Assembly (NCBI RefSeq): GCF_008711175.1 | Contig: NZ_VWNF01000050.1 | Location: 1 to 64,000 of the forward strand | Direction: 5' to 3' | Source of the DNA: Nesterenkonia ebinurensis | GTDB lineage: Bacteria; Actinomycetota; Actinomycetes; Actinomycetales; Micrococcaceae | DNA length: 64,000 nucleotides | In this document: in pieces, positions 1 to 64,000 of the stretch | Position numbering within the stretch: position 1 is the stretch's first letter | Layout of the letters: every line of letters starts with the position of its first letter | Notes under the pieces: model-generated | The model's input: only the letters and a program-made list of their open reading frames with translations | The model's database searches: none | Told to the model about the DNA's origin: nothing | Made by a program: the position numbers and the translations under genes

Positions 1-302
1 GATCCCTAGCAGGGCACCCCGGATAGGTGGCCGAGCGTGTCTTGAGTCACGACCGGAATGAAGCGACCAACTCCCATCCTCGCCAGCCAGTCCCAGACCA
101 GCTACCTCAAGACTCACAGCGTGTCTGATAGACCGACGAGTTGGCGAGCACATGATGTACGCGATGACCTTGCGGCAGTTTATATCGCAAACCCCTGTGA
201 GTGAGCAGGGCTCAGTCGGGTGGTCCCACGGCACCATGCATCAGGCAAGAGTTGTGCCCGGGCACGCCCTGGAAGGGCTCTGTGCCGTTCTTAACCAGAA
301 GC
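1..302. other. no gene recognised
   Basis: I see no supported coding region here. The open frames are short, have no ribosome binding site and resemble no family I know. The stretch could hold the far end of a neighbouring gene's control region or decayed sequence. Nothing in it looks like a transposase or an RNA gene. Confidence 0.4.
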
Positions 303-350
303 GGCAACGGCCCGCTCGCGTCCGGGGGGAGGCGCGAGCAGGCCGTTGCC
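303..350 (-). terminator. long hairpin terminator of the VWA surface-protein gene
   Basis: Arms 303-320 and 333-350 pair almost perfectly: a 10-bp outer stem GGCAACGGCC/GGCCGTTGCC, one mismatch, then GCTCGCG/CGCGAGC, around a 12-nt loop. It lies 19 bases beyond the stop codon of the minus-strand giant gene. There is no clear U-tract, which is common for actinobacterial terminators. It could also stop transcription entering from the left. Confidence 0.75.
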
Positions 351-368
351 TGTCATGGTGCCGGAGAA

Positions 369-3300
369 CTACAGCTGAGCTTGGCGGGCTCGCGTCCTCC
401 GGACAATTGCGGTGCCAGCTACCAGGAGCAGCAGTGCCAGCACGACCAGTCCGCCGATGGCGGCTCCGGTGATGGCCAGGCCGGGACCTGAGGGGGCCTC
501 GGGACCGGGGTCCGGCAGGTCTAGCAGGTCTCCATCTGTGCTGGTGACCGGCTCACCAGTCGGCGGGGTGCCGGTCACTGAGGCGGTGTTCTCCACCTCC
601 CCAGCATCGACGTCATCCTGCGTGAGCTCGTAGGTTGCCGTAGCAGTCACCGACTCACCCGGAGCCAACACCCCGGACTCAGCCGGCCACTCACCATAGG
701 CGATCTCCGAGAGACCCTCCAGCTCATCCGTGATGGAGACCCCAGTCAATGTCACCTGGCCCGTGTTCTCCACAGTGAAGGTGTATTCCACTGTGTCTCC
801 CGGATTGCCGGTGCCATCCTCCTCGAGCTGACTCGTCTTGACCAGATCGATGGAGGCCTCTCCAGCCAGCGGGTGCAGGTGCTCGTCCTCGTCCACCGGA
901 GGCTCGCCACTCGGCGGGTTGCCGGTGGTGCTGGCGAGGTTCTCCACCTCACCGGCATCCACATCAGCCTGCGTCAGGGTGTACGACGCCGTAGCAGTCA
1001 CCGACTCACCCGGAGCCAACACCCCAGACTCGCCCGGCCACTCACCATAGGCGATCTCCGAGAGACCCTCCAGCTCATCCGTGACCGAGACATCAGACAA
1101 TGTGACATTGCCAGTGTTGGTCACCGTGAAGGAGAAGTCCACCTCATCGCCAACCTCGCCCGAAGCCTCCGGGTCGAGCTGTCCGACCTTGCTCAGCGAA
1201 ATCCGCGGATCACCTTCCACGGAGACGATTTCTTCGTCCTCGTCCACCGGAGGCTCACCACTTGGCGGCGTGCCAATGACGGTGGCGGTGTTCTCCACCT
1301 CACCGGCATCCACATCAGCCTGCGTCAGGGTGTACGACGCCGTAGCAGTCACCGACTCACCCGGAGCCAACACCCCAGACTCGCCCGGCCACTCACCATA
1401 GGCGATCTCCGAGAGACCCTCCAGCTCATCGTCAATGCTGACATCGGTCAGAGTGACATTTCCGGTGTTGGTGGCGATGAACGTGTACTCGACCTCATCG
1501 CCGGCCTCGCCTTCTGCCTCACCGGTCAGTCCACCTGACTTCGCCAGGTCGATCTGCGGATTGCTGAGAACGATGACAATGTCCTCATCCTCATCCTCCA
1601 CGGGATCGCCGGTCGGCGGAGTGCCGGTGGTGCTGGCGAGGTTCTCCACCTCACCGGCATCCACATCAGCCTGAGTCAGGGTGTACGACGCCGTAGCAGT
1701 TACCGACTCACCCGGAGCCAACACCCCAGACTCGCCCGGCCACTCACCATAGGCGATCTCCGAGAGACCCTCCAGCTCATCGTCAATGCTGACATCAGAC
1801 AATGTGACATTGCCAGTGTTAGTCGCAGTGAACTCGTAGGAAATCAGGTCTCCGGCCTGTGAGTTCGGGCCCTGTTCCAGAGTGCCTTCCTTGACCAGGG
1901 AGATCTGAGGCTCAGCGTTCACGGGAACAGTTTCTTCGTCCTCGTCCACCGGAGGCTCACCTGTGGGTGGGGTACCAGTGGTCGTGGCGGTGTTCTCCAC
2001 CTGACCGGCGTCCACATCAGCTTGCGTCAGCTCATAGATCGCCGTGGCAGTCACAGACTCACCCGGAGCAAGCACCCCGGACTCACCGGGCCACTGCCCA
2101 TAACTGAGCTCAGAGAGGCCCTCGAGTTCGTCACTCACGGCAACATCGGTCAGCGTGACATTGCCGGTGTTGGTCACCTCGAAGGTGTAGGTGACGATCT
2201 CGCCGGCAACCTGATCGGCGTCGTCGTCGAGCGATCCTGTCTTGACCAGGTCGATGGCAGGCAACTGAGGGACCGGCTGCTCGTGCTCATCTTCATCCTC
2301 CACGGGATCGCCGGTCGGCGGGTTGCCGGTGGTGCTGGCGAGGTTCTCCACCTCACCGGCATCCACATCAGCCTGAGTCAGGGTGTACGACGCCGTAGCA
2401 GTTACCGACTCACCCGGAGCCAACACCCCAGACTCGCCCGGCCACTCACCATAGGCGATCTCCGAGAGACCCTCCAGCTCATCGTCAATGCTGACATCAG
2501 ACAATGTGACATTGCCAGTGTTAGTCGCAGTGAACTCGTAGGAAATCAGGTCTCCGGCAGCAGAGTTGACACCGGCGTCCAGCGAGCCGGTCTTCTCCAG
2601 TTCGATGTCAGGGCTGCTGGCCACCGGCACCGTGTACTCGTCCTCATCCTCGACCGGGTCGCCGGTCGGCGGAGTGCCGGTCACTTCAGCGAAGTTGTCC
2701 ACCCCACCAGCATCCACGTCAGCCTGGGTCAGCTCGTAGGTCGCGGTCGCGGTGACTGACTGGAGCGGTGCCAGGACACCGGTCTCGCCTGGCCAGTCCA
2801 GGTACTCGAGGTCCGACAGGCCCTCCAGCTCATCACTGATTGACACTTCACTCAACGTGACGTTGCCCGTATTGGTCGCAGTGAAGGTGTAAGTCACCAC
2901 ATCACCAGCCGCGCCAGGCGCCTGTGGGTCCAGCAACCCGATCTTGTCGAGCGAGATCCGCGGTCCCGGCTCGACAGGAACGGTTTCATCGTCCTCGTCA
3001 ACCGGATGCTCTTCATCACCAGGCGGCGTTCCGGTGGCGGTGGCGTCGTTGTCGACCCCACCAGCATCCACATCGGCCTGAGTCAGGGTGTACGACGCCG
3101 TAGCAGTCACCGACTCACCCGGAGCCAACACCCCAGACTCGCCCGGCCACTCACCATAGGCGATCTCCGACAGACCCTCCAGCTCATCGTCAATGCTGAC
3201 ATCGGTCAGAGTGACATTACCGGTATTTGTGACGGTGAAGGTGTAGGTCACAAGGTCATCGGCTATGCCCTCGGCCTCAGGATCCAGCGCACCAACTTTG

Positions 3301-6300
3301 TTCAAGTCAATGTCCGGAAGGCGATTGATCTCAACGATCTCCTCGTCCTCGTCCTCCACAGGCTCTTCGTCATCTCCAGGAGGAGTTCCGGTGGCAGTCG
3401 CGGTGTTGGGCACCTCGCCGGCGTCGATATCGTCCTGGGTCAGCTCATAGGTCGCGGTGGCAGTCACCGACTCACCGGGAACCAAAACTCCCGGCTGATC
3501 TGCATCCGGCCAGTCACCGAAGACAATCTCCGGATCCTCACCCAGCAGAGGATCGGAGATCCCCACATCTGTCAGGGTGACATTACCGGTATTGGTCACC
3601 ACGAAGGTGTAGACGACTGGGTCACCAGCGATGCTGTCGGGACCTTCGGTCAGCTCACCTGTCTTGACCAGGTCGATGGCAGGATTCTGCGGGATGGGCT
3701 GTTCGTGCTCATCTTCATCCTCCACGGGATCACCGGTCGGCGGGTTGCCGGTGGTGCTGGCGAGGTTTTCCACCTCACCGGCATCCACATCGGCCTGAGT
3801 CAGGGTGTACGACGCCGTGGCAGTCACCGACTCACCCGGAGCAAGCACCCCGGACTCACCCGGCCAGGCATCCTCGTCAATCGTCAGCGGCTCGTCGCTG
3901 ATCAGTGGGTCACTGATCTCAACACCGGTGAGTGTGACATTGCCGGTGTTGGTCACCTCGAAGGTGTAGACGACATCATCGCCGGCCTCACCCTGGGCGC
4001 CCTCTTCGAAAGCGCCGGTCTTCTCTATGCCGATATTCGGTTCCGCGGGAACAGTGACGGTCTCGTCATCTTCGTCCTCCACAGGATCACCACTGGGCGG
4101 AGTGCCCTCGGTGGTGGCGGTGTTCTCCACCTGACCAGCATCGACATCAGCCTGAGTCAGCGTATAGGTTGCAGTGCCGGTCACCGACTCCCCCGGGCTC
4201 AACACGCCTTCTTCACCCGGCCATGCATCATCTGCGAAAACGATCTCGGACAGCCCTTCCAGCTCGTCCTCAATCGTCACCTCGCTCAGGGTGACGTTGC
4301 CTGTGTTAGTCGCGGTGAACTCGTAGGTGATCACGCCACCTTCATTAGCATCAGCCAGTGTGCCGGTCTTCTCCAGTCCGATGCTGGGTGCCTGTGGAAC
4401 GACGACAGTCACGCTGTCTTCGTCCTCAACGGTCTGATCCTCAGGTGTGGTGCCGACAACGTTTGCGGTGTTCTCGACCTCGCCAGCGTCGATATCGGCC
4501 TGGGTCAGGGCATAGGTCGCCTCCGCGGTGACGGTCTCACCTGGGTCGAGGACACCCTCCTCACCCGACCAGTCCAGGTACTCGAGAGCGGACAGGCCCG
4601 GCAGTGGGTCGTCAATGGTGACGTCGGTCAAGGTGACGTTGCCCGTATTCTGCGCGATGAAGGTGTAAGTAACGATCTCACCGGGGACTCCGATGGCATC
4701 TTGGTCGAGGATGCCGATCTTGTCCAACGAGATCCCTGGCTGGTGGGGAAGCGGGATGTTGTACTCATCTTCGTCCTCAACCTCTTCGCCGACCGGAGAG
4801 GTCCCGGTCACTGTGGCCTCATTGTCGATTCCACCATTGTTGACGTCAACTTGGGTGACCTCGTAGGTGGCGGTGGCTCTCACCGAGTCCCCAGGAGCCA
4901 GCACACCTGTCTCATAGGGCCACTCTTCGAACTCGATCTCGGAGAGGCCCTCCAAGTCGTCATCCAACTCGATGGCAGAAAGTGTGACGTTGCCGGTGTT
5001 GGTGATGAGGAAGGTGTAGGTGGCCACATCTCCAGCCTCACCCTCAGCGTCTGCGGGAAGCAGACCACTCTTGATCAGTGAGATGCTCGGGTTGCCTTCG
5101 ATGAAGACCGTCTCGTCATCCTCGTGTTCGACAGGATCACCGCTCGGTGGGGCGCCTTCTGTGGTGGCGGTGTTGTCTACCTGACCAGCGTCCACATCAG
5201 CCTGGGTCAGGGTATAGGTTGCTGTGGCCTCAACGGTTTGGCCCGGAGTTAGCACACCAGGCTCGCCGGGCCAGGCTTCCTCGGCGATCTGCAGCGGCTC
5301 ATCGCTGAGCAGCGGGTCGTGAATCACGACTCCGGTCAGGGTCACATTGCCGGTGTTTTCCACCTCGAAGGTGTAGCTGACGGTGTCGCCCTCAACCCCT
5401 TCGGACCCATCAGTAAGTTCACCGGTTTTCACGATGGTGATATCCGGATCGCCCTGCACCTCGACAGAGGCGGAGTCCTCGTCGGAGACGGGGTCTCCAG
5501 CAGGCGGATTACCAGTGGTCGTCGCGGTGTTGTCCACCTGGCCTGCATCCACATCAGCCTGGGTCAGCAGGTAGCTCGCGGTGGCGGTCACTGACTGACC
5601 AGGTTCTAGGACACCAACCTCACCTGGCCATTCGCCGAAGACAATCTCGGAGTCCGCGTCGTCGAGCAGAGGATCAGTGATGCCCACGCCCGTGAGCGTG
5701 ACGTTGCCGTTGTTGGTGACCTCGAAGCTGTAGTTGACGATGTCATCGGCTACTCCGGTGGCGTCGTCGGCCAGATCACCGTTCTTCGTCAGTGAGATGC
5801 TGGGGTTACCCTCGATCAGTAGGGTCTCATCGTCTTCGTCTTCTACAGGTGGGCCCGTCGGTGGATTGCCGATCACGTCCGCATTGTTGAACACTGAACC
5901 GTTGTTCACATCTGACTGGGTCAGTGTGTAGGTGGCAGTCGCGCTTACCGATTCTCCGACCAGGAGCACTCCTTCTTCACCGGGCCAGTCATAGGTCAGC
6001 TCAGAGAGGCCGGGGAGGGAGTCATCAGTGATCTCCACCCCGGAGAGGTCTACGTTACCGGTGTTGGTCGCGGTGAAGGTGTAGGTGACCTCATCGCCAA
6101 CGACTCCTGCGGCGTCCTCAGCAAGTGAGCCGGTCTTCGACAGCTCGATTGAGGGTGAGAACTCTGGTATCTCCACGCGGTCCGGATCTGTGTCAGTGAC
6201 GGGACTTCCCACCGGAGGCACACCAAAGACTGTAGCGAAGTTGTCCACGTATCCGTTCAATACGTCCTGCTCGGTCAGCTGATAGCTGGCAGTGGCACTA

Positions 6301-7379
6301 ACCGACTGACCCGCTTCGAGCACCCCGGGGGCTCCTGGCCAGTCGCCGTAGACGATATCTGAAAGCCCTTCGAGCTCATCCACCAGATCAATGTCCGCAA
6401 GAGTGAACTCTCCCTCATTGGCGATGTCGAACGTGTAGGTGACTGTGTCACCGGCTTGGCCGTAAGCTCCACCGTCAAGTTCACCGGACTTGTCCAGCGA
6501 AATGACGGCGCAGTTCTCATTAATAACGTCAACCAAAGTGGTCCGGAGGTCTTCGAAGCCGGACATGTAGTAGTCGGAACCTTCAACAGGACCAGTGATC
6601 TGGGAAATGTTGTTGACGAAGAGCTGCGGGTTGCTCAAATTATCAGCAACGCCAATGCCTATGATGCGGGTTCCCCCCGCCTTCAACGCGTTGGCGCGGG
6701 GTATTGCGGCATTGAGCGCCGTTGTATTGGAAACGTTTGTTTGCGGATTGTTCCCGACCCCGGTTGCGGTGGGCTCGCCGTCTGTCACGAATAGCAGCGC
6801 ATCGTAGTATTCATCCGATTGGTGGGGCGTGTAGATCCCCGCCTCCCAGTTGGTCCAGAAGCGCGGATTAGTAGGCTTTACCAGGCCGTTGATGTGGTCG
6901 GTGAGGGTTTGCCTTCCCTGCTCGGTGCTTGTAGGAGTGAGCGGCAGAATCGCGTTAGCACCAGGCCCATTGGTCGTTGCCCAAGCTGGAGAATGGGACG
7001 CAAAAGTGTGGACCGATATGTTGACCGGATAATTGGCAAGGTCTTGTACCAGCGCAGTGAGCTCCTGCTTGGCGGTGTTCAGCTGGTTGTTTGACACCGA
7101 ACCGGAGAGGTCCACAGTCACTGCGAGGTTCTGCTCACACCGCTGTTGCAGGGGCGGATTGGTGTAGGGCTGAGCATGCGCAGCTGGAACCCCCGTAACA
7201 ACGGTAGTGACTGCCATGAGGCATGCTGTTAATAACGCGGCGACGCGACGCCCCATGGTTCGGGACGGAGGGCTCTGTCGCCCGCGTCTCCGGGCCTTCT
7301 GAAAGAACACTGTGACGACATTGAAGAATCGCACGACAAAACTAAGCGACCTCTGCTCTTGTCCTTTACCGGGCGTCAT
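369..7379 (-). CDS. giant cell-wall-anchored VWA protein with 17 DUF11-like repeats
   Basis: Predicted 2336-residue surface protein. I chose the ATG at 7379 because GGAG lies 7-8 bases upstream; the frame stays open to a TTG at 7538 without a good ribosome site. The N-terminus has a long basic n-region (about 40 residues with KARRRGR), then a hydrophobic signal core ending near AAHAQ. A von Willebrand A domain follows, with MIDAS motif DLSGS and TDGEP. Next come 17 tandem modules of about 117 residues, each opening like ISLxKxGxL and containing NTGNVTL and [12 protein letters not shown] (DUF11/DUF7507-type). The C-terminus is LAITG, a membrane helix and a basic tail, as for class E sortase substrates. 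Likely an adhesin or stalk protein. No sortase gene is in the window. The two LuxR-type genes upstream may regulate it (inference). Confidence 0.9.
979..3187 (-). repeat. near-identical 100-bp blocks in successive modules
   Basis: Five copies of the same block of about 100 bp begin at 979, 1330, 1681, 2383 and 3088, spaced by one (about 351 bp) or two (about 703 bp) module lengths. Two of them (1591-1858 and 2295-2560) extend to about 265 bp with only a few differences. Other modules in the gene are far more diverged, so the C-terminal third was probably expanded or homogenised recently. Confidence 0.85.
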
Positions 7380-7564
7380 AGAGACTCCATTCATCTGAAC
7401 CTGAAAACAACGAATTGGCCTATAAGCACGCTCCAGCCTGAACATCAGCTGAAAGAACTGCCCTGATTCCTGGTTTTTGACCTGGAACAAGCTGGGCGCC
7501 GGCCGGGCATGCTTAATCCGCTGCCCAATATTCCTCAACTAAAACTGCAAATTTGCCGAATTGA

Positions 7565-7636
7565 AGCTATACGCCGGCTTTTCACCCTGAAGTTCACCCT
7601 TTGAGATTGAGGGTGATAACCCCACGAGCTAGGGGT
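7565..7636 (-). promoter_or_regulatory. candidate promoter with AGGGTGAA direct repeats
   Basis: On the minus strand two copies of AGGGTGAA lie 12 bp apart (7581-7600 region), a third half-site is inverted (CACCCT/AGGGTG at 7595-7615), and a TATAGC box follows at about 7566-7571. The layout, with repeats just upstream of a -10-like box, fits an activator-driven promoter for the VWA gene. ACCCC/GGGGT (7619-7636) could end the upstream LuxR-type gene. The leader to the chosen start would be about 180 nt. Confidence 0.4.
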
Positions 7637-7642
7637 CCCCGT

Positions 7643-10378
7643 CTACCCTGAGTGGAGTAACCCGCTGCTATAGGCGCGCTCAAGCGCTTCAGCTCGCGAA
7701 CGCACCCCCAACTTGCGGTAGATTCTCCGAAGATGGGTCTTCACCGTGTTCTCAGACACGAGCAGCCTACGGGCGATAGCCGCACGGGACTCGGCGTTGA
7801 CGAGCTCGTCCAGCACACGATGTTCTGTGTGGGTGAGCTGCACGTCTTGGAGCGGTTCGGGAGATGACCGCTCGTCCTCACCTCGCATCGCCTCAGCTAG
7901 ATCATGGCGATCCGGTGCGTACTCGTGCAGCAATCCGGTCAACCAGCGCGGCGGAATGACCATGATGTCGTAGGGCGAACCGCATTCATCCGCCAGAGCG
8001 AGCGCAGTCACAAACTGCCGCCCAGCAATCTTGCTGTCAGCATTCGGGTAACCTTCCTCGACGAGGCCGAGTTCTGCCTGGACCCAGCAGAGTCTCATAC
8101 TGATCTCCTCCCGCAGGGTGATCGAGGTACTCTCCAGGATTTCTGCCGCAATGTCCCGTGCTTTGAGCCAGTCCTCTTCATACAGAGCGAGCACCGCGGC
8201 CACTCGCTCAATGCTCACTCCGGGCCGTCCCGGGTAGTCAGTCTCCCGAGCCTGGTCAAGATACTTCGACGCAGTAGCCAGAGCGCCGGCGGTGAAAGCG
8301 ACCGCAGCAGCCCGGGTGAGCAGCTGGACTTGCATGTATGGACTGGTAGGCGGGCGGTCACCGCGTGCAGAAAGTTCCGCAGCGACATAACTCACTATGC
8401 CAGGCTCCTTGAAGTAGAGCGCGAGCCGTGCGCGGATATCAAGAATAAAAGCCCAATACTCTGTGCTGCCCTGATGATGCTTGAGACGGTCAAGTTCGGC
8501 CGCCGCCGTTTGCGGCCGCCGATCCGCCAGAGAGACATAGGCGGAGGCAATGCAGGCAGGAGCACCGAAATAGCTTTCGTCCCAAGCTGGCGGCAGATCG
8601 AAGGAGTGGATCCAGTTGAGCACCCGACGAGTGGCATTGATGTTTCCAGACCCTGCATGGATTAAGGCTTTGATACCGGCACTGTGGAGATTGCGCCAGC
8701 TGAAGCGCGCCTGTTCGTCGGTCAACGGTTGAACGATCGGTTCGATCAGCCCCAATGCGTCGGCGTAGTGACCTAGAAACAGTTTGGTGTTGGCCGCAAA
8801 CTGCCGCAGCGCCTTGACCACCCAGACCTGGGCTGCCTGCACCACGAACCGCTGGTCCTGCGGGACCTCCAAGCCCTCACCCCGAACGACGCGTCCCTCG
8901 ACGCGAGGCAACAACTCGGTGATGATCTCGTCGGCATGGTGGAAATCGCCGACCAGATAGTGATAGGCGAATGCGACCGTCTGGTTCATCAGACGATGCA
9001 GCCCCCGGGTCTCGGGATCCAACATAGACAGAGTGTGATCCCCCACGGCAGTCAAGGTGGCTATGGTGGTCTCCGGACGACCGGCCAGCAGCGCCAAGCG
9101 GAACCAGCCAAGGTAGGGCCATTGCCGTATCAGCTCGGGGGAGGCCCGATCGAGGATACGAGTAAGCTCCTCCCTAGCGACATTCTGGAGCTCGTTGAAG
9201 TGCAGCAATGTCAGTGCGGAAATCCGCTCCCATGACCCCGCGCGGTCGGCAAGCAGCAAGGCCTGTCGAATATGTCCCTTATGCTCACACCACTCAGATA
9301 TGGTCACATAGACACGGCGCAGCTCAGCCGGTTGGATACGTTCCAGAGCGAGTTCCCGCAGACCCTCCACCAGTGCCGGATCCAGGTAAAAGGTGCCGCC
9401 CTCGTGGAACTCGCCGTGCCCAGCATCACGCAGGCGCCGCAGGACCCTCCTGGCTCCGAAGGCATCCATGACGAGCAGGTTTGCAGTGAGCTGCTCATCG
9501 AGCATGGGAGGAAGCGCCAGCCGCAGCAGAAGTCTCTGGTCCTGAGCTGGTGTGCTCTCAGCCAGCAGCCGCCGCACCAGCCGCAGGTTCAACTGTTGCC
9601 GCACGTTCTGCGCAGTCTCAGCGGTAATGACCGAATCCCGCTGCTCGCGAGCGCGGTACACCATCGCCTGCAGCATCAGTGGGGAGGAGATCCCGCGGAG
9701 CACCTCCCCATCAGGCATGGCCAAACCCGCAAGCTCCAAGGAGCTCTGGATCTCCGCCTCGGTCAGCTCAAGATCTGCGTCACCAATCATTGGGACGTGG
9801 AAGTCGTCCTGAACATCGAAGATGAAATCCTCATCCAGCCAGGGAGCCAGCAGAACGAATCGCAACGTCCTGCGGCACGCCAGAGTCTTGATGAGGTCCA
9901 GTGCCTCCTCCGTCAACCGGTCAGCCCGCTCCACCACGACCACCGCCTCCGCGGCACGGCGCTGCAGCTGCCGAGAAAGAACCGTTCCCATCCGGCGCAG
10001 CGGGCGCGGGGCCCATGCTCCGCCAAGATTCTTCGCGTCCTCGTCCAGCAGCTGAGCAGTCTCAAGCTCGTCCACAAGATCGACGTAGAAGTCCCACCCG
10101 TTGCCGCCGGAATCCTCGGCATTGAGCCAGATCACGGGCCGCTGTGTGTGCTGTCTAGCCCACTGGGCGGCCACCGTAGTCTTGCCGGTGCCTTCGGCGG
10201 CAACCATCAGCACCAGACCACTGCCGGTAACGCTGTCTTCAAGAAGCCTCACCAGGCGGGGACGGTCCGGCACATCATGGGGCACCGCCGGCAGCCGCGG
10301 GGAGAAGTACTGCGGCTGGGCTGGACCCAAATGCGGGATAGCAGAGGCATCAGAGGCTCCCGCCTCGAAATCTTGCAT
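7643..10378 (-). CDS. large ATP-binding LuxR-family regulator (MalT/LAL-like), second of pair
   Basis: A 911-residue protein. A P-loop NTPase lies near the N-terminus (Walker A AEGTGKTT at about residues 61-68, Walker-B-like VVVVERAD). The middle is a long helical, TPR-like region. The last about 60 residues are a LuxR helix-turn-helix (LTHTEHRVLDEL, then VSENTVKTHLRRIYRKLGV). This order is typical of MalT/LAL regulators, where the helical part senses a ligand and ATP binding drives oligomerisation. Its ATG overlaps the stop of the upstream regulator gene as TGATG, so the two are translationally coupled. It lies just upstream of the giant VWA gene and is its most likely activator (inference). 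The inducer is unknown. Confidence 0.85.
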   Translation of the reverse strand: MQDFEAGASDASAIPHLGPAQPQYFSPRLPAVPHDVPDRPRLVRLLEDSVTGSGLVLMVAAEGTGKTTVAAQWARQHTQRPVIWLNAEDSGGNGWDFYVDLVDELETAQLLDEDAKNLGGAWAPRPLRRMGTVLSRQLQRRAAEAVVVVERADRLTEEALDLIKTLACRRTLRFVLLAPWLDEDFIFDVQDDFHVPMIGDADLELTEAEIQSSLELAGLAMPDGEVLRGISSPLMLQAMVYRAREQRDSVITAETAQNVRQQLNLRLVRRLLAESTPAQDQRLLLRLALPPMLDEQLTANLLVMDAFGARRVLRRLRDAGHGEFHEGGTFYLDPALVEGLRELALERIQPAELRRVYVTISEWCEHKGHIRQALLLADRAGSWERISALTLLHFNELQNVAREELTRILDRASPELIRQWPYLGWFRLALLAGRPETTIATLTAVGDHTLSMLDPETRGLHRLMNQTVAFAYHYLVGDFHHADEIITELLPRVEGRVVRGEGLEVPQDQRFVVQAAQVWVVKALRQFAANTKLFLGHYADALGLIEPIVQPLTDEQARFSWRNLHSAGIKALIHAGSGNINATRRVLNWIHSFDLPPAWDESYFGAPACIASAYVSLADRRPQTAAAELDRLKHHQGSTEYWAFILDIRARLALYFKEPGIVSYVAAELSARGDRPPTSPYMQVQLLTRAAAVAFTAGALATASKYLDQARETDYPGRPGVSIERVAAVLALYEEDWLKARDIAAEILESTSITLREEISMRLCWVQAELGLVEEGYPNADSKIAGRQFVTALALADECGSPYDIMVIPPRWLTGLLHEYAPDRHDLAEAMRGEDERSSPEPLQDVQLTHTEHRVLDELVNAESRAAIARRLLVSENTVKTHLRRIYRKLGVRSRAEALERAYSSGLLHSG

Positions 10379-13026
10379 CAGCGGAGCACTTCCCGGTGGC
10401 CCTGCAGCAAGCCGTGAACATGGGCCACCGACAATGCCTGGCCCCGGCTGACTACTCCCAGCTTCCGATATAATGAGCGCAACTGACTCTTGACGGTGTT
10501 GCGGGAGACCACCAGCGCATCAGCGATGCCCTCGACCTCGGGATGGCGGGCAAGGGCGTGCAGGACCACGCGTTCACGCTGGGTCAAGTCAGGCACAAAC
10601 CTGCTAAGGGGCATAACATTTGGCACTCGCTCACCGCTGAGAACTTCAGCGTTGTCGAACCCCGAACTGATCGCCAGGTCATGAAGGTCCTCCAGCTCCT
10701 GCCGCGGCAGCAACATCAGATGGGAACGTACCCCACTTTCCACCGTTACAGCCAACAAATGGTGCACATGAGGTAACGCAGTCTCTATCTCACCACCCCG
10801 AAGTGCTGCTGCGCCCCAGATCAGATGGGCCAATGCCACCTGACGAGCAGACGCCTCGGCCAAGTCGAAACCCACCAGCAGGTTGACTGCTTCGCGGTCA
10901 TGGGCAAGATGCCCCGCCAAAGCGCACACGAGCCGCCCGAAAGAGCAACTCGGTTCGGCAGGTAGCTCTTCGAGTACCGCCCGCGCCCGTACACCGTGGC
11001 CTTCGGCTAGGTGCAGAACGGCCCGCACGGGCGCAAGAGTCTTCGACTCATCGGCGAAGACCTTGCTTCGCCGATGGCGTCGCAGATACCTGTCAATGCG
11101 CTGTAACCCGTGGGGCACATGCCCAGAAACCAGGTCCGCCAACGCTTCGAGGGCCAGGAACTCGGCCCTGAACTCAGTGGTTTGCAGATGAGGGGCCAGT
11201 GCCTGCACCTCTGCGCGCACTGCACGGGTGTCAAAGGACTCCAGTGCGATGAGTCCACGTGCCAAACGGTAAAGCGCCCCCGGAGGGCCATTGAACACGC
11301 TTGCCGGCACCTTGAGCTGGGCCGCCTCTTCAATAGCCACACCTGCTGCGGGGAGATCGCCCGCAGCCGCGCGCAGATATGCGGCAGCACCCAGAGTCTG
11401 AAACGCCGCCGCAGGCGACAGAGTCTCTATCACAGCAATGTTCTCGTCAAGGACTTCCCATGCTTCGGTGAGGTTGCCGGCAGCGACCAGGCTCAGGGCA
11501 TTCTCCAGTCGCAGCCACCCGATCTGGTCGCTGAGCAGAGAAAGATCACCCTGCTGTTCCCGGAAAAGCTCCAGTGCCTGACGCGCTGGAGCAGCACACT
11601 GAGACGCTTTCCCGCTGAGTCTCAGCGAGATCGCCTCAACGGTCCACAGCGCCGCTGCCTCGATATCGGTTACACGGCCGACCAACCGTCTGGAGCCTGC
11701 CACTGTGGCTTCGAAGTACTCCTGGGCGGTGAGTCGGCGGCTTCGCCGCGCATAACAGCCCATGGCAATGGCGAAAGCGAGCAGCGGGTATCTCCTCACC
11801 TCTTTCGGCTTCAGGTGAGCGCACGCGTCGAATACGCTGCCCTCGCCAATCAGCTGCATGCCATCTGCCAGCAGAGCTTCGGAGGCAAGGTCATAGTCCT
11901 CAGCGGCCACCGCGTATATCACAGCATCCTGGGGTCTGCCCTGCTCCAGGCACCATCGTGCGGTGATGCGTCGGGCCGGGCGCTGAGCGATGGCAGACTC
12001 AGCAGCGTGCTCCATCAGTCCTTGCCGAAAGGCGCTGTGGTAATGCCACAGTGGGTCACCGCAGCGCTCGGCGCGAGTGAGGATTCCCTCTCTTTCCAAA
12101 GTCTCCAGGATCCTCTGCGGATCGTCGGCATCGGAAAGTTCCCCGGCTAACTGAAGGTCGAACTCCTCGGGCACACAAGTGCGTAGCATGAAGCTGCGGC
12201 ACTCAGAATCCATACTGCCCAGCACATCACCAACTACTCTGGCAGCGACCTGTGCGACAGTCTCTCCTGCTGCCCGGCTCTGCATGCCCATGATCATGGC
12301 GCGCAACAGCAGCGGGTGACCACCGCAGGCTTCGTGAAGAGTACCGCCAAAGCTGTGATCGCCGAGACTTGCGGCTATCATCCGCGACGACTCCTGCGGA
12401 GTCAGCAGCAGAGCCGGCGGGCTGATAATGGTCCTACCGATTCTTGCGCCCACCAAGCCGCCCTCCAGATAGCCTCGGGTGCGAGTGGTGACGATGATCC
12501 GCAGTCTCGGACAGGTCCGCAGCAGATGGAAGACATCTTCGGCAACATGCTCGGCATCTTCGCAGCGGTCCAGATCGTCAATGACCAGCAGTTCTGTCTC
12601 AGCGCCGATGAAGAGCTGCACCAGGGCAGCTCGCATATCAGGGGCCTTCCCCAGCGCCTCGGCAAAGTCAGCTGCACGTGGGGATTGTCCAGCGACGATC
12701 TGGGCAGCAGTTACCCACAGACTGCGCCGGGTGGATGCCGGGCAGCCTGCAGAGAGCCACACGCCCAGCGGCGGATTCGCCTGCACATACTGAGCCACCG
12801 CTGTGGTCTTTCCGCTCCCGGCCGGCCCGCGACACACGGTGAGCGGGGATTCCGCGAAGGCGGACAGCAGACGATCACGGAGGATGAGACCCTCCGGCAC
12901 ACGGGGAACACCGGTCATAGACTCTGCAGTTTCGCTCAAGGAACTCAAGGAAGATCCTTCATGGAAACTGGAAGGCTGACTTGACTTCATGATAATGCCA
13001 CCTCGGCTGCTGTCCCCTACTTCCAC
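10378..13026 (-). CDS. large ATP-binding LuxR-family regulator (MalT/LAL-like), first of pair
   Basis: A protein of 882 residues from a GTG at 13026, or 870 from the ATG at 12990; both have GAGGTGG-like ribosome sites, so the start is open. It has Walker A GPAGSGKTT, Walker B LLVIDDLD and a helical middle. The C-terminal LuxR HTH contains LTQRERVVLHAL and VSRNTVKSQLRSLYRKLGV. It is paralogous to the next gene and overlaps it by one base. Two LAL regulators in one operon could form a hetero-oligomer or a regulatory cascade (inference). The upstream region is shared with a divergent XRE gene. Confidence 0.85.
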   Translation of the reverse strand: MEVGDSSRGGIIMKSSQPSSFHEGSSLSSLSETAESMTGVPRVPEGLILRDRLLSAFAESPLTVCRGPAGSGKTTAVAQYVQANPPLGVWLSAGCPASTRRSLWVTAAQIVAGQSPRAADFAEALGKAPDMRAALVQLFIGAETELLVIDDLDRCEDAEHVAEDVFHLLRTCPRLRIIVTTRTRGYLEGGLVGARIGRTIISPPALLLTPQESSRMIAASLGDHSFGGTLHEACGGHPLLLRAMIMGMQSRAAGETVAQVAARVVGDVLGSMDSECRSFMLRTCVPEEFDLQLAGELSDADDPQRILETLEREGILTRAERCGDPLWHYHSAFRQGLMEHAAESAIAQRPARRITARWCLEQGRPQDAVIYAVAAEDYDLASEALLADGMQLIGEGSVFDACAHLKPKEVRRYPLLAFAIAMGCYARRSRRLTAQEYFEATVAGSRRLVGRVTDIEAAALWTVEAISLRLSGKASQCAAPARQALELFREQQGDLSLLSDQIGWLRLENALSLVAAGNLTEAWEVLDENIAVIETLSPAAAFQTLGAAAYLRAAAGDLPAAGVAIEEAAQLKVPASVFNGPPGALYRLARGLIALESFDTRAVRAEVQALAPHLQTTEFRAEFLALEALADLVSGHVPHGLQRIDRYLRRHRRSKVFADESKTLAPVRAVLHLAEGHGVRARAVLEELPAEPSCSFGRLVCALAGHLAHDREAVNLLVGFDLAEASARQVALAHLIWGAAALRGGEIETALPHVHHLLAVTVESGVRSHLMLLPRQELEDLHDLAISSGFDNAEVLSGERVPNVMPLSRFVPDLTQRERVVLHALARHPEVEGIADALVVSRNTVKSQLRSLYRKLGVVSRGQALSVAHVHGLLQGHREVLR

Positions 13027-13200
13027 GCCCCCACCTCAGACGCGATCGCAGCCAGCCGATGAGCGCACCATCGTGCAGATGTCGCACGAAAGTACGTCAG
13101 AATCCTTCATCACCAGATGAACCGCCCTCATCGTCGAGTTACTCTCACATCTTATTTAATCTATACATTGAAGACAAGACGACGTTCTTGACGTGAAGTA
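13027..13200. promoter_or_regulatory. divergent intergenic region between LuxR pair and XRE gene
   Basis: A 174-bp AT-richer gap between divergent regulator genes. A TATACA box near 13163-13168, about 35 bp before the XRE start, is a possible -10 for the plus strand. No clear operator palindrome is visible. Confidence 0.35.
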
Positions 13201-13533
13201 ATGGAGGTGTCCCATCCCCACCCCACGCCCCAGCAATCCCGCATACTCGGTGCCCGTCTGCGCGCAGCGAGGTCGGAACTCGGCTGGTCCCAGGAGAAAG
13301 TCGCTCTGCAGGCAGGAATATCCTTGCAGCATCTGAGCCTGCTAGAGCGTGGACTCAGCAACGGACGTACCAAGTCCCCGGCGAACCCCCGACTGGGCGT
13401 CCTGCTCAACCTGGCAAAGGCACTGACCATCGACATCGGACACCTAATCGAGCCGCTGCGGATCGACTACTCGGGCTCCCAAGCAGAAGAGGGACACCGG
13501 TCGTCATCACCGGAGCACCCACAGGGCACCTAA
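13201..13533 (+). CDS. XRE-family helix-turn-helix regulator
   Basis: A 110-residue protein with a single HTH-XRE domain at about residues 14-75: LRAARSELGWSQEKVALQAG, then a recognition helix ISLQHLSLLERG. The tail is short and polar and there is no effector domain. The start is ATG with a weak ribosome site (GTGAAG). It is divergent from the LAL regulator operon and might control it (inference). The family mostly contains repressors. Confidence 0.75.
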   Translation: MEVSHPHPTPQQSRILGARLRAARSELGWSQEKVALQAGISLQHLSLLERGLSNGRTKSPANPRLGVLLNLAKALTIDIGHLIEPLRIDYSGSQAEEGHRSSSPEHPQGT

Positions 13534-13561
13534 GCACCGGCACCCAAGAGCTCTATCAGAC

Positions 13562-13752
13562 TCCACAGACGGGATTCATAGCACCAAGGAGCTCGGCGTC
13601 GTCGGTGAGATGTTCGTGGTTGAGCAGGCCAGCGAAAAGCCCGCTCGGCCGCCGGTGGTGATTTGAGCCAGCTCCATCTCCCCGACCGCGGCGGCATCCT
13701 CCAGAAGTTCCGGCCGGCTAGGGCGTCGGGTTATCAGGTACGCCTTAGTGCC
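13562..13752 (-). pseudogene. decayed glycine oxidase (thiO) remnant
   Basis: Translated on the minus strand, this gap contains KAYLITR, ELLEDAAAVGEMELAQITT and, in another frame, GLFAGLLNHEHLTDD. These match, in order, segments of the intact ThiO-like protein at 31288-32568 (VYLVPR, ELLEDAATV, REMELVEITT, and the C-terminal RLTAALLTGDELTD). Between them are deletions and at least one frame change, so it is a scar and not a gene. It is diverged in DNA from the intact copy, so it is not a recent duplicate. It adjoins the left 501-bp repeat. Confidence 0.6.
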
Positions 13753-14258
<506 letters not shown>

Positions 14259-14301
14259 TCAGCAGACTCTAGAAAGTTACGTCCGGGGAGTACCCAAATC
14301 C

Positions 14302-15774
14302 TCAGAGCTCCCGGAGACATTCCACGGCGTCTCGCATATCTCGCCATTCATCATAGAGCTGCGCGTAGTCCTCTGCGGTCTGCGGCTGTGGAAGGACCTC
14401 ATCATTTGACGAGAGTAACGCTGAACAGATCGTGGTGTATTCCGCAGCCGGCTCTATCGCAGCGAAACCAACCGCCGCAGCACCCAGCAGAGTGATCTCA
14501 GGCTCCCGCTGGACCATGAGAGGCCGGTTGAGGATATTGGCGCGCAGTTGCAGGGCGGGCCGGGAACGTGAAACTCCACCGGCAAGCACCACCGGGAGGC
14601 TTTGGTCAGGGTCGAGGACATCGATGGCTTCGCGAACAGTGAACCCGACTGATTCATGCACAGCACGCAGCAGATGGGCCGGACCATGATCCGTGCCTTG
14701 GCCGAGCACTGCACCGCGCGCCTTGGGCTTCCAGTGAGGAAACCGGGCACCGGTGAGTGAGGTCAGCACTTTCAGCCCGCACGCTCCAGGGGGGAGCGCC
14801 ATGACTTCTTCAGCCTCCACCGAACCGATGAGCCCGCGCCAGTGCGTCACCGCTCCGCCTGTCAGGCCAGTCGCTCCCACCGCTGCGAAGAGCTCAGGGA
14901 GCACGGCGGGATTAAGCATAGTGCCCTGAGGCTGGTGCGTCTCATCGGGAATCAGCCGCCCAAGCACGTCCGTGGTTCCGGCAATATCGGCGATACGGTC
15001 TCTGCGGTCCCCCAAGAGCACCGCGATACCGATGGACCCGTCCGGACCACCTGCGGCCACAGGTAGGCCCTGTGGCAAGCCAGTCCGGTGGGAAGCCTCT
15101 GAACTGAGCTCACCGATGATCGATAGGGGTTCGGTCTGGGGCGGGAAGATTGAGGGGTCGAGCCCCATCTGTTCTAATGCGCCGTGGTTCCAGGTGCGGC
15201 AGCGCACTGCAGAAGCCAGGGTGTAGGCGGCGTCTATCGTGTCAGTGAGGATCTGCCCGGTCAGCCTAGCCACCACGAAGTCCTTGGGGGAAAGCAGTGC
15301 GTGGAGACGGTGGTTGATATCCTCCCGTCGGCGGGCCTGCAGTGCGTAAGCGAGCGCTCCCCCGGTACTGCGCGGTCTGCCCGCTTCATCCAGCACGGAG
15401 GCGAGCAGAGACTCATCCTGCTGCTGGAACTCATCCAATCCGCGGGAGTCGGACCACCCTCCGCCCTGGTCCAGGGGATTGAGGTTTTGGTCAACCGGGA
15501 TAGTACCAATGTGGGCGGAGAGGGACAGAGCCCGCGGGGTACCGGCGGGAGCAACCTCTCGCAATGTATTCAGCACGCAGCGGTAAAGTTCCTCAGCGTC
15601 GAAAAGACCGCCCCCTACGCCCCCGTGCCGGTCAACCCGGGAGGATGCAAGGATACTTCCGTCGGCGCCAACCAGCCCTGCTCGTACCGCCGAGGTGCCG
15701 ATGTCCAGGGCTAATATTTGTCCAACTGCTGGGGTGGAATCTGCATAGATGGGGTTCGCAGTTCTTTCTGTCAC
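14302..15774 (-). CDS. FGGY-family carbohydrate kinase
   Basis: A 490-residue sugar kinase of the FGGY family (gluconokinase/xylulokinase-like); substrate not identifiable. The N-terminal ATPase motif is ILALDIGTSAVRAGLVG. The adenosine side contains GGPDGSIG and IAGTTDV, and the C-terminal domain has the family motif VVLAGGVSRSRPALQ. Length is normal. The GTG start overlaps the stop of the GntR gene (GTGA), so it is the last gene of the MaoC-TPP-CaiB-GntR operon. A CCGGGAG-type inverted repeat (14282-14314) overlaps its stop and may act as terminator. A kinase beside CoA-thioester enzymes suggests that the substrate or a breakdown product is a polyhydroxy acid (inference). Confidence 0.8.
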   Translation of the reverse strand: MTERTANPIYADSTPAVGQILALDIGTSAVRAGLVGADGSILASSRVDRHGGVGGGLFDAEELYRCVLNTLREVAPAGTPRALSLSAHIGTIPVDQNLNPLDQGGGWSDSRGLDEFQQQDESLLASVLDEAGRPRSTGGALAYALQARRREDINHRLHALLSPKDFVVARLTGQILTDTIDAAYTLASAVRCRTWNHGALEQMGLDPSIFPPQTEPLSIIGELSSEASHRTGLPQGLPVAAGGPDGSIGIAVLLGDRRDRIADIAGTTDVLGRLIPDETHQPQGTMLNPAVLPELFAAVGATGLTGGAVTHWRGLIGSVEAEEVMALPPGACGLKVLTSLTGARFPHWKPKARGAVLGQGTDHGPAHLLRAVHESVGFTVREAIDVLDPDQSLPVVLAGGVSRSRPALQLRANILNRPLMVQREPEITLLGAAAVGFAAIEPAAEYTTICSALLSSNDEVLPQPQTAEDYAQLYDEWRDMRDAVECLREL

Positions 15775-16484
15775 TGGGCTTCGATTCTCAGCAGAAGCGG
15801 GAACTCCTGGAGCGTCCAGCTGGTAACTCGCTCCACAACGTTGCCGTCAGCTGCGTAGGTTATGCGTCTGGACTCCAGCGCTGGGGCGCCCTCCTCAGCA
15901 CCAAGCCGGGCAGCGTGGTCAGCGCTCAGCCCGACGGCAGTGAGCTCTTGGTCGGCATGGCTCAGTTCGACTCCGTACCGTCCGGTCAGAGTGCGGTACA
16001 GGGAATCTTCAAGTAGCGACTCACGGGTGAGCGCTGGTGCCACAGCGTAGGGGATCCAAGCATCCTGCAGAGCAGCAGGAACCCCACCGACCTTACGAAT
16101 GCGCTTCACACGATGAGCAATATCATCGGCGCGGATGCCGAAAAGGTCGGCGATGTCGGGTGGGACGGGATACTCCTCGAAGTGGATAGTCTCGCTGGTG
16201 ACGTCTACGTCATCGGCCGCCAATTCATCACCGAATGACTGCAGCCGGTTCAAATGCCGCCCGGAGCGCCGTTCGGCCACGAACGTGCCGCTCCCCTGGC
16301 GTCGCACTACATAACGCTCGGCGTCGAGCATATCTAGTGACTGCCGGACGGTCATCCGGCTCACGCCATAGCGGCGTGCCAAATCATTTTCATTGGGAAG
16401 TTGGGCACCTGCAGGGAGACGACCGTCCCGTATCTGGGAGACGATGTCGTCGTAAATTACCCGGTAACGCGGAGCACGAGGCAC
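15771..16484 (-). CDS. GntR-family regulator with UTRA domain (HutC subfamily)
   Basis: A 237-residue protein. The N-terminal winged helix has YDDIVSQIRDGRLPAGAQLP, then RYGVSRMTVRQSLDML. A UTRA effector domain follows (about residues 90-230), with HRVKRIRKVGGVPAALQ and YAADGNVVERV. HutC-type repressors bind GT-N-TA-N-AC-like palindromes and release DNA on binding a pathway metabolite. The site GTCTAGAC occurs at both operon starts of this island (20455 and 26530), making this the likely autoregulating repressor (inference). The GTG start overlaps the CaiB stop (TAGTG) and the stop overlaps the kinase start. Confidence 0.85.
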   Translation of the reverse strand: MPRAPRYRVIYDDIVSQIRDGRLPAGAQLPNENDLARRYGVSRMTVRQSLDMLDAERYVVRRQGSGTFVAERRSGRHLNRLQSFGDELAADDVDVTSETIHFEEYPVPPDIADLFGIRADDIAHRVKRIRKVGGVPAALQDAWIPYAVAPALTRESLLEDSLYRTLTGRYGVELSHADQELTAVGLSADHAARLGAEEGAPALESRRITYAADGNVVERVTSWTLQEFPLLLRIEAQ

Positions 16485-17677
16485 TAGACCGCTCCCGACT
16501 CACGCAGACGATCCCATTCCTGATCACTGAGCCCCAGTAGCTGCCGGTAGACGTACTCGCTGTCCTCTCCGACCTGTGGGGGCGCCTTCTCCACTCTGGC
16601 CGGTGTCTTCTCCAACTTCACGGGGTTGCCTGGCATGCGGATGGTGCCCAACCGTGCGTGCTCAGCCTCAACAATCATGTCCCTGGCTGCGATTTGAGGG
16701 GTTGCTGCGGCCTCGGTCACACTCGCCACATTCGCGTATGGCACCCCCACCTCGTCCAACGCGCGGGCTGCATCTTCTCTGCTGCGCACGGCCACCCACT
16801 TTCCGATCTCCTGTTCGAGGAAGTCCTGATGCCTCATTCTGCCCTCGACGGTAGCAAAACGAGGATCGTCAGCCAGATCGCTCCTGCCCATAGCAGCACA
16901 GAGTTTAGGGAACAAAGAAGAGGTTCCCGCCTGAATGTAGATGGGGCCATCTGCTGCTTCATAGACGTTGACCGGTGCGGTCAGTGGGTCCCGGGACCCA
17001 CTGCGGGGCATGCTCTCTCCGAGCATCAACTCAGCAATCAGGCGAGTGCCTAAAGCCGAGAACATCGTGTCAAATGAGGCGACGTCGACCAGTTGTCCTT
17101 CACCTGAGCGCTGGCGGTGGAAAAGCGCTAACAGAGTTCCAATCACAGCCTGGTACCCAGTAGCGTAATCAGCGATGTAAGTTCCTGAGAGTGTCGGTTT
17201 TCCATCTGGCTCGCCAGTGATGCTCATGAGCCCGGAGGAGGCCTGGGAGATAGCATCGAACAGGGCGCGACGAGAATCCGGACCTGTCTGACCGAATCCG
17301 GAAATGGAGACCAGAATAATATCCTCGTTGATCTCCTTCATCCGGTCGTGGCCGAGGCCCATCTTTTCCAGGGTCCCGGGCCGATAGTTCTCCACAACAA
17401 CGTCGGCCCATTCGACGAGTTTCTCCAGGACTCCAAGCGCCAAGGGATGCCTGGTGTCGAGGCTGGCGTCGTATTTATTCCGGTGGTAGAGGAACATGTA
17501 GACGCTCTCACCTCGATAGTAAGGTCCGTGGTGCCTGGAATCTTCACCGCGCGGACGCTCGACTTTGACCACTTCCGCACCGAAATCGCCAAGGATCTGG
17601 GCGCAGAGGGGACCAGCGATGAACCGGGAGAGATCTAGAACCCGAATGCCGTCAAGGACTGCGGCTGCGGGGCTCAT
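16484..17677 (-). CDS. CaiB/BaiF-type (class III) CoA-transferase 1
   Basis: A 397-residue class III CoA-transferase, moving CoA between carboxylic acids. I place the start at 17677, where ATG overlaps the stop of the upstream TPP gene (ATGA) and GGAG lies 5 bases away. Motifs: GIRVLDLSRFIAGPLCAQIL, VVENYRPGTLEKMG, GFGQTGP, and FDAISQASSGLM, which carries the family's catalytic Asp. It is similar to the second CaiB protein of the island (20508-21719) in most of these motifs. They may activate substrate and intermediate, or form a heteromer (inference). Confidence 0.88.
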   Translation of the reverse strand: MSPAAAVLDGIRVLDLSRFIAGPLCAQILGDFGAEVVKVERPRGEDSRHHGPYYRGESVYMFLYHRNKYDASLDTRHPLALGVLEKLVEWADVVVENYRPGTLEKMGLGHDRMKEINEDIILVSISGFGQTGPDSRRALFDAISQASSGLMSITGEPDGKPTLSGTYIADYATGYQAVIGTLLALFHRQRSGEGQLVDVASFDTMFSALGTRLIAELMLGESMPRSGSRDPLTAPVNVYEAADGPIYIQAGTSSLFPKLCAAMGRSDLADDPRFATVEGRMRHQDFLEQEIGKWVAVRSREDAARALDEVGVPYANVASVTEAAATPQIAARDMIVEAEHARLGTIRMPGNPVKLEKTPARVEKAPPQVGEDSEYVYRQLLGLSDQEWDRLRESGAV

Positions 17678-19395
17678 TTCTGCTCCACCAGGTCGGGAAT
17701 GGTGGTCTCCTTCTTCACAAAAGCGGGGTAGGTCCATGCATTGGCATCACGGTCGATGGGAACGTCCAACACCACAGGTTTCTTAGCGCCGAAGGACTCC
17801 TCGACCCGACGGCGCAGATCGGAGAGGTTCCCGATGACTTCCCCGGCGACTCCCATCCCCTGCGCGACAATGCCGAAGTTCACTGGGTCAAAGTCCACAC
17901 CGATAGTACGTCCGTCAAAGTGCAGCTCCTGCTCCTGCCGGATATTGCCGTAGCTGGCGTCGTTGAGCACCACAATGCAGACATTACCGCCTACTCGGGC
18001 CAGAGTCTCCAGTTCACCGAGGCTCATGCCAAGAGAACCATCGCCGATGAGTGCCAGGATGGGACGTTCCGGATCTACCAAGGTGGTGGCGATGGCGGAG
18101 GGAAGAGCAAAGCCCATGTTCCCGAAACCGACAGGCTTCATGTAGGTGCCGGGTTGGGTGATGTCCCAAAGGAAAGACCAGACCCCGGGGTTCCCAGCAT
18201 CGGGGATCAGCAGAGTGTCCTCAGGGCTGACCTCACGAAGAGCCCGAACCACGTCCGCCGGAGAGAGCGGAGACTTGGGATTCTCCTCGGCTGGGGTGCT
18301 GTGCTCCCACCAGGTATTGCGAGCAGCGGTAAGGTCATGGATCCACTGCCGGCGGCTAGCCTTCGCCTGCTCGGCTCGGGAGCCAACGGCGACAAGCAGG
18401 TCACGGGAGAAGGATCCCAGGTCGGCAACTAGTCCATCGGTCAGTTCTGAGTAGTACCGCCCAATCATAGTGGGGTCTACATCGACCTGGACCACCTGTG
18501 GTAGTTTCAGCTTCCACCGTCCGGTTGAGACGGCGTTGAGGCTGTTGCCCAAAGCCAGCACCAGATCGGACTCCTCCAAAATGCGCTGGGAAAGAGCCGT
18601 ACCCATACGACTGACAGCGCCAAAGACCAATGGATGAGTGGTGGGGACTGCTCCGATGCCGTTGAAGGTTGTCACCACTGGAAGGGCGAGCGCCTCAGCA
18701 AGGACCAGCACCTCCTCGGAGGCATGTGCGCGATTGCCGCCATTGCCCAGCCAGATGACAGGGCGCTCAGCATCCAGGACCGTCTCGGTCACCCGGGCCA
18801 GCGCCACCGGGTTGGTAGAGGGCCGTTCAGAAACCCAGGAACGGCTGGGGTGAACCGTGGGAACCGCAGGTGGGTCCTCTACAGTGCCTTCGATAGTGTC
18901 ACGGGCGAAGTCCAGGTGCACAGGGCCGGGATTACCGGTGACTGCGTTGATGTAGGCCTCCTCCATCGCCTGCTTGATTGAGGAGGCATGCGCGACCAGC
19001 CGGGAGTATTTCACCAAGGGTTTGATCAGCTCTACGTGGTCGGCGTTCTGCGCATCGTCTTTATGGATGTTCTCACCGTTGTTATTGCAGGTGATGACAA
19101 ACCCTGGGCTAGAGTCCCGGTAAGCGCCCCCGACCCCGGTGATCAGGTTGGTAGCGCCAGGTCCGGTCGTGGAGATACAGGCCGCGGGCTTGCCAGTCAG
19201 CCGCCCGTAGGCGTCCATCATTACTGCGGCGGCATTCTCGTGGCGAGTGTGGATGAACTCGATGTCGGGGGCGTCAATGATGGCATCGGTGATGGCTAGC
19301 GTCTGGCCTCCGACGACGCCGTAGACGTATTCGACTCCCAGCGACCGGAGCATATCAACAACCAGCTGTCCACCGGTCTTCTGTGTTGTAGTCAT
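17674..19395 (-). CDS. thiamine-diphosphate-dependent enzyme (acetolactate synthase-like)
   Basis: A 573-residue TPP enzyme with the usual three-domain fold. The start is the ATG at 19395, with AAAGGAAC 8 bases upstream; a longer frame exists but is unsupported. The N-terminal Pyr domain has the catalytic glutamate in RHENAAAVMMDAYGRLTGKP and TTGPGATNLI. The central domain follows. The C-terminal PP domain has the Mg-TPP motif GDGSLGM, ending VVLNDASYGN. Family members include acetolactate synthase, oxalyl-CoA decarboxylase and 2-hydroxyacyl-CoA lyase; I cannot tell which reaction applies. Flanking CoA-transferases favour a CoA-thioester substrate (inference). There is no small regulatory subunit next to it, which argues against amino-acid biosynthesis. 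Confidence 0.85.
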   Translation of the reverse strand: MTTTQKTGGQLVVDMLRSLGVEYVYGVVGGQTLAITDAIIDAPDIEFIHTRHENAAAVMMDAYGRLTGKPAACISTTGPGATNLITGVGGAYRDSSPGFVITCNNNGENIHKDDAQNADHVELIKPLVKYSRLVAHASSIKQAMEEAYINAVTGNPGPVHLDFARDTIEGTVEDPPAVPTVHPSRSWVSERPSTNPVALARVTETVLDAERPVIWLGNGGNRAHASEEVLVLAEALALPVVTTFNGIGAVPTTHPLVFGAVSRMGTALSQRILEESDLVLALGNSLNAVSTGRWKLKLPQVVQVDVDPTMIGRYYSELTDGLVADLGSFSRDLLVAVGSRAEQAKASRRQWIHDLTAARNTWWEHSTPAEENPKSPLSPADVVRALREVSPEDTLLIPDAGNPGVWSFLWDITQPGTYMKPVGFGNMGFALPSAIATTLVDPERPILALIGDGSLGMSLGELETLARVGGNVCIVVLNDASYGNIRQEQELHFDGRTIGVDFDPVNFGIVAQGMGVAGEVIGNLSDLRRRVEESFGAKKPVVLDVPIDRDANAWTYPAFVKKETTIPDLVEQK

Positions 19396-19430
19396 AAGTG
19401 ATGTTCCTTTGGGTGTGTTAGGGAAGATGG

Positions 19431-20438
19431 TCAGTGGTTGGGAAGGGTGACGGACGCCCAGCCGGCCAACAGCATCCGGTCGTCGGATGCGCGGCGAGCC
19501 CATACCTCCAGGTCGATGTGCCGTCTCTCTGCCCCGTTGGTAACTGAGGTGATAAGTCCTGTGCAGCTGAAGGGTTCGAAGACTTCCAGGGGCGCCAGAA
19601 ACTTGGTGTGCATCCATCCAGAGGTGAAGAAGCTCTGACCGAAGTGCCCCACCAGCAGTTCGGTCAGCACCCCGTAGATCTGCAGTCCCTGGACAACCGG
19701 GGCCCTGAGCTGCCCTTGCCGAGCAATGCGGAAGTCGTTATGGAAGTTCTTTACGTACTCACCGATTCGGCTGAAGACTGCAGCCTGATCTGCGGCAATA
19801 GTCTTCTCAAGCGGCTCCAGCACATCCCCACTTCGTGGGTCTGGTTCACCCGGGGTGATGGTTCTGGCGCCGGCGGGGATCTCGCCGGTCACACGCTTAG
19901 CAGGTTTAGCGGAGCCCCGCCCAGCGATCTCACCAGGCACTGTGCGCATAATCTCCACTCCGCGGTGACGGATCAGGCTGCGACCGTCCTCACCGAGAGC
20001 TTGAGCCTCCATGACTACGTGCCCTTGGCCTCGTTTGACGTATGCGTCGGTGTAGCGTCCCTGCAAGGTGACTGTCTCGCCCAATCTGACCGGGAAATCA
20101 AACCACATCTGCTCCTCGGTGTGATAGCCGACCACTTTGCTGCCGGCGTACTTGAGGGTGAATAACTGCAACAGATCATTAGCCAATAGGGCTGCGTGCC
20201 CAATCCTTGCTCCATCAAAAAAAGGGCTGGACTCCAGATGCCAGGGGGAATAGTCGTCCTGGGTAAATGCAAAACGCTTGATCTTGTGCTCATCGACAAC
20301 TAACTGCACCGGGCCAAAGTCCTCGGGAACCTCAATGCTCTCGAACACCGGCTCCTTGAGCCCAGCGTCCGGGTCCTCGGTGCCACCGAGCTGCCGGGGA
20401 TCGATGAGATCCCGCCACAGCTGATGAGATTCTCGCAT
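19431..20438 (-). CDS. MaoC-like double hot-dog protein (acyl-CoA hydratase/dehydratase family)
   Basis: A 335-residue protein with two hot-dog halves. The N-half has HKIKRFAFTQDDYSPWH, like FAS1-type dehydratase domains, and the C-half has APVVQGLQIYGVLTELL and FLAPLEVFEPF. The start is the ATG at 20438 with AGGAG 6 bases upstream (a GTG just before it is too close). It is the first gene of the second island operon; the promoter and a GTCTAGAC site lie directly upstream. The family hydrates or dehydrates acyl-CoA thioesters. The canonical D-x5-H dyad is seen only as DYSPWH (D-x3-WH), so activity is uncertain. Confidence 0.7.
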   Translation of the reverse strand: MRESHQLWRDLIDPRQLGGTEDPDAGLKEPVFESIEVPEDFGPVQLVVDEHKIKRFAFTQDDYSPWHLESSPFFDGARIGHAALLANDLLQLFTLKYAGSKVVGYHTEEQMWFDFPVRLGETVTLQGRYTDAYVKRGQGHVVMEAQALGEDGRSLIRHRGVEIMRTVPGEIAGRGSAKPAKRVTGEIPAGARTITPGEPDPRSGDVLEPLEKTIAADQAAVFSRIGEYVKNFHNDFRIARQGQLRAPVVQGLQIYGVLTELLVGHFGQSFFTSGWMHTKFLAPLEVFEPFSCTGLITSVTNGAERRHIDLEVWARRASDDRMLLAGWASVTLPNH

Positions 20439-20441
20439 CAC

Positions 20442-20505
20442 TCGCTCCTAATTCGTCTAGACAACTAGTCATATTCTGATGTATTCCATTGATTTGTGTC
20501 AACTG
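20442..20505 (-). promoter_or_regulatory. promoter and GTCTAGAC operator of the MaoC-TPP-CaiB-GntR-kinase operon
   Basis: Read on the minus strand: TTGACA, 18 bp, CAGAAT, then GACTAGTT, the palindrome GTCTAGAC (20455-20462), then AGGAG and the ATG at 20438. The palindrome matches the GT-N-TA-N-AC pattern of HutC-type GntR repressors. It recurs with the same flank (AAT-Y-GTCTAGACA) before dctQ. Its position after the -10 box suits repression. Confidence 0.6.
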
Positions 20506-20507
20506 GC

Positions 20508-21719
20508 TCAGACCACCCCGGCCTGGCGCAGTGCCACGAACTCTTCGTCGCTGCGGCTGAGCAGTTCCTGGTAGACGTAGCTGTTGTGCTCACCCACCTG
20601 AGGCGCTCCGCGCCGGATGACCCCGGGGGACTCGCTGAGCTTGACCGGCATGCCGGTCAGCGTGACCTCGCCAATCCCGGTGTGCGGCACAGGTACGAGC
20701 ATCTGGCGGGCTGCCAGCTGGGGCAACTCGACCACCTCCGGGACAGTCAGGGCTGGGCCGAAGGGGATTGCGGCCTCCTCCAACAGTTCGGCCACTTGGT
20801 CGGTGGTGAGGCTGCTTAGCCACTGCTGCACGCAGTCCTCGACTGCCTCGATGTCCGCCATCCGGCCGGCGATGGTGCCCCACTCCCCTTCGGCAAGTTC
20901 AGGAGCGCCTATCAGCCCGCAGAGTCGCCGGAAGAGAGGGTTGGTGCCGGCATGCATGTAGACCCAGCCGTCGGAGGTCTGGAAGAGGTTGGCGGGCCCA
21001 CTGAGCTCGTCCCTGGAGCCGGTTCGTCGGGACTGCCGACCAAGGTTGGCATAGGCGCTGGGCGCTGTTCCCAGGGAGGAGAACAGCACGTCGAGGGAGC
21101 CGACGTCGACCACTTGACCGGTGCCGGTGCGTTCTCGGTGCAGCAGAGCGGTAGTGGTGCCGAGAGCTCCGAAGACCCCGGTGAGGTAGTCGGCGATGAA
21201 GGCTCCGGCCATAGTTGGCGGATCCTCCGGTTCTCCGGTGAGAGTCATCAGCCCCGACATCGCCTGGGCGATCGCGTCGAAAAGTGCCCGCCCTGCCATC
21301 GGACCTGTCTGACCGAAGCCCGAGAGCGAGGTCACCACCAAGCGCGGGTTGATCTGGCGCAGCCGCTCATGGCCAATCCCCATCTTCTCTAGGGTGCCGG
21401 GACGGTAGTTCTCCACCAGCACGTCGCTGTGGGCGACAAGCTCCTCGAGGATCCCCAGCGCCTGGGGTGACCGCGTGTCCAGCGTCATGCCGAGTTTATT
21501 TCGGTTGTAGCTCATGACGTAGAGACTCATACCGTCCACGAAGGGACCCAGTTGGCGTGCATCCTCTCCGCCGGGTCGTTCCAGTTTGATCACCTCGGCT
21601 CCCATATCGCCCAAGAGCTGCCCGCAAAGCGGGCCTGCGATGAAACGCGAGAGGTCTAGGACTCGCATACCCTTGAGCGGTTCAGGTTTATCCTCAGGGG
21701 TACCGGCTGGATAGGTCAT
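20508..21719 (-). CDS. CaiB/BaiF-type (class III) CoA-transferase 2
   Basis: A 403-residue class III CoA-transferase, last gene of the TRAP-CoA operon. Motifs: GMRVLDLSRFIAGPLCGQLL near the N-terminus, VENYRPGTLEKMG, SGFGQTGP, and FDAIAQAMSGLM with the expected catalytic Asp. AAGGAG lies 12 bases before the ATG, a rather long spacing. It is a paralogue of the CaiB gene at 16484-17677, but sits in the other operon of the island. This suggests two separate CoA transfers in the pathway, or paralogues selected for different acids (inference). Confidence 0.88.
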   Translation of the reverse strand: MTYPAGTPEDKPEPLKGMRVLDLSRFIAGPLCGQLLGDMGAEVIKLERPGGEDARQLGPFVDGMSLYVMSYNRNKLGMTLDTRSPQALGILEELVAHSDVLVENYRPGTLEKMGIGHERLRQINPRLVVTSLSGFGQTGPMAGRALFDAIAQAMSGLMTLTGEPEDPPTMAGAFIADYLTGVFGALGTTTALLHRERTGTGQVVDVGSLDVLFSSLGTAPSAYANLGRQSRRTGSRDELSGPANLFQTSDGWVYMHAGTNPLFRRLCGLIGAPELAEGEWGTIAGRMADIEAVEDCVQQWLSSLTTDQVAELLEEAAIPFGPALTVPEVVELPQLAARQMLVPVPHTGIGEVTLTGMPVKLSESPGVIRRGAPQVGEHNSYVYQELLSRSDEEFVALRQAGVV

Positions 21720-21781
21720 CAGTTTTGTTGTCTCCTTATGGTCAGGGGCCGGGTTTGATCGAAAGAGTGGGATGCAGATGC

Positions 21782-22576
21782 TCAGTGCCGCAGTAGGGCT
21801 TGACCCTCATCTATCTCGTTGCGAATTAGCTTTATCTGCTCTTCGTTAGGTTTTGGCGTCTGTGGGACCTGGTCCGGGATAACCGGTTCAAAACTCATCT
21901 GGTCAAGCACTTGGTCTACAGTGACCCCGGGATGCAGTGAGTTCAGCCTCATGAGGCCCTGGCCGGTGAAGTCGAAGGTGCACAGATCGGTGACCACCAG
22001 GGCAGGCCCACCGGTGCTGTAGCCCAGCTGGCGACGAGAGCCCTGTGTAGAGGCGTGACCGAAGCTGCTGATCACGTCGACCTCCTCGACAAAGGTTCGT
22101 GAAGAGAGGTCCACCACGATGATCGGGCGCTCCACGAAGGCCAAATGCTCCGCCTGGGCCAGGGTTCCCACCAGGCGGACATCCGGGGCCTCCGCGGCGC
22201 CGATGGCAGTAATGTTGAGGTTCCCCCAACGGTCCACCTGGGCAGCCGATTCGAAGCTGACAGTGAAATCGCCCCGGACCAGTGCATCCACCTTATTGCC
22301 GATATCTGCAGGGGCATGGGCGCCGGGCCACCGTGTGATGGCGTCCTGGGTGAGCTGGGTCGGCATCTTCGCCAGGTCCGGGCTGAGCAGGTTCCCTAGG
22401 TAGATGTCCAGGTCCGGGGCATGGTCGAGCTGGGCGAGCCGCGAGGCCACCAGTGGGATACCCACAGCCAATGTGTAAGCGCGCCCGGCGGTGCCGACAC
22501 CGATGAAGACCAGGTCCTCGCTGCGCAGCCGACGACTGACCGCGTAGGCCATGAGTTCATTGGTCGTGAAGCTCAT
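21782..22576 (-). CDS. CoA-transferase family, subunit B (IpdB/GctB-like)
   Basis: A 264-residue beta-type subunit of the family-I CoA-transferase fold, coupled to subunit A by a 4-base overlap (ATGA). It contains VFIGVGTAGRAYTLAVGIP, VSFESAAQVDRWGNLN and VVTDLCTFDF. Where true transferases such as GctB carry the catalytic glutamate (ESG-type motif), I read DIYLGNLL, with no glutamate. That is the pattern of IpdAB-type ring-opening hydrolases. The assignment by eye is tentative. Confidence 0.75.
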   Translation of the reverse strand: MSFTTNELMAYAVSRRLRSEDLVFIGVGTAGRAYTLAVGIPLVASRLAQLDHAPDLDIYLGNLLSPDLAKMPTQLTQDAITRWPGAHAPADIGNKVDALVRGDFTVSFESAAQVDRWGNLNITAIGAAEAPDVRLVGTLAQAEHLAFVERPIIVVDLSSRTFVEEVDVISSFGHASTQGSRRQLGYSTGGPALVVTDLCTFDFTGQGLMRLNSLHPGVTVDQVLDQMSFEPVIPDQVPQTPKPNEEQIKLIRNEIDEGQALLRH

Positions 22577-23451
22577 CGTTCGCTCACCTCCAGGCTGGAG
22601 AGACGCTGCGCCCCAGCCAGCTCTTCGATCATCTGAGCATGGGAGCCGCCGGCAAGCAGCCCTCCTAGGTAGTCGGCGAAGGTCTGGGGGTCTCGTCCCG
22701 CGGCAAGCCAGCGTTTCAGCTCCTCCGCGTCCTCGTCATAACGGGTATCACAGCTTCCCGGCCACGCCCCGAAGCGTGCTTGGCAGATCATGTCGACCTT
22801 GGTGTGGGGGATGTAAGTGAGGTTGGGCATGGCCGCGATCTGCTCGTGGGGCACGATCTCCTCGACGCTGACGATCAGCCGCCGGGCACCGGAAGCCATG
22901 ATGAGGTCGAGGTCGTCGCTGTCGCGGTGCGCCGGCCAGGCAATGTTCCCGTAGCGGTCACCCCGGTAGGCGTGCAGGATGGTGACCTCGGGTTCAGCCG
23001 CCGGCACGGCATGAAGCTGCTGCCCGGTGAAGGGGCAGGTCACCTCCTGCACGCCGTGCCGGATGCTGTGGATGCCCGGAATAGGTGCCACCGGCAGGTA
23101 CGGCAGGCCCATGGCGGCCGCCCGAAAACGGGCGGTCATATAGGACTCCGAACGGTCTTGGACGGTGAACTCCCCCCATTGGACTGCCCGCCTGAAGTTC
23201 GGCGCCAATCCGTACCACCAGAAACCGACGTAGATGCCCTCCCAGGAACGCAACACTCCGCCGGCCGCGAGCAGATCGGCGGCGAGGCTGGAGGCCCAGG
23301 TCATGATGCTCAGCCTGTCGGTCCCCTGGCGAAGGATCTCCCGCACCAGGGCCATCGGCTGCCTGCGCAGCAGTGATCCTCCGACCGCCACTGTGCTGCA
23401 GGACGGTATGGAGGCCACCGCCTGCTCGAGGGGTGTCAACTTGTCGCGCAC
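22573..23451 (-). CDS. CoA-transferase family, subunit A (IpdA/GctA-like)
   Basis: A 292-residue alpha-type subunit. The N-terminus has VAVGGSLLRRQPMALVREIL, a glycine-rich CoA-binding turn with RxP, as in glutaconate CoA-transferase A and IpdA. Later comes AEPEVTILHAYRGDRYGNI, typical of the family, and IVSVEEIVP. It forms a heterodimer with the next gene product. It follows dctP by 64 bp and so belongs to the transporter operon, which ties its substrate to the imported acid (inference). Confidence 0.8.
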   Translation of the reverse strand: MRDKLTPLEQAVASIPSCSTVAVGGSLLRRQPMALVREILRQGTDRLSIMTWASSLAADLLAAGGVLRSWEGIYVGFWWYGLAPNFRRAVQWGEFTVQDRSESYMTARFRAAAMGLPYLPVAPIPGIHSIRHGVQEVTCPFTGQQLHAVPAAEPEVTILHAYRGDRYGNIAWPAHRDSDDLDLIMASGARRLIVSVEEIVPHEQIAAMPNLTYIPHTKVDMICQARFGAWPGSCDTRYDEDAEELKRWLAAGRDPQTFADYLGGLLAGGSHAQMIEELAGAQRLSSLEVSER

Positions 23452-23515
23452 TGCATCACTCCTGTCTCTGGGCTCGGTCCTACGGGGCTCTGCGCCCGGT
23501 CTGGAACAGGTAGCA

Positions 23516-24565
23516 TCAGTTGGAGGCCGCCTCCTCCATGGCGTCGGTGATCAGCTGTCCGGTCTCTTCGAAGCGTCCGGCGAAGCGTTCGGAGGCACCC
23601 TGGACCGCTTCGGCCCATTCCTCGCGGTCTTCGAGCTCGATGAGCTCCACGCCCTGTTCCTCAAGGGCGATCAGCGCCTCCTCGTTGGCCTCTTCCAGGT
23701 AGGAGACCTGCCGCTCCACAGCGGAGTCCACAGCGTTCTGGATGATCTCTTGCTCTTCCTCCGAAAGCGCCTCCCAGGCTTCTATGCTGTAAATGATGGA
23801 CAGTGGGTGGTAGACGTGGCGGTCGAGGGTCAGATATTTGGCCACCTCACCGAATCCACCGGAGTACAGGTCGTCGGGCGAGCCTTCCTGCGCATCGATT
23901 GTGCCCTGTTCCAGGCCGGAGTAAGCATCGCCCAGCGGCAGGGTCACCGCGTTGGCGCCCAGGGCCTCGGCCATGTCCACGTAAAGATCGGAGGTTGGCA
24001 CCCGCAGCTGGACGCCCTGCATGTCCTCCAGCGACCTGATGGGCTGGGTCGAGATGGTGCTACGGGGACCGTTGAAGAAGGCGCCGAGCAGTTTGAAGCC
24101 CTCCTCCTGATAGACCACGTCCAGGTCGTCCCGCACGGATTCGAAGGCCTCCATGAGGGTCTCGAGGTCGTCGTAGGCGTACCAGAGCTCGAACAGAGCA
24201 GTTTCCGGGACGTAGAGGGCGATGCCAGCGGTTCCGGTTTGGGTCATTTCCAGAGAACCCTCCAGGATGCCTTCTAGCATTTCTGGTTCGTAACCGAGGG
24301 TTCCACCGTGATAGCTGTCCAGCTCAATAGCGCCATCAGACTCTTCTGCGATCTCCTCTGCCATCTCGTCGATGGCACGTGAGAACGTGGTGCCGGCTGG
24401 GTAGATGTTGCCGTAGCGGATCACCAGTTCGGCGTCCGAAGCGCCTGCGCCTTCGTCAACTTGAGCCTCGTCAGGCACTGCTGAGTCTCCGCCGCAGGAA
24501 GCCAGAAGCAGGCAGACCGCCGCAGACAGTGCGGTTCTACGCGCCATTGTCGGGGTGATGTTCAT
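23516..24565 (-). CDS. dctP: TRAP transporter solute-binding lipoprotein (DctP family)
   Basis: A 349-residue periplasmic-type binding protein, anchored as a lipoprotein: a short basic N-terminus, a hydrophobic stretch, and lipobox LLASC (Cys about residue 24). The mature protein has the DctP fold, with VQLRVPTSDLYVDMAEALGA and PLGDAYSGLEQGTIDAQEGS containing the conserved substrate-carboxylate-binding segment. AAAGGAA precedes the ATG. It delivers an organic acid to DctQM at the expense of the sodium gradient. The exact ligand cannot be read from sequence. Confidence 0.9.
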   Translation of the reverse strand: MNITPTMARRTALSAAVCLLLASCGGDSAVPDEAQVDEGAGASDAELVIRYGNIYPAGTTFSRAIDEMAEEIAEESDGAIELDSYHGGTLGYEPEMLEGILEGSLEMTQTGTAGIALYVPETALFELWYAYDDLETLMEAFESVRDDLDVVYQEEGFKLLGAFFNGPRSTISTQPIRSLEDMQGVQLRVPTSDLYVDMAEALGANAVTLPLGDAYSGLEQGTIDAQEGSPDDLYSGGFGEVAKYLTLDRHVYHPLSIIYSIEAWEALSEEEQEIIQNAVDSAVERQVSYLEEANEEALIALEEQGVELIELEDREEWAEAVQGASERFAGRFEETGQLITDAMEEAASN

Positions 24566-24611
24566 TGAGATTCCTTTCAGGGTTTGGTCCGTGGAAGGAC
24601 CGGTGCGGGTG

Positions 24612-25895
24612 TTAAAGAACTGAGGGAATGAAGGTGACCAATTGAGGGAAAGCGATGAGGATCCCTAGGCTGGCCACCAAGGACAGCCAGAACGGCAGTA
24701 AAGGTCTAACTGTCTGGGTCAGAGGTATACGAGCAATCCCGCTGGCAATGATGAGGTATCCGCCCACCGGTGGAGTAACCGCGCCGATGGTGGCGGTAAT
24801 AACGACGAGGACACCGAAGAAGATTGGGTCATAGCCGATTTCACTGGCTACGGCTGCCAATGGGGCTGCGAACATGATCAGCAGTGGCGTCACATCGATG
24901 AAGAGCCCCAGGACCAGCAGGGACACGACAATCATTATTAAGATGACGGTGGGGTTAGTGGAGATGCTTAGGAAGGTGTCCAGTAGCATCCCCTGGAACT
25001 GCAGCCTGGTCAGGACATTGGCAAAGAGGCCGGAGGTGCCGATGATCAGCAGGATGGCTGCCGACGTAGTGAGAGCACGAGTGAGCACACCGGTGAGTTC
25101 GCGCATTCCTCGCAGGCGGCCGAAAGCCACCACACCCAGTAGCATGCTCACCACTACTGCGATGACACCGACCTCAGTGGCGGTGGCAATGCCGAAGAAG
25201 ATGGCGCCAACGATGATCGTAGGCACCACAGCGGCCACGAGTCCTCCGAGTGCAGCAGCGCCTAGCTCGCTCCAGCTGAACTTTGCAACTTTCTGCTGAT
25301 AGCCACGGCGGCGTGAAGTGTAGTAAGCCACCACCATGAGCAGTGCGCCCATGAGTATTCCCGGCAGGACACCGCCGAGGAAAAGCGCGCCCACAGAGAC
25401 ATTAGTGAGCGACCCGTAGACCACAAAGAGTACTGAGGGCGGGATGATTGGTCCGATAGTCGCGGAGGCAGCAGTCACAGCGACTGCGTAAGAACGGCTG
25501 TAGCCCTTCTTTGCCATCTCCGGGATCAGTACGGTGCCCAGGGCCGCGGTGTCAGCAGCGCCAGAGCCGGAAACTCCTGACATCATCAAGCTGCCCAGTA
25601 CGTTGACCTGCGCCAAGCTTCCACGAATGTGCCCGACTACAGCTAAGGCCAACCGGATAATACGCTGTGTCACGCCCGCGGCGTTCATCATTTCCCCTGC
25701 CAGCACAAAGAACGGCACAGCCATCAGGGCGTAACTGTTCATTCCACCAAAGATCTGCCGAGGAACGAGCGAAAGTGGCACAGACAGGTCGGCTACCAGG
25801 ATCGTACCTAGCGCAGCGATACCGATGCTCACAGCTACGGGGATGCCCATAGCTAAGAACAGGATCAGCAGTCCGAATAGTATGAGCATCTCCAT
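24612..25895 (-). CDS. dctM: TRAP transporter large permease (DctM)
   Basis: A 427-residue, very hydrophobic protein of about 11-12 membrane helices. It carries the DctM hallmarks SGVSGSGAADTAALG and ATIGPIIPPS, and in the second half TPPVGGYLIIASGIA. It starts with ATG overlapping the dctQ stop (TGATG). It forms the sodium-coupled channel with DctQ. Length is normal. Confidence 0.93.
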   Translation of the reverse strand: MEMLILFGLLILFLAMGIPVAVSIGIAALGTILVADLSVPLSLVPRQIFGGMNSYALMAVPFFVLAGEMMNAAGVTQRIIRLALAVVGHIRGSLAQVNVLGSLMMSGVSGSGAADTAALGTVLIPEMAKKGYSRSYAVAVTAASATIGPIIPPSVLFVVYGSLTNVSVGALFLGGVLPGILMGALLMVVAYYTSRRRGYQQKVAKFSWSELGAAALGGLVAAVVPTIIVGAIFFGIATATEVGVIAVVVSMLLGVVAFGRLRGMRELTGVLTRALTTSAAILLIIGTSGLFANVLTRLQFQGMLLDTFLSISTNPTVILIMIVVSLLVLGLFIDVTPLLIMFAAPLAAVASEIGYDPIFFGVLVVITATIGAVTPPVGGYLIIASGIARIPLTQTVRPLLPFWLSLVASLGILIAFPQLVTFIPSVL

Positions 25896-26527
25896 CAGCG
25901 AGCGTCCTCCTTGGCATCAACGTCTGCGTTGACTGCGTCCTCATAGGTGGGTCTTGGAGCACGGCCGGCAAACGCCTCAAGCAGCCGGACGACGGTTTCC
26001 AAAAGCATCAATGCAGCTGAGACCACCACAAGGAGGTAGGGCCAGAACTGCGAGATACCCAGCACTGGCGTGCGCTGAGAGCGGTTGAGGTTCATAGCGT
26101 CCATTCCATGCCAGACAACAACCAAGAAGAAGGCTCCGATAAGCAGAGAATTCACAGCAGTCAAGATCTGAAGACCACGGGGGCCGAGTTTTGACGGCAG
26201 GAAAGTGACTGCCATGTGCGTGTTCTCCCTCAAGCCACGAGGCACAATCAGCAGTACAGCCGCGATAATGGAAAGGTTAGTGAGCTCAATCGCCCAGGAA
26301 GCACTGGGCATATACGCCGGGAACTGTCTAGCCAGTACCGCAAAGCAGGTAGCGCATACCCCGACCACAAACAGTCCGACTGCCACCACAGTGAGGAAGC
26401 GGTGAAGGTATGTGGCCAAGACGGCATAGTGGTCTATGAGGCTTCCTAGCCAAGAGGCTCCAGGAGGTGCATGCTCAGGCACTCGAACTCCCCTCGATGT
26501 GGGCTCAAAGATTTTCGTGTCATCCAT
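25895..26527 (-). CDS. dctQ: TRAP transporter small permease (DctQ)
   Basis: A 210-residue protein with four predicted helices and the DctQ pattern (ASWAIELTNLSIIAAVLLIVP). It is the first gene of the TRAP operon. No ribosome site precedes the ATG at 26527; a TACAAT box lies about 15 bases upstream, so the message is probably leaderless. A GTG within the frame, preceded by GGGAG, is an alternative start about 13 codons in. It has a cytosolic N-terminal extension of about 40 residues. Confidence 0.88.
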   Translation of the reverse strand: MDDTKIFEPTSRGVRVPEHAPPGASWLGSLIDHYAVLATYLHRFLTVVAVGLFVVGVCATCFAVLARQFPAYMPSASWAIELTNLSIIAAVLLIVPRGLRENTHMAVTFLPSKLGPRGLQILTAVNSLLIGAFFLVVVWHGMDAMNLNRSQRTPVLGISQFWPYLLVVVSAALMLLETVVRLLEAFAGRAPRPTYEDAVNADVDAKEDAR

Positions 26528-26572
26528 ATGTCTAGACGATTGTACTGTGGATCACATTAGACGCAAATCCTC
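26528..26572 (-). promoter_or_regulatory. promoter and GTCTAGAC operator of the TRAP-CoA operon
   Basis: On the minus strand: TTGCGT, 16 bp, TACAAT, then immediately CGTCTAGACAT and the dctQ ATG. The 8-bp palindrome GTCTAGAC (26530-26537) overlaps the expected transcription start. It is the same as the site at 20455-20462 including flanking AAT and A. It is a likely target of the island's GntR repressor. Confidence 0.6.
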
Positions 26573-26945
26573 GTGTCCCGTGTTCAACTCTCAATATCTG
26601 GACTGTTCTGTGACTAAACAGAACGTCAGGCTAGTACCCACTGATACGCACTGAATCCCGCCGCCAGCTTCAGTGGGGATGAGCTCCGTGTATTGAAGGA
26701 ATGTTTTGGCTGGGTGGGGGAGTCGTGAGCTGGGCCGCCTGCACACCCTAATGCTGCAGGAACTCACGCCCTGAGCAACTGCTGCACTTTCCCCTTCAGA
26801 GCACAGACGACGCGAGCCCCCGACACCCTGGTGGGACCCACGTTCCATAGCGCTTGAGTAGCAACTTTGCGTTCACTAGAGTGATGAATTTACGTGGACT
26901 TTATTAAGGCGTTTGCGTTCGATTCGATGCGCAGTTAGCGCACTG
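26573..26945. other. non-coding island border with alternative hairpins
   Basis: I find no supported gene in this 373-bp stretch. It contains CCCACTGA/TCAGTGGG (26637-26677), with the alternative stem CACTGAA/TTCAGTG (26649-26675) sharing its right arm. There is no integrase, terminal inverted repeat or tRNA fragment that would explain the border at 26946. Confidence 0.4.
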
Positions 26946-27446
26946 AGCAGCTCTCACATCTGGCCGATGCGCTGGAAGGACTGGTGCCAGGAGAGCGCCT
27001 CGGCCAGCAGGTGCGGGGTGTGGCGGCCCGTCGGATTCTCCGCCAGCGCCCGGTCCAGATAGTCCTGCAGCCTGTCCCGGTAATCAGGATGGGCGCAGTT
27101 GCCGATGATGGTCCGAGCCCGCGCAGTGGGTGAGAGTCCGCGCAAATCAGCCAGCCCCTGCTCAGTCACCAGGATCTGAGTGTCGTGCTCCGTGTGGTCG
27201 ATATGGCTGGCAAAGGGCACGATGGCAGAGATTCTGCCGCCCTTGGCCGTGGAGGGTGAGACGAAGAAGTTCAGATACGCGTTGCGGGCAAAGTCACCGG
27301 AGCCGCCGATGCCATTGATGATGGAGCTGGCCATCACGTGGGTGGAGTTCACATTGCCGTAGATATCGGCCTCCACCATCCCGTTGATAGCGATCAGCCC
27401 CAGCCGGCGGATCACTTCAGGATGGTTGGAAATCTCCTGGGGCCGC
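26946..27446 (-). repeat. 501-bp direct repeat, right copy
   Basis: The same sequence as 13753-14253 at every position. Here it is continuous with the rest of the intact acetyl-CoA hydrolase gene, so this copy is joined to the native 5' part. Confidence 0.97.
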
Positions 27447-28444
27447 AGCAGGATCCGGCCCTTATAGCTCTCAATGTTCTGGTTGAAGTGCGCGGCCCGC
27501 TCCGCAGAGAGTGAGAAGCTCGTAGCAGAGGCCGCGATGAGCTTCCCGGTGTCCAGCAGGTCCAGCATGCCGTCCTGGATCACTTCCGTGTAGGCAGTGA
27601 GGTTCTCGAAGGTGCTGTGTGCAAGGCTGGTCATCAGTGCATTGGCTACGTTGCCCACACCAGACTGCAGTGGGAAGAGATTCTTGGGCAGCCGATCCTG
27701 ACCGACCTCATGGTGCAGAAAGTCCACCACGTGATGGGCCATAGCCTGCGAATCCTGGTCCACGGCCTTGAACGGCAGATTCCGGTCCGGGGCGTTGGTC
27801 TCCACCACCGCCACCACCTTCTGCGGGTCCACTCTCAGGTAGGGGTCACCGATCCGCTGCATCGGGTCCAGCAGCTGCAGGGGCCGGCGCTGGGGTGGCA
27901 GGCGGGTGCCGTAGTAGATGTCATGGAAGCCCTCATAGGCGCGCGGCTGCCAGGCGTTGACCTCCAGAATCACCTTCTCCGCCAGGTCCAGCCAGGTCTT
28001 GGAGTTGCCCACCGAGCTGCTGGGCACCAGCATGCCGTTGGGTAGGATCGCGGCGACCTCCACGACGGCCACATCCAGTTTCCCGTAGAAGCCGAACCAT
28101 GCCTGCTGCGCCGAATGGCTGAGGTGTGCATCGATGTACTCCACCTCACCAGCGTTGATCGCCTTCCGGGTGGCGGGGTCGGACTGGAAGGGAAGCCGTT
28201 TGCTCACCGCGCCGGCTTCAGTCAGCACCCCATCGAGCTCCGGAGCAGTGGAGGCCCCAGTCCACAGCTCAATCCGGAAGTCCTCACCCCGCTGGTGCGC
28301 CTGTTCGGCCCGGTCCGCCAGTGCTGCGGGTACTGCCTTGGGATAGCCCGCCCCGGTGAATCCGCTCATTCCTATCCGGTCCCCATGACCGATATGCGCT
28401 GCGGCTTCCTCCGCAGAGACGGTTCTGCTGCTCAGTGCTGACAC
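26954..28444 (-). CDS. acetyl-CoA hydrolase / succinyl-CoA:acetate CoA-transferase family
   Basis: A 496-residue single-chain CoA-transferase of the ACH1/AarC/Cat1 family, which moves CoA between acetate (or propionate) and succinate. N-terminal RIGMSGFTGAGYPKAVP is the glycine-rich CoA loop. YTEVIQDGMLDLL holds the catalytic glutamate. [19 protein letters not shown]-like and [19 protein letters not shown] motifs lie in the C-half. The gene is complete, with its last 493 bp duplicated at the other end of the island. It has its own upstream region, shared with a divergent ATPase gene, so it is probably resident and not island-borne. Confidence 0.88.
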   Translation of the reverse strand: MSALSSRTVSAEEAAAHIGHGDRIGMSGFTGAGYPKAVPAALADRAEQAHQRGEDFRIELWTGASTAPELDGVLTEAGAVSKRLPFQSDPATRKAINAGEVEYIDAHLSHSAQQAWFGFYGKLDVAVVEVAAILPNGMLVPSSSVGNSKTWLDLAEKVILEVNAWQPRAYEGFHDIYYGTRLPPQRRPLQLLDPMQRIGDPYLRVDPQKVVAVVETNAPDRNLPFKAVDQDSQAMAHHVVDFLHHEVGQDRLPKNLFPLQSGVGNVANALMTSLAHSTFENLTAYTEVIQDGMLDLLDTGKLIAASATSFSLSAERAAHFNQNIESYKGRILLRPQEISNHPEVIRRLGLIAINGMVEADIYGNVNSTHVMASSIINGIGGSGDFARNAYLNFFVSPSTAKGGRISAIVPFASHIDHTEHDTQILVTEQGLADLRGLSPTARARTIIGNCAHPDYRDRLQDYLDRALAENPTGRHTPHLLAEALSWHQSFQRIGQM

Positions 28445-28457
28445 GTGCTTCCTGACA

Positions 28458-28525
28458 TTGACATGGGCAAATACCGCAAGGATATGCGATGAACGACGCC
28501 AACCGATTTTCTACACAGTGTAGAA
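28458..28525 (+). promoter_or_regulatory. putative promoter and TTCTACAC-GTGTAGAA operator
   Basis: TTGACA at 28458-28463 with GATATG 17 bp later could serve the plus strand. TTCTACACAGTGTAGAA (28509-28525) is a perfect palindrome of 8-bp arms around one base. A TATAGA box lies at about 28543. The site lies between the divergent CoA-transferase and P-type ATPase genes and is a strong operator candidate, resembling TACA-N-TGTA sites of CopY/BlaI-like or TetR-like repressors (inference). No regulator gene adjoins it. Confidence 0.5.
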
Positions 28526-28609
28526 GCTTTCTGTGCTGCCGGTATAGAGTCGATAGGGGAATAACGACGACGCCCACGCCGTACCAGCACAGTACGCATC
28601 AGGAGCCCC

Positions 28610-31321
28610 GTGACTCTCGAGCACCGCAGCGAACCCCACACACTTTCTGTCCAGGAGGTCCTTCAGCGGCATCAGACTGCTCTCGCGGACGGTCTGAGCA
28701 ATTCCGAGGCCGCAGAACGCCTGGGCACACACGGACCTAATGAGCTTCCGCCCGCAGAGAAGGACGGTCCTCTAGTCCGGTTCCTGCGGCACCTGAACGA
28801 TGTGCTTATCTATGTGCTCTTAGGTGCTGCAGTGCTCACCGCGGCTCTGCAGCACTGGGTCGACACCATCGTGATTCTCTTTGTGGTGGTGATCAACGCC
28901 ACAGTGGGGTTTCTTCAGGAGGGTCGGGCCGAACGCGCACTGGAAGGCATCCGCGAGATGCTCGCGCCCTCTGCCTCAGTGCTGCGCGAAGGATCCTGGG
29001 GCCAGATCCCCGCCGCAGAGCTGGTTCCCGGTGATGTGATCCGCCTGCGCGCAGGGGATAAGGTGCCCGCCGACCTCCGACTGGCTGAAGCCCATGAACT
29101 CAGCGCTGAGGAGTCCGCGCTGACCGGGGAGTCAGTGCCCACCACCAAGCGCACCACCCCGGCGGAGGCCGATGCCCCACTGGGCGACCGGCACTGTATG
29201 GCGTTCTCCGGGACCATGATCACCTCCGGCACAGGCACCGGGATGGTGGTGGCCACCGGCTCAGAGACGGAGATCGGCCGGATCAACACCATGATGAGCG
29301 AGGTGGAGTCCCTCCAGACTCCGCTGACCCGTCAGATCGCTGCCTTTGGGCGGTGGTTAGCTCTGGCCGTGGTGGTGATGACCGTGGTGCTGGTGCTGGT
29401 GGGTTCGCTAATCCACCGCACCGATCTGGGGGAGCTGCTGCAGGCTGCGGCCAGCTTCGCGGTGGCGGCGATCCCAGAGGGTCTACCGGCGCTGATCACC
29501 ATCACCCTGGCCCTGGGTGTTCAGTCCATGGCCCGGCGCAAGGCGATCACCCGCAAGCTGCCAGCAGTACAGACCCTGGGCAGTGTGACCAGCATCTGCT
29601 CGGATAAGACCGGCACACTGACCAAGAACGAGATGACCGTCGAACGAATCGTCACCGCAGGGGAGATACTCGCTGTCACCGGCAGCGGCTACGCCCCAGA
29701 AGGCCAGGTGCTTGCCGGGGACGGCACCGCTGTAGGGTTGGACCACTACGGGGTGCGCCGGGCCACTGAGGCTTTCAGCACTGCCAATGACACCCAGCTG
29801 GTTCAGGACCAGGAGGGCCGATGGGGCATCAACGGCGAACCGACTGAAGGAGCACTGCAGTCCCTGGCTGGAAAGGTCGGCTTCGACCCTGCCGCCGCTG
29901 ACCGGCTGACCACTCTTCCGTTCAACTCGGAGAACAAACTGATGGCCACTGTGGCCAGCATCCAGGACCAGCAGCGGGTGCTGGTCAAAGGCGCCCCGGA
30001 CCGCCTGTTGGACCGCTCGGCTGAACAGCTGAGCGCTGACGGCAGCACCGAACCGCTGGACCGCGAGTTCTGGGATGAGCAGATCAATCAGCTGTCCTCC
30101 CAAGGGCTGCGCGTACTGGCCGCCGCAGAGCGTACCGCCAGTCAGGAGGATGCCGAGAAGCTGGCTGTGGAGACCCTGGGTGACCAGCTGATATTCCTCG
30201 GCGTCGTCGGTATTGTAGATCCGCCGCGTGAGGCGGCCATAGCCGCTATTGAGGTCTGCCACCAGGCCGGGATCACGGTGAAGATGATCACCGGCGACCA
30301 TGTGGGCACAGCTACTGCGATCGCCCGGCAGATGGGGATTGATGATGGAGCAGGTGCGATCAGCGGCGCCCGGCTGGAGGAGGCCGATGAGGCTGAGCTG
30401 CGACGGCTGGCCACCGAGCATAATGTCTTTGCCCGAACCAGCCCGGAGCATAAGCTGCGCCTGGTCACCGCCCTGCAGGCCGCCGGTGAGGTGGTGGCGA
30501 TGACCGGCGACGGGGTCAATGACGCCCCTGCGCTGCGGCGGGCCGATGTGGGTGTGGCCATGGGGGTCAAAGGCACAGAGGTGACCAAGGAGTCGGCTGA
30601 GATTGTGCTGGCCGATGACAACTTCACCACTATTGAGGTGGCGGTGGAGGAGGGCCGCCGGATCTACGACAATCTGCGCAAAGCCATTGTCTTTCTGCTG
30701 CCCACCAATGGTGCTCAGTCCGCAGTGGTGCTCTTTGCGGTGGCCCTGGGCTGGACACTGCCGCTGACTCCGCTGCAGGTGCTCTGGGCCAATATGGTCA
30801 CTGCGGTGACCCTGGCCTTTGCCTTTGCATTCGAGCCAGCGGAGAAGGGGTTGATGCAGCGGGCGCCCCGGGACCCGGGCAAAGGGATTGTGGAGCTGCG
30901 CCATATGGTGCAGATCGGGCTGGTTTCGCTGTTGATCGCGGCGGCCACTATGGGGGTCTTCACCTGGCGGATCAATGCCGGTGATGCTCTGGAGTCCGCC
31001 CGCACCCTGGCCACCACAGTGCTGGTGGTCTGCCAGGCGTTCTACCTTTTCAATGTCAAGGCCCTGGAATCGACCAGCCTGCGGCCATCTGCGCTGTTGA
31101 ACAACGCTGTGGCCTGGGTCTGCGTGGTGGGTCTGACGGTGCTTCAGCTGCTTTTCATCTATGCCCCGCCGCTGCAGCAGCTCTTCGAATCCACTGCTCT
31201 GGGCCCGGAGTACATCCTGATCATCAGCCTGGTCGGGTTGGCCGTCTTCGGCGTCACCGAGCTCCTCAAACTGGTGCTGTATCCGGCTCAGTCACGCCGC
31301 GGGCACATCACCGCCAGGTGA
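28610..31321 (+). CDS. P2-type cation-transporting ATPase
   Basis: A 903-residue P-type ATPase. Order: N-terminal cation-ATPase domain, actuator motif LTGESVP, PEGLP in membrane helix 4 (AAIPEGLPALITITLALG), phosphorylation site SDKTGTLTKNEMT, hinge MTGDGVNDAPALRRADVG and six C-terminal helices. PEGLP and length point to the P2A/P2B calcium or sodium pump group, not to heavy-metal pumps; no N-terminal CxxC domain is present. The GTG start has AGGAG 4 bases away. Its 3' end overlaps the convergent thiO-like gene by 34 bp. Confidence 0.92.
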   Translation: MTLEHRSEPHTLSVQEVLQRHQTALADGLSNSEAAERLGTHGPNELPPAEKDGPLVRFLRHLNDVLIYVLLGAAVLTAALQHWVDTIVILFVVVINATVGFLQEGRAERALEGIREMLAPSASVLREGSWGQIPAAELVPGDVIRLRAGDKVPADLRLAEAHELSAEESALTGESVPTTKRTTPAEADAPLGDRHCMAFSGTMITSGTGTGMVVATGSETEIGRINTMMSEVESLQTPLTRQIAAFGRWLALAVVVMTVVLVLVGSLIHRTDLGELLQAAASFAVAAIPEGLPALITITLALGVQSMARRKAITRKLPAVQTLGSVTSICSDKTGTLTKNEMTVERIVTAGEILAVTGSGYAPEGQVLAGDGTAVGLDHYGVRRATEAFSTANDTQLVQDQEGRWGINGEPTEGALQSLAGKVGFDPAAADRLTTLPFNSENKLMATVASIQDQQRVLVKGAPDRLLDRSAEQLSADGSTEPLDREFWDEQINQLSSQGLRVLAAAERTASQEDAEKLAVETLGDQLIFLGVVGIVDPPREAAIAAIEVCHQAGITVKMITGDHVGTATAIARQMGIDDGAGAISGARLEEADEAELRRLATEHNVFARTSPEHKLRLVTALQAAGEVVAMTGDGVNDAPALRRADVGVAMGVKGTEVTKESAEIVLADDNFTTIEVAVEEGRRIYDNLRKAIVFLLPTNGAQSAVVLFAVALGWTLPLTPLQVLWANMVTAVTLAFAFAFEPAEKGLMQRAPRDPGKGIVELRHMVQIGLVSLLIAAATMGVFTWRINAGDALESARTLATTVLVVCQAFYLFNVKALESTSLRPSALLNNAVAWVCVVGLTVLQLLFIYAPPLQQLFESTALGPEYILIISLVGLAVFGVTELLKLVLYPAQSRRGHITAR

Positions 31322-32568
31322 GCACGGTCCTGGTCGGTGAGTTCATCGCCGGTCAGCAGGGCGGCAGTCAGCCGGGCAGCCAGGGGGCTGAGCAGAATCC
31401 CGTGCCGATGGTAGCCGGTAGAGATCACAATGCGCGATTGAGCCGAGTTCAGCTCTCGAGCTCGCCCCGGAGATGCCGAAGCGATTGGGCGAGTGAGCGA
31501 AGCGACGTCGCTCCCATCGGTGGCTGCCCCCAGGTAGGGGCGATCGTCCGGGGTGCCAGGGCGGGCGCGGGTGGTGATCTCCACCAGTTCCATCTCGCGG
31601 ACAGCCGGCAGCACAGTGGCGGCGTCCTCCAACAGCTCGGTCACACTGCCGACATGGGTGCCAGAGAGCCCATCCTCACGCGAGGAGGCACCGACTACCA
31701 GACCCAGCGGCTCCTGCGGGTCTTCCAGGGCGCGGGGCACCAAATACACCGAGCGGCCGCGGACCTTGGCCCGGATAGTGGAGCTGATGATGTGCTGCTC
31801 TCCCGGGCCCAGCTGGTCTGACCGGACTCGCAGCCGGATCACATCCCCGTGCACCGGGCGCAGGTCTAGTGGGTGCTGTTCCGGGATGCCTTTGATCTCC
31901 GAATACCCCATCCCAGGCACCAGGGCGACCCGGTCGAAGACTGCGGGGGCGGCGTCGTTTCGCTCACTCTGCTCAATCTGAATGCCATAGTCGGTCTGGT
32001 CCACACGGCTGGCACGGGCGGCTATCCACTCGGCGGACGGCCCGGCGGCAGGGAACTCAGCGGGGTCAAGCGCAGCGTTAAGCGCCTCGGTGACGCAGCG
32101 GACCAGCTGCCGGGGGTTGACCTGGTGATCGCCCGGGACTGCCCAGGCTTTGGTCAGCCCGGGGGCGAGTGCTGGCTCGATGCGGCGCAGTTCTCGAGAG
32201 GTCAGAGCGGAGACCTCCATACCCGCAGCCTGCTGGACTCTGACCAGGTCCGCTACTGCCTGACGGTCGCCGGGATCGGCAGCCACCAGCAGGGTTCCAT
32301 TCTCCCGGTAACCGGTGGGCTGGGCCGTGGCAGGCTCAAGGCGCTCGATCAGCGCCGGGTACTCCGCCTGCGCTGCGGTCATCAGATCCCAGAGCTGCTG
32401 CTGGCCGTACTGGACTTCGCTGATCGGGGCGAGCATCCCGGCAGCAGCATAGGAGGCCTGTGCTCCGGGATCCGGATCGATGATGGTGACCGTATGTCCG
32501 CTCAGCCGTAACTGCCAGGCAGTCAGCAGCCCGACCACGCCTGCACCCACCACCGCGGTTCTCATCAC
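31288..32568 (-). CDS. thiO: FAD-dependent glycine oxidase-like protein (ThiO family)
   Basis: A 426-residue DAO-family flavoprotein. It starts RTAVVGAGVVGLLTAWQL (Rossmann GxGxxG), then AAAGMLAP, and ends with GYHRHGILLSPLAA. ThiO oxidises glycine to the imine for the thiazole ring of thiamine. The start is GTG 32568 or the adjoining ATG 32565; both lie only 3-6 bases past the 3' end of tRNA-Gly, with no ribosome site. Residues around VASLTRPIASASPGRARELN are an insertion not expected in the family, encoded by a dispersed repeat (31435-31508). thiS/thiG are not adjacent, so a role in glycine or D-amino acid oxidation is also possible. Confidence 0.8.
   Translation of the reverse strand: MMRTAVVGAGVVGLLTAWQLRLSGHTVTIIDPDPGAQASYAAAGMLAPISEVQYGQQQLWDLMTAAQAEYPALIERLEPATAQPTGYRENGTLLVAADPGDRQAVADLVRVQQAAGMEVSALTSRELRRIEPALAPGLTKAWAVPGDHQVNPRQLVRCVTEALNAALDPAEFPAAGPSAEWIAARASRVDQTDYGIQIEQSERNDAAPAVFDRVALVPGMGYSEIKGIPEQHPLDLRPVHGDVIRLRVRSDQLGPGEQHIISSTIRAKVRGRSVYLVPRALEDPQEPLGLVVGASSREDGLSGTHVGSVTELLEDAATVLPAVREMELVEITTRARPGTPDDRPYLGAATDGSDVASLTRPIASASPGRARELNSAQSRIVISTGYHRHGILLSPLAARLTAALLTGDELTDQDRAHLAVMCPRRD
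31435..31508 (+). repeat. dispersed in-frame element, copy A (in thiO)
   Basis: Starts CGATTGAGCCGAG and has CCGAAGCGATTG 41 bases on, ending GAGTGAGCGAAGCGACG. It shares this layout with copies in the genes at 44310, 50297 and 59121. Here it is read on the opposite strand by thiO. Confidence 0.65.
31955..31985 (-). repeat. short dispersed-element relic (in thiO)
   Basis: The minus strand reads GATTGAGCAGAGTGAGCG then AAACGACGCC. This looks like the two ends of the dispersed element joined with the middle lost. Encoded peptide: IEQSERNDAA. Confidence 0.4.
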
Positions 32569-32570
32569 TG

Positions 32571-32641
32571 AGCGGGCGACGGGAATCGAACCCGCGTCGT
32601 CTGCTTGGGAAGCAGAAGCTTTGCCATTAAGCTACGCCCGC
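32571..32641 (-). tRNA. tRNA-Gly (CCC)
   Basis: The minus strand folds into a full cloverleaf of 71 nt: acceptor GCGGGCG/CGCCCGC, D-arm with GCTTAATGGCAAAGC, anticodon stem TCTGC/GCAGA around TTCCCAA (anticodon CCC), and T-arm CGGGTTCGATTCCCG, discriminator T. CCA is not encoded. It lies directly upstream of the thiO-like start codon on the same strand, so both may be on one transcript. Confidence 0.95.
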
Positions 32642-32746
32642 TTGGCCGCCGCCATGAGTGCGAGTGATCCCACCGTGACGGCGTGCTGACCAGTGTACCG
32701 CGCTCTGAGTGGTCGGTGCGCACTGCCGGCTCGGTAGAGTCAAGGG

Positions 32747-33343
32747 ATGACTTCCGCACATCAGGGGGTGCGGTTCACCCACTTGTTCACCCAAGAGAAC
32801 GACGACGCCGCCCTCGCCCAGTTCCTTTCGGCCCAGCATTATCCGTTCCACGTACGTTCGCGTCTGACTGCTGAGCAAGTCCGCGTCAATATTGCCGAAG
32901 GTGCCTACGGATACAATCCCGAGCATTATGAGACTGACGCGGCCTCGGAGACGGACCACCGCGGATGGTGGGCATGGGCAGAGGAGACGCTGCTGGGCGT
33001 CGTCGTACTGGAGGATCTCACTGATGCAGTCCCGCTGTTCGACCTGCGTCTGGCAGATGAGCACCGCGGGAGAGGCTGGGGCGTACCGGTACTGCGGGCA
33101 CTGACCTCCCTCGTCTTCCAAACCTACCCGGAGGTGGACAGGTTCGAGGGTCAGACCCGGGAGGACAATATCGCGATGCGCAAGGTGTTCCTGCGCAGCG
33201 GGTTCATCAAGGAGGCTCACTACCGCCGCGGCTGGCCGGTGGAAGGCGCCGAGCCGGTGGCCTCAGTGGCCTATGCGATCCTGCGCCAAGACTGGGAGAA
33301 CGGGACCACCACCACATTCGCGTGGGAGGATCTCGCTGCCTGA
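32747..33343 (+). CDS. GNAT-family N-acetyltransferase
   Basis: A 198-residue GNAT protein with one acetyltransferase domain: FDLRLADEHRGRGWGVPVLRAL contains the acetyl-CoA pyrophosphate loop (RGRGWG), and TREDNIAMRKVFLRSGFIKEAH is the usual C-terminal motif B. It resembles RimJ/RimL-type enzymes. TAGAGT 6 bases before the ATG and the lack of a good ribosome site suggest leaderless translation. Target unknown. Confidence 0.85.
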   Translation: MTSAHQGVRFTHLFTQENDDAALAQFLSAQHYPFHVRSRLTAEQVRVNIAEGAYGYNPEHYETDAASETDHRGWWAWAEETLLGVVVLEDLTDAVPLFDLRLADEHRGRGWGVPVLRALTSLVFQTYPEVDRFEGQTREDNIAMRKVFLRSGFIKEAHYRRGWPVEGAEPVASVAYAILRQDWENGTTTTFAWEDLAA

Positions 33344-33349
33344 TCAAGA

Positions 33350-33976
33350 CTAGTTCTGGCCACGGTTGTTCCGGGCGATGATGTCGAATCGGTGCCAATG
33401 CTTCGGCCCCCGACCGCTAGGGCCGTCGAACTCCTGCTCCTGAAGCTGCAGCACCTCAAATCCGGTCAGCAGCGCCTCAACCTCTGAACGGGTATGGAAG
33501 GTCATTCCGGCCACAGCGCTCTCACCCTGGGCCCAGGAGTCCTGGTCGCCGAAGAGGTGCACAGCCAACAGCCCGCGGGCACTGAGGGCTCCGCGCAGCC
33601 GCTCCCAAAGCCCGGTGAAGAACTCCGGGGCCACGAAGGGCAGGCTCGCCGAAGCAAGGATCAAGTCTGCCTGTGCGGGCTGGTAGGCCGCGAGATCAGC
33701 CGCTTCGGTGCTCAGCGCAGCACTCTCTCCTGCGCGCTGACTGGTCAGCTCTAGGGCGGCCGGCTCCAGATCCACAGCCGTCACCGCCCAGCCGCGCTCC
33801 AGAAGAAACACCGTCTCGGTGCCGTCGCCGCAGCCGAGGTCCACCGCCGTGCCCGGCTGGTCTGAGATTTCAGCGGCTCGGACTACCAGGGGCCGGGGCG
33901 GCCGGTCTTTGACCCGCCGGTAGTACTCTGCCCAGTCAGCGTCTGCGGTGGAACCCATAACAGCGAGTCTATGCAT
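33350..33976 (-). CDS. class I SAM-dependent methyltransferase
   Basis: A 208-residue protein with motif I AVDLGCGDGTETVFLLERG, the acidic end of strand 2 (VTAVDLEPAA), and LILASASLPF as motif II/III region. It resembles small TehB/UbiE-like methyltransferases. An internal ATG at 33958 (MGSTADADW) may be the true start. It is convergent with the GNAT gene, leaving only 6 bp. Substrate unknown. Confidence 0.82.
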   Translation of the reverse strand: MHRLAVMGSTADADWAEYYRRVKDRPPRPLVVRAAEISDQPGTAVDLGCGDGTETVFLLERGWAVTAVDLEPAALELTSQRAGESAALSTEAADLAAYQPAQADLILASASLPFVAPEFFTGLWERLRGALSARGLLAVHLFGDQDSWAQGESAVAGMTFHTRSEVEALLTGFEVLQLQEQEFDGPSGRGPKHWHRFDIIARNNRGQN

Positions 33977-33997
33977 GCCTCACCGGAGTATCAGGGC

Positions 33998-34693
33998 TCA
34001 GTGAATTGTCAGGTCGAAGTGCCGTGCAATGCTATGGATTCGGGCGTCTGATCTGTCAATCGTACTTTCTCGCCGGTGAATGATTTGCGCTCCGCGGAAG
34101 ACCGCCCAGCATTCGAAATCTCCCAGACGGGAACCGTATCGAATACCCGAATAGAGAAACGGTCACCCTCGTCCGTAAGGGAGTAGATCCATCCCGCAAT
34201 CATGCGGGTCAAGAGGCGATCCCGGCCCCGAACTGCGAACATCCAAGTCGTCGTGTCCCAGAACCGCTAAATCACCATTTAACGCCGTTATCAGTGCGGT
34301 GTGTGTCTCTGGGTGATCAACATCCACAAAAGGCAATGGGTCAGAAAGGCTGAACTCTACTAGGCGGCGTCGAGTTCTCCAGTCTGCAGGGACAGCACCG
34401 GGCTCCATAAAATGCTCGTCCCGTTCTCTTGGGAGGGCTCTCATAGCTGGAGATGGACGGAAGCGAGCCAGTGTTTCCGCAAACGCCCCCTCAGCGTCAG
34501 TAGCTGCATAGAGCACGCCTCCACCGGGAACATCGAAGCGATTCCCGCCGCGGGGGTTCTGGGCATCTTCAGCTCCCAGCGCTGAAAAGTTGAGTGCATC
34601 CGGCAGCCGCCCCACACGCCAGAGGCTGCGGGGGACGTCGACCAACTGAAGTTCAGCCACCGGAGATAAAAGCTCGTGCGGCCGCGGTGACAT
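33998..34693 (-). pseudogene. RES-domain toxin, frameshifted
   Basis: The 5' part (34163-34693) encodes a RES domain start: RSLWRVG, NRFDVPGGGVLYAATDAEGAFAETLARFRP in register. Near 34240 the reading jumps to another frame (GRDRLLTRMIAGWIYSL), and near 34155 back to the first (SGIRYGSRLGDFECWAVFRG), ending at 33998. The first frame itself has a TGA at 34163-34165. Two compensating single-base changes therefore break one RES gene of about 230 codons. RES toxins destroy NAD+. With the ParS-like antitoxin gene intact upstream (41-bp overlap), this is an inactivated toxin-antitoxin locus, unless the changes are sequencing errors. Confidence 0.75.
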
Positions 34694-35042
34694 CCCGGAA
34701 CTGCTCAGCTGCCAACGCTTCGGCCGGCGATTCGTCGTCCAGCTGAGGATTCATGCCCATGAACCACGCCCGGATCGTGTGGTCGCTCTCCACCTGGTCC
34801 AGCAACGCGTAGACCTGGAATGCGTTGCGAAGAATGCGCTCTTCCCGCTCACGGGGGTGCGCCTCTCCTCGCGCCCATCTCTGCACGCTCTTGGGATCCC
34901 GGCCAATAATGAAGGACAGCAGCTGCTTTCCCAAAACCCGTAACAGTTGCCCGGCAACATCCTCAGCACTCAGCTGAACTGCGCGGCCGTGTGCGCGTGT
35001 CCGTCTGGCCTCATATGGATTTGCGAGATTCGGGCTCGACAT
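34653..35042 (-). CDS. Xre/MbcA/ParS-type antitoxin (DUF2384)
   Basis: A 129-residue protein. The middle has an HTH-like segment (LLSFIIGRDPKSVQRWARGE), and the C-terminal domain AWFMGMNPQLDDESPAEAL...AARAFISGG is the toxin-binding MbcA/ParS/Xre fold. GAGG lies 6 bases before the ATG. It is first in the operon and overlaps the RES toxin gene by 41 bp, the standard order for these systems. It would bind and block RES and autorepress. Since the toxin is broken, the antitoxin may now be dispensable. Confidence 0.8.
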   Translation of the reverse strand: MSSPNLANPYEARRTRAHGRAVQLSAEDVAGQLLRVLGKQLLSFIIGRDPKSVQRWARGEAHPREREERILRNAFQVYALLDQVESDHTIRAWFMGMNPQLDDESPAEALAAEQFRDVTAAARAFISGG

Positions 35043-35286
35043 TTTGCCTCACTTCCCGCCAGCTAGCTATATCTGTCCAATAAGTGTCTCAGGTTTGTCC
35101 GCCATCCGCTAGCCACTCTCCAGCAGGTGGCAGAGGTAGCGTTCAGGGACCTACAGATAGCGGCGGCGGGACTGGACCAATTCGAGATCCTCCTATCTGG
35201 CCTCTTGGGTCCCAGTCACCCAGCTCCAGGATGGTCGCACCCGGCAGGGAGGCGAGCACCGGCGCTCCGGTATGTTCAGCGGCCAG
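35043..35286. other. intergenic gap, no gene recognised
   Basis: A 244-bp gap between the antitoxin start and the 3' end of the DUF2200 gene. Short open frames here have no ribosome site or family resemblance. Confidence 0.4.
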
Positions 35287-35634
35287 TCAGTTCCGCAGGA
35301 TCTTCTCCATGGCTTTGCCGCGGGCGAGCTCGTCGATGAGTTTGTCCAGGTAACGAATCTCCTGCATCAGCGGCTCCTCGATCTCCTCCACCCGCATCCC
35401 GCAGATCACCCCGGTGATCTGGCGCCGGTTCTCATGCAGTGCGGGCGCCTCGGCAAAAAATACCTTAAAGTCCTTGTTTGCGGCCACCTGGGCCTCCAAC
35501 TGCTCCTGGCTGTAGCCGGTGAGCCAACGGATGATCGTATCCACCTCGTCTTTGGTGCGATCCTTACGCTCGGCCTTGCTGATGTAGAGCGGGTACACCT
35601 TGGAGAACGCCATGCCGTATATGTTGTGCGCCAT
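35287..35634 (-). CDS. DUF2200 family protein
   Basis: A 115-residue small soluble protein that begins [20 protein letters not shown], the strongly conserved opening of DUF2200, and continues [18 protein letters not shown]. No enzymatic motif is evident and the function is unknown. Flanked by gaps on both sides, so probably monocistronic. Confidence 0.85.
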
Positions 35635-35833
35635 GACGCAAGCTTAACTCGTCACAACGACTGCGTGTCCACGTGCTGATCCCTGCGATCGGCGTTCTGG
35701 TACTGCGCCTGATCCTGCCCAAGCTGGTTCCGGCGGTCTGCTCGCCTCCTTCTGGGGTGCGCGCCGCCCTACGGATGAGCAGACAGAGAACGACGCCGCC
35801 GTCACACCCGTAGCCACCTGGCAAACTCGAAGT
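35635..35833. other. intergenic gap, possible decayed membrane gene
   Basis: A 199-bp gap. On the plus strand one frame reads VLIPAIGVLVLRLILPKLVPAV and a shifted frame GGLLASFWGARRPTDEQ, which could be the remnant of a membrane protein. No start or ribosome site supports a gene. Confidence 0.25.
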
Positions 35834-36385
35834 TCAGGCGGCCTCTGCCACCAGGGTGAGGAAGGCCCGGTTGAAATCCTTCAGGTCGTCCGGGGTACGT
35901 GAAGTGACCAGGCCGTTGGAGACCACCGCGGCGTCGTCGATCCATTCCGCCCCGGCGTTGGTCAGATCGGTCTTCAGGGATGGGTAGCTGGTCACGGTCC
36001 GGCCTGCGGCGGCTCCGACTTCGGTGAGGATCCACGGGCCGTGGCAGATGGCAGCCACCGGTTTGCTGGCCTCGAAGAACGCCTTGACGAACCGCTGTGC
36101 GTCCTCATCGATCCGCAGGGCATCAGCGTTGAGCGTGCCGCCGGGCAGTACCAGGCCTGCGTACTCAGCCGGGTCGGCACTGGGCAGATGGACGTCCACA
36201 TCAAAGTGGTCTGCATGCTCCCAGTCGCCCTTCATCGCCTGTATCTGACCTTCCTTGGGCGAGATGACCACAGGCGTTCCACCGGTCTCCTGGATCGCAG
36301 CGTAGGGCTCGGTCAGCTCGGGCTGCTCCACGCCGTTGGTGGTAAGGATGGCGATCTTCAGTCCTGGAATCGTGATGTCAGCCAT
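35834..36385 (-). CDS. DJ-1/PfpI-type protein (YhbO/general stress protein 18 group)
   Basis: A 183-residue class I glutamine-amidotransferase-like protein. Start ATG 36385 has AGGAGG 7 bases upstream; an ATG two codons earlier abuts that site and is less likely. Nucleophile elbow AAICHGPW carries the Cys, and LPGGTLNADALR and DDAAVVSNGLVTSRTPDDL are typical. Members act as deglycases, proteases or chaperones under oxidative or carbonyl stress. The assignment within the family is tentative. Confidence 0.85.
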   Translation of the reverse strand: MADITIPGLKIAILTTNGVEQPELTEPYAAIQETGGTPVVISPKEGQIQAMKGDWEHADHFDVDVHLPSADPAEYAGLVLPGGTLNADALRIDEDAQRFVKAFFEASKPVAAICHGPWILTEVGAAAGRTVTSYPSLKTDLTNAGAEWIDDAAVVSNGLVTSRTPDDLKDFNRAFLTLVAEAA

Positions 36386-36589
36386 GGTCATTCCTCCTAG
36401 TTTGCGGGTCATGCCGAAAATGCCGGCCCGGCAGCTCCGGTGCAACGAGTTGAGCTCCTCTGTGGGCCGCTTGGGGTTTTCAACTTAGGAGCTGGGTCTG
36501 CACCTGAACAGCACGTCAGCTCAACATTGGCTCAGAATCTCATCCCAGAGACGGATGTGGCGCGGCGGTGGGCTCCCTAGGGTGAAGGT

Positions 36590-37102
36590 ATGACCGAGCA
36601 GAAGAACGACGCCGCATACCATTTCCTCGCCGACCCCTGGGGCCAGGCGGCTGCTGTGGGTGTGCTGACCCTGTTCCCGGTGCGCAAGTACCCCGGCTGG
36701 CTGAAGACCACCATGGCATGGGGCCCGGCAATTGGGGTGACCGCTATGGTAGCCACCCCGGGGGCCACCACCAAGGTGCTGCGCAAGCTATGTGAGTGGG
36801 CCGGCGATGACCCCGAACAGATCAACGAGGTCGAGGAGATCAAGCCGGTCACCCGGGCAGGGATGGCCGTGGCTGCCGGTGCCGCCATGTACGGGGGATG
36901 GAAACTCTCCGTGTGGTCCGACACTGCCATGGAAAACCTTGTGCGCAAGCTGCGCATCCCGGCCCCTCGGGTGGCGATGGGCGCGGCGGCCGGCTGGGCC
37001 ACCTGGTGGCAGGTCAAGCAGGCCAACGAACGCGTGGCTGCTCAGCGGGCAGAGCGTCAGCGGGAAGCCGAGCGCGAGCGCATCCGAGATACCAGCGCAT
37101 AG
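36590..37102 (+). CDS. hypothetical actinobacterial protein with hydrophobic segments
   Basis: A 170-residue protein that I do not recognise beyond a general actinobacterial look. It has two or three weakly hydrophobic segments (AVGVLTLFPV, TMAWGPAIGVTAMVAT, AGMAVAAGAAMYGGW) and a charged C-terminal helix rich in Arg/Glu that may form a coiled coil. The start ATG has little ribosome-site support. The 3' end overlaps the convergent MFS gene by 46 bp. Possibly a membrane-associated scaffold. Confidence 0.6.
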   Translation: MTEQKNDAAYHFLADPWGQAAAVGVLTLFPVRKYPGWLKTTMAWGPAIGVTAMVATPGATTKVLRKLCEWAGDDPEQINEVEEIKPVTRAGMAVAAGAAMYGGWKLSVWSDTAMENLVRKLRIPAPRVAMGAAAGWATWWQVKQANERVAAQRAERQREAERERIRDTSA

Positions 37103-38331
37103 ATCACCAGCGCCGAGGCTGTGATGCACGGCCAGATCGCCAGGGTCGGCACAATCCCCAGCACCGATCCAGAGACCCCGCCGAACAGCCCGGCCACTGG
37201 CACCACGCCCATAGTCAGGGTGCGTCGCGCGGTGGTGATCCGCCCGAAGTGTGACTCCGGCATGATCGAAGCCGCCCAGCCCATATTGGCCACCGATGCC
37301 GCCACCACTGCGAAGCCCCAGAGCACACTGTGCGCGAACACCAGCGCCACTGCCACCGGAAGAGTCGTAAAGGCAGCCACTATGTAGAACGACGACGCCA
37401 CCACCTGTCCCAACGTTCCGGCCACCACAATCTGAGGTGCGGTAAAGCGAGGCAGCAGCCGCGGTCCGACCAGAGCGCCGAGCAGCCCGCCCACTGCGCC
37501 CGCGCTGAGGGCGGCACCGAAGAGGGCGGGGTCAAGACCGAGCACCTCCAGCAGGAAGATGACCTCCACCGCGGTACCGAAGCTGATCGCGGCATTGGTG
37601 GCAGTCACCAGCAGGGTGATGGCCAGCAGCTGCCGCAGTTTGGTCAACTCGGTGAACCCGGCAGTCACAGTTTTCCAGAATGCGGTTTTGGGGGCAGGTG
37701 CCGCTGATCCGGCGTCGTCATCTGTGCTGGCCTCGGCCGCAGGCAGGGCGGTCCTCCGGATTGGCGTAAGTGACAGCAGGGCGATGCCGAGCAGGGCGAT
37801 GCTGATCCCGATCAGCGCTGAGGCTCCCCACGCTGTGATCACCAGGCCGGACGCAGCGGGCGCAATGATGCGTACGGTCTCGTCCGTCGAGGTCAGCCGG
37901 GAGACGAACCGGGAGACATAGGAGGTGCGGTCGGCGTCGTACTCGATCAGGCGCGGAGCGAGAGTCTCCTTACTGGCGCTCAATGCGGTGGTGCACACCC
38001 CAATGAGCGTGACCAGTACCATGCCCAGCCAGATGGTGAGCACTCCGATCAGGTGCAGGGCCAACAGCGCACTGACGAGTACCAGCAGCACCATCTGGGC
38101 CAAGCGCAGGATCAGCAGCGGGTGGCTGCGGTCGATGAGGATCCCGATGGGCACAGCCAGCAGCAGGAAGCTGAGCGAGCCGAGGGCGTTGATCAGTCCC
38201 ATCTGGTAGGCCGCGGCCCCCAGGATGGTCACGAACAGCACGTCGGTGGCGACGTCCAGAGCTGAGGTGTGGGCGGCTGCGGAGCCGTTGGATGCCATCA
38301 GCGCGCGCCGCTGGACAGGGAGGGATGTCAT
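37057..38331 (-). CDS. MFS transporter (drug/siderophore exporter-like)
   Basis: A 424-residue, 12-helix protein. I start at ATG 38331; the upstream extension is arginine/serine-rich and unconvincing. The loop after helix 2 reads PIGILIDRSHPLLILRLAQ, a variant of the MFS motif A, and helices in the second half are glycine/alanine-rich (ALSAGAVGGLLGALVGPRLL). The central cytosolic loop is about 45 residues. It resembles the EntS-like exporter group. It is divergent from thiE across a 247-bp region with an inverted repeat; no operon partner. Confidence 0.82.
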   Translation of the reverse strand: MTSLPVQRRALMASNGSAAAHTSALDVATDVLFVTILGAAAYQMGLINALGSLSFLLLAVPIGILIDRSHPLLILRLAQMVLLVLVSALLALHLIGVLTIWLGMVLVTLIGVCTTALSASKETLAPRLIEYDADRTSYVSRFVSRLTSTDETVRIIAPAASGLVITAWGASALIGISIALLGIALLSLTPIRRTALPAAEASTDDDAGSAAPAPKTAFWKTVTAGFTELTKLRQLLAITLLVTATNAAISFGTAVEVIFLLEVLGLDPALFGAALSAGAVGGLLGALVGPRLLPRFTAPQIVVAGTLGQVVASSFYIVAAFTTLPVAVALVFAHSVLWGFAVVAASVANMGWAASIMPESHFGRITTARRTLTMGVVPVAGLFGGVSGSVLGIVPTLAIWPCITASALVIYALVSRMRSRSASR

Positions 38332-38487
38332 GAGAGTTCTTCTTTCAGGGCGTAGTAGGTCTCCAGGGACGGCAAACAACACCCAGGCCGGATGCTCGGC
38401 GGGGCGGTTCGCGGTCGAAGAGCTACACGCGCATGAAGAACATGGGCTCCACATTATCCCGGATCGGATTTTCAGGGGATTGTTGGG

Positions 38488-38515
38488 TTATCTACAGCTC
38501 ATGAAGTGTCGATAA
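38488..38515. promoter_or_regulatory. inverted repeat between MFS and thiE genes
   Basis: TTATCTACA, 10 bp, TGTCGATAA: nine-base arms with one mismatch. It lies in the divergent gap, 64 bp before the thiE start. Likely an operator for one or both genes. It is not a TPP riboswitch: the conserved CTGAGA element is absent. Confidence 0.4.
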
Positions 38516-38578
38516 TCCGACAAGTGCCTGATTTTGCGAGGTGGGAGGGAGTTCAGCTGCACCCGATACTGTGGAGTC

Positions 38579-39292
38579 ATGACTACCGCCACTCCAGAAC
38601 CCACCCATCTTGGCCAGCTGCGGCGCGAGCGTCTGCTGGCCTCCAGGCTCTACGTCTGTACCGACCTGCAGCGGTTCATCACCCGCCCAGAGGCCGGCCC
38701 TGTGGACGAGCTGGACTTCGAGGCGCTGCGCAGCTTCTTCGCCGAGGCCTATGCCGGGGGCGTGGACATCATCCAGGTGCGGGACAAGAACGTCTCAGCC
38801 CGCACCGAGATCGCCGCCCTGACCCTGCTCAAAGAGGTAGCCGATGAGTACGCTGGCCTCTCTGCGGCCAATGACCGGGCGGACCTGGCGCTGATCACCG
38901 GAGTGGATGTGTTCCACGTGGGCCAGGAGGACCTGGCCACCGATCATGCCCGGGCTATCCTGGGTGATGACGTGATCATCGGCCGCTCCTGCCGGAGCCT
39001 GACACAGGTGCGGGAAGCTGATTCAGACATCGGCATCGACTATTACTGCACCGGTCCGGTCTGGGAGACCCCCACCAAGCCCGGCCGCGCGGCAGTGGGC
39101 ACCGAGCTGGTGGCTCAGGCGGCTGGTCTGGAATCTGTGAAACCGTTCTTCGCCATCGGCGGGATCAACACGGAGAACATCGGGCAGGTCACCGGAGCCG
39201 GCGGCGACCGCGTGGTGGTCGTCCGCGCGGTGACCCAGGCTTCGGACGTGGCTGCCGCGGCGAGGACCCTGCGCGAGCACCTGCCGGCTTAG
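38579..39292 (+). CDS. thiE: thiamine-phosphate synthase
   Basis: A 237-residue TIM-barrel enzyme joining the thiazole phosphate and HMP-diphosphate to give thiamine phosphate. The start is the ATG at 38579 with GGAG close by. Motifs: LYVCTDLQR, GGVDIIQVRDKN, LSAANDRADLALITGVDVFHVGQEDL, YYCTGPVWETPTKPGR and FAIGGINTENI. This is a good family match at normal length; the N-terminus is slightly extended. No other thi gene is adjacent. The last 104 bp overlap the convergent LysR-like gene. Confidence 0.92.
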   Translation: MTTATPEPTHLGQLRRERLLASRLYVCTDLQRFITRPEAGPVDELDFEALRSFFAEAYAGGVDIIQVRDKNVSARTEIAALTLLKEVADEYAGLSAANDRADLALITGVDVFHVGQEDLATDHARAILGDDVIIGRSCRSLTQVREADSDIGIDYYCTGPVWETPTKPGRAAVGTELVAQAAGLESVKPFFAIGGINTENIGQVTGAGGDRVVVVRAVTQASDVAAAARTLREHLPA

Positions 39293-39914
39293 CCCTCTGC
39301 TTCGGTGCAAGCTGACTGCGACCTGAGGACTCCTTGCGCCCGCGCGCAATCCCGATGAACTCCTGGATCTCCTCTGAGTCTCTCTCGCGCAGCCACACCA
39401 GAGAGACCGGATACCCCGGCTGACCAGCAACAGTGCGGACGACGACGTCCTTTCGGCTCACTGCCCGTGCCACTGAGTTTGGCACCACCACCAGTCCTGC
39501 CCCTGCGGCGGCCACCTCCATGGCCGTCCGTTCGGCAGCAGCAAGGTCTGCACCGGTCAGCGCCGTATGCGGGTCATGAGCTGCCACCCCCATCTGCGAG
39601 GGGTCGATGAATGGCTCGTCAGCGATCTCCACCCAGTCCACAGAATTCTCAGCCGCAGCCACCCAGTGGTCCCGCGAGGCGCAGACCGCCGGCTCCTCGG
39701 TGTAGATCTGCACTGCGTGAAACGTGTCCTTATCCGGAGCGGGGGTGCCTGGGCGGCTGCGGAGGTAGGTGATGTCCACGGTGCCTGCGGTGAGGCGCTC
39801 GAGCACGCCGGCGTCGTCGTAATAGTGAACCTCAAGCGGGATATCGGGATACCTCTGGCGCCAGCGCCGCATCCATTTGTCCGGCGCTGCCCCTGCCATC
39901 GCCCCGATCCGCAT
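39189..39914 (-). CDS. LysR-type effector domain without DNA-binding domain
   Basis: A 241-residue protein that begins directly with the LysR substrate-binding fold: MRIGAMAGAAPDKWMRRW, YPDIPLEVHYYDDAGVLERL, GTVDITYLR, then AAGAGLVVVPNSVARAV. There is no N-terminal HTH, and the upstream DNA codes for the dienelactone hydrolase end, not a lost HTH. The last about 50 residues are a basic Pro/Arg/Gly-rich tail encoded antisense to thiE. The tail might bind DNA or RNA (inference). It could be a stand-alone ligand sensor or a degenerate regulator. Confidence 0.7.
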   Translation of the reverse strand: MRIGAMAGAAPDKWMRRWRQRYPDIPLEVHYYDDAGVLERLTAGTVDITYLRSRPGTPAPDKDTFHAVQIYTEEPAVCASRDHWVAAAENSVDWVEIADEPFIDPSQMGVAAHDPHTALTGADLAAAERTAMEVAAAGAGLVVVPNSVARAVSRKDVVVRTVAGQPGYPVSLVWLRERDSEEIQEFIGIARGRKESSGRSQLAPKQRAKPAGARAGSSPRQPRPKPGSPRGRPPRGRRRLR

Positions 39915-39948
39915 CTGATCAGCCTACCGGCGCGGCAGCACCGTGCCC

Positions 39949-40659
39949 CTACTTCACCTGCTTGCGGAGGAAGTCTGCGGCGCGGTCCCAGGCAAGCTGG
40001 GCGAGCTCGGGGTCGTAGGTGCCGATGAGGTTCTCGTCGTTGTGAAAGGCGTGGCCGGCATCGTAGTAGAAGAACTCCACCTCCGCGCCTGACTCCTCAC
40101 GAATCTGGGCCTCCTGCTGACGGGCCTGCTCCTCCGGGTACATCTGGTCCTGCTTGGCATAGTGCCCCTGCACCGCCGCCTTCACCCCGGTGTAGGTCTC
40201 CGGCACCGCCTGCCCGACCCCGTAGAACGGCACCGCAGCTGAGACCTTCTCGCCCTGCTGGGCGGCCAGGGCAAGCACGAAGCCCCCGCCCATGCAGAAG
40301 CCGATGGCACCCACGGATGTGGAGGTGACGTCCTGGTGGGCCAGCAGGAAGTCGGTAGCTCCGGCCAGCTGCCGGGCGCCTTCCTCGGCGGGCAGCTTGG
40401 ACATCATCTCCCCGGCCTCCTCGCCGTCATGGGTGATCCAGCCGCCGTAGAGATCGGGGGCCAGTGCCACGAACCCTGAAGCCGCCAGTCGGTCGGTGAC
40501 CTCTTTGATGTGGTCAGTCAGGCCCCACCACTCCTGGATGACGATGATCCCCGGGCCCGACCCAGAGGGCGGGGTGGCCAGATAGCCGTGACCGGTATCG
40601 GTGACCTCAGCGCTGGGCAGCTGGAAGGTGATGTTCTGGTGCGGGGTCTTCTCTGCCAT
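39949..40659 (-). CDS. dienelactone hydrolase family protein
   Basis: A 236-residue alpha/beta hydrolase. The nucleophile elbow is GAIGFCMGGGFVLAL, with cysteine as in true dienelactone hydrolases; acid in the AKQDQMYP strand and histidine in YDAGHAFHND complete the triad. IIVIQEWWGLTDHIKEVTDRL is the usual early motif. AGGAGG lies 6 bases before the ATG. No aromatic ring-cleavage genes are nearby, so the natural substrate is uncertain. Confidence 0.9.
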   Translation of the reverse strand: MAEKTPHQNITFQLPSAEVTDTGHGYLATPPSGSGPGIIVIQEWWGLTDHIKEVTDRLAASGFVALAPDLYGGWITHDGEEAGEMMSKLPAEEGARQLAGATDFLLAHQDVTSTSVGAIGFCMGGGFVLALAAQQGEKVSAAVPFYGVGQAVPETYTGVKAAVQGHYAKQDQMYPEEQARQQEAQIREESGAEVEFFYYDAGHAFHNDENLIGTYDPELAQLAWDRAADFLRKQVK

Positions 40660-40698
40660 GGGATCCTCCTATGAGTACCTGGGTGAGCACATCTTCCC

Positions 40699-40716
40699 TG
40701 TTCAGACTACTGAACA
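40699..40716. promoter_or_regulatory. perfect inverted repeat TGTTCAG-N4-CTGAACA
   Basis: Seven-base perfect arms around ACTA in the divergent gap between the dienelactone hydrolase and the Mrp operon, 122 bp before the mrpF start. Candidate operator or small hairpin. It does not match the actinobacterial LexA box (GAAC-N4-GTTC), being its mirror arrangement. Confidence 0.4.
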
Positions 40717-40837
40717 CAGCTGCAGCGGTGAAGAGCAGCTGCGAATCCTTAGCCGGGAATGTCCTCGTTCTGCCACAAGGTTGACCTTAGGGGTAGATTC
40801 GACGCATGCGATGAGGAGCTGACAAGGAGGAACGCAC

Positions 40838-41191
40838 GTGGATCAGGTGATGGTGGTCATCCTGTCCGTGGTCCTGATCGTACTGCTGCTGAACTTCCTG
40901 GTAGCCCTGTTCGCCTTCGCCCGCCGGGGCTTCAGCGAGAACTGGCTGCTGGTGGTGCTGCTGACCGGGACCACCGGGGCCGGCATGGTGGCGCTGCTGA
41001 TCGTGCTGGAGTCCATCCTGGGAGAGAGTCTCAACCCGCCGTTCCGGCTGCTGGATGTTGCACTGATCCTCACCGGTACCGCCGCACTGACCGCTGCGGT
41101 GCGCGCCGCTGCTGGTGCCCGCACCCGGCAGGACGCCGCCGAGGGCCATGACACCGCCGGCTCCACCGCGGAGCGGAGTGAACGCCTATGA
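40838..41191 (+). CDS. mrpF: Mrp antiporter subunit F-like
   Basis: A 117-residue, three-helix protein, first gene of the antiporter operon. The GTG start has AAGGAGG 7 bases upstream. Hydrophobic blocks at about residues 5-27, 35-58 and 72-90 match MrpF/MnhF, and the tail is polar. The Mrp complex exchanges cytoplasmic Na+ for external protons, important for salt and alkali tolerance. Its stop overlaps the next start by 4 bp. The sequence match to MrpF is weak; position and topology carry the call. Confidence 0.7.
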   Translation: MDQVMVVILSVVLIVLLLNFLVALFAFARRGFSENWLLVVLLTGTTGAGMVALLIVLESILGESLNPPFRLLDVALILTGTAALTAAVRAAAGARTRQDAAEGHDTAGSTAERSERL

Positions 41192-41532
41192 GCCTGGTGC
41201 TGGATGTGCTGGCCGCAGTGCTGATCATCGGTGGGGCCTTCTTCTTCACCGTGGGCACTCTGGGGCTGATCCGCTTCTCCGATGTGCGCTCCCGGCTGCA
41301 TGCGCTGACCAAGGCGGACAACTTGGGGCTCGGGCTGGTCCTGGTGGGTTCCGCGCTCTGGCTGGCTGACTGGGCGATCGCGGGACTGATGCTGCTGTGC
41401 TGGCTCTTCGCCCTGGCCGGGGCCTCGGTCTCTGCGCATGTCATCGCCGGCCTGGAGGCTGATCATGCGGAGCAGCGTGAGCCGACACATTACGACAACG
41501 CCGCCTCACCTGAGGCAGGTGATGACCGGTGA
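41188..41532 (+). CDS. mrpG: Mrp antiporter subunit G
   Basis: A 114-residue, three-helix protein with the characteristic MrpG/PhaG segment GTLGLIRFSDVRSRLHALTKADNLG (here given as GLIRFSDVRSRLHA and TKADNLG). The C-terminal tail is acidic. It overlaps both neighbours by 4 bases (ATGA, GTGA), so the operon is tightly coupled. Confidence 0.88.
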   Translation: MSLVLDVLAAVLIIGGAFFFTVGTLGLIRFSDVRSRLHALTKADNLGLGLVLVGSALWLADWAIAGLMLLCWLFALAGASVSAHVIAGLEADHAEQREPTHYDNAASPEAGDDR

Positions 41533-42500
41533 TCTCCCCCATCGACATCACCTTGGGCCTGGCCGTGCTGGCCGTCGCCGGGCTCAGCCTGATCCCGCGC
41601 TCCCGTCTGGTGTTCACTATGGGGTTCCTGGCCTTAGGGATCGTGATCACTATGGTGTGGCTGCGGCTGGACTCTCTGGACGTGGCGCTGGCTGAGGCGG
41701 CTATCGGCACCGGTCTGCTCTCGGCACTGATGGTGTGGCTGGCCATACGCAGCCCCGAGCCCCCTGGGGCCGGGGGGATGCAGTCCAGTCCGCGGCTGCC
41801 CTGGCTGCGCCCGGTCATCGGTGCAATTGCCGGATCCGGTCTCACCATGGTCATGGCCGCCGTGTGGTTACGAGTGGACCAGCAGCTGCCGGCCTGGCGT
41901 CAGAGTGTTGACCAGCAGTTGCCGGACACCGGAGTGGAGCACCCGATTACCGGGGTACTGCTGGCCTTCCGCGCCTATGACACTCTGTTGGAATCGGCCA
42001 TCTTGATGCTCACCGCTGCCGCGGTGCTGGCGCTGTGCCGTGGAGGCGGGCTCTCCACCCCCGGCACCCACCGTCTGGGGGTCCATCAGACCTCCTCCCC
42101 TATGCCGCCGGTGCCCTCCGCACTGCCCTGGGCGGCCCGGCTGTTGGCCCCGGCACTGGTCCTGCTGGGTCTCTGGCTGCTCTTCGCCGGTTCTGCTGAC
42201 TCCGGTGGGGCCTTCCAGTCCGGGGCGGTGTTGGCTGCCGCCTTCATCCTCTTACGGACTTCGCAGGTAAGCCTGGGGACAGCCACGGAGCACTGGCTGC
42301 GCCCAGTGCTGGTGGGCGGCGTCGTGATTTTTATTCTGGCCGGGCTGCTGGGTCCGGTGCTGGGGCTGCCCTGGCTGTCCTGGGAGCCGGGGTGGGCCTT
42401 CGTCGTGGTGCTGATCGTGGAGGTGCTGCTCACCGCCGGGATCGCTGCCGGGCTGTACACCCTCTTCCTGACCTTGGAGAATCCCGAGGGGGTGCGCTGA
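41529..42500 (+). CDS. mrpB: fusion of MrpA C-terminal (DUF4040/MbhD) segment with MrpB
   Basis: A 323-residue membrane protein in two parts. The N-part (residues 1-80) resembles the DUF4040/MbhD domain, with DSLDVALAEAAIGTGLLSAL as its signature. The C-part (about 190-320) has the MnhB features GSADSGGAFQSGAVLAAAFILL and a helical end. Between them, FRAYDTLLESAILMLTAAAV matches the MrpA/MbhE-type segment. In classic Mrp operons the first parts belong to the C-terminus of MrpA; here they are detached and fused to MrpB. GTG start with overlaps on both sides. Confidence 0.82.
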   Translation: MISPIDITLGLAVLAVAGLSLIPRSRLVFTMGFLALGIVITMVWLRLDSLDVALAEAAIGTGLLSALMVWLAIRSPEPPGAGGMQSSPRLPWLRPVIGAIAGSGLTMVMAAVWLRVDQQLPAWRQSVDQQLPDTGVEHPITGVLLAFRAYDTLLESAILMLTAAAVLALCRGGGLSTPGTHRLGVHQTSSPMPPVPSALPWAARLLAPALVLLGLWLLFAGSADSGGAFQSGAVLAAAFILLRTSQVSLGTATEHWLRPVLVGGVVIFILAGLLGPVLGLPWLSWEPGWAFVVVLIVEVLLTAGIAAGLYTLFLTLENPEGVR

Positions 42501-42805
42501 TGCTGCTTCAGCTGGATACCATCACCTGGTATCTGATGATCGCTTCGGCAGTCACCGTGTTCGGCATGGTGCGGCTGCTGTTGGTCCGGGACCGGCTGGC
42601 CCGGCTGATCGCCTTGGATGTCACCGGAATCGGGGTGCTGCTGACCTTGGTGGCGCTGGCCGCCCGGGCGGATGCCCCGGATGCGGTGCTGCAGGCCCTG
42701 GTGATCACCGGCCTGGTGATTGCTGTGGCGTTCACCGGCCTGGGCGCAGTGCTGATCCGCCGGATCGAAGGTGCACAGGACACTGACGGCGGTGATGCGC
42801 GGTGA
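42500..42805 (+). CDS. mrpC: Mrp antiporter subunit C (NuoK-like)
   Basis: A 101-residue protein with three helices, of the NuoK/MrpC family: LLVRDRLARLIALDVTGIGV and DAVLQALVITGLVIAVAFTGL, the latter the classic D-AL-LTAIVI-like segment with conserved Asp. Start ATG at 42500 overlaps the previous stop (TGATG). It overlaps the next gene's GTG by 4 bp. Confidence 0.88.
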   Translation: MLLQLDTITWYLMIASAVTVFGMVRLLLVRDRLARLIALDVTGIGVLLTLVALAARADAPDAVLQALVITGLVIAVAFTGLGAVLIRRIEGAQDTDGGDAR

Positions 42806-44319
42806 CGTTAGCCCAGTTCAGCCTCGGCGGCTTGGTACTGCTGCCCCTGCTGGCAGCGGCGGTGATGATCGTGCTGCCGCACCTGTGGCGCCGGATCCTC
42901 GGGGTGGTGTTCGGGGTGCTGACCGCCGGACTCACCGTGCCGGTGATCGCCCAGGTATCGGCTTCGAACCTGCCGGAGCTGGTGCTGGGCGGGTTCGAAG
43001 CCCCGCTGGGCATTCATCTGCGCGGCGACGGTCTGGCCGCAGTCTTCCTGGGAGTCACTGCCCTGGTGGGGCTGGTGCTGACGGGGTACGCCGCGGTGGT
43101 GACCAAAGCTGAGGGCAGTTACTTTAGCGGTTCCTCCTGGCAGCCGGGAAACCCAGGTTTCTGGCCGTTGTGGCTGGGCTGCTGGTCGGGGCTGAATGCG
43201 GTGTACCTCTCCGGGGACCTGTTCAACCTGTATGTGGGCCTGGAGCTGGTGGGCCTGACCGCGGTAGCACTGGTGGCCCTGGGCGGGCGCAGCTCCTGGG
43301 AAGCTGCCCTGCGCTACCTGTTCATCGCCGTGCTGGGTTCCCTGCTGTTCCTGGCTGGGGTGGGGCTGCTGGTCTCAGTGACCGGCACCTTGGATATTGA
43401 GCAGACCCGTGAGGCACTCGAGCAGCTCGATGATCAGGCGGCACCGCTGCTGGCGCTGGTGCTGATCACCTTAGGGCTAGGCATGAAGATCGCCCTGCTG
43501 CCGATGCACCGCTGGCTGGTGCCGGCGCACTCCGCAGCACCCAGTGCGGTCTCTCCGATCCTCTCAGGACTGGTGATCAAAGCGGCACTGGTGGTACTGC
43601 TGCGCACCTGGCTCTGGGCAGTGCCGCTGGTGCAGGGCAGCCAATGGCTGGCCTGGCTGCTGGGGGCCCTAGGTGCGGCCGCAGTGCTGGTGGGCTCGGT
43701 GCTGGCGTTGCGCCAGACCCGGCTCAAACCCCTGGTGGCCTACTCCACGGTGGCTCAGATCGGCTACTGGTTTCTGGCCTTCCCGCTGCTGCCCACAGAC
43801 AACAACGACGACGCCCTGGCCGCAGGTGCCTTTCATGCAGTAGTTTCCCTGGCAGCTGGGCACGCGATCGCCAAAGCGGGTCTGTTTGCTGCTGCAGGGC
43901 TGCTGAAGGACCGCTGCGGCACTGATGAGATTGATGCGCTACGCGGGGCCGGGGTGCATCAGCCAGCGCTGATCCTGGCGATGGGCATGTGCGCGGTGGG
44001 GCTGATCGGGCTGCCGATCAGCCTGGGCTTCACCGGCAAGTGGCAGCTGACCACCGCCGCGGTGGCTGCCGGGCACTGGTGGCTGGTTGTGGTAATTGCC
44101 GCCGGGACTCTGCTTACGGCAGGGTATCTGCTGCGCGGCATCGCCCCCCTGCTGCTCGCGCCGGCTGAGCAGCCCGAAGACGCACCGGCCGCCGGGCCGG
44201 TCACGCAGCGCATCCGTCTCGGCGAAGCCGCAGTCATACTATTGGGCCTGGCCACCATCGGCACCGGGTTGCTGGGCGCCTGGCTGGCCGACCTGCTGGA
44301 GGTGGGCGCATGGTGGTGA
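42802..44319 (+). CDS. mrpD: Mrp antiporter subunit D (proton-conducting, NuoN/M-like) 1
   Basis: A 505-residue protein of about 14 helices from the complex-I antiporter family. It has LYVGLELVGLTAVALVALGG with the conserved Glu of helix 5, the helix 7-8 lysine region (LGMKIALLPMHRWLVPAHS), and VAYSTVAQIGYWFLAF. This is the first of three such subunits in a row. GTG start, 10-bp overlap with the next gene. Confidence 0.88.
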   Translation: MTLAQFSLGGLVLLPLLAAAVMIVLPHLWRRILGVVFGVLTAGLTVPVIAQVSASNLPELVLGGFEAPLGIHLRGDGLAAVFLGVTALVGLVLTGYAAVVTKAEGSYFSGSSWQPGNPGFWPLWLGCWSGLNAVYLSGDLFNLYVGLELVGLTAVALVALGGRSSWEAALRYLFIAVLGSLLFLAGVGLLVSVTGTLDIEQTREALEQLDDQAAPLLALVLITLGLGMKIALLPMHRWLVPAHSAAPSAVSPILSGLVIKAALVVLLRTWLWAVPLVQGSQWLAWLLGALGAAAVLVGSVLALRQTRLKPLVAYSTVAQIGYWFLAFPLLPTDNNDDALAAGAFHAVVSLAAGHAIAKAGLFAAAGLLKDRCGTDEIDALRGAGVHQPALILAMGMCAVGLIGLPISLGFTGKWQLTTAAVAAGHWWLVVVIAAGTLLTAGYLLRGIAPLLLAPAEQPEDAPAAGPVTQRIRLGEAAVILLGLATIGTGLLGAWLADLLEVGAWW

Positions 44320-45896
44320 CCAATAGCCTCATACCGCTGCTGCTGGTGCTGCTCTCGGTGGCGGTGGCCGCCATGATCTTCCCGCTGCCTGAGCACTCAG
44401 TGAAGCTACGCAGCACCATCAATCTCGGCGGTGCGGTGGCCAAACTGGTGCTGATCATTCTGCTGGTCCCACCGGTGGTAGCCGAGGGTGCACGTCCGGA
44501 GTTCTCGGTACCGTTCTTGCCCACCGCCGGCGGTGAGGCAATCAGCCTGGTGCTGCGGGTGGATCCGCTGGCGCTGTTCTTCGCCGGACTCTCTGCGGTG
44601 CTCTGGCTGTTGACCACCGTGTATGCCATCGGCTATCTGGAGGGCAAACCGAACCGCAGCCGGTTCTTTGGGTTCTTCGGTCTGTGCGTGGCCGCCACCG
44701 TGGGGATCAGTTTCTCCGGGAACCTCATCACCTTCTTAGTGTTCTACGAGCTGCTGACTCTGGTCACCTATCCGTTGGTGGCCCACTGGGGGGATGAGAA
44801 GTCCCTGAACGCGGCCAAGCTGTATATGCGCTATGCCTTGGGCGGCGGGGTGGCGGTGCTCATCGGGGTGGTCTGGCTGACCATGGAGGCTGGGGCGGTG
44901 GACTTCGCTGAGGGTGGGGCAGCTGACGTGGCGGAACTGGCCGCCCGCTCCCCCGGCGTCGTCGTACTCATCTTTGTCCTGCTGGTGGGCGGGCTGGGGG
45001 TGAAGTCCGCCCTGGTTCCGCTGCACTCCTGGCTGCCTGCCGCCATGGTGGCCCCGGCTCCGGTGTCTGCGCTGCTGCACGCAGTGGCAGTGGTCAAGGC
45101 CGGGGTGTTCGGGATTGTGCGGGTGATCGATGACGTCTATGGCATCCATGTGGCCTGGGAGCTGGGCGTGCTGACCCCGCTGCTGGTCATCGCCAGCATC
45201 ACCGTGATCTACGGCTCCTACCAGGCGCTGCGGCAGAGCGAGATCAAACGGCGGCTGGCCTTCTCCACGATCTCCCAGGTCAGCTATGTGGTGCTGGGGG
45301 TGACCATGTTCTCGGTGGCCGGGACCGCTGGTGGGGTGGTGCACCTGGTGCATCAGGGGCTCATGAAGATCACCCTGTTCTTCTGCGCGGGCCTGTTCGC
45401 TGAATCCATGGGGGCGCATACGATCGCTCAGCTGCGCGGGGCCGGGCGGCGGATGCCCTGGACCTCGGCGGCCTTCACCGTGGGGGCCTTCGGGATGATC
45501 GGGCTGCCGCCCACTGCCGGGTTTGTCTCCAAGTGGCAGTTAGGGCTAGGTGCCCTGGATTCTCCGCACCCGTGGGTGCTGGTGGTGCTGGTGGTCTCCT
45601 CGCTGCTGAATGCTGCGTATTTTTTGCCCGTCGTGTATTCACTCTGGTTCGGTGAGCCAGATGACGGCGAGCGATTGAGCCATGAGGTCACCAGCAGGGG
45701 TGCCGAGTCTGCCGAGGCGATTGAGGCAGCGCCCAGCCGGAGGCGCGGCCACCTCTCCAAAATACGGGAGCCGGGGATGCTGCTGGTGCCGGCGCTCTGC
45801 ACTGCCGGGTTCACCCTGGGCGTGGGGTTGGCGACGTCGTTGACCTTCTCTCCCCTGCAGATCGCCCGGTTCATCGCTGAGGGGGTGTTCGGCTGA
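44310..45896 (+). CDS. Mrp antiporter-like subunit D (proton-conducting) 2
   Basis: A 528-residue, about 14-helix protein of the same family: ITFLVFYELLTLVTYPLVAH with Glu, VKSALVPLHSWLPAAMVAPAP, and LAFSTISQVSYVVLGVTMF. It matches NuoM/MrpD-type subunits best. Residues RLSHEVTSRGAESAEAIEAA in the last cytosolic loop come from a dispersed DNA element (45672-45732). It overlaps the next gene by one base. The second of three antiporter subunits; it may replace the N-terminal part of MrpA (inference). Confidence 0.85.
   Translation: MVVTNSLIPLLLVLLSVAVAAMIFPLPEHSVKLRSTINLGGAVAKLVLIILLVPPVVAEGARPEFSVPFLPTAGGEAISLVLRVDPLALFFAGLSAVLWLLTTVYAIGYLEGKPNRSRFFGFFGLCVAATVGISFSGNLITFLVFYELLTLVTYPLVAHWGDEKSLNAAKLYMRYALGGGVAVLIGVVWLTMEAGAVDFAEGGAADVAELAARSPGVVVLIFVLLVGGLGVKSALVPLHSWLPAAMVAPAPVSALLHAVAVVKAGVFGIVRVIDDVYGIHVAWELGVLTPLLVIASITVIYGSYQALRQSEIKRRLAFSTISQVSYVVLGVTMFSVAGTAGGVVHLVHQGLMKITLFFCAGLFAESMGAHTIAQLRGAGRRMPWTSAAFTVGAFGMIGLPPTAGFVSKWQLGLGALDSPHPWVLVVLVVSSLLNAAYFLPVVYSLWFGEPDDGERLSHEVTSRGAESAEAIEAAPSRRRGHLSKIREPGMLLVPALCTAGFTLGVGLATSLTFSPLQIARFIAEGVFG
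45672..45732 (+). repeat. dispersed in-frame element, copy C (in Mrp subunit)
   Basis: CGATTGAGCCATGAG followed, 40 bases after the start, by CCGAGGCGATTGAGG. It encodes RLSHEVTS...ESAEAIEAA in a loop between helices. Confidence 0.55.
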
Positions 45897-47782
45897 TGCT
45901 GGGGGCTGCTCTGATTGCGCTGAGCCTGCTGCTGCCGCTGGCCGCGGTGGCGCTGATTGCGCTGGCCGGGGCCCTGGCCGCGGAGCAGGCACACCGAGTG
46001 CGAAGGTCAGCGGCGCTGTTCTCCCCGCTGACCGTGGCTCCGACCGTAGTGCTGACCCTGGCTGCACCCGGGGCTGAGCTGAGCCTCGACTGGCTGCTCT
46101 TCGGCACGGTGTTGCACATGGATGCCGCTGCCCGAGCGCTGGTGCTGATCGCTGCCCTGCTCTACGGGGCGGCGCTGATGGCGGTCACCTGGGTTAAATT
46201 GCGCGACGCCGAACGCGGCTCCGGGGCGCTGAGCGCGTTCCTCATGGTGTGCTTCGCCGGGAACATCGGTACCTATCTGGCCGCTGATGCGGTCACCTTC
46301 TATCTGGCATTTGCGGTGATGAGCTTCTCCGCCGCCGGACTGGTGATCCACTACCGCACCGCCTCGGCCCACCGGGCCACCCGGATCTACCTGGTGATGT
46401 CAGTCTTCTCCGAAACCGCCATACTTGCTGGACTTATCCTCACTGCGAGTGCTGGTGGTTACCTAGTGGCTGATGCACCCTCCGCAGTGGCCGCCAGTGA
46501 GCACACCGGGCTGATCGTGGCTCTGCTGTTGATCGGCTTCGGGGTGAAGGCTGGCACTGTGCCGCTGCATATGTGGCTGCCGCTGGCCCATCCGGCGGCT
46601 CCGCCTGCTGCCTCCGCGGTGCTTTCCGGGGCGATGGTCAAGGCGGGACTGGTCGGGTGGCTGCGGTTCCTCCCCATTGGGGACGACGCCGCCGCCCTCG
46701 CCACCGCCGGAAACACTCTGCTGGTCCTGGCCCTGCTGGGGGCCTTCGCCGCGGTGGTGGTCGGCGTGCTGCAGTCAGATCCCAAGGTGGTGCTGGCATA
46801 TTCGACCATCTCTCAGATGGGATTCATCGCCTGTCTGGTGGCCGTCGCCCTGCTGGTGCCGGAGAGCGCCGGTGCTGCCATGGCGGCTGCAGTGCTCTAC
46901 GCGGTGCATCACGGGCTGGCCAAGGGGGCGCTGTTCCTGGGGGTGCCAGTCGTCAAGCACTACGGTCGCGGTGGAACCGGGGTGCTGGTGCTCATCGGTA
47001 TGGCCGGTGCCGGCCTGGCTGTGGCCGGCGCACCGCTGACCTCAGGCGCCTATGGCAAGTATGTCTCCAAGGAGGCGGTGGAGGGTTTCGCGGTGCTGGG
47101 GGTGGGGCTGGATCAGCTGCTGCCGCTGGTGGCAACTGGTTCGACTCTGCTGCTGATCCGCTTCGCTTTCATAGTGAGCCACACCGAAGTCCGCCCCCGT
47201 CCTGGAGCCGATGGTGAGTTAGCTTCGTGGTTGGCGGTGTGTGCAGCCGGTATTGCGGTGCCCTGGCTCATCGGGGCCGCTTGGTTGCCAGACGATCCGG
47301 AGTTCAGCTGGTCCGCCGGTGCACTCTGGGATGCCAGCTGGCCGATCCTGCTGGCGCTCGGTCTCGGCGCAGTCGTCTGGCTCTATGTACGAAACAGGGG
47401 CACGGGCGGTCAGGCCCAGAGCGAAGCGAGTGAGCTGACTTTAAGGGGTGAAGGCCGCAGTAAGGCAGGCGAGAGCCGAGCCCGACTTGCGCGCGCCGGC
47501 GGAATGAGCATTCTTCAGCCTGGGGATCTGATTGTGGCTGAAGAATCGCTGGCGATGCGCAGCTGGCAGCATGCCTCCCCTGGGCTGAATGCTGCGCACC
47601 GGGCCGCTGGCAAAGTGCGCAATGCCAGTGCCCGTGTCGCACAGAACCTAGCCGAGCGCACCCGTCGGCTGACCGCGAGCGCCGAGGGCTCTCTGGGTAG
47701 CTGGGAGGGCTCGGGTCTCGTGATACTGGTGTTGACCACCGTGGCAGTGCTGATCATTATGTGGACAGGAGGTGTGTGGTGA
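45896..47782 (+). CDS. Mrp antiporter-like subunit D (proton-conducting) 3, with C-terminal extension
   Basis: A 628-residue member of the family. Helical core: AVTFYLAFAVMSFSAAGLVIH (Ala where the paralogues have the helix-5 Glu neighbourhood), VKAGTVPLHMWLPLAHPAAP, LAYSTISQMGFIACLVAV and AVHHGLAKGALFLG. A soluble segment of about 120 residues (RGTGGQAQSEASE... to RRLTASAEG) is inserted before a last helix, TVAVLIIMWTGGVW. The segment begins with a GAGCGAAGCGAGTGAGC repeat-like sequence. It is the third antiporter-type subunit, making this operon unlike the two-subunit standard. Confidence 0.82.
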   Translation: MLGAALIALSLLLPLAAVALIALAGALAAEQAHRVRRSAALFSPLTVAPTVVLTLAAPGAELSLDWLLFGTVLHMDAAARALVLIAALLYGAALMAVTWVKLRDAERGSGALSAFLMVCFAGNIGTYLAADAVTFYLAFAVMSFSAAGLVIHYRTASAHRATRIYLVMSVFSETAILAGLILTASAGGYLVADAPSAVAASEHTGLIVALLLIGFGVKAGTVPLHMWLPLAHPAAPPAASAVLSGAMVKAGLVGWLRFLPIGDDAAALATAGNTLLVLALLGAFAAVVVGVLQSDPKVVLAYSTISQMGFIACLVAVALLVPESAGAAMAAAVLYAVHHGLAKGALFLGVPVVKHYGRGGTGVLVLIGMAGAGLAVAGAPLTSGAYGKYVSKEAVEGFAVLGVGLDQLLPLVATGSTLLLIRFAFIVSHTEVRPRPGADGELASWLAVCAAGIAVPWLIGAAWLPDDPEFSWSAGALWDASWPILLALGLGAVVWLYVRNRGTGGQAQSEASELTLRGEGRSKAGESRARLARAGGMSILQPGDLIVAEESLAMRSWQHASPGLNAAHRAAGKVRNASARVAQNLAERTRRLTASAEGSLGSWEGSGLVILVLTTVAVLIIMWTGGVW

Positions 47783-48333
47783 TGAGTGAACGCCTCCTCA
47801 CCTGGACGGCGGCTGCGCTGCTGCGTGTCGTGGTGCTGGGCCTGCTGTGGGTGTTCTTCGCCGGGCTCAACGGCGACTACGCGGTCTACGGGGTGGTCTC
47901 AGTGGCCATCTGCACCACACTAAGTTTGTGGCTGGCACCCCCGCGGTCCCCGGTGCGGATCGCCGGCTGGCCGCAGCGGGCCTGGCATGCTGCGACCCTG
48001 TTCCTGTGGTTCGTGTGGCAGTCGGTGCTCGGCGGGGTGGATGTGGCTCTGCGCTCGCTGCGCCGCCCGGTGCGGATCGAGCCTGCTGTGGTCAGCGCAC
48101 CTTTTGAGCTGCAGGAGGGCCATGCCCGGCAGCTGGCGATGGTGATGATGAACCTGATGCCAGGCTCGATGATCCAGCGCACCACCGACGCCACCGGCGC
48201 CACCTCCCTGATGGACGGTGATGGGCATACCGCTGAGCCCACCCATGTGGAGCTGCACACTCTGGCCGCAGAGCTGGACCCCGCCGCCCAGTGGCAGACT
48301 CTGCAGCACCGGGTAGCCCGCGCGGTGAACTGA
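47782..48333 (+). CDS. mrpE: Mrp antiporter subunit E
   Basis: A 183-residue protein of the MnhE family. ATG at 47782 overlaps the previous stop (TGATG), with AGGAGG 9 bases upstream. Two N-terminal helices are followed by a soluble domain containing MVMMNLMPGSMIQRT, the MrpE consensus around NxxxPGS, and HVELHTLA. Last gene of the antiporter operon; a 19-bp gap separates it from the convergent mutM. Confidence 0.88.
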   Translation: MSERLLTWTAAALLRVVVLGLLWVFFAGLNGDYAVYGVVSVAICTTLSLWLAPPRSPVRIAGWPQRAWHAATLFLWFVWQSVLGGVDVALRSLRRPVRIEPAVVSAPFELQEGHARQLAMVMMNLMPGSMIQRTTDATGATSLMDGDGHTAEPTHVELHTLAAELDPAAQWQTLQHRVARAVN

Positions 48334-48352
48334 ACCTGCAGTCACCCGGGGT

Positions 48353-49339
48353 TCACCAGCGGCCGTTGCGGGGCCTGGGCTGGCATACCGGGCAGAAGTA
48401 GGAGGAGCGGTTCATGAACTTCTCCAGTCGGATGGCCCCCACACTGCGCCGGGCAGCCAGCTCACCTGACTCTTGCAGACCAGCACACCGAGAGCACTGA
48501 CGCCCAGCTCGTCCGTAGACCGCCAGCGACCGGTCGAAGTACCCGGAGGCCCCGTTGACGTTGACGTAGAGCGCATCAAAGCTGGTCCCGCCGGCGGCGA
48601 GCGCGGCCTCCATCACCTCGCGCAGTGCTGTCAGCAGCAGCCCCGCCTGGGCACGGGTGACCGTCTCAGTCCGACGGGCGTAGTGCATCCGGGCCCGCCA
48701 GAGCGCCTCATCGGCGTAGATGTTTCCCACCCCGGAGATCGCAGTCTGGTCCAGCAGGGCTCGTTTCAACCCAGTGCGACGCCGTCTGAGCACCTGGAAA
48801 AGCCACTCCCCGGTCACCACAGGTTCCAGTGGGTCAGGAGCGATATGCGCAGCAATCTCCGGAATAAGCCGCCCAGATTCCGGCACCACCGCATCCGGCA
48901 CCAGCGGCGAGAGCTGCATCCCGCCGAAGATCCGCTGGTCCACAAACCGCAGCTGACCTGGCAGCCAAGCAATTTCCCCAACAGAACCCAGTATGACGGC
49001 GTCGTCCGCTGTGTTCCCCAGATCCAACGTGATCTTCAGGTGCCGTTCTTCAGGAGCCTCGCGCTGCTCGATCAGCACCTGACCGCTCATGCCCAGGTGG
49101 ACCACCAGTGCCACCGCCAGCGGCTCGCCCGCAGACTCCAGCGGGACCCACAGAAACTTTCCCCGCCGCTGAGGCGCCCCCAGCACAAGCCCAGTCAGCC
49201 GGCGGGAGAACTCCGCCGGTCCCTCAGCGAATCTCCGGAGACTGCGGTCATCGTGGACATGGACCTGCTCCACCCGCCGGCCGGCGGCCCACTGCGCCAC
49301 ACCTCGACGCACCACCTCCACCTCAGGCAGCTCAGGCAT
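48353..49339 (-). CDS. mutM: formamidopyrimidine-DNA glycosylase
   Basis: A 328-residue base-excision repair enzyme that removes 8-oxoguanine and FaPy and nicks the strand. Pro2-Glu3 of MPELPEVE are the catalytic residues. [12 protein letters not shown], the H2TH part ([19 protein letters not shown]), and a C-terminal zinc finger (CSRC and CPVC pairs) are all present. Somewhat longer than the usual about 290 residues, owing to small insertions. It heads a run of GNAT genes lying just upstream on the same strand. Confidence 0.94.
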
Positions 49340-49357
49340 ATCCGCTCTCTCCTCTGC

Positions 49358-49750
49358 TCATCGGCGCACCATGCACAGCTCCACCACCCCGCGCAGGGAG
49401 GCATCGTTCTCCTCCTCCCCGAGGTCCTTCTCCGAACCGTCGGGCTCGAACCCGTGCTTGCGATAGAAGCCCTGGGCCCGCGGATTGTCCTTGAACACCC
49501 ACAACGAGGCGGGCTGTTCACCCAGCAGCTCAGTCAGCAGCCGGGAGGCAGCACCACAGCCGTGGTGCTCAGCGAGCAGATAGATCAGGTAGAGCTGGAG
49601 GCTGGTCTCGGTGTCTTGATCCTCCGGCTTCCCCACCATGGCCAGGCCGATGAGGCTCCCGTCCAGCTCTGCCACCCGGGCGCGTTCGCGGTGGACAGGT
49701 GTGGTGGTGATCTGCTGCCGGATCTGCAGGTTCCCGTTCATAGCTGCCAT
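49358..49750 (-). CDS. short GNAT acetyltransferase, N-terminally deleted paralogue
   Basis: A 130-residue protein close to the C-terminal 110 residues of the next gene upstream (shared YLIYLLAEHHGCGAA, TELL, ASLWV, DNPRA and FYR). The first about 65 residues of the GNAT fold, including its first helices, are absent: IRQQITTTPVHRERARVAE joins directly to where the paralogue has WRQMLADPAHRARTRVAE. An AGGAG site 8 bases before the ATG suggests it is still translated. A duplicated, partly deleted copy or a pseudogene. Confidence 0.65.
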   Translation of the reverse strand: MAAMNGNLQIRQQITTTPVHRERARVAELDGSLIGLAMVGKPEDQDTETSLQLYLIYLLAEHHGCGAASRLLTELLGEQPASLWVFKDNPRAQGFYRKHGFEPDGSEKDLGEEENDASLRGVVELCMVRR

Positions 49751-49778
49751 CCTGCCATCTCCTGGGGGTGTGCGGCCC

Positions 49779-50297
49779 CTACTTCGAGCCGCGGACCATG
49801 CGGATCTCTACAATCCCGCTCAGCGCCTCGGCACCACGGTCATCACCGAGATCCTTCTCCACTCCGTCAGACTCAAATCCGTACCTGCGATAGAAGGCCA
49901 GCGCACGTGGGTTGTCCCTAAGCACCCACAGCGAGGCGGATTTGTCATTGAGCAGTTCGGTGAGCATGTCTTCGGCGGCCCCGCACCCGTGGTGCTCAGC
50001 CAGCAGGTAGATCATGTAGAGCTCATGCTCCACGTCCAGGTCATCCTCACGAGGCGGGCCGATCTGGGCGATACCGATCACCTCACCGTCCACCTCGGCC
50101 ACCCGCGTCCGGGCACGGTGCGCGGGGTCCGCCAGCATCTGCCGCCAAGAGTCGATGCGCCGCTGCAAGGCCTGCTCATTCCAGAACTGATCCGGCAGAA
50201 TCCCGGAGTACGCCTGCTCCCAGCACGTCACATGCACCGCGGCCAGTTCCTGCGCTTCATCCATCCGCGGATGCCGGATGGTGTACTCACTGCTCAT
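49779..50297 (-). CDS. GNAT-family N-acetyltransferase (middle of three)
   Basis: A 172-residue complete GNAT protein. ATG at 50297 overlaps the previous gene's stop (TGATG), with AAGGGGA 8 bases away; a longer frame upstream is only the overlap. Motif A is LYMIYLLAEHHGCGAAEDML, with QxxGxG replaced by HHGCGA, and motif B LRDNPRALAFYRRYGFESDG. No substrate can be inferred. Confidence 0.82.
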   Translation of the reverse strand: MSSEYTIRHPRMDEAQELAAVHVTCWEQAYSGILPDQFWNEQALQRRIDSWRQMLADPAHRARTRVAEVDGEVIGIAQIGPPREDDLDVEHELYMIYLLAEHHGCGAAEDMLTELLNDKSASLWVLRDNPRALAFYRRYGFESDGVEKDLGDDRGAEALSGIVEIRMVRGSK

Positions 50298-50878
50298 CAA
50301 TGATTCCCCTTCTGCACCATACGCAGGATCCGGTGCCCGCCGATGTTCTCCAGGCGCTTGAGTGTGCCGTCGGGTGTGTAGCCGTGCTTGCGGTAGAAAG
50401 CGATGGCGCGCGGATTGTTTTCCATCACCCACAGGTAGGCCCGATTGAGCCGAGCGGAGCCACGCCATCGTGCGCTGTCTCCTGAGGCGCTTGCGGAGCG
50501 TGAGCGAAACGACGACGAGGCCGGCTCGGGGTTCAGCGCCTGCAGCAGCCTGGTGGCCAGGCCGGTTCCGTAAGCCTCGGAGAGCACGTAGAGCCGGTGC
50601 AGCTCCTGGGGTGCAGGGGCGTCCTCATCCCGCGGTCTGCCGAAGATCCCGAAGCCGAGCACCTTGTCGCCGTCCTCGGCGATCCGGATCCGCCATCCTG
50701 AATCACCGCGGGCATAGGTGGCCAGCTGCTCCGTCCACTGCTCGGTGCGCCGCTCCGGGGTGTTGCGCGCCAGCATCCACTCACGCGGGAAGTAATGCCC
50801 GTAGGCCTCTCTGGCAGCAATCGAGTGTGCCACCGCAATCCGCTCTGCATCCGCTGTTTCTGGCTCCCGGATGACCAT
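50297..50878 (-). CDS. GNAT-family N-acetyltransferase (first of three, with insertion)
   Basis: A 193-residue GNAT protein. I use the ATG at 50878 (VIREPETADAERIAVAH). Motif A is ELHRLYVLSEAYGTGLATRL and motif B VMENNPRAIAFYRKHGYTPDG. Between them lies an extra about 28 residues rich in Ser and Arg (PASSSFRSRSASASGDSARW onwards), which corresponds exactly to a dispersed DNA element (50442-50517). Without it, the protein would align with its paralogue downstream. Confidence 0.8.
   Translation of the reverse strand: MVIREPETADAERIAVAHSIAAREAYGHYFPREWMLARNTPERRTEQWTEQLATYARGDSGWRIRIAEDGDKVLGFGIFGRPRDEDAPAPQELHRLYVLSEAYGTGLATRLLQALNPEPASSSFRSRSASASGDSARWRGSARLNRAYLWVMENNPRAIAFYRKHGYTPDGTLKRLENIGGHRILRMVQKGNH
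50442..50517 (+). repeat. dispersed in-frame element, copy D (in GNAT gene)
   Basis: CGATTGAGCCGAGCGGAG, then CTGAGGCGCTTG 40 bases after the start, ending GTGAGCGAAACGACG. Read on the minus strand by the GNAT gene, in a different frame from copy A in thiO, yet free of stops. Confidence 0.65.
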
Positions 50879-51104
50879 CTGTTTCAGCACCCCTCCAGCA
50901 TAATCGCAGGGATCAGAGAGGAGAGGCGTGGGATGTAAGGAATATCGCAGATTTACGCCGCTACTCCACATCCCAAGTGATCCGCGACCGGAGCAGGGTT
51001 TCGGGCCGCTGATGCTCTGGGTGCTGGTGCAACGACTCCTAGAATCCGCCTACCTCTTTTCTCTCAAGATAAGCGTGGTTTGAGAGAAACGTGAGAGAAA
51101 ACGT
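50879..51104. other. intergenic gap upstream of the GNAT genes
   Basis: About 225 bp between the GNAT run and the yceI terminator. It includes the putative GNAT promoter on the minus strand, but no clear boxes. TGAGAGAAA is repeated twice at 51081-51099 as part of the terminator tail. Confidence 0.35.
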
Positions 51105-51136
51105 CGCCCCCGCCACCTCTGGAAGGTGCGGGGGCG
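51105..51136 (-). terminator. rho-independent terminator of yceI
   Basis: Arms 51105-51118 and 51124-51136 (CGCCCCCGCCACCT / AGGTGCGGGGGCG, one bulge) with a 5-nt loop. On the minus strand the stem is followed by ACGTTTTCTCTC. It lies 40 bp beyond the yceI stop. A GGCGTCGTCGT 11-mer overlaps its edge. Confidence 0.85.
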
Positions 51137-51175
51137 TCGTCGTGCTGTGTACTGGTTGAGCGAAGCAGTGAGGGA

Positions 51176-51718
51176 TCAGCTGTCCTGGTTGAGGACGAAG
51201 GAGGCGTCGAGCTCGATCTTGACGTTGTCGGAAACCAGTACACCGCCGGCCTCAAGGGCTGCGTTCCAGGTCAGGCCAAACTCCTTGCGGGAGATGGTGG
51301 TGGAGGCGGAGAAGCCGGCGCGAGTCAGGCCGAAGGGGTCCACCGCCTGGCCACCAAACTCGACCTCGAAGGTCACGGTCTTGGATACGCCGCGGATGGT
51401 CAGCTCGCCGGTCAGGTCGAAAACCTCGCCGGAGGGCTTGATGCCGGTGGCCACGAAGGTCAGCTCCGGGTGCTTCTCGGCGTCCAGGAAGTCCTCGCCG
51501 CGCACATGGGCGTCACGGTCACCGTTCTTGGAGTTGAAGGATTCGGCGCGCACCACAGCCTTGACATCTGCGGAGCCGTCCTCCTTCACGTCCAGGGTGC
51601 CGGTGGCTTCCTCGAAGAGCGCCCGGACCTTGGAGATGCCGGCGTGACGCACAGTCAGACCGATCTCGGAGTGGGAGGCGTCCAGAGTCCAGGTGCCGGG
51701 GTTCAGAGTTGCTGCCAT
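51176..51718 (-). CDS. yceI: YceI family lipid-binding-like protein
   Basis: A 180-residue lipocalin-like barrel. It contains TLDASHSEIGLTVRHAGISKVRALF, given here as DASHSEIGLTVRH and ISKVRALF, plus FLDAEKHPELTF and GELTIRGVSKTVTFEV, all typical of YceI. No signal peptide, so it is cytosolic, as in many actinobacterial members. The family binds isoprenoid lipids. AAGGAG lies 9 bases before the ATG. It has its own operator-like palindrome and terminator. Confidence 0.92.
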   Translation of the reverse strand: MAATLNPGTWTLDASHSEIGLTVRHAGISKVRALFEEATGTLDVKEDGSADVKAVVRAESFNSKNGDRDAHVRGEDFLDAEKHPELTFVATGIKPSGEVFDLTGELTIRGVSKTVTFEVEFGGQAVDPFGLTRAGFSASTTISRKEFGLTWNAALEAGGVLVSDNVKIELDASFVLNQDS

Positions 51719-51799
51719 GATGTTGATCTCCTTCTCAAGGGCTTGGGTTGCTGTCCAGCGACAGTGTGACGCCGCAGTCTTGCGGCTCGCTTCTTTGCA

Positions 51800-51849
51800 A
51801 CTTAGCGGAACCTGGATTTATTTCAAATTTGTATGACTTCACGTGAAGT
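51800..51849 (-). promoter_or_regulatory. yceI promoter with ACTTCACGTGAAGT palindrome
   Basis: The minus strand reads ACTTCACGTGAAGT (51836-51849, perfect 14-bp palindrome), then TTGAAA, 16 bp, TAAGTT. The palindrome is just upstream of the -35 box and resembles MarR-type operators. It could also act as a small hairpin ending the upstream LacI gene, which stops at 51861. Confidence 0.45.
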
Positions 51850-51860
51850 TCACCCTGATG

Positions 51861-52868
51861 TTACGCAGAGGCTCTCCGGACCAGCTTCGTCTCCAGGATC
51901 ACTCGGGACTCCACAGGCTGCTCCTCCAGCAGCCTCAGCAGCAGCTTGACCGCTGTGCCGGCCAGAGCAGTGACCGGGTTGACCACCGTGGTCAGCGGGG
52001 GCCGGGTCAGCTCGGCCGCCTGGGAGTTGTCGAAGCCCACCACCGCGATCTCTTCGGGCACCTTCCGCCCTGCAGCCTGCAGCTCATGCACGGCTGCGAC
52101 CGCCATCAGGTCGCTGGCCACAAACACCCCGTCGAGCTGAGGCTCACGCTTCAGGAGGCGGCGAATCGCCACCGCCCCCGAGGCTGCGCTGAAGTCACCG
52201 TGCTCCACCAGGCCGGCGTCCAGCCCCGCACTGTGCAGCTGCTCCCGCCAGCCGGCCAGCCGGTCCTCACTGGCTGCCATGTCCATTGCTCCGGTGATGG
52301 TGCCGATGCGGCGTCGTCCTGTGCTGACCAGTTGCTGGGCGGCCAATGCCCCACCGGCACGGTTGTCCACGTCCACATAGGGGATCCCCACATCCCCGGC
52401 ATAGGGTCTGCCCACATATACCGCCGGCAGCTTGGTGGCGGTGAGCACCTGCCAGATGTGGTCATCCTTATGATGGGAGACCACGATCGCCCCGTCGGTG
52501 TAGCCACCGCGCAGGTAGCGCTCGATCTTCTGGGAGTCGCCCGGCTGGCCCATGGCCAGCAGTACCTGCACCGGGGAATCGGCCAGCGACTGGGTGATCG
52601 CTGCCAGCAGCGCGGCGAAGAAGGGGTCGGAGAAGACCGTCTCCTCAGCCTCCGGAACCACCACCGCAATCGAATCGACCTCCGGGCGGACCAGGGAGCG
52701 CGCATTGCGGTTGGGTCGGTAACCCAGCTCCACGATGGCCTCCTGGACTGCCTCCCTGGCCAGCCGGCCGACTCTGGGGTCGGCGTTAACCACCCGGGAG
52801 GCGGTGGCCCGGGAGACCCCGGCGCGCGCGGCAACATCCTCCAAGGTGGGTAGTCGCTTAGCTGGCAT
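51861..52868 (-). CDS. LacI-family repressor (CebR-like)
   Basis: A 335-residue regulator. N-terminal LacI HTH: TLEDVAARAGVSRATASRVVN, given as LEDVAARAGVSRATASRVV, with the hinge YRPNRNARSLV. The periplasmic-binding-like core ends ELTRPPLTTVVNP. Last gene of the ABC sugar/beta-glucosidase operon, 5 bp after the glucosidase gene. Likely binds the perfect palindrome at 57604-57621 upstream of the operon and is released by a beta-glucoside (inference). Confidence 0.9.
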   Translation of the reverse strand: MPAKRLPTLEDVAARAGVSRATASRVVNADPRVGRLAREAVQEAIVELGYRPNRNARSLVRPEVDSIAVVVPEAEETVFSDPFFAALLAAITQSLADSPVQVLLAMGQPGDSQKIERYLRGGYTDGAIVVSHHKDDHIWQVLTATKLPAVYVGRPYAGDVGIPYVDVDNRAGGALAAQQLVSTGRRRIGTITGAMDMAASEDRLAGWREQLHSAGLDAGLVEHGDFSAASGAVAIRRLLKREPQLDGVFVASDLMAVAAVHELQAAGRKVPEEIAVVGFDNSQAAELTRPPLTTVVNPVTALAGTAVKLLLRLLEEQPVESRVILETKLVRRASA

Positions 52869-52873
52869 ATCTC

Positions 52874-54316
52874 CTAGTCCACCACACCGGTGCGGGCCAC
52901 CTCGGCATACCAGTGCGCACTGGCCTTGGGGGTGCGCTCCAGCGTGCCATAGTCCACCCGGACAATCCCGAACCGCTTGTCATAGCCGAAGGCCCACTCA
53001 AAGTTGTCCAGCAGCGACCAGACGAAGTAGCCGCGCACATCGGCACCGGCCTCGATCGCGGCGTGCACCGCCTTGAGGTGGCGGCGGATGTAGTCCAGCC
53101 GCTGCGGATCATGCACTGAGCCGTCCGGCTCCACGGCATCGTCATAGGCCGCTCCGTTCTCGGTGACATAGAGGACGACGCCGAGTTCTGAGGTGTACTG
53201 CTCATGCAGGCGGACCAGCAGGTCCTGCAGAGCCTGCGGGTAGACCTCCCAGCCCATAGCGGTCTGCGGCAGGCCGCGGCGCACCGAGGTCACATGCTCC
53301 GAGCCCACATTCGGGCTGGGTTCGCCGCTGGCCCGTGCGGCGGCTGCGGCCGCCGGTGCCTGCTCCGGGGCCGCACCGGTGAGCAGCTCGCCGGTGTAGA
53401 AGTTCACCCCCAGCACATCGATGGGTGCGGAGATGATCTCCAGGTCGCCTTCCTGCACGGTGCCTGAAGGCCACAGCCCGGTCTGGTCGGTGAGCACATC
53501 CGCCGGGTAGACTCCGCGGATGACCGGATCGATGAAGAACCGGTTGAAGGCCCCGTCCAGCCGGCGGGCGGCGTCCCGGTCCCCGGGGGAGTCCGGATCT
53601 GCTGGCCGGTAGTCGGTGAAGTTCAGGGTCAGGCCCAGCTCCAGCTGTGGGTCCCGCTGCCGCAGTGTGCGTACCGCCAGTCCGTGGCCCAACAGCAGGT
53701 GGTGGGCCGCTGCCAGGGCGGCGCCGGGCTCGGTACGGCCCGGAGCGTGGTGGCCGTTGGCGTAGCCCAGGAACGCGGAGCACCAGGGCTCGTTCAGCGT
53801 AGTCCAGTGCCGCACCCTGTCCCCTAGAGCCTCATGCAGGACCTGGGCGTACTTCTCGAAGGCGTAGGCGGTCTGCCGGTTGGCCCATCCCCCGGCGTCC
53901 TCCAGCGCCTGCGGCAGGTCCCAGTGGTACTGGGTCAACCAGGGGATGATCCCGGCGGCCAGCAGCTCGTCCACCAGCTCGGAGTAGAAGCGCAGGCCCT
54001 CGGGGTTGACGGTGACCCCGTCGGGCATCACCCGGGACCAGCTCACCGAGAACCGGTAGACCTTCAGGTTCAGCCACTTCATCAGGGCCACGTCCTCGCG
54101 GTACCGGTGGTAGTGGTCACAGGCGGTGTCCCCAGTGTGCCCGGCATGCACCTTCCCCGGGGTCTTCGAGAAGGTGTCCCAGATACTGGGTGCCCTACCC
54201 GCGGCGTCGTGGGCTCCCTCCACCTGGTATGCGGCGGTGGCCGAGCCGAAGAGGAACCCCGGAGGGAACTGCACCGCGGTGGGTGCCGCAGCGGGGGCGG
54301 TGGAAGTGACGGTCAT
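52874..54316 (-). CDS. GH1 beta-glucosidase
   Basis: A 480-residue GH1 glycosidase, cytosolic. ATG at 54316 overlaps the permease stop (ATGA); the frame upstream is only the overlap. N-terminal FPPGFLFGSATAAYQVEGA is the GH1 signature. The acid/base Glu is in TLNEPWCSA and the nucleophile in YVTENGAAY. It hydrolyses cellobiose or similar beta-glucosides imported by the adjoining ABC transporter. The order binding protein-two permeases-glucosidase-LacI regulator resembles the Streptomyces cebEFG-bglC/cebR set. Confidence 0.93.
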   Translation of the reverse strand: MTVTSTAPAAAPTAVQFPPGFLFGSATAAYQVEGAHDAAGRAPSIWDTFSKTPGKVHAGHTGDTACDHYHRYREDVALMKWLNLKVYRFSVSWSRVMPDGVTVNPEGLRFYSELVDELLAAGIIPWLTQYHWDLPQALEDAGGWANRQTAYAFEKYAQVLHEALGDRVRHWTTLNEPWCSAFLGYANGHHAPGRTEPGAALAAAHHLLLGHGLAVRTLRQRDPQLELGLTLNFTDYRPADPDSPGDRDAARRLDGAFNRFFIDPVIRGVYPADVLTDQTGLWPSGTVQEGDLEIISAPIDVLGVNFYTGELLTGAAPEQAPAAAAAARASGEPSPNVGSEHVTSVRRGLPQTAMGWEVYPQALQDLLVRLHEQYTSELGVVLYVTENGAAYDDAVEPDGSVHDPQRLDYIRRHLKAVHAAIEAGADVRGYFVWSLLDNFEWAFGYDKRFGIVRVDYGTLERTPKASAHWYAEVARTGVVD

Positions 54317-55227
54317 GCTTTGACAGCTCCTTGCATAATTCCGGACACCAGCTGGCGGCCGGTGAAGACGAAGAGGATCAGCAGCGGCACAGTGGCCAGG
54401 GTCGCCCCGGTGAGCACCAGCGAGTAGTCCACGAAGTGGGCGGCCTGCAGCTGCTGCAGGGCCACCGGCAGAGTGGGGTTGGAGGGGCCCAGCACGATGA
54501 ACGGCCAGAAGAAGTTGGTCCAGTTCATCACGAAAGTGAACAGGAACAGCATTGCAGCCGCCGGCCGTGCTGCGGGCAGGCACACATGGTAGAAGGTGCG
54601 GATCATATTGCAGCCGTCCACCGTGGCGGCCTCGATGAGCTCATCGGGGATCGCCTGGCGCAGGTACTGGGTCATCCAGAACACCCCGAAGGCGGTCACC
54701 AGTGCTGGGACGATCACCGCGGTCAGCTCACCGGTCCAGCCGAGTCTGGCCATCACCTGGTAGAGCGGGACGACGCCGAGCTGGGTGGGCACTGCCATAG
54801 TGGCGATCACAAAGACCAGCAGCGGGCCCGAGCCCTTGAAGCGCAGCTTCGCGAAGGCGTATCCGGCCAGGGTGGAGAAGATCACCACGGAGAACGCGGT
54901 GGTGGTGGAGACGATGATGGAGTTCAGCGTGGCCCGCCAGAACGGCACCGTATCCATCACGGTGGCGGCATTGGCGAAGAAGTTCCCGCCCGGCCACCAG
55001 GGGAAGGAGGTCTGGGACAGGATGGTCGCGTGGTGGGAGCCGATGAGCGCCGACCACCACAGCGGAAACAGCCCGCCGAGCACCACGGCGGCCAGACAGC
55101 CGTAGATGATGAAGCCGGGGCGGCGCTGAGCACCGCCGGGGGAAGAACGACGCCGCCGGTTGCGGCCCAGCGTACGGCCGCTGTCTGCCTGCTCGTCCAC
55201 CGGGGCAATAGGTGCTGCTGCGGTCAT
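54313..55227 (-). CDS. ABC sugar permease (MalG/CebG type)
   Basis: A 304-residue inner-membrane subunit with six helices and the permease EAA motif ELIEAATVDGCNMIRTFYHV. The N-terminal 40 residues are basic and Ala/Pro-rich. Overlaps both neighbours by 4 bp. The ATPase (MsiK-like) is not in the operon and is presumably shared from elsewhere, as usual in actinobacteria (inference). Confidence 0.9.
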   Translation of the reverse strand: MTAAAPIAPVDEQADSGRTLGRNRRRRSSPGGAQRRPGFIIYGCLAAVVLGGLFPLWWSALIGSHHATILSQTSFPWWPGGNFFANAATVMDTVPFWRATLNSIIVSTTTAFSVVIFSTLAGYAFAKLRFKGSGPLLVFVIATMAVPTQLGVVPLYQVMARLGWTGELTAVIVPALVTAFGVFWMTQYLRQAIPDELIEAATVDGCNMIRTFYHVCLPAARPAAAMLFLFTFVMNWTNFFWPFIVLGPSNPTLPVALQQLQAAHFVDYSLVLTGATLATVPLLILFVFTGRQLVSGIMQGAVKA

Positions 55228-56234
55228 CGGGCAGCCTCCTTCCTGCTGAGTTTCTTCCCCCGGGCGCGCCCTGCGGCACGCCGGCCGGCACGCGTTGGCG
55301 GAGCTTGTCTGGCCCCGTCAGCGGTGGCGATGCGGCGGGTGATCATGAAGTTGATGATGCCGATGGCCACGATGAGCAGGAACAGCAGCACTGCGACCGC
55401 CGAAGCCCGGCCGAAGTCGGAGCGGGTCCAGCCCAGCTCATAGAGGTAGAGGGTCATAGTGCGCCACTGGCCGTCGGAGCCGCCGCGGCCGGAGTGGTCG
55501 TACATGCGGGGCTCGTCGAAGATCTGCAGCCCGCCGATAGTGGAGGTGATCACCACGAAGATGATGGTTGGGCGCAGCATCGGCACGGTGACCGAGAGGA
55601 ACTGGCGGACTCTGCCCGCACCGTCAATCTCGGCCTGCTCGTAGAGGTCGCGGGGAATGGCCTGCATAGCGGCCAGGAAGATCAGCGCGTTATAGCCGGT
55701 CCATCGGAAGTTGACCATCGTGGCGATCGCGATGTGGCTGGCCAGCGAGTCCGACTGCCAACCCACCGGGTTCAGCCCGATGGTCTCCAGGGCGGAGTTG
55801 ACCAGGCCGAAGCGCTCGGCGAACAGGTTGCCGAAGATCAGGGCCACGGCCACCGGGGTGACCACATAGGGCAGCAGCACACCCATCCGCCAGAAGGTCT
55901 TGGCGCGCAGGTGGGCGTCTAGCATATAGGCGATCACAATCGCGAAAAGCACCTGGGGCCCCGTGGAGAGGATGAAGATGCTCAGGGTATTGCGCAGCGA
56001 GATCCAGAAGGCGCGCTGGCCCAGGATATGCGTGAAGTTCTCGAATCCGACGAACTCGCCCTGGCCCATGATGAGGTCCCAATCGTGTGCGGCGACCCAG
56101 ACGGTGTAGAGCAGGGGGAAGAGCCCGACGATGGCAAAGAGGATGAAGAACGGACTGATGTAGAGATACGGGGAATACTTCCGGTCCCAGGCCGAGGCCC
56201 GGGACCGTAAGTCCATGCGAGGAGCAGAGGCCAT
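55224..56234 (-). CDS. ABC sugar permease (MalF/CebF type)
   Basis: A 336-residue, six-helix permease with YISPFFILFAIVGLFPLLYT at helix 1 and EAA motif DLYEQAEIDGAGRVRQFLSV. A long Arg/Lys-rich cytosolic tail of about 35 residues (GRRAAGRARGKKLSRKEAAR) is unusual. It is 3 bp after the binding-protein gene. Confidence 0.9.
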   Translation of the reverse strand: MASAPRMDLRSRASAWDRKYSPYLYISPFFILFAIVGLFPLLYTVWVAAHDWDLIMGQGEFVGFENFTHILGQRAFWISLRNTLSIFILSTGPQVLFAIVIAYMLDAHLRAKTFWRMGVLLPYVVTPVAVALIFGNLFAERFGLVNSALETIGLNPVGWQSDSLASHIAIATMVNFRWTGYNALIFLAAMQAIPRDLYEQAEIDGAGRVRQFLSVTVPMLRPTIIFVVITSTIGGLQIFDEPRMYDHSGRGGSDGQWRTMTLYLYELGWTRSDFGRASAVAVLLFLLIVAIGIINFMITRRIATADGARQAPPTRAGRRAAGRARGKKLSRKEAAR

Positions 56235-56237
56235 TGA

Positions 56238-57563
56238 CTACTTCAGTGCCTCAACATCGTCCAGGAACTTCTCCCAGGAGGTCTCGGGGTCATCCACCCC
56301 GTCCACGTCCACCCGGTTCAGCGCGTCCTGGATGGCCACGTTGATCAGCAGGTAGTTGGGTCCCTTGAAGGGCTGGACCTCGATGGCCTCAGCCCGGTTG
56401 GCCAGGATCTCGCCGACCGGGGCGTCATTGAAGAACTCATCGGTGGCGGACTGGATCTCTTCCGACTCTAGTGCCTCCACGGTGGAGGGGAAGGCGCCGA
56501 TGGCTTCGAAGGCCTTGATCTGCTGCTCGGGTTCGGTCAGCCAGGCAGCCAGCTCCTTGGCGGCCTCCACGTTCTCACCCTGGATGGGCACGGTCAGGTA
56601 GGAGCCGCCCCAGTTGCCGCCGCCGCCCGGGAAGGCATCGGCAACGTCCCAGCCCTCGACGCCGTCGGCGTTGCCTTCGATGACCCCGAGCATCCAGCCG
56701 GGGCAGAGCATGGTGGCGAAGCCGTCTCGCTGAAAGGCATCAGCCCAGTCACCGGACCACTGGGAGAGCCCGGCGGAGAGCTCATCGTCCACACTGGCGG
56801 TGAGCAGCTGGTCGTAGAGATCCTTGACCTCCGGGTTGGTGTCGGCGATGATCTCGCCATCCTCGGTCTCGAAGGGCACCTCCACCTGGTTGATCATGCC
56901 CTGCCAGATATTGTCTGATCCGGAGTACCAGGCTGAGTCGGAGGCGGCCACGAACTCGCGGCCCAGGTCGAAGTAGTTGTCCCAGTCGCCGTCCAGGACG
57001 GCGGCGACCTCTTCGCGGTCGCTGGACAGCCCGGCCTCCTCAAAGAGATCTGCTCGGTAGCACAGGGCCTGCGGGCCGATATCGGTGCCGAAGCCGATCA
57101 CCCGGCCATCCTCAGCGGCGGCGTCCTCGTACTTCCAGTCCAGCCAACGGTCTGCCGAGGCGTCCTCGGAGAGATCCTCGAACTGGTCGGAGTACTGCAT
57201 GAACTCCACCAGCCAGTCCACCTCCACGGCCTCGATATCGCTGGCACCGGAGCCGGCGCCCAGGCTGTTGCGCAGCGAGTCGCGGGCGTTCTCGGCGGTA
57301 TCGGCCTTGTTGTGCTCAATCCGGATGCCGGTGAGTTCCTCGTACTCCTCGAAGAGATCCTCGTAGCCAAACTCGTTGAAAGTGGTCACGGTCAGCGACT
57401 CAGGCGCCTCTGCACCGCCGGAGCCGGAACCATTGTCATCGCCGTTGTCCCCGCAGGCTGACAGGAGCAGTGCCGCTACTGCGGAGAGTGCGGCAACCGG
57501 GGCCAGTCGCCGGCCGGTAGTGCGGCCGCGGCGTCGTCCCTGATGGAAATCTGTTGTGCTCAC
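56238..57563 (-). CDS. ABC sugar-binding lipoprotein (CebE type)
   Basis: A 441-residue extracellular solute-binding protein (family 1). Twin-arginine-rich start (GRRRGRTTGRR), hydrophobic core, lipobox LLSAC (Cys about residue 37), then a Gly/Asn/Asp-rich linker. EVEPFKGPNYLLINVAIQDA-like C-terminus is common to oligosaccharide binders. First gene of the operon; the LacI-type palindrome lies 41 bp upstream. Confidence 0.9.
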   Translation of the reverse strand: MSTTDFHQGRRRGRTTGRRLAPVAALSAVAALLLSACGDNGDDNGSGSGGAEAPESLTVTTFNEFGYEDLFEEYEELTGIRIEHNKADTAENARDSLRNSLGAGSGASDIEAVEVDWLVEFMQYSDQFEDLSEDASADRWLDWKYEDAAAEDGRVIGFGTDIGPQALCYRADLFEEAGLSSDREEVAAVLDGDWDNYFDLGREFVAASDSAWYSGSDNIWQGMINQVEVPFETEDGEIIADTNPEVKDLYDQLLTASVDDELSAGLSQWSGDWADAFQRDGFATMLCPGWMLGVIEGNADGVEGWDVADAFPGGGGNWGGSYLTVPIQGENVEAAKELAAWLTEPEQQIKAFEAIGAFPSTVEALESEEIQSATDEFFNDAPVGEILANRAEAIEVQPFKGPNYLLINVAIQDALNRVDVDGVDDPETSWEKFLDDVEALK

Positions 57564-57603
57564 AGTTCCTCCTCATCGGAATTGGTTATCTGATGCGAGC
57601 TGG

Positions 57604-57621
57604 TGTGAGAGCGCTCTCACA
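57604..57621. promoter_or_regulatory. LacI-type operator TGTGAGAGCGCTCTCACA
   Basis: A perfect 18-bp palindrome, 41 bp before the sugar-binding protein gene. Its GAGCGCTC core is the same as in known CebR/LacI-family operators (TGGGAGCGCTCCCA type). The LacI-family gene closing this operon is its likely partner. Confidence 0.85.
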
Positions 57622-57830
57622 GTGTGAGGACGCTAACACTAATGAATGGCCTATGGCAAGCATCACAAGCCCTGGGGCTGAGTCTCCGGGGCTCCTTGAG
57701 GGTTTGAGCGGAGCAGGCACAGGGTGAGACAGTAGACTCTGCGCAATAATGCCCACAGTGTGCCCGCCGCAGAAGCCGAAGCGCCCACAGCGGCGGACGC
57801 ACCCGAACCAGAGACCTGAAGGAGGTGCCT
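57622..57830. promoter_or_regulatory. divergent promoter region for sugar operon and fhaA operon
   Basis: On the minus strand TTGCCA, 17 bp, TTAGCG could drive the sugar operon into the operator. On the plus strand TAGACT (about 57734-57739) is a possible -10 for fhaA, which starts about 90 bp on. GAGCCCCGGAGA/GGGGCT-type inverted sequences at 57667-57693 may form a hairpin. Confidence 0.3.
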
Positions 57831-58592
57831 GTGGGACTGCTGGACACCCTGGAACGAGGAATTGAGAAAGCGGTCCGGGGCGCCTTCTCCGGACGCGGAG
57901 GGAGCGTCGGACCCGTGGAGATCGCCACTGCAGTGCGCCGCCATATGGACCGCGAGTCGTCCACAGCTGCCAACGGTGCGGCCCTAGTGCCCAACCTGTA
58001 CAAGATCCGGCTCTCGGAAGATGACTTCGCCGAGGCCAAGAAGTACGGCACCGCCCTGGCCGAGGAACTCTGCGAGGAGATCCTGCGGCATGCCGACTCC
58101 CAGGGCTATACCCTGCTGGGCCCGGTGAAGGCCACCTTCGTGAAGAACACCGAGCTGCGCCGCGGCCAGATGAGCATCGAGTCCCAGTCCGACCGCGATG
58201 TGAACCCCGCAGCCTCCGTGCCGCGGCCTGCCCACGCCCCGGCCGCTGGACCCGCTGCCACCGCCGCACTGCCCGGTCGGCTGAGCCGCTCCGCCAACGC
58301 CGCCCGAGCCACCACCGCCAGCCTGGAGCACGACGGCCGCTCCTATACGCTCAGCGGCCCCTCCACAGTGATCGGCAGGTCCTCCACTGCGGATATCACC
58401 ATCTCCGACACCGGAGTCTCCCGTAAACATCTGGAAGTGGTGCAGGCCGGCTCCCGCTGGATAGCCCGGGACCTGGGCTCCACCAACGGCTCCTATGTGG
58501 ACGGCACCGAGCTGCGCAGTGCCGAGGCCGACCTGTTCGACGGCGCACTGATCGCCCTGGGCAATGCGCGGATGCGCTTCCGAATCGGCTGA
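57831..58592 (+). CDS. fhaA: FHA-domain protein FhaA (DUF3662-FHA)
   Basis: A 253-residue protein. The GTG at 57831 follows AAGGAGG by 5 bases and gives the family start GLLDTLERGIEKAVRGAF. N-terminal DUF3662 domain (about 1-125), a Pro/Ala linker, and a C-terminal FHA domain with VIGRSSTADITISDTGVSRKH and DLGSTNGSYVDG. FHA domains bind phosphothreonine; in mycobacteria FhaA links kinase PknB signalling to MurJ and wall synthesis at the poles and septum. First gene of the cell-division operon. Confidence 0.93.
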   Translation: MGLLDTLERGIEKAVRGAFSGRGGSVGPVEIATAVRRHMDRESSTAANGAALVPNLYKIRLSEDDFAEAKKYGTALAEELCEEILRHADSQGYTLLGPVKATFVKNTELRRGQMSIESQSDRDVNPAASVPRPAHAPAAGPAATAALPGRLSRSANAARATTASLEHDGRSYTLSGPSTVIGRSSTADITISDTGVSRKHLEVVQAGSRWIARDLGSTNGSYVDGTELRSAEADLFDGALIALGNARMRFRIG

Positions 58593-58609
58593 AGGCACAT
58601 CCAAACACT

Positions 58610-59113
58610 ATGAGCGAACTTGCCATCACCGTCCTCCAGTTCGGACTGCTGCTGCTGCTGTGGATCCTGATCCTCTCGATCATCGCAGCCCAGGGACGGG
58701 ACATGATGGTCTCCAAGCGGGCCCGCACCCGCGCCAACCGCAGCGCCGCTCAAACCGCCCCTGCCCCCGAGCAGGGCGGCACCCCAGCCACCGTGCACCA
58801 CTCCGGGCAGACCCAGCGCCCGCGCCCCAAGCGGCTGGTGATCTCCGAAGGTCCTCTGGTGGGCACCGAGGTGGAACTGGGCTCCGCCCCGATCATGATG
58901 GGCCGTGCCCAAGAATGCACCGTGGTGCTCGAAGACGACTACGCCTCCGGTAAGCACGCCCGGCTCTTCCCGCAGGGCTCCCGTTGGTTCCTGGAGGACC
59001 TCGGCTCCACCAACGGCACCTGGCTGGGCGATGAGCAGCTGACCCGCGCCTCCACGGTGGAGCCTGGTGACCGGATCCGGATAGGCAAGACCGTGCTGGA
59101 ACTGAGGACCTGA
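58610..59113 (+). CDS. fhaB: FHA-domain membrane protein FhaB (FipA)
   Basis: A 167-residue protein. One N-terminal helix (FGLLLLLWILILSIIAAQGRD), a basic linker, and a C-terminal FHA domain with IMMGRAQECTVVLEDDYASGKHARLF, given as GRAQECTVVLEDDYASGKHA, and DLGSTNGTWLGD. In mycobacteria it is phosphorylated by PknA and interacts with FtsZ and FtsQ under stress. Starts 17 bp after fhaA. Confidence 0.92.
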   Translation: MSELAITVLQFGLLLLLWILILSIIAAQGRDMMVSKRARTRANRSAAQTAPAPEQGGTPATVHHSGQTQRPRPKRLVISEGPLVGTEVELGSAPIMMGRAQECTVVLEDDYASGKHARLFPQGSRWFLEDLGSTNGTWLGDEQLTRASTVEPGDRIRIGKTVLELRT

Positions 59114-59120
59114 ACCCACT

Positions 59121-60740
59121 ATGAGCTTGGTCTTCCGCTTCGCTGCGCGTTCGGACGAGGGGGTTGTCCGTTCCAAGAACGACGACTCCGGGTACGCCGG
59201 GCGCTACTTCGCAGTGGTCGCCGACGGAATGGGCGGCCACGCCGGCGGCGATGTGGCCTCCGCCTCCACCGTGCTGGACCTCGCCCATCTGGACACCCGC
59301 GGCTTCGCCGAGCCGGACACGGTGCTGCCCGATGAGATCCAGACCGCCAACGCGTTCCTGAACAAGCTGGTCAAGACCAATCCCAAGCTGGCCGGGATGG
59401 GCACCACTATCACCGCCATCCTGATCACCGAGAACAAGCTGCAGTTCGCCCATATCGGCGACTCCCGTGCCTACCGGCTGAAGAAGGGCCGGTTCCGCCA
59501 GGTAAGCCACGACCACACCTTCGTGCAACGCCTGGTGGACGAGGGCCGGCTAGACCCGGAGGCCGCAGAGTACCACCCGCACAAGAACGTGCTGATGCGG
59601 GTGCTCGGTGATGTGGACGCCTCCCCCGAGCTGGATATCACCAGCTTCCCACTGGAGGCCGGCGAGCGCTGGCTGCTCTGCTCCGACGGGCTCAACGCCG
59701 TGGTCTCCGACCGGCTGATCGAGCAGAAGATGCGCAGCGGGGACCCGCTGGAGAAGATTGTGGACGATCTGGTGGACCTCACCGTCGAGGGCGGGGCCCC
59801 CGACAACGTCACGGTGATCGCCCTGGATGTGGTCACCGCCGAACAGGAGCACCTGACCAGCTCCGATGAGGTCCCCCTGAGCGAGCAGGCCGTGGCGGCC
59901 GCCTCCACCGGGGACTTCACTGACCCCCAGGGCAACCAGCACACCATGGAGCTGGACGTCATCCCGGTGGTCAACCGCAGCGCCCTGGAGGGACTGTCCT
60001 CCGAAGAGGGGGAGCTCTCCCCGCTCTCAGCCGCCATGGTCGAGCGCACCCTGGGCGTCCGACCGCATAAACTGGTCGGCGCCGCGGTGGCCGCCGCAGA
60101 GACCGGCACCATCCCGGTGGTGCCGCGCAACGTGGATGAGCACCCGATGGCTGCGCTGCTCACCGGCCAGCCGCTCAAACCCGTCCGGCACACCTACTCC
60201 GAGATGCTGGGTGCCGAGGACGGTGGTCGATTGAGCCGAGAGAAGAGCAGAGCTCACCCCAGCTCTTCCGAGGCGACTGAGGGAATGAGCACCGGAGGCG
60301 CGATCGACACCCCGGCACCGGAGAGCCCCAGCACCTCCCCTGAGTCGCCAGGCGGAGAACAGGACCAGGATGAGGTGGCCCTAGACGAGGAGGATCTGGA
60401 CGCTGTCCAGGCAACCCGGCGTCGTCGTGCCTGGTTCCTGCCCACCTTCGTGGCACTTCTGGTGGTGCTGGTGGCAGTGGTGACCTTCCTGGGCTATGTG
60501 TGGACCCAGACCCAGTACTACGTGGGTGAGGATGACGGCCAGGTGGCAATCTTCACCGGGGTCTCCCAGTCCCTGGGCCCCATCACCCTTTCCGAGGTGG
60601 ACGAGCACACCGGGATCAGCGTAGAGGATCTGCCCCGCTATGACCGCAACCGGGTGGAGTCTGGGATTTTCGCCGAGGACCGGGCACACGCTGAGCAGAT
60701 CGTGGAGAACCTCGAGCAGATCACCGGGGGTGGGAACTGA
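59121..60740 (+). CDS. pstP: PP2C-type Ser/Thr phosphatase
   Basis: A 539-residue membrane phosphatase that reverses PknA/PknB phosphorylation. Metal-binding motifs: RSDEGVVRSKNDDSG, VVADGMGGHAGGDVAS, LCSDGLNAVV and GAPDNVTVIALD. A long Glu/Pro/Ser-rich linker precedes a helix (FVALLVVLVAVVTFLGYVW) and an extracytoplasmic end. The linker contains copy B of the dispersed element (60228-60290: RLSREKSRAHPSSSEATEGM). Ends in TGATG with rodA. Confidence 0.93.
   Translation: MSLVFRFAARSDEGVVRSKNDDSGYAGRYFAVVADGMGGHAGGDVASASTVLDLAHLDTRGFAEPDTVLPDEIQTANAFLNKLVKTNPKLAGMGTTITAILITENKLQFAHIGDSRAYRLKKGRFRQVSHDHTFVQRLVDEGRLDPEAAEYHPHKNVLMRVLGDVDASPELDITSFPLEAGERWLLCSDGLNAVVSDRLIEQKMRSGDPLEKIVDDLVDLTVEGGAPDNVTVIALDVVTAEQEHLTSSDEVPLSEQAVAAASTGDFTDPQGNQHTMELDVIPVVNRSALEGLSSEEGELSPLSAAMVERTLGVRPHKLVGAAVAAAETGTIPVVPRNVDEHPMAALLTGQPLKPVRHTYSEMLGAEDGGRLSREKSRAHPSSSEATEGMSTGGAIDTPAPESPSTSPESPGGEQDQDEVALDEEDLDAVQATRRRRAWFLPTFVALLVVLVAVVTFLGYVWTQTQYYVGEDDGQVAIFTGVSQSLGPITLSEVDEHTGISVEDLPRYDRNRVESGIFAEDRAHAEQIVENLEQITGGGN
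60228..60290 (+). repeat. dispersed in-frame element, copy B (in pstP)
   Basis: CGATTGAGCCGAG followed, 40 bases after the start, by CCGAGGCGACTGAGG and ATGAGC. It sits in the disordered linker of the phosphatase. The middle GAGCTCACCCC resembles copy A's GAGCTCGCCCC. Confidence 0.65.
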
Positions 60741-62218
60741 TGGCAACGCAGGCTGAGGCCCACTCTAGGCCACGGCGCAACATTGAGCTTGTGCTGCTGC
60801 TGCTGGCGCTGACCATCGGCATCGGCGCCCAGGTGCTGGTGGGGCTGACCCTCGAGGACACCATTGATGAGCGCTACTACTTCGAGGGCGGGGCTCAGGC
60901 TGCCCTGGCCCTGGCCTTCCACGTGGTGCTGCGCATCCGGGCCGAATACGCAGACCCGTTCATCCTGCCGATCGTGGTGACTCTCAATGGGCTAGGGATC
61001 GCGATGATCCACCGGCTGGACTTCACCACCCGGTACGAGGGTGTGGCCGACCGGCAGCTGATGTGGACCGGGCTGTCGATGGCCGCAGCGATGCTGCTGC
61101 TGGTCCTGCTGCGCGACCACCGCAAGCTGCGGCAGCTGACCTATCTCAGTCTGGCTGCCTCAGTGGTACTGCTGTTCCTGCCGATCGTGCCCGGCATCGG
61201 TCAAGACATTCAGGGCGCCCAGGTCTGGATCAGCATCGGCGGGATGAGCTTTCAGCCCGGTGAGCTGGCCAAGATCACCCTGGCTATCTTCTTCGCCGGT
61301 TTCCTGGCCAACAACCGCGATCTGATCCTGCTGGCGGGAAAGAAGATCGGGCCGATGACCTTCCCGCGCCTGCAGGACCTGGGACCGCTTTTCCTGGCCT
61401 GGCTGATCGCCATGGGTGTGCTGATCGTGCAGAACGATCTGGGCAATGCGCTGATGTTCTTCGGCCTGTTTGTGGCGGTGATCTATGTAGCCACCTCCCG
61501 AATCTCCTGGATTGTGATCGGCGGGGTCTTTGTGGCCGTAGGCGCCCTGCTGGCCTACCAGTTCGTCTGGCATGCCCGGAACCGGTTCGACATCTGGCTC
61601 AATGCCTTCGACCAGCAGATGTACGATCAGGACCTGGGATCCCACCAGCTGGTGCAGGGGCTGTTCGGGTTGGCCCACGGCGGGCTGACCGGCACCGGCC
61701 TGGGCTCAGGCTCCCCACAGATCGTGGCCCTGGCCAACTCAGACATGATCATCGTGGCCTTCGGCGAGGAGCTGGGCTTCATCGGGCTCTCCGGCATGCT
61801 GGTGCTCTACCTGATCCTGTTCTCCCGGTACATGCGTGCCGGGCTGGGCACCCGCGATCACTTCGGCAAGCTGCTGGCAGTGGGCCTTGCCGTGGTCCTG
61901 GTGCTGCAGGTGTTTGTGGTGGTCGGCGGGATCACCCGGGTGATCCCGATGTCCGGCCTGGTCAGCCCGTTCCTGGCCGCAGGCGGCTCTGCACTGCTGG
62001 CCAACTGGCTGATCGTGGCCGTTGTGCTGCTGATCAGCCACGCCGCCCGGCGCCCGATTGTGGTGGGCCCCATGCTCAACACCACCGGGGCGGGAGCCTC
62101 CGGCACCGAGGATCCGCTGCGCGGCCGCGACACCGGGGAACAGAAGCCGGTAGACGACGGGACCCAGCAGTTCCCTGCCGCATCCTCCTCGGAACGGGAC
62201 GGGGGTGAGCAGCAGTGA
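60740..62218 (+). CDS. rodA: SEDS peptidoglycan polymerase (RodA/FtsW family)
   Basis: A 492-residue, ten-helix glycosyltransferase that polymerises lipid II with the PBP encoded next. SEDS motifs: SFQPGELAKITLAIFFAGFL, GLAHGGLTGTGLGSGSPQIV, ANSDMIIVAFGEELGFIG, and GGITRVIPMSGLVSPFLAAGGS-like LPLTGI region with the catalytic Asp loop region in between. C-terminal about 60 residues polar and disordered. The operon position (RodA before PbpA) supports the elongation role. Confidence 0.92.
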   Translation: MATQAEAHSRPRRNIELVLLLLALTIGIGAQVLVGLTLEDTIDERYYFEGGAQAALALAFHVVLRIRAEYADPFILPIVVTLNGLGIAMIHRLDFTTRYEGVADRQLMWTGLSMAAAMLLLVLLRDHRKLRQLTYLSLAASVVLLFLPIVPGIGQDIQGAQVWISIGGMSFQPGELAKITLAIFFAGFLANNRDLILLAGKKIGPMTFPRLQDLGPLFLAWLIAMGVLIVQNDLGNALMFFGLFVAVIYVATSRISWIVIGGVFVAVGALLAYQFVWHARNRFDIWLNAFDQQMYDQDLGSHQLVQGLFGLAHGGLTGTGLGSGSPQIVALANSDMIIVAFGEELGFIGLSGMLVLYLILFSRYMRAGLGTRDHFGKLLAVGLAVVLVLQVFVVVGGITRVIPMSGLVSPFLAAGGSALLANWLIVAVVLLISHAARRPIVVGPMLNTTGAGASGTEDPLRGRDTGEQKPVDDGTQQFPAASSSERDGGEQQ

Positions 62219-63675
62219 ACAATGCCATCCGCCACACCTGGGTAGTCTCCGTGGGGATGTTCCTGGCCCTGTTCGTAGCGCTGAGCCTGACCCAGGTGGT
62301 CTTCACTGACTCGCTGAACTCCGACCCCCGGAACTCTCGGCAGCTGATCGCCGATGCCGGAGCCCCGCGCGGGCCGATCACCGTGGACGGTACGGTGATC
62401 GCTGAGTCTGTGCCCAGTGATGCCACCCAGTACGACTACCAGCGGGTCTACCAGGACCCGGAGCTCTACAGCCATATCACCGGCTACTTCTCAGTGGTCA
62501 CCCCCGGACCCAACCAATCGGGGATCGAGTACGCGCTCAATGACTACCTCTCCGGGCACTCCGATGCCCAGTTCTTCGACCGGATCACTGCGCTGTTCAC
62601 CGGGGACACCCTGATGGGCGCCCAGGTGGAGCTGACCCTAGATCCGGAGCTGCAACGGTTGGCCTATGACCTCATCCCTGAGAACGAGCGCGGCACCATC
62701 ATCCTCACCGATCTGCGCACCGGCGAGGTCAAGGTGATGATGTCCCGGCCCAGCTATGACACCAATGAGCTGGCCGTGCACTCAGGCTCTCAGTTCCAGG
62801 AGAACCTGGAGCGGTTGGAGGAGGTTGAGGGTCTGCACCTGAACTACAACGTGGCCACCAATAACCCGATCTTCCCCGGATCGGTGTTCAAGCTGATCAC
62901 CGGCCTGGCCATGCTGAACTCCGGAGACTACGAGCTGGACACCGAGCTGGAGAACCCCAGTGAACTGGAACTGCCGCTGACAGAGTCCACTCTGCCGAAC
63001 TTCGCTGACGGCGGCTGCGCAGCCCGCCCGGAGGCGGAGCTGAACTGGATCTTCGCCCAGTCCTGCAACACTCCTTTCGCCGCGGCCGCCATGGACTTGG
63101 GCGAGGAGGCCGTCCTGGAGGCCGCTGAGGCCTACGGATGGAATGAGGCGCTGCGCATTCCGATCTATGTTCAGCCCTCGCGCTTTCCGGAGGTCGCCGA
63201 CGACGCCGAACTGGCCCGGGCTGCCATCGGCCAGGGCAGTGTCACCGCCACCCCGCTGCAGATGAACATGGTGGCCTCCGCCATCGGCAATGGCGGCACT
63301 CTGATGCAGCCCCAGATGGTAGACACGATCCGCGGCTCAGACTTGCAGATCCTCAACAACCCGGAGCCGCAGGTGTTGAATGATGTGATGGACCGTTCCA
63401 CTGCTGATGAGTTCACCGAGATGATGGTGACCACAGTTGAGGAGGGCACCGGCTGGCGGGCCGACTCCAGCAGATTCCAGGTGGCGGCCAAGACCGGCAC
63501 CGCTCAGCGCGGGGCAGGAGATGACATGGTCAACTCCTGGATCACCGGCTTCGCCCCCGCTGATGATCCGCAGTACGCAGTGACCGTGGTCTATGAGGGC
63601 ATCGACATGAGCCGAGGCAATGAGCTCACCGGCTCCCAGATGCTCACTATGCTGGAAGCGGTGATTGAGGAATGA
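62215..63675 (+). CDS. pbpA: class B penicillin-binding protein (transpeptidase) PbpA
   Basis: A 486-residue bitopic PBP: N-terminal helix ([20 protein letters not shown]), a pedestal domain with [21 protein letters not shown], given as [13 protein letters not shown], then the transpeptidase. Catalytic motifs: [10 protein letters not shown] (SxxK), SCN in [10 protein letters not shown] and KTGTAQ. It works with RodA in crosslinking peptidoglycan. GTG start overlapping rodA by 4 bp; its stop overlaps the kinase start (ATGA). Confidence 0.93.
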
Positions 63676-64000
63676 GACCCGCAGTCGGGATCACCATGGG
63701 TGACCGCTATAAGCTCACCGAGCGCATCGCCATCGGCGGTATGGGCGAGGTGTGGAAGGCCGATGACGAGGTCCTCGGCCGCACGGTCGCGATCAAAATC
63801 CTCAAGGAGGAGTACACCGGCGATGAGGCGTTCCTGCGCCGGTTCCGCGCCGAGGCCCGGCATACCGCACTGCTTAACCACCCCGGCATCGCCGATATCT
63901 ACGACTACGGCGAACAGGCCGGCTCCGGCTACCTGGTGATGGAGCTGGTGCCGGGACGGCCGCTGAGCGTGATCTTGGAGAAGGAGAAGACCCTCCCCTG
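63672..64000 (+). CDS. pknA: Ser/Thr protein kinase PknA/PknB, truncated by window end
   Basis: First 109 residues of a Hanks-type kinase. Contains the P-loop [14 protein letters not shown], the lysine of VAIKIL, the alphaC Glu in [16 protein letters not shown], and the hinge [11 protein letters not shown]. The position after pbpA in the fha-pstP-rodA-pbpA operon fits PknA. The rest, and probably pknB, lies outside the window. Confidence 0.9.

Follow-up and report, generated by a model that had tools for sequence, protein, structure and literature searches.

In the window, by which we mean the whole 64,000-nucleotide stretch of Nesterenkonia ebinurensis DNA that was analysed, eight adjacent genes encode Mrp-like membrane subunits, three of them related to the antiporter-like subunits of complex I. 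This raises the question of whether they specify a cation/proton antiporter or the membrane arm of a respiratory enzyme, and what a third antiporter-like unit contributes. All eight genes lie on the + strand (Table 1), and neighbours overlap by 1–22 bases at every junction. Open reading frames and Pfam profiles confirmed the order F, G, fused DUF4040 and B, C, three antiporter subunits, E, which had been proposed in the preliminary description. They also bore out the absence of a full MrpA, since no protein combines the antiporter domain with DUF4040. The latter is fused in front of MrpB, with PF13244 and PF04039 found in one chain, as had been supposed. The three antiporter-like subunits, designated here D1, D2 and D3 and equal in number to those of complex I, are three consecutive PF00361 proteins. 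For gene C the mechanical reading frame begins at 42392, while the ATG at 42500 overlaps the stop codon of the fusion gene.

Table 1. Genes of the operon and the evidence used for their assignment
Feature	Coordinates	Strand	Basis
MrpF-like subunit (117 aa)	40838..41191	+	place; alignment with F proteins of homologous operons
MrpG (114 aa)	41188..41532	+	PF03334, E 2.3e-22
MbhD (DUF4040)/MbhE-like/MrpB fusion (323 aa)	41529..42500	+	PF13244, PF20501 (below cut-off), PF04039
MrpC / NuoK-like (101 aa)	42500..42805	+	PF00420, E 4.5e-09; ATG at 42500
D1, MrpD/MbhH/NuoN type (505 aa)	42802..44319	+	PF00361, 2.7e-53; tree; residues
D2, antiporter-like (528 aa)	44310..45896	+	PF00361, 8.7e-61; tree; residues
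D3, antiporter-like (628 aa)	45896..47782	+	PF00361, 4e-29; AF2; VIA-align; residues
MrpE (190 aa)	47761..48333	+	PF01899, E 2.9e-13

Such an arrangement cannot be regarded as new: its exact order is in print (PMC5703873), and the operon is of a known, little studied kind, Group 3 Mrp, defined and described in PMC8415708. In line with the features of this group, full-length mrpA is absent, the mrpD-type gene, which is sometimes multiple in the group, is represented by three PF00361 proteins, and B, C, E, F and G are all found in irregular order, F being recognised by place and alignment only. Microbacterium sp. TS-1, also an actinobacterium, has the same gene order and subunit set, mrpFGBCDDAE, and possesses two Group 2 Mrp clusters besides (PMC5703873). 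The review names its last large subunit MrpA, whereas D3 of the window falls outside the MrpA clade; the likeness was drawn from the order and from the sequence of M. arborescens, named as the nearest kin of TS-1, where we read G-AcB-C-D1-D2-D3-E (locus L064) with F not found by profile. The Group 3 Mrp of ‘Ca. Nitrospira alkalitolerans’, likened by description only, carries two NuoM/NuoL-like genes downstream of mrpD, noted there as probable additional genes of mrpA/mrpD type (PMC7784846). The stand-alone Mrp of Pyrococcus furiosus (mrpEFGBB'CD, PMC8415708) also lacks MrpA but has one MrpD. A literature search for the Mrp antiporter of Nesterenkonia or mrpD of Thioalkalivibrio returned nothing useful, PMC8875376 treating Mrp only as an Fe-S carrier, and the consequences of operon differences between Mrp groups were described in 2021 as not well studied (PMC8415708).

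The operon is not a product of chance, since a D3 match below 1e-40 was found in 22 of 29 genomes of the same genus, and in 18 of the 22 stretches read all eight genes are each in one frame. In the remaining four, D1 is broken (L028), the operon is broken throughout (L046), only D3 and E were found (L047) or the contig end cuts it (L048). Two of the seven genomes without such a match are 79% and 65% complete. In the phylum-wide search 65 of 396 genomes passed 1e-40, only 20 of them, including the genome studied, with more than 325 bits; the other matches (210 bits or less) may represent other antiporter families. Distant relatives were surveyed in the 80 best D3-profile matches of 496 relatives, which came from 594 stretches; by its selection this sample does not measure how common the kind is. 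In 62 of these best 80 loci C-D1-D2-D3 is intact, the intact loci belonging to eight named phyla, plus one locus without a phylum label; in three others of the best 80 (L108, L118 and L127) D1 and D3 occur without D2. The letters of Mbh, MbhA to MbhH, follow the order of its operon. E stands first in 36 of the best 80 loci of the 496, and these loci, E-F-G-MbhD-(MbhE)MrpB-C-D, run as MbhA to MbhH by the homology table of PMC8415708. To call the operon reshuffled, as the preliminary description did, is misleading.

The origin of the three large subunits was approached by a tree in which 91 of 118 rows were kept. Of 23 loci picked by hand from the 80, 15 were used; to limit its size, eight (L053, L057, L064, L069, L087, L106, L125 and L128; 24 rows) were omitted. 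The reference rows L166, L169 and L170 were removed because they turned out to be further D2-like copies. In a quick tree eleven rows had an odd letter make-up, and HyfB and HyfF were on long end branches. D1, D2 and D3 each formed their own clade (100/100) and, judged by these sequences, are separate lineages spanning phyla rather than recent copies. D1 is MrpD/MbhH/NuoN-like, its placement as plain MrpD being not rejected (AU p 0.344). MrpA, NuoL and HyfD came together in one group that contained neither D2 nor D3 (100/99). Phylogeny had been named as a check, and a split MrpA of ordinary type was not obtained, D3 with MrpA being rejected (AU p 0.021). For D2 the answer is less sharp: the tree separates it from MrpA, but one clade of the two is not rejected (AU p 0.086), and D2 may have an MrpA-like origin. 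First sequence matches in PDB were 6u8y_H and 6cfw_H for D1, and 6u8y_X (presumably MbsH', judging from its length) and 6cfw_H for D3, all of them Mbs and Mbh chains.

Charged residues differentiate the subunits further. The key residues are E148, K229, K260 and K413 in D1, and E147, K232, H257, K263 and K408 in D2; in D3, A140 takes the place of the helix-5 Glu, followed by E173 of helix 6, K218, K249 and K388. Lysines of helices 7 and 12 were found in every counted D1, D2 and D3 sequence, alignment gaps set aside. The helix-5 Glu is retained in D1, D2 and all other families compared, while Ala, Thr, Ser, Val or Gly replaces it in 81/81 D3 sequences, where the helix-6 Glu is invariant (81/81) and lysines of helices 7, 8 and 12 are kept in 79/79; L065 and L073 are omitted from the counts over 79 and 81, and counts of the helix-8 His and related residues cover all 24 sets. 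E173 aligns with the Asp that, together with the helix-7 Lys, forms the proposed gating pair of NuoL. Among the rows compared the helix-8 His occurs only in D2 (24/24), MrpA (10/10), NuoL (7/7) and HyfD, and helix 12 of D2 carries Lys as against Glu in NuoM. Among the titles listed by word searches of the literature, none dealt with the missing helix-5 Glu of the third subunit.

The preliminary description had assigned an extra soluble segment to one of the three subunits. The segment exists, at the C-terminus of D3 (approximately residues 505–600 of 628), and is predicted to be a long helix followed by the last one. In the AF2 model helices span residues 474–500, 545–600 (the predicted lateral helix) and 603–624 (the last helix), with moderate pLDDT of 63–81 in the lateral-helix block and 53–59 in the preceding segment. 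NuoL chains were the top VIA-align matches (Z 40.2, rmsd 3.3 over 480 residues), in rows that mainly reach residue 573 and barely cover the last part; when ranked by Foldseek E-value, 9a6h_B and 6z16_D come first, and both are MrpD-type chains, not NuoL. D3 is thus predicted to have a NuoL-like topology with a lateral helix after helix 15.

The F protein matched neither Pfam nor NCBIfam profiles at E 0.001. In the alignment it has Asn35-Trp36 in place of the usual Asp-Arg pair, a substitution that may alter the cation path; in Bacillus subtilis MrpF, Asn at the same Asp had a mild effect. Pro of the classical MrpG place was seen, by eye, in 0/23 G rows shown from the loci with three D subunits, and one of the genome's own classical MrpG proteins (L010) also lacks it; its loss was dropped as a special feature of this lineage. 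A His is present in two of the genome's three classical MrpC proteins and was not noticed, by eye, in the C rows shown from the three-D loci. The fusion protein matches MbhD (5.8e-08) and MnhB (8e-09), and MbhE at 7.3e-04 with 20 bits, below the 27-bit cut-off. Its nine long predicted helices correspond to the C-terminal part of MrpA plus MrpB, the AF2 model (pLDDT 78.1) having 7d3u_A as the best Foldseek match (E 1.1e-04). E56 aligns with E69 of MbhD and so takes the MbhD glutamate place, while Gly stands at the glutamate place of the genome's own three MrpA proteins; D151/E155 align with the conserved Asp/Glu of MrpA. Corresponding parts, the Glu/Lys set in D1 and D2 and this Asp/Glu pair are shared with classical Mrp of Groups 1 and 2 (Bacillus, Anoxybacillus, Dietzia), where, however, MrpA is one long protein and the antiporter-like subunits are two.

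Taken together, these data point to a Group 3 Mrp-type (CPA3) monovalent cation/proton antiporter encoded by one operon, a reading to which we assign a probability of about 0.78. That the operon instead encodes the membrane part of a respiratory enzyme resembling complex I, Mbh or Mbs, its redox subunits lying elsewhere, appears highly improbable. Three antiporter-like subunits and the NuoL topology with a lateral helix do recall the arm of complex I (NuoK, N, M, L), and the MbhD-type glutamate and the PDB matches of D1 and D3 recall the Mbh and Mbs modules. But both Mbh and Mbs, like complex I, carry redox modules, whereas the NuoD-type Complex1_49kDa (PF00346) gave no match in the one genome concerned (98.65% complete; the control was found in 11/14), and among five neighbouring genes scanned (MFS, thiamine phosphate synthase, LysR substrate domain, dienelactone hydrolase, Fapy-DNA glycosylase) there was no redox subunit. 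Nine PF00361 matches of the genome are all accounted for by D1, D2, D3 and three classical MrpA and MrpD pairs, which leaves no NuoL/M/N set; on these grounds an arm of a hidden complex I was rejected as unlikely. Complex I differs also in the separate clades of its own subunits, in the helix-5 Glu that D3 lacks and in the NuoM Glu that is Lys in D2.

Most likely, as far as the primary structures allow one to judge, the complex works on its own as a Na+(K+)/H+ antiporter whose proton arm has the length of that of complex I. Since a NuoD-type redox subunit was not found in the genome, this arm would be driven by ion gradients. By analogy, one membrane arm would run from the small subunits through C, D1 and D2 to D3 at the far end, from where the lateral helix of D3 would reach back beside D2 and D1, as that of NuoL does in complex I. 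The membrane potential would draw H+ inward by way of the D subunits; shifts in charge, handed on through the chain of Glu and Lys residues, would reach the cation site at C/MbhD and drive Na+ (or K+) outward. The published model with two subunits has two H+ exchanged per Na+ and the helix-5 Glu as the link between neighbouring units; a third unit could raise H+ per Na+ from two to three, an advantage where external Na+ and pH are both high. Altered stoichiometry is possible for a three-unit Mrp, keeping in mind that the H+/Na+ ratio of classical Mrp is itself not fully established by experiment. However, lacking the helix-5 Glu and having a Glu in helix 6 where NuoL has its Asp, D3 is more likely to be a differently gated end unit, a proton entry port and brace rather than a third identical step.

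Two other readings leave the stoichiometry of Mrp unchanged. If D2 and D3 were related to MrpA, the complex would work in two steps like a standard antiporter, one subunit being spare. The helix-8 His of D2, the AU value of its clade with MrpA, the MrpA/NuoL-type lateral helix in the D3 model and the letter ‘A’ given by the 2017 review to the last large subunit of TS-1 agree with that, but the His and the lateral helix reside in different proteins, D2 of the window has His and Val and lacks Thr and Met of four helix-8 positions common to NuoL and MrpA (PMC4938563), the tree and the rejected D3 clade place MrpA elsewhere, and the DUF4040 part has the glutamate of MbhD; such kinship seems unlikely. 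Alternatively, D3 may be a regulator or brace, with only D1 and D2 pumping, which agrees with the main explanation on the kind of complex and differs over D3. We consider this doubtful yet possible: the very Glu that is absent from all D3 sequences counted is, according to a review, of extreme importance to antiport by MrpA and MrpD, but the invariant helix-6 Glu and the lysines would be needless for a mere brace, and three of the best 80 loci of the 496 keep D3 while dropping D2. The helix-5 Glu is not required in every assay: at pH 7.4 the growth of B. subtilis with MrpA E113Q equalled that of the wild type (PMC4938563).

In its boldest form, which as a whole is rather unlikely, the antiporter reading would make Group 3 Mrp a stand-alone machine of complex-I length. 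D3 would then be a distinct ancient class that dropped the helix-5 Glu and kept the helix-6 Glu with the helix-7 Lys as its only gate, as proposed for NuoL; three H+ per Na+, or two plus a one-way end port, would allow Na+ extrusion at potentials that do not suffice for classical Mrp. In the genome studied the role of the operon may be minor, given its three classical MrpA and MrpD pairs and the lack of a D3 match below 1e-40 in 7 of 29 genomes of the genus. Antiporter-like subunits are common to Mrp and complex I, and the manner in which charge is relayed along them is not yet settled. Group 3 offers natural sets of one (Pyrococcus Mrp), two (D1-D3 loci) and three units with no redox module in the operon, and in D3 a probable end unit that is naturally devoid of the helix-5 Glu and can be used to probe the charge relay. 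Comparing H+/Na+ ratios across these sets would test both the idea of one proton per unit and a relay role for the helix-5 Glu.

The operon comprises eight genes on one strand, with every neighbouring pair overlapping. Domain searches assigned G, a chain joining MbhD, MbhE and MrpB (hereafter the fusion), C, three antiporter-like proteins of the PF00361 family (D1, D2 and D3 in gene order) and E, bearing out the preliminary description in two respects: fusion of the MbhD-like (DUF4040) part to MrpB and the number of antiporter-like subunits. The first gene gave no family match at E 0.001 in these searches and was recognised as MrpF by its position and alignment. Since none of the eight genes combines an antiporter domain with DUF4040 in one protein, there is indeed no full MrpA in this region. 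The genome has nine PF00361 matches in all; elsewhere it encodes three ordinary MrpA+MrpD pairs, which fell into the MrpA and MrpD clades of the tree, and no NuoD-type match was found in it, so that D1–D3 as a misplaced NuoL/M/N set were ruled out. Among the matches listed the closest named relative was N. salmonea (71% in D3). Outside the operon a domain scan registered one perhaps surface-exposed giant and two genes overlapping by one base.

Coordinates of the operon, its first gene and other features of the window
Feature	Coordinates	Strand	Evidence
Operon with three antiporter-like subunits	40838-48333	+	domain searches
MrpF gene	40838-41191	+	position, alignment
2389-aa protein, 17 DUF7507 stretches and a DUF11 domain; perhaps a surface protein	369-7538	-	domain scan
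Two adjoining large proteins of 911 and 882 aa with domains of the AAA and LuxR (GerE) types	7643-13026	-	domain scan

An operon of this kind is not new. In Microbacterium sp. TS-1 a third cluster, mrpFGBCDDAE, was classed as Group 3 in a 2017 review (PMC5703873), the 2013 genome note mentioning only that mrp occurs there in three sets; work on Pyrococcus from 2021 (PMC8415708) defines Group 3 by absent mrpA, mrpD being present “sometimes with multiple copies”, and two NuoM/NuoL-like genes 3′ of mrpD were reported for Nitrospira in 2020 (PMC7784846). NCBIfam also holds models for related proteins, all matches listed here being below their cut-offs. The operon thus belongs to an already described kind, Group 3 Mrp. 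In the literature searched, mostly short of full text, we found no description of separate D1, D2 and D3 clades, of a general absence of the helix-5 Glu in D3 or of natural D1-D3 loci.

The tree addressed the possibility that two of the three genes are a split MrpA of ordinary type. Among its 91 rows D1, D2 and D3 each came out as a separate clade (100/100). MrpA, NuoL and HyfD formed one group (branch supports 100/99) with D2 and D3 outside, while D1 grouped with MrpD, NuoN, MbhH and MbsH (90/95). Forcing D3 together with MrpA was rejected by the AU test (p 0.021), which speaks against such an origin for this subunit, but the same grouping of D2 was not (p 0.086); nor was D1 with MrpD (p 0.344). 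Grouping of D2 with D3 was weak (86/89), and their mutual place is unsure because both clades have long stems.

In 72 D1 sequences the helix-5 Glu and helix-7 Lys were present in 71 each and the helix-12 Lys in 72 (missing cells being gaps), the helix-8 Lys in 67 (otherwise four Thr and one gap). Of 72 D2 sequences, 70 had the helix-5 Glu, likewise 70 the helix-7 Lys and 70 the helix-8 His (the remaining two being gaps in each case), 69 had the helix-8 Lys and all 72 the helix-12 Lys. Among aligned rows NuoL, MrpA and HyfD also carry this His, and it is missing from MrpD, NuoM, NuoN, D1 and D3. Of the NuoL/MrpA positions His, Thr, Met and Val considered in a mutagenesis study (PMC4938563), D2 of the window carries His and Val.

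In D3 the helix-5 Glu is replaced by Ala (61 of 81 sequences), Thr (10), Ser (5), Val (3) or Gly (2), and no Glu occurs anywhere in this helix in the 81, while all other rows examined have it (24 D1, 24 D2, 10 MrpA, 7 MrpD, 7 NuoL, 6 NuoM, 7 NuoN, 3 HyfB/D/F and 3 Mbh/Mbs). Glu173 of helix 6 is present in 81/81 and aligns with Asp in 7/7 NuoL, for which a 2022 paper mentions opening and closing of the K229/D178 ion pair (PMC9271201). D3 therefore seems, from its alignment, to have a NuoL-like pair, while it lacks the helix-5 Glu, through which adjacent units are connected in the Mrp model in print (PMC7419157). Wild-type-like growth of the B. subtilis MrpA E113Q mutant at pH 7.4 (PMC4938563) warns against overweighting this Glu, but the 2017 review rates it extremely important (PMC5703873). 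The D3 model (pLDDT 88.6, from 45 sequences) gave NuoL chains as top VIA-align matches (Z 40.2, 3.3 Å over 480 residues), with MrpA of two Mrp complexes within about 3 of them (Z 38.5 and 37.2), these rows reaching mainly to residue 573; by Foldseek E-value two MrpD-type chains came first, then MrpA, NdhF and NuoL chains. Its predicted helices 474-500, 545-600 (56 residues, block pLDDT 63-81) and the last, 603-624, suggest the layout of MrpA and NuoL, which brace the complex via helix HL, inserted between their helices 15 and 16 (PMC7419157).

The fusion model (pLDDT 78.1, from 36 sequences) best matched Dietzia MrpA (E 1.1e-04), followed by chains of Mbs, Mrp and Mbh, none of them below E 0.012. 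In the alignment Glu56 of the fusion falls on MbhD Glu69, away from the Glu place of the genome's own three MrpA proteins, and in this mark the small-subunit side reads as Mbh type; the conserved Asp and Glu of MrpA have Asp151 and Glu155 as their aligned counterparts. Asp of the MrpF Asp-Arg pair is kept in 28/38 rows from operons with all three antiporter-like subunits, and the pair is present in MrpF of two classical loci of the same genome (L010 and L011), no MrpF being found at the third (L012). In MrpF of the window, as in nine relatives of which six are from Nesterenkonia, two from Corynebacterium and one from Micrococcus, Trp stands at the Arg place, the Asp place holding Asn, Asp, Ser or Gly. 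Since replacement of this Asp by Ala or Leu abolished activity in the Mrp systems tested but Asn or Glu had a mild effect in B. subtilis itself, cations in this branch may take either the usual path or a different one.

Of 29 other genomes from the genus, 22 had a D3 match below 1e-40, as did one of 28 more from the family and order; 18/22 same-genus stretches had all eight genes each in a single frame. In N. pannonica (L046/L073; listed as 62% complete) the genes are split into many frames, and in Nesterenkonia sp. PF2B19 (L028/L065) D1 is broken, by decay or sequencing error. G030, the sole positive genome from beyond the genus and a member of a different genus in the family, has two diverged operons with three antiporter genes each, separated by about 22 kb (L025 and L026), in which the search found seven of the eight genes, all except F. 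A wide scan gave at least 496 encoded relatives among 594 candidate stretches; the best 80, which are no fair sample of the kind's spread, came from Pseudomonadota (32), Actinomycetota (29), Verrucomicrobiota (5), Thermodesulfobacteriota (4), Bacteroidota (3), Chloroflexota (3), Myxococcota (2), Kiritimatiellota (1) and one unlabelled source, and several carry the names of haloalkaliphiles (Thioalkalivibrio, Desulfonatronum, Roseinatronobacter). In these 80 loci D1-D2-D3 was intact in 69 and C-D1-D2-D3 in 62, E stood first in 36 and last in 24, and the fusion was a single chain ahead of C in 46 and called as two pieces in 18. Three Pseudomonadota loci among them (L108, L118, L127) have D1 directly followed by D3, without D2. 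Lamprobacter and Allochromatium (L083 and L103) carry a second D3-like gene 3′ of the operon.

Beyond the registered parts of the operon, their conservation and their residues, the most likely arrangement is a single complex with small subunits at one end, followed by C, D1, D2 and D3, in which membrane potential would drive H+ inward and Na+ or K+ outward. The 2020 Mrp model has two protons entering per Na+ (PMC7419157), a ratio experimentally not fully established. A third unit might raise it to three protons per Na+; as the helix-5 Glu is missing, D3 is less likely to be a third identical step, and we favour its role as a differently gated end unit.
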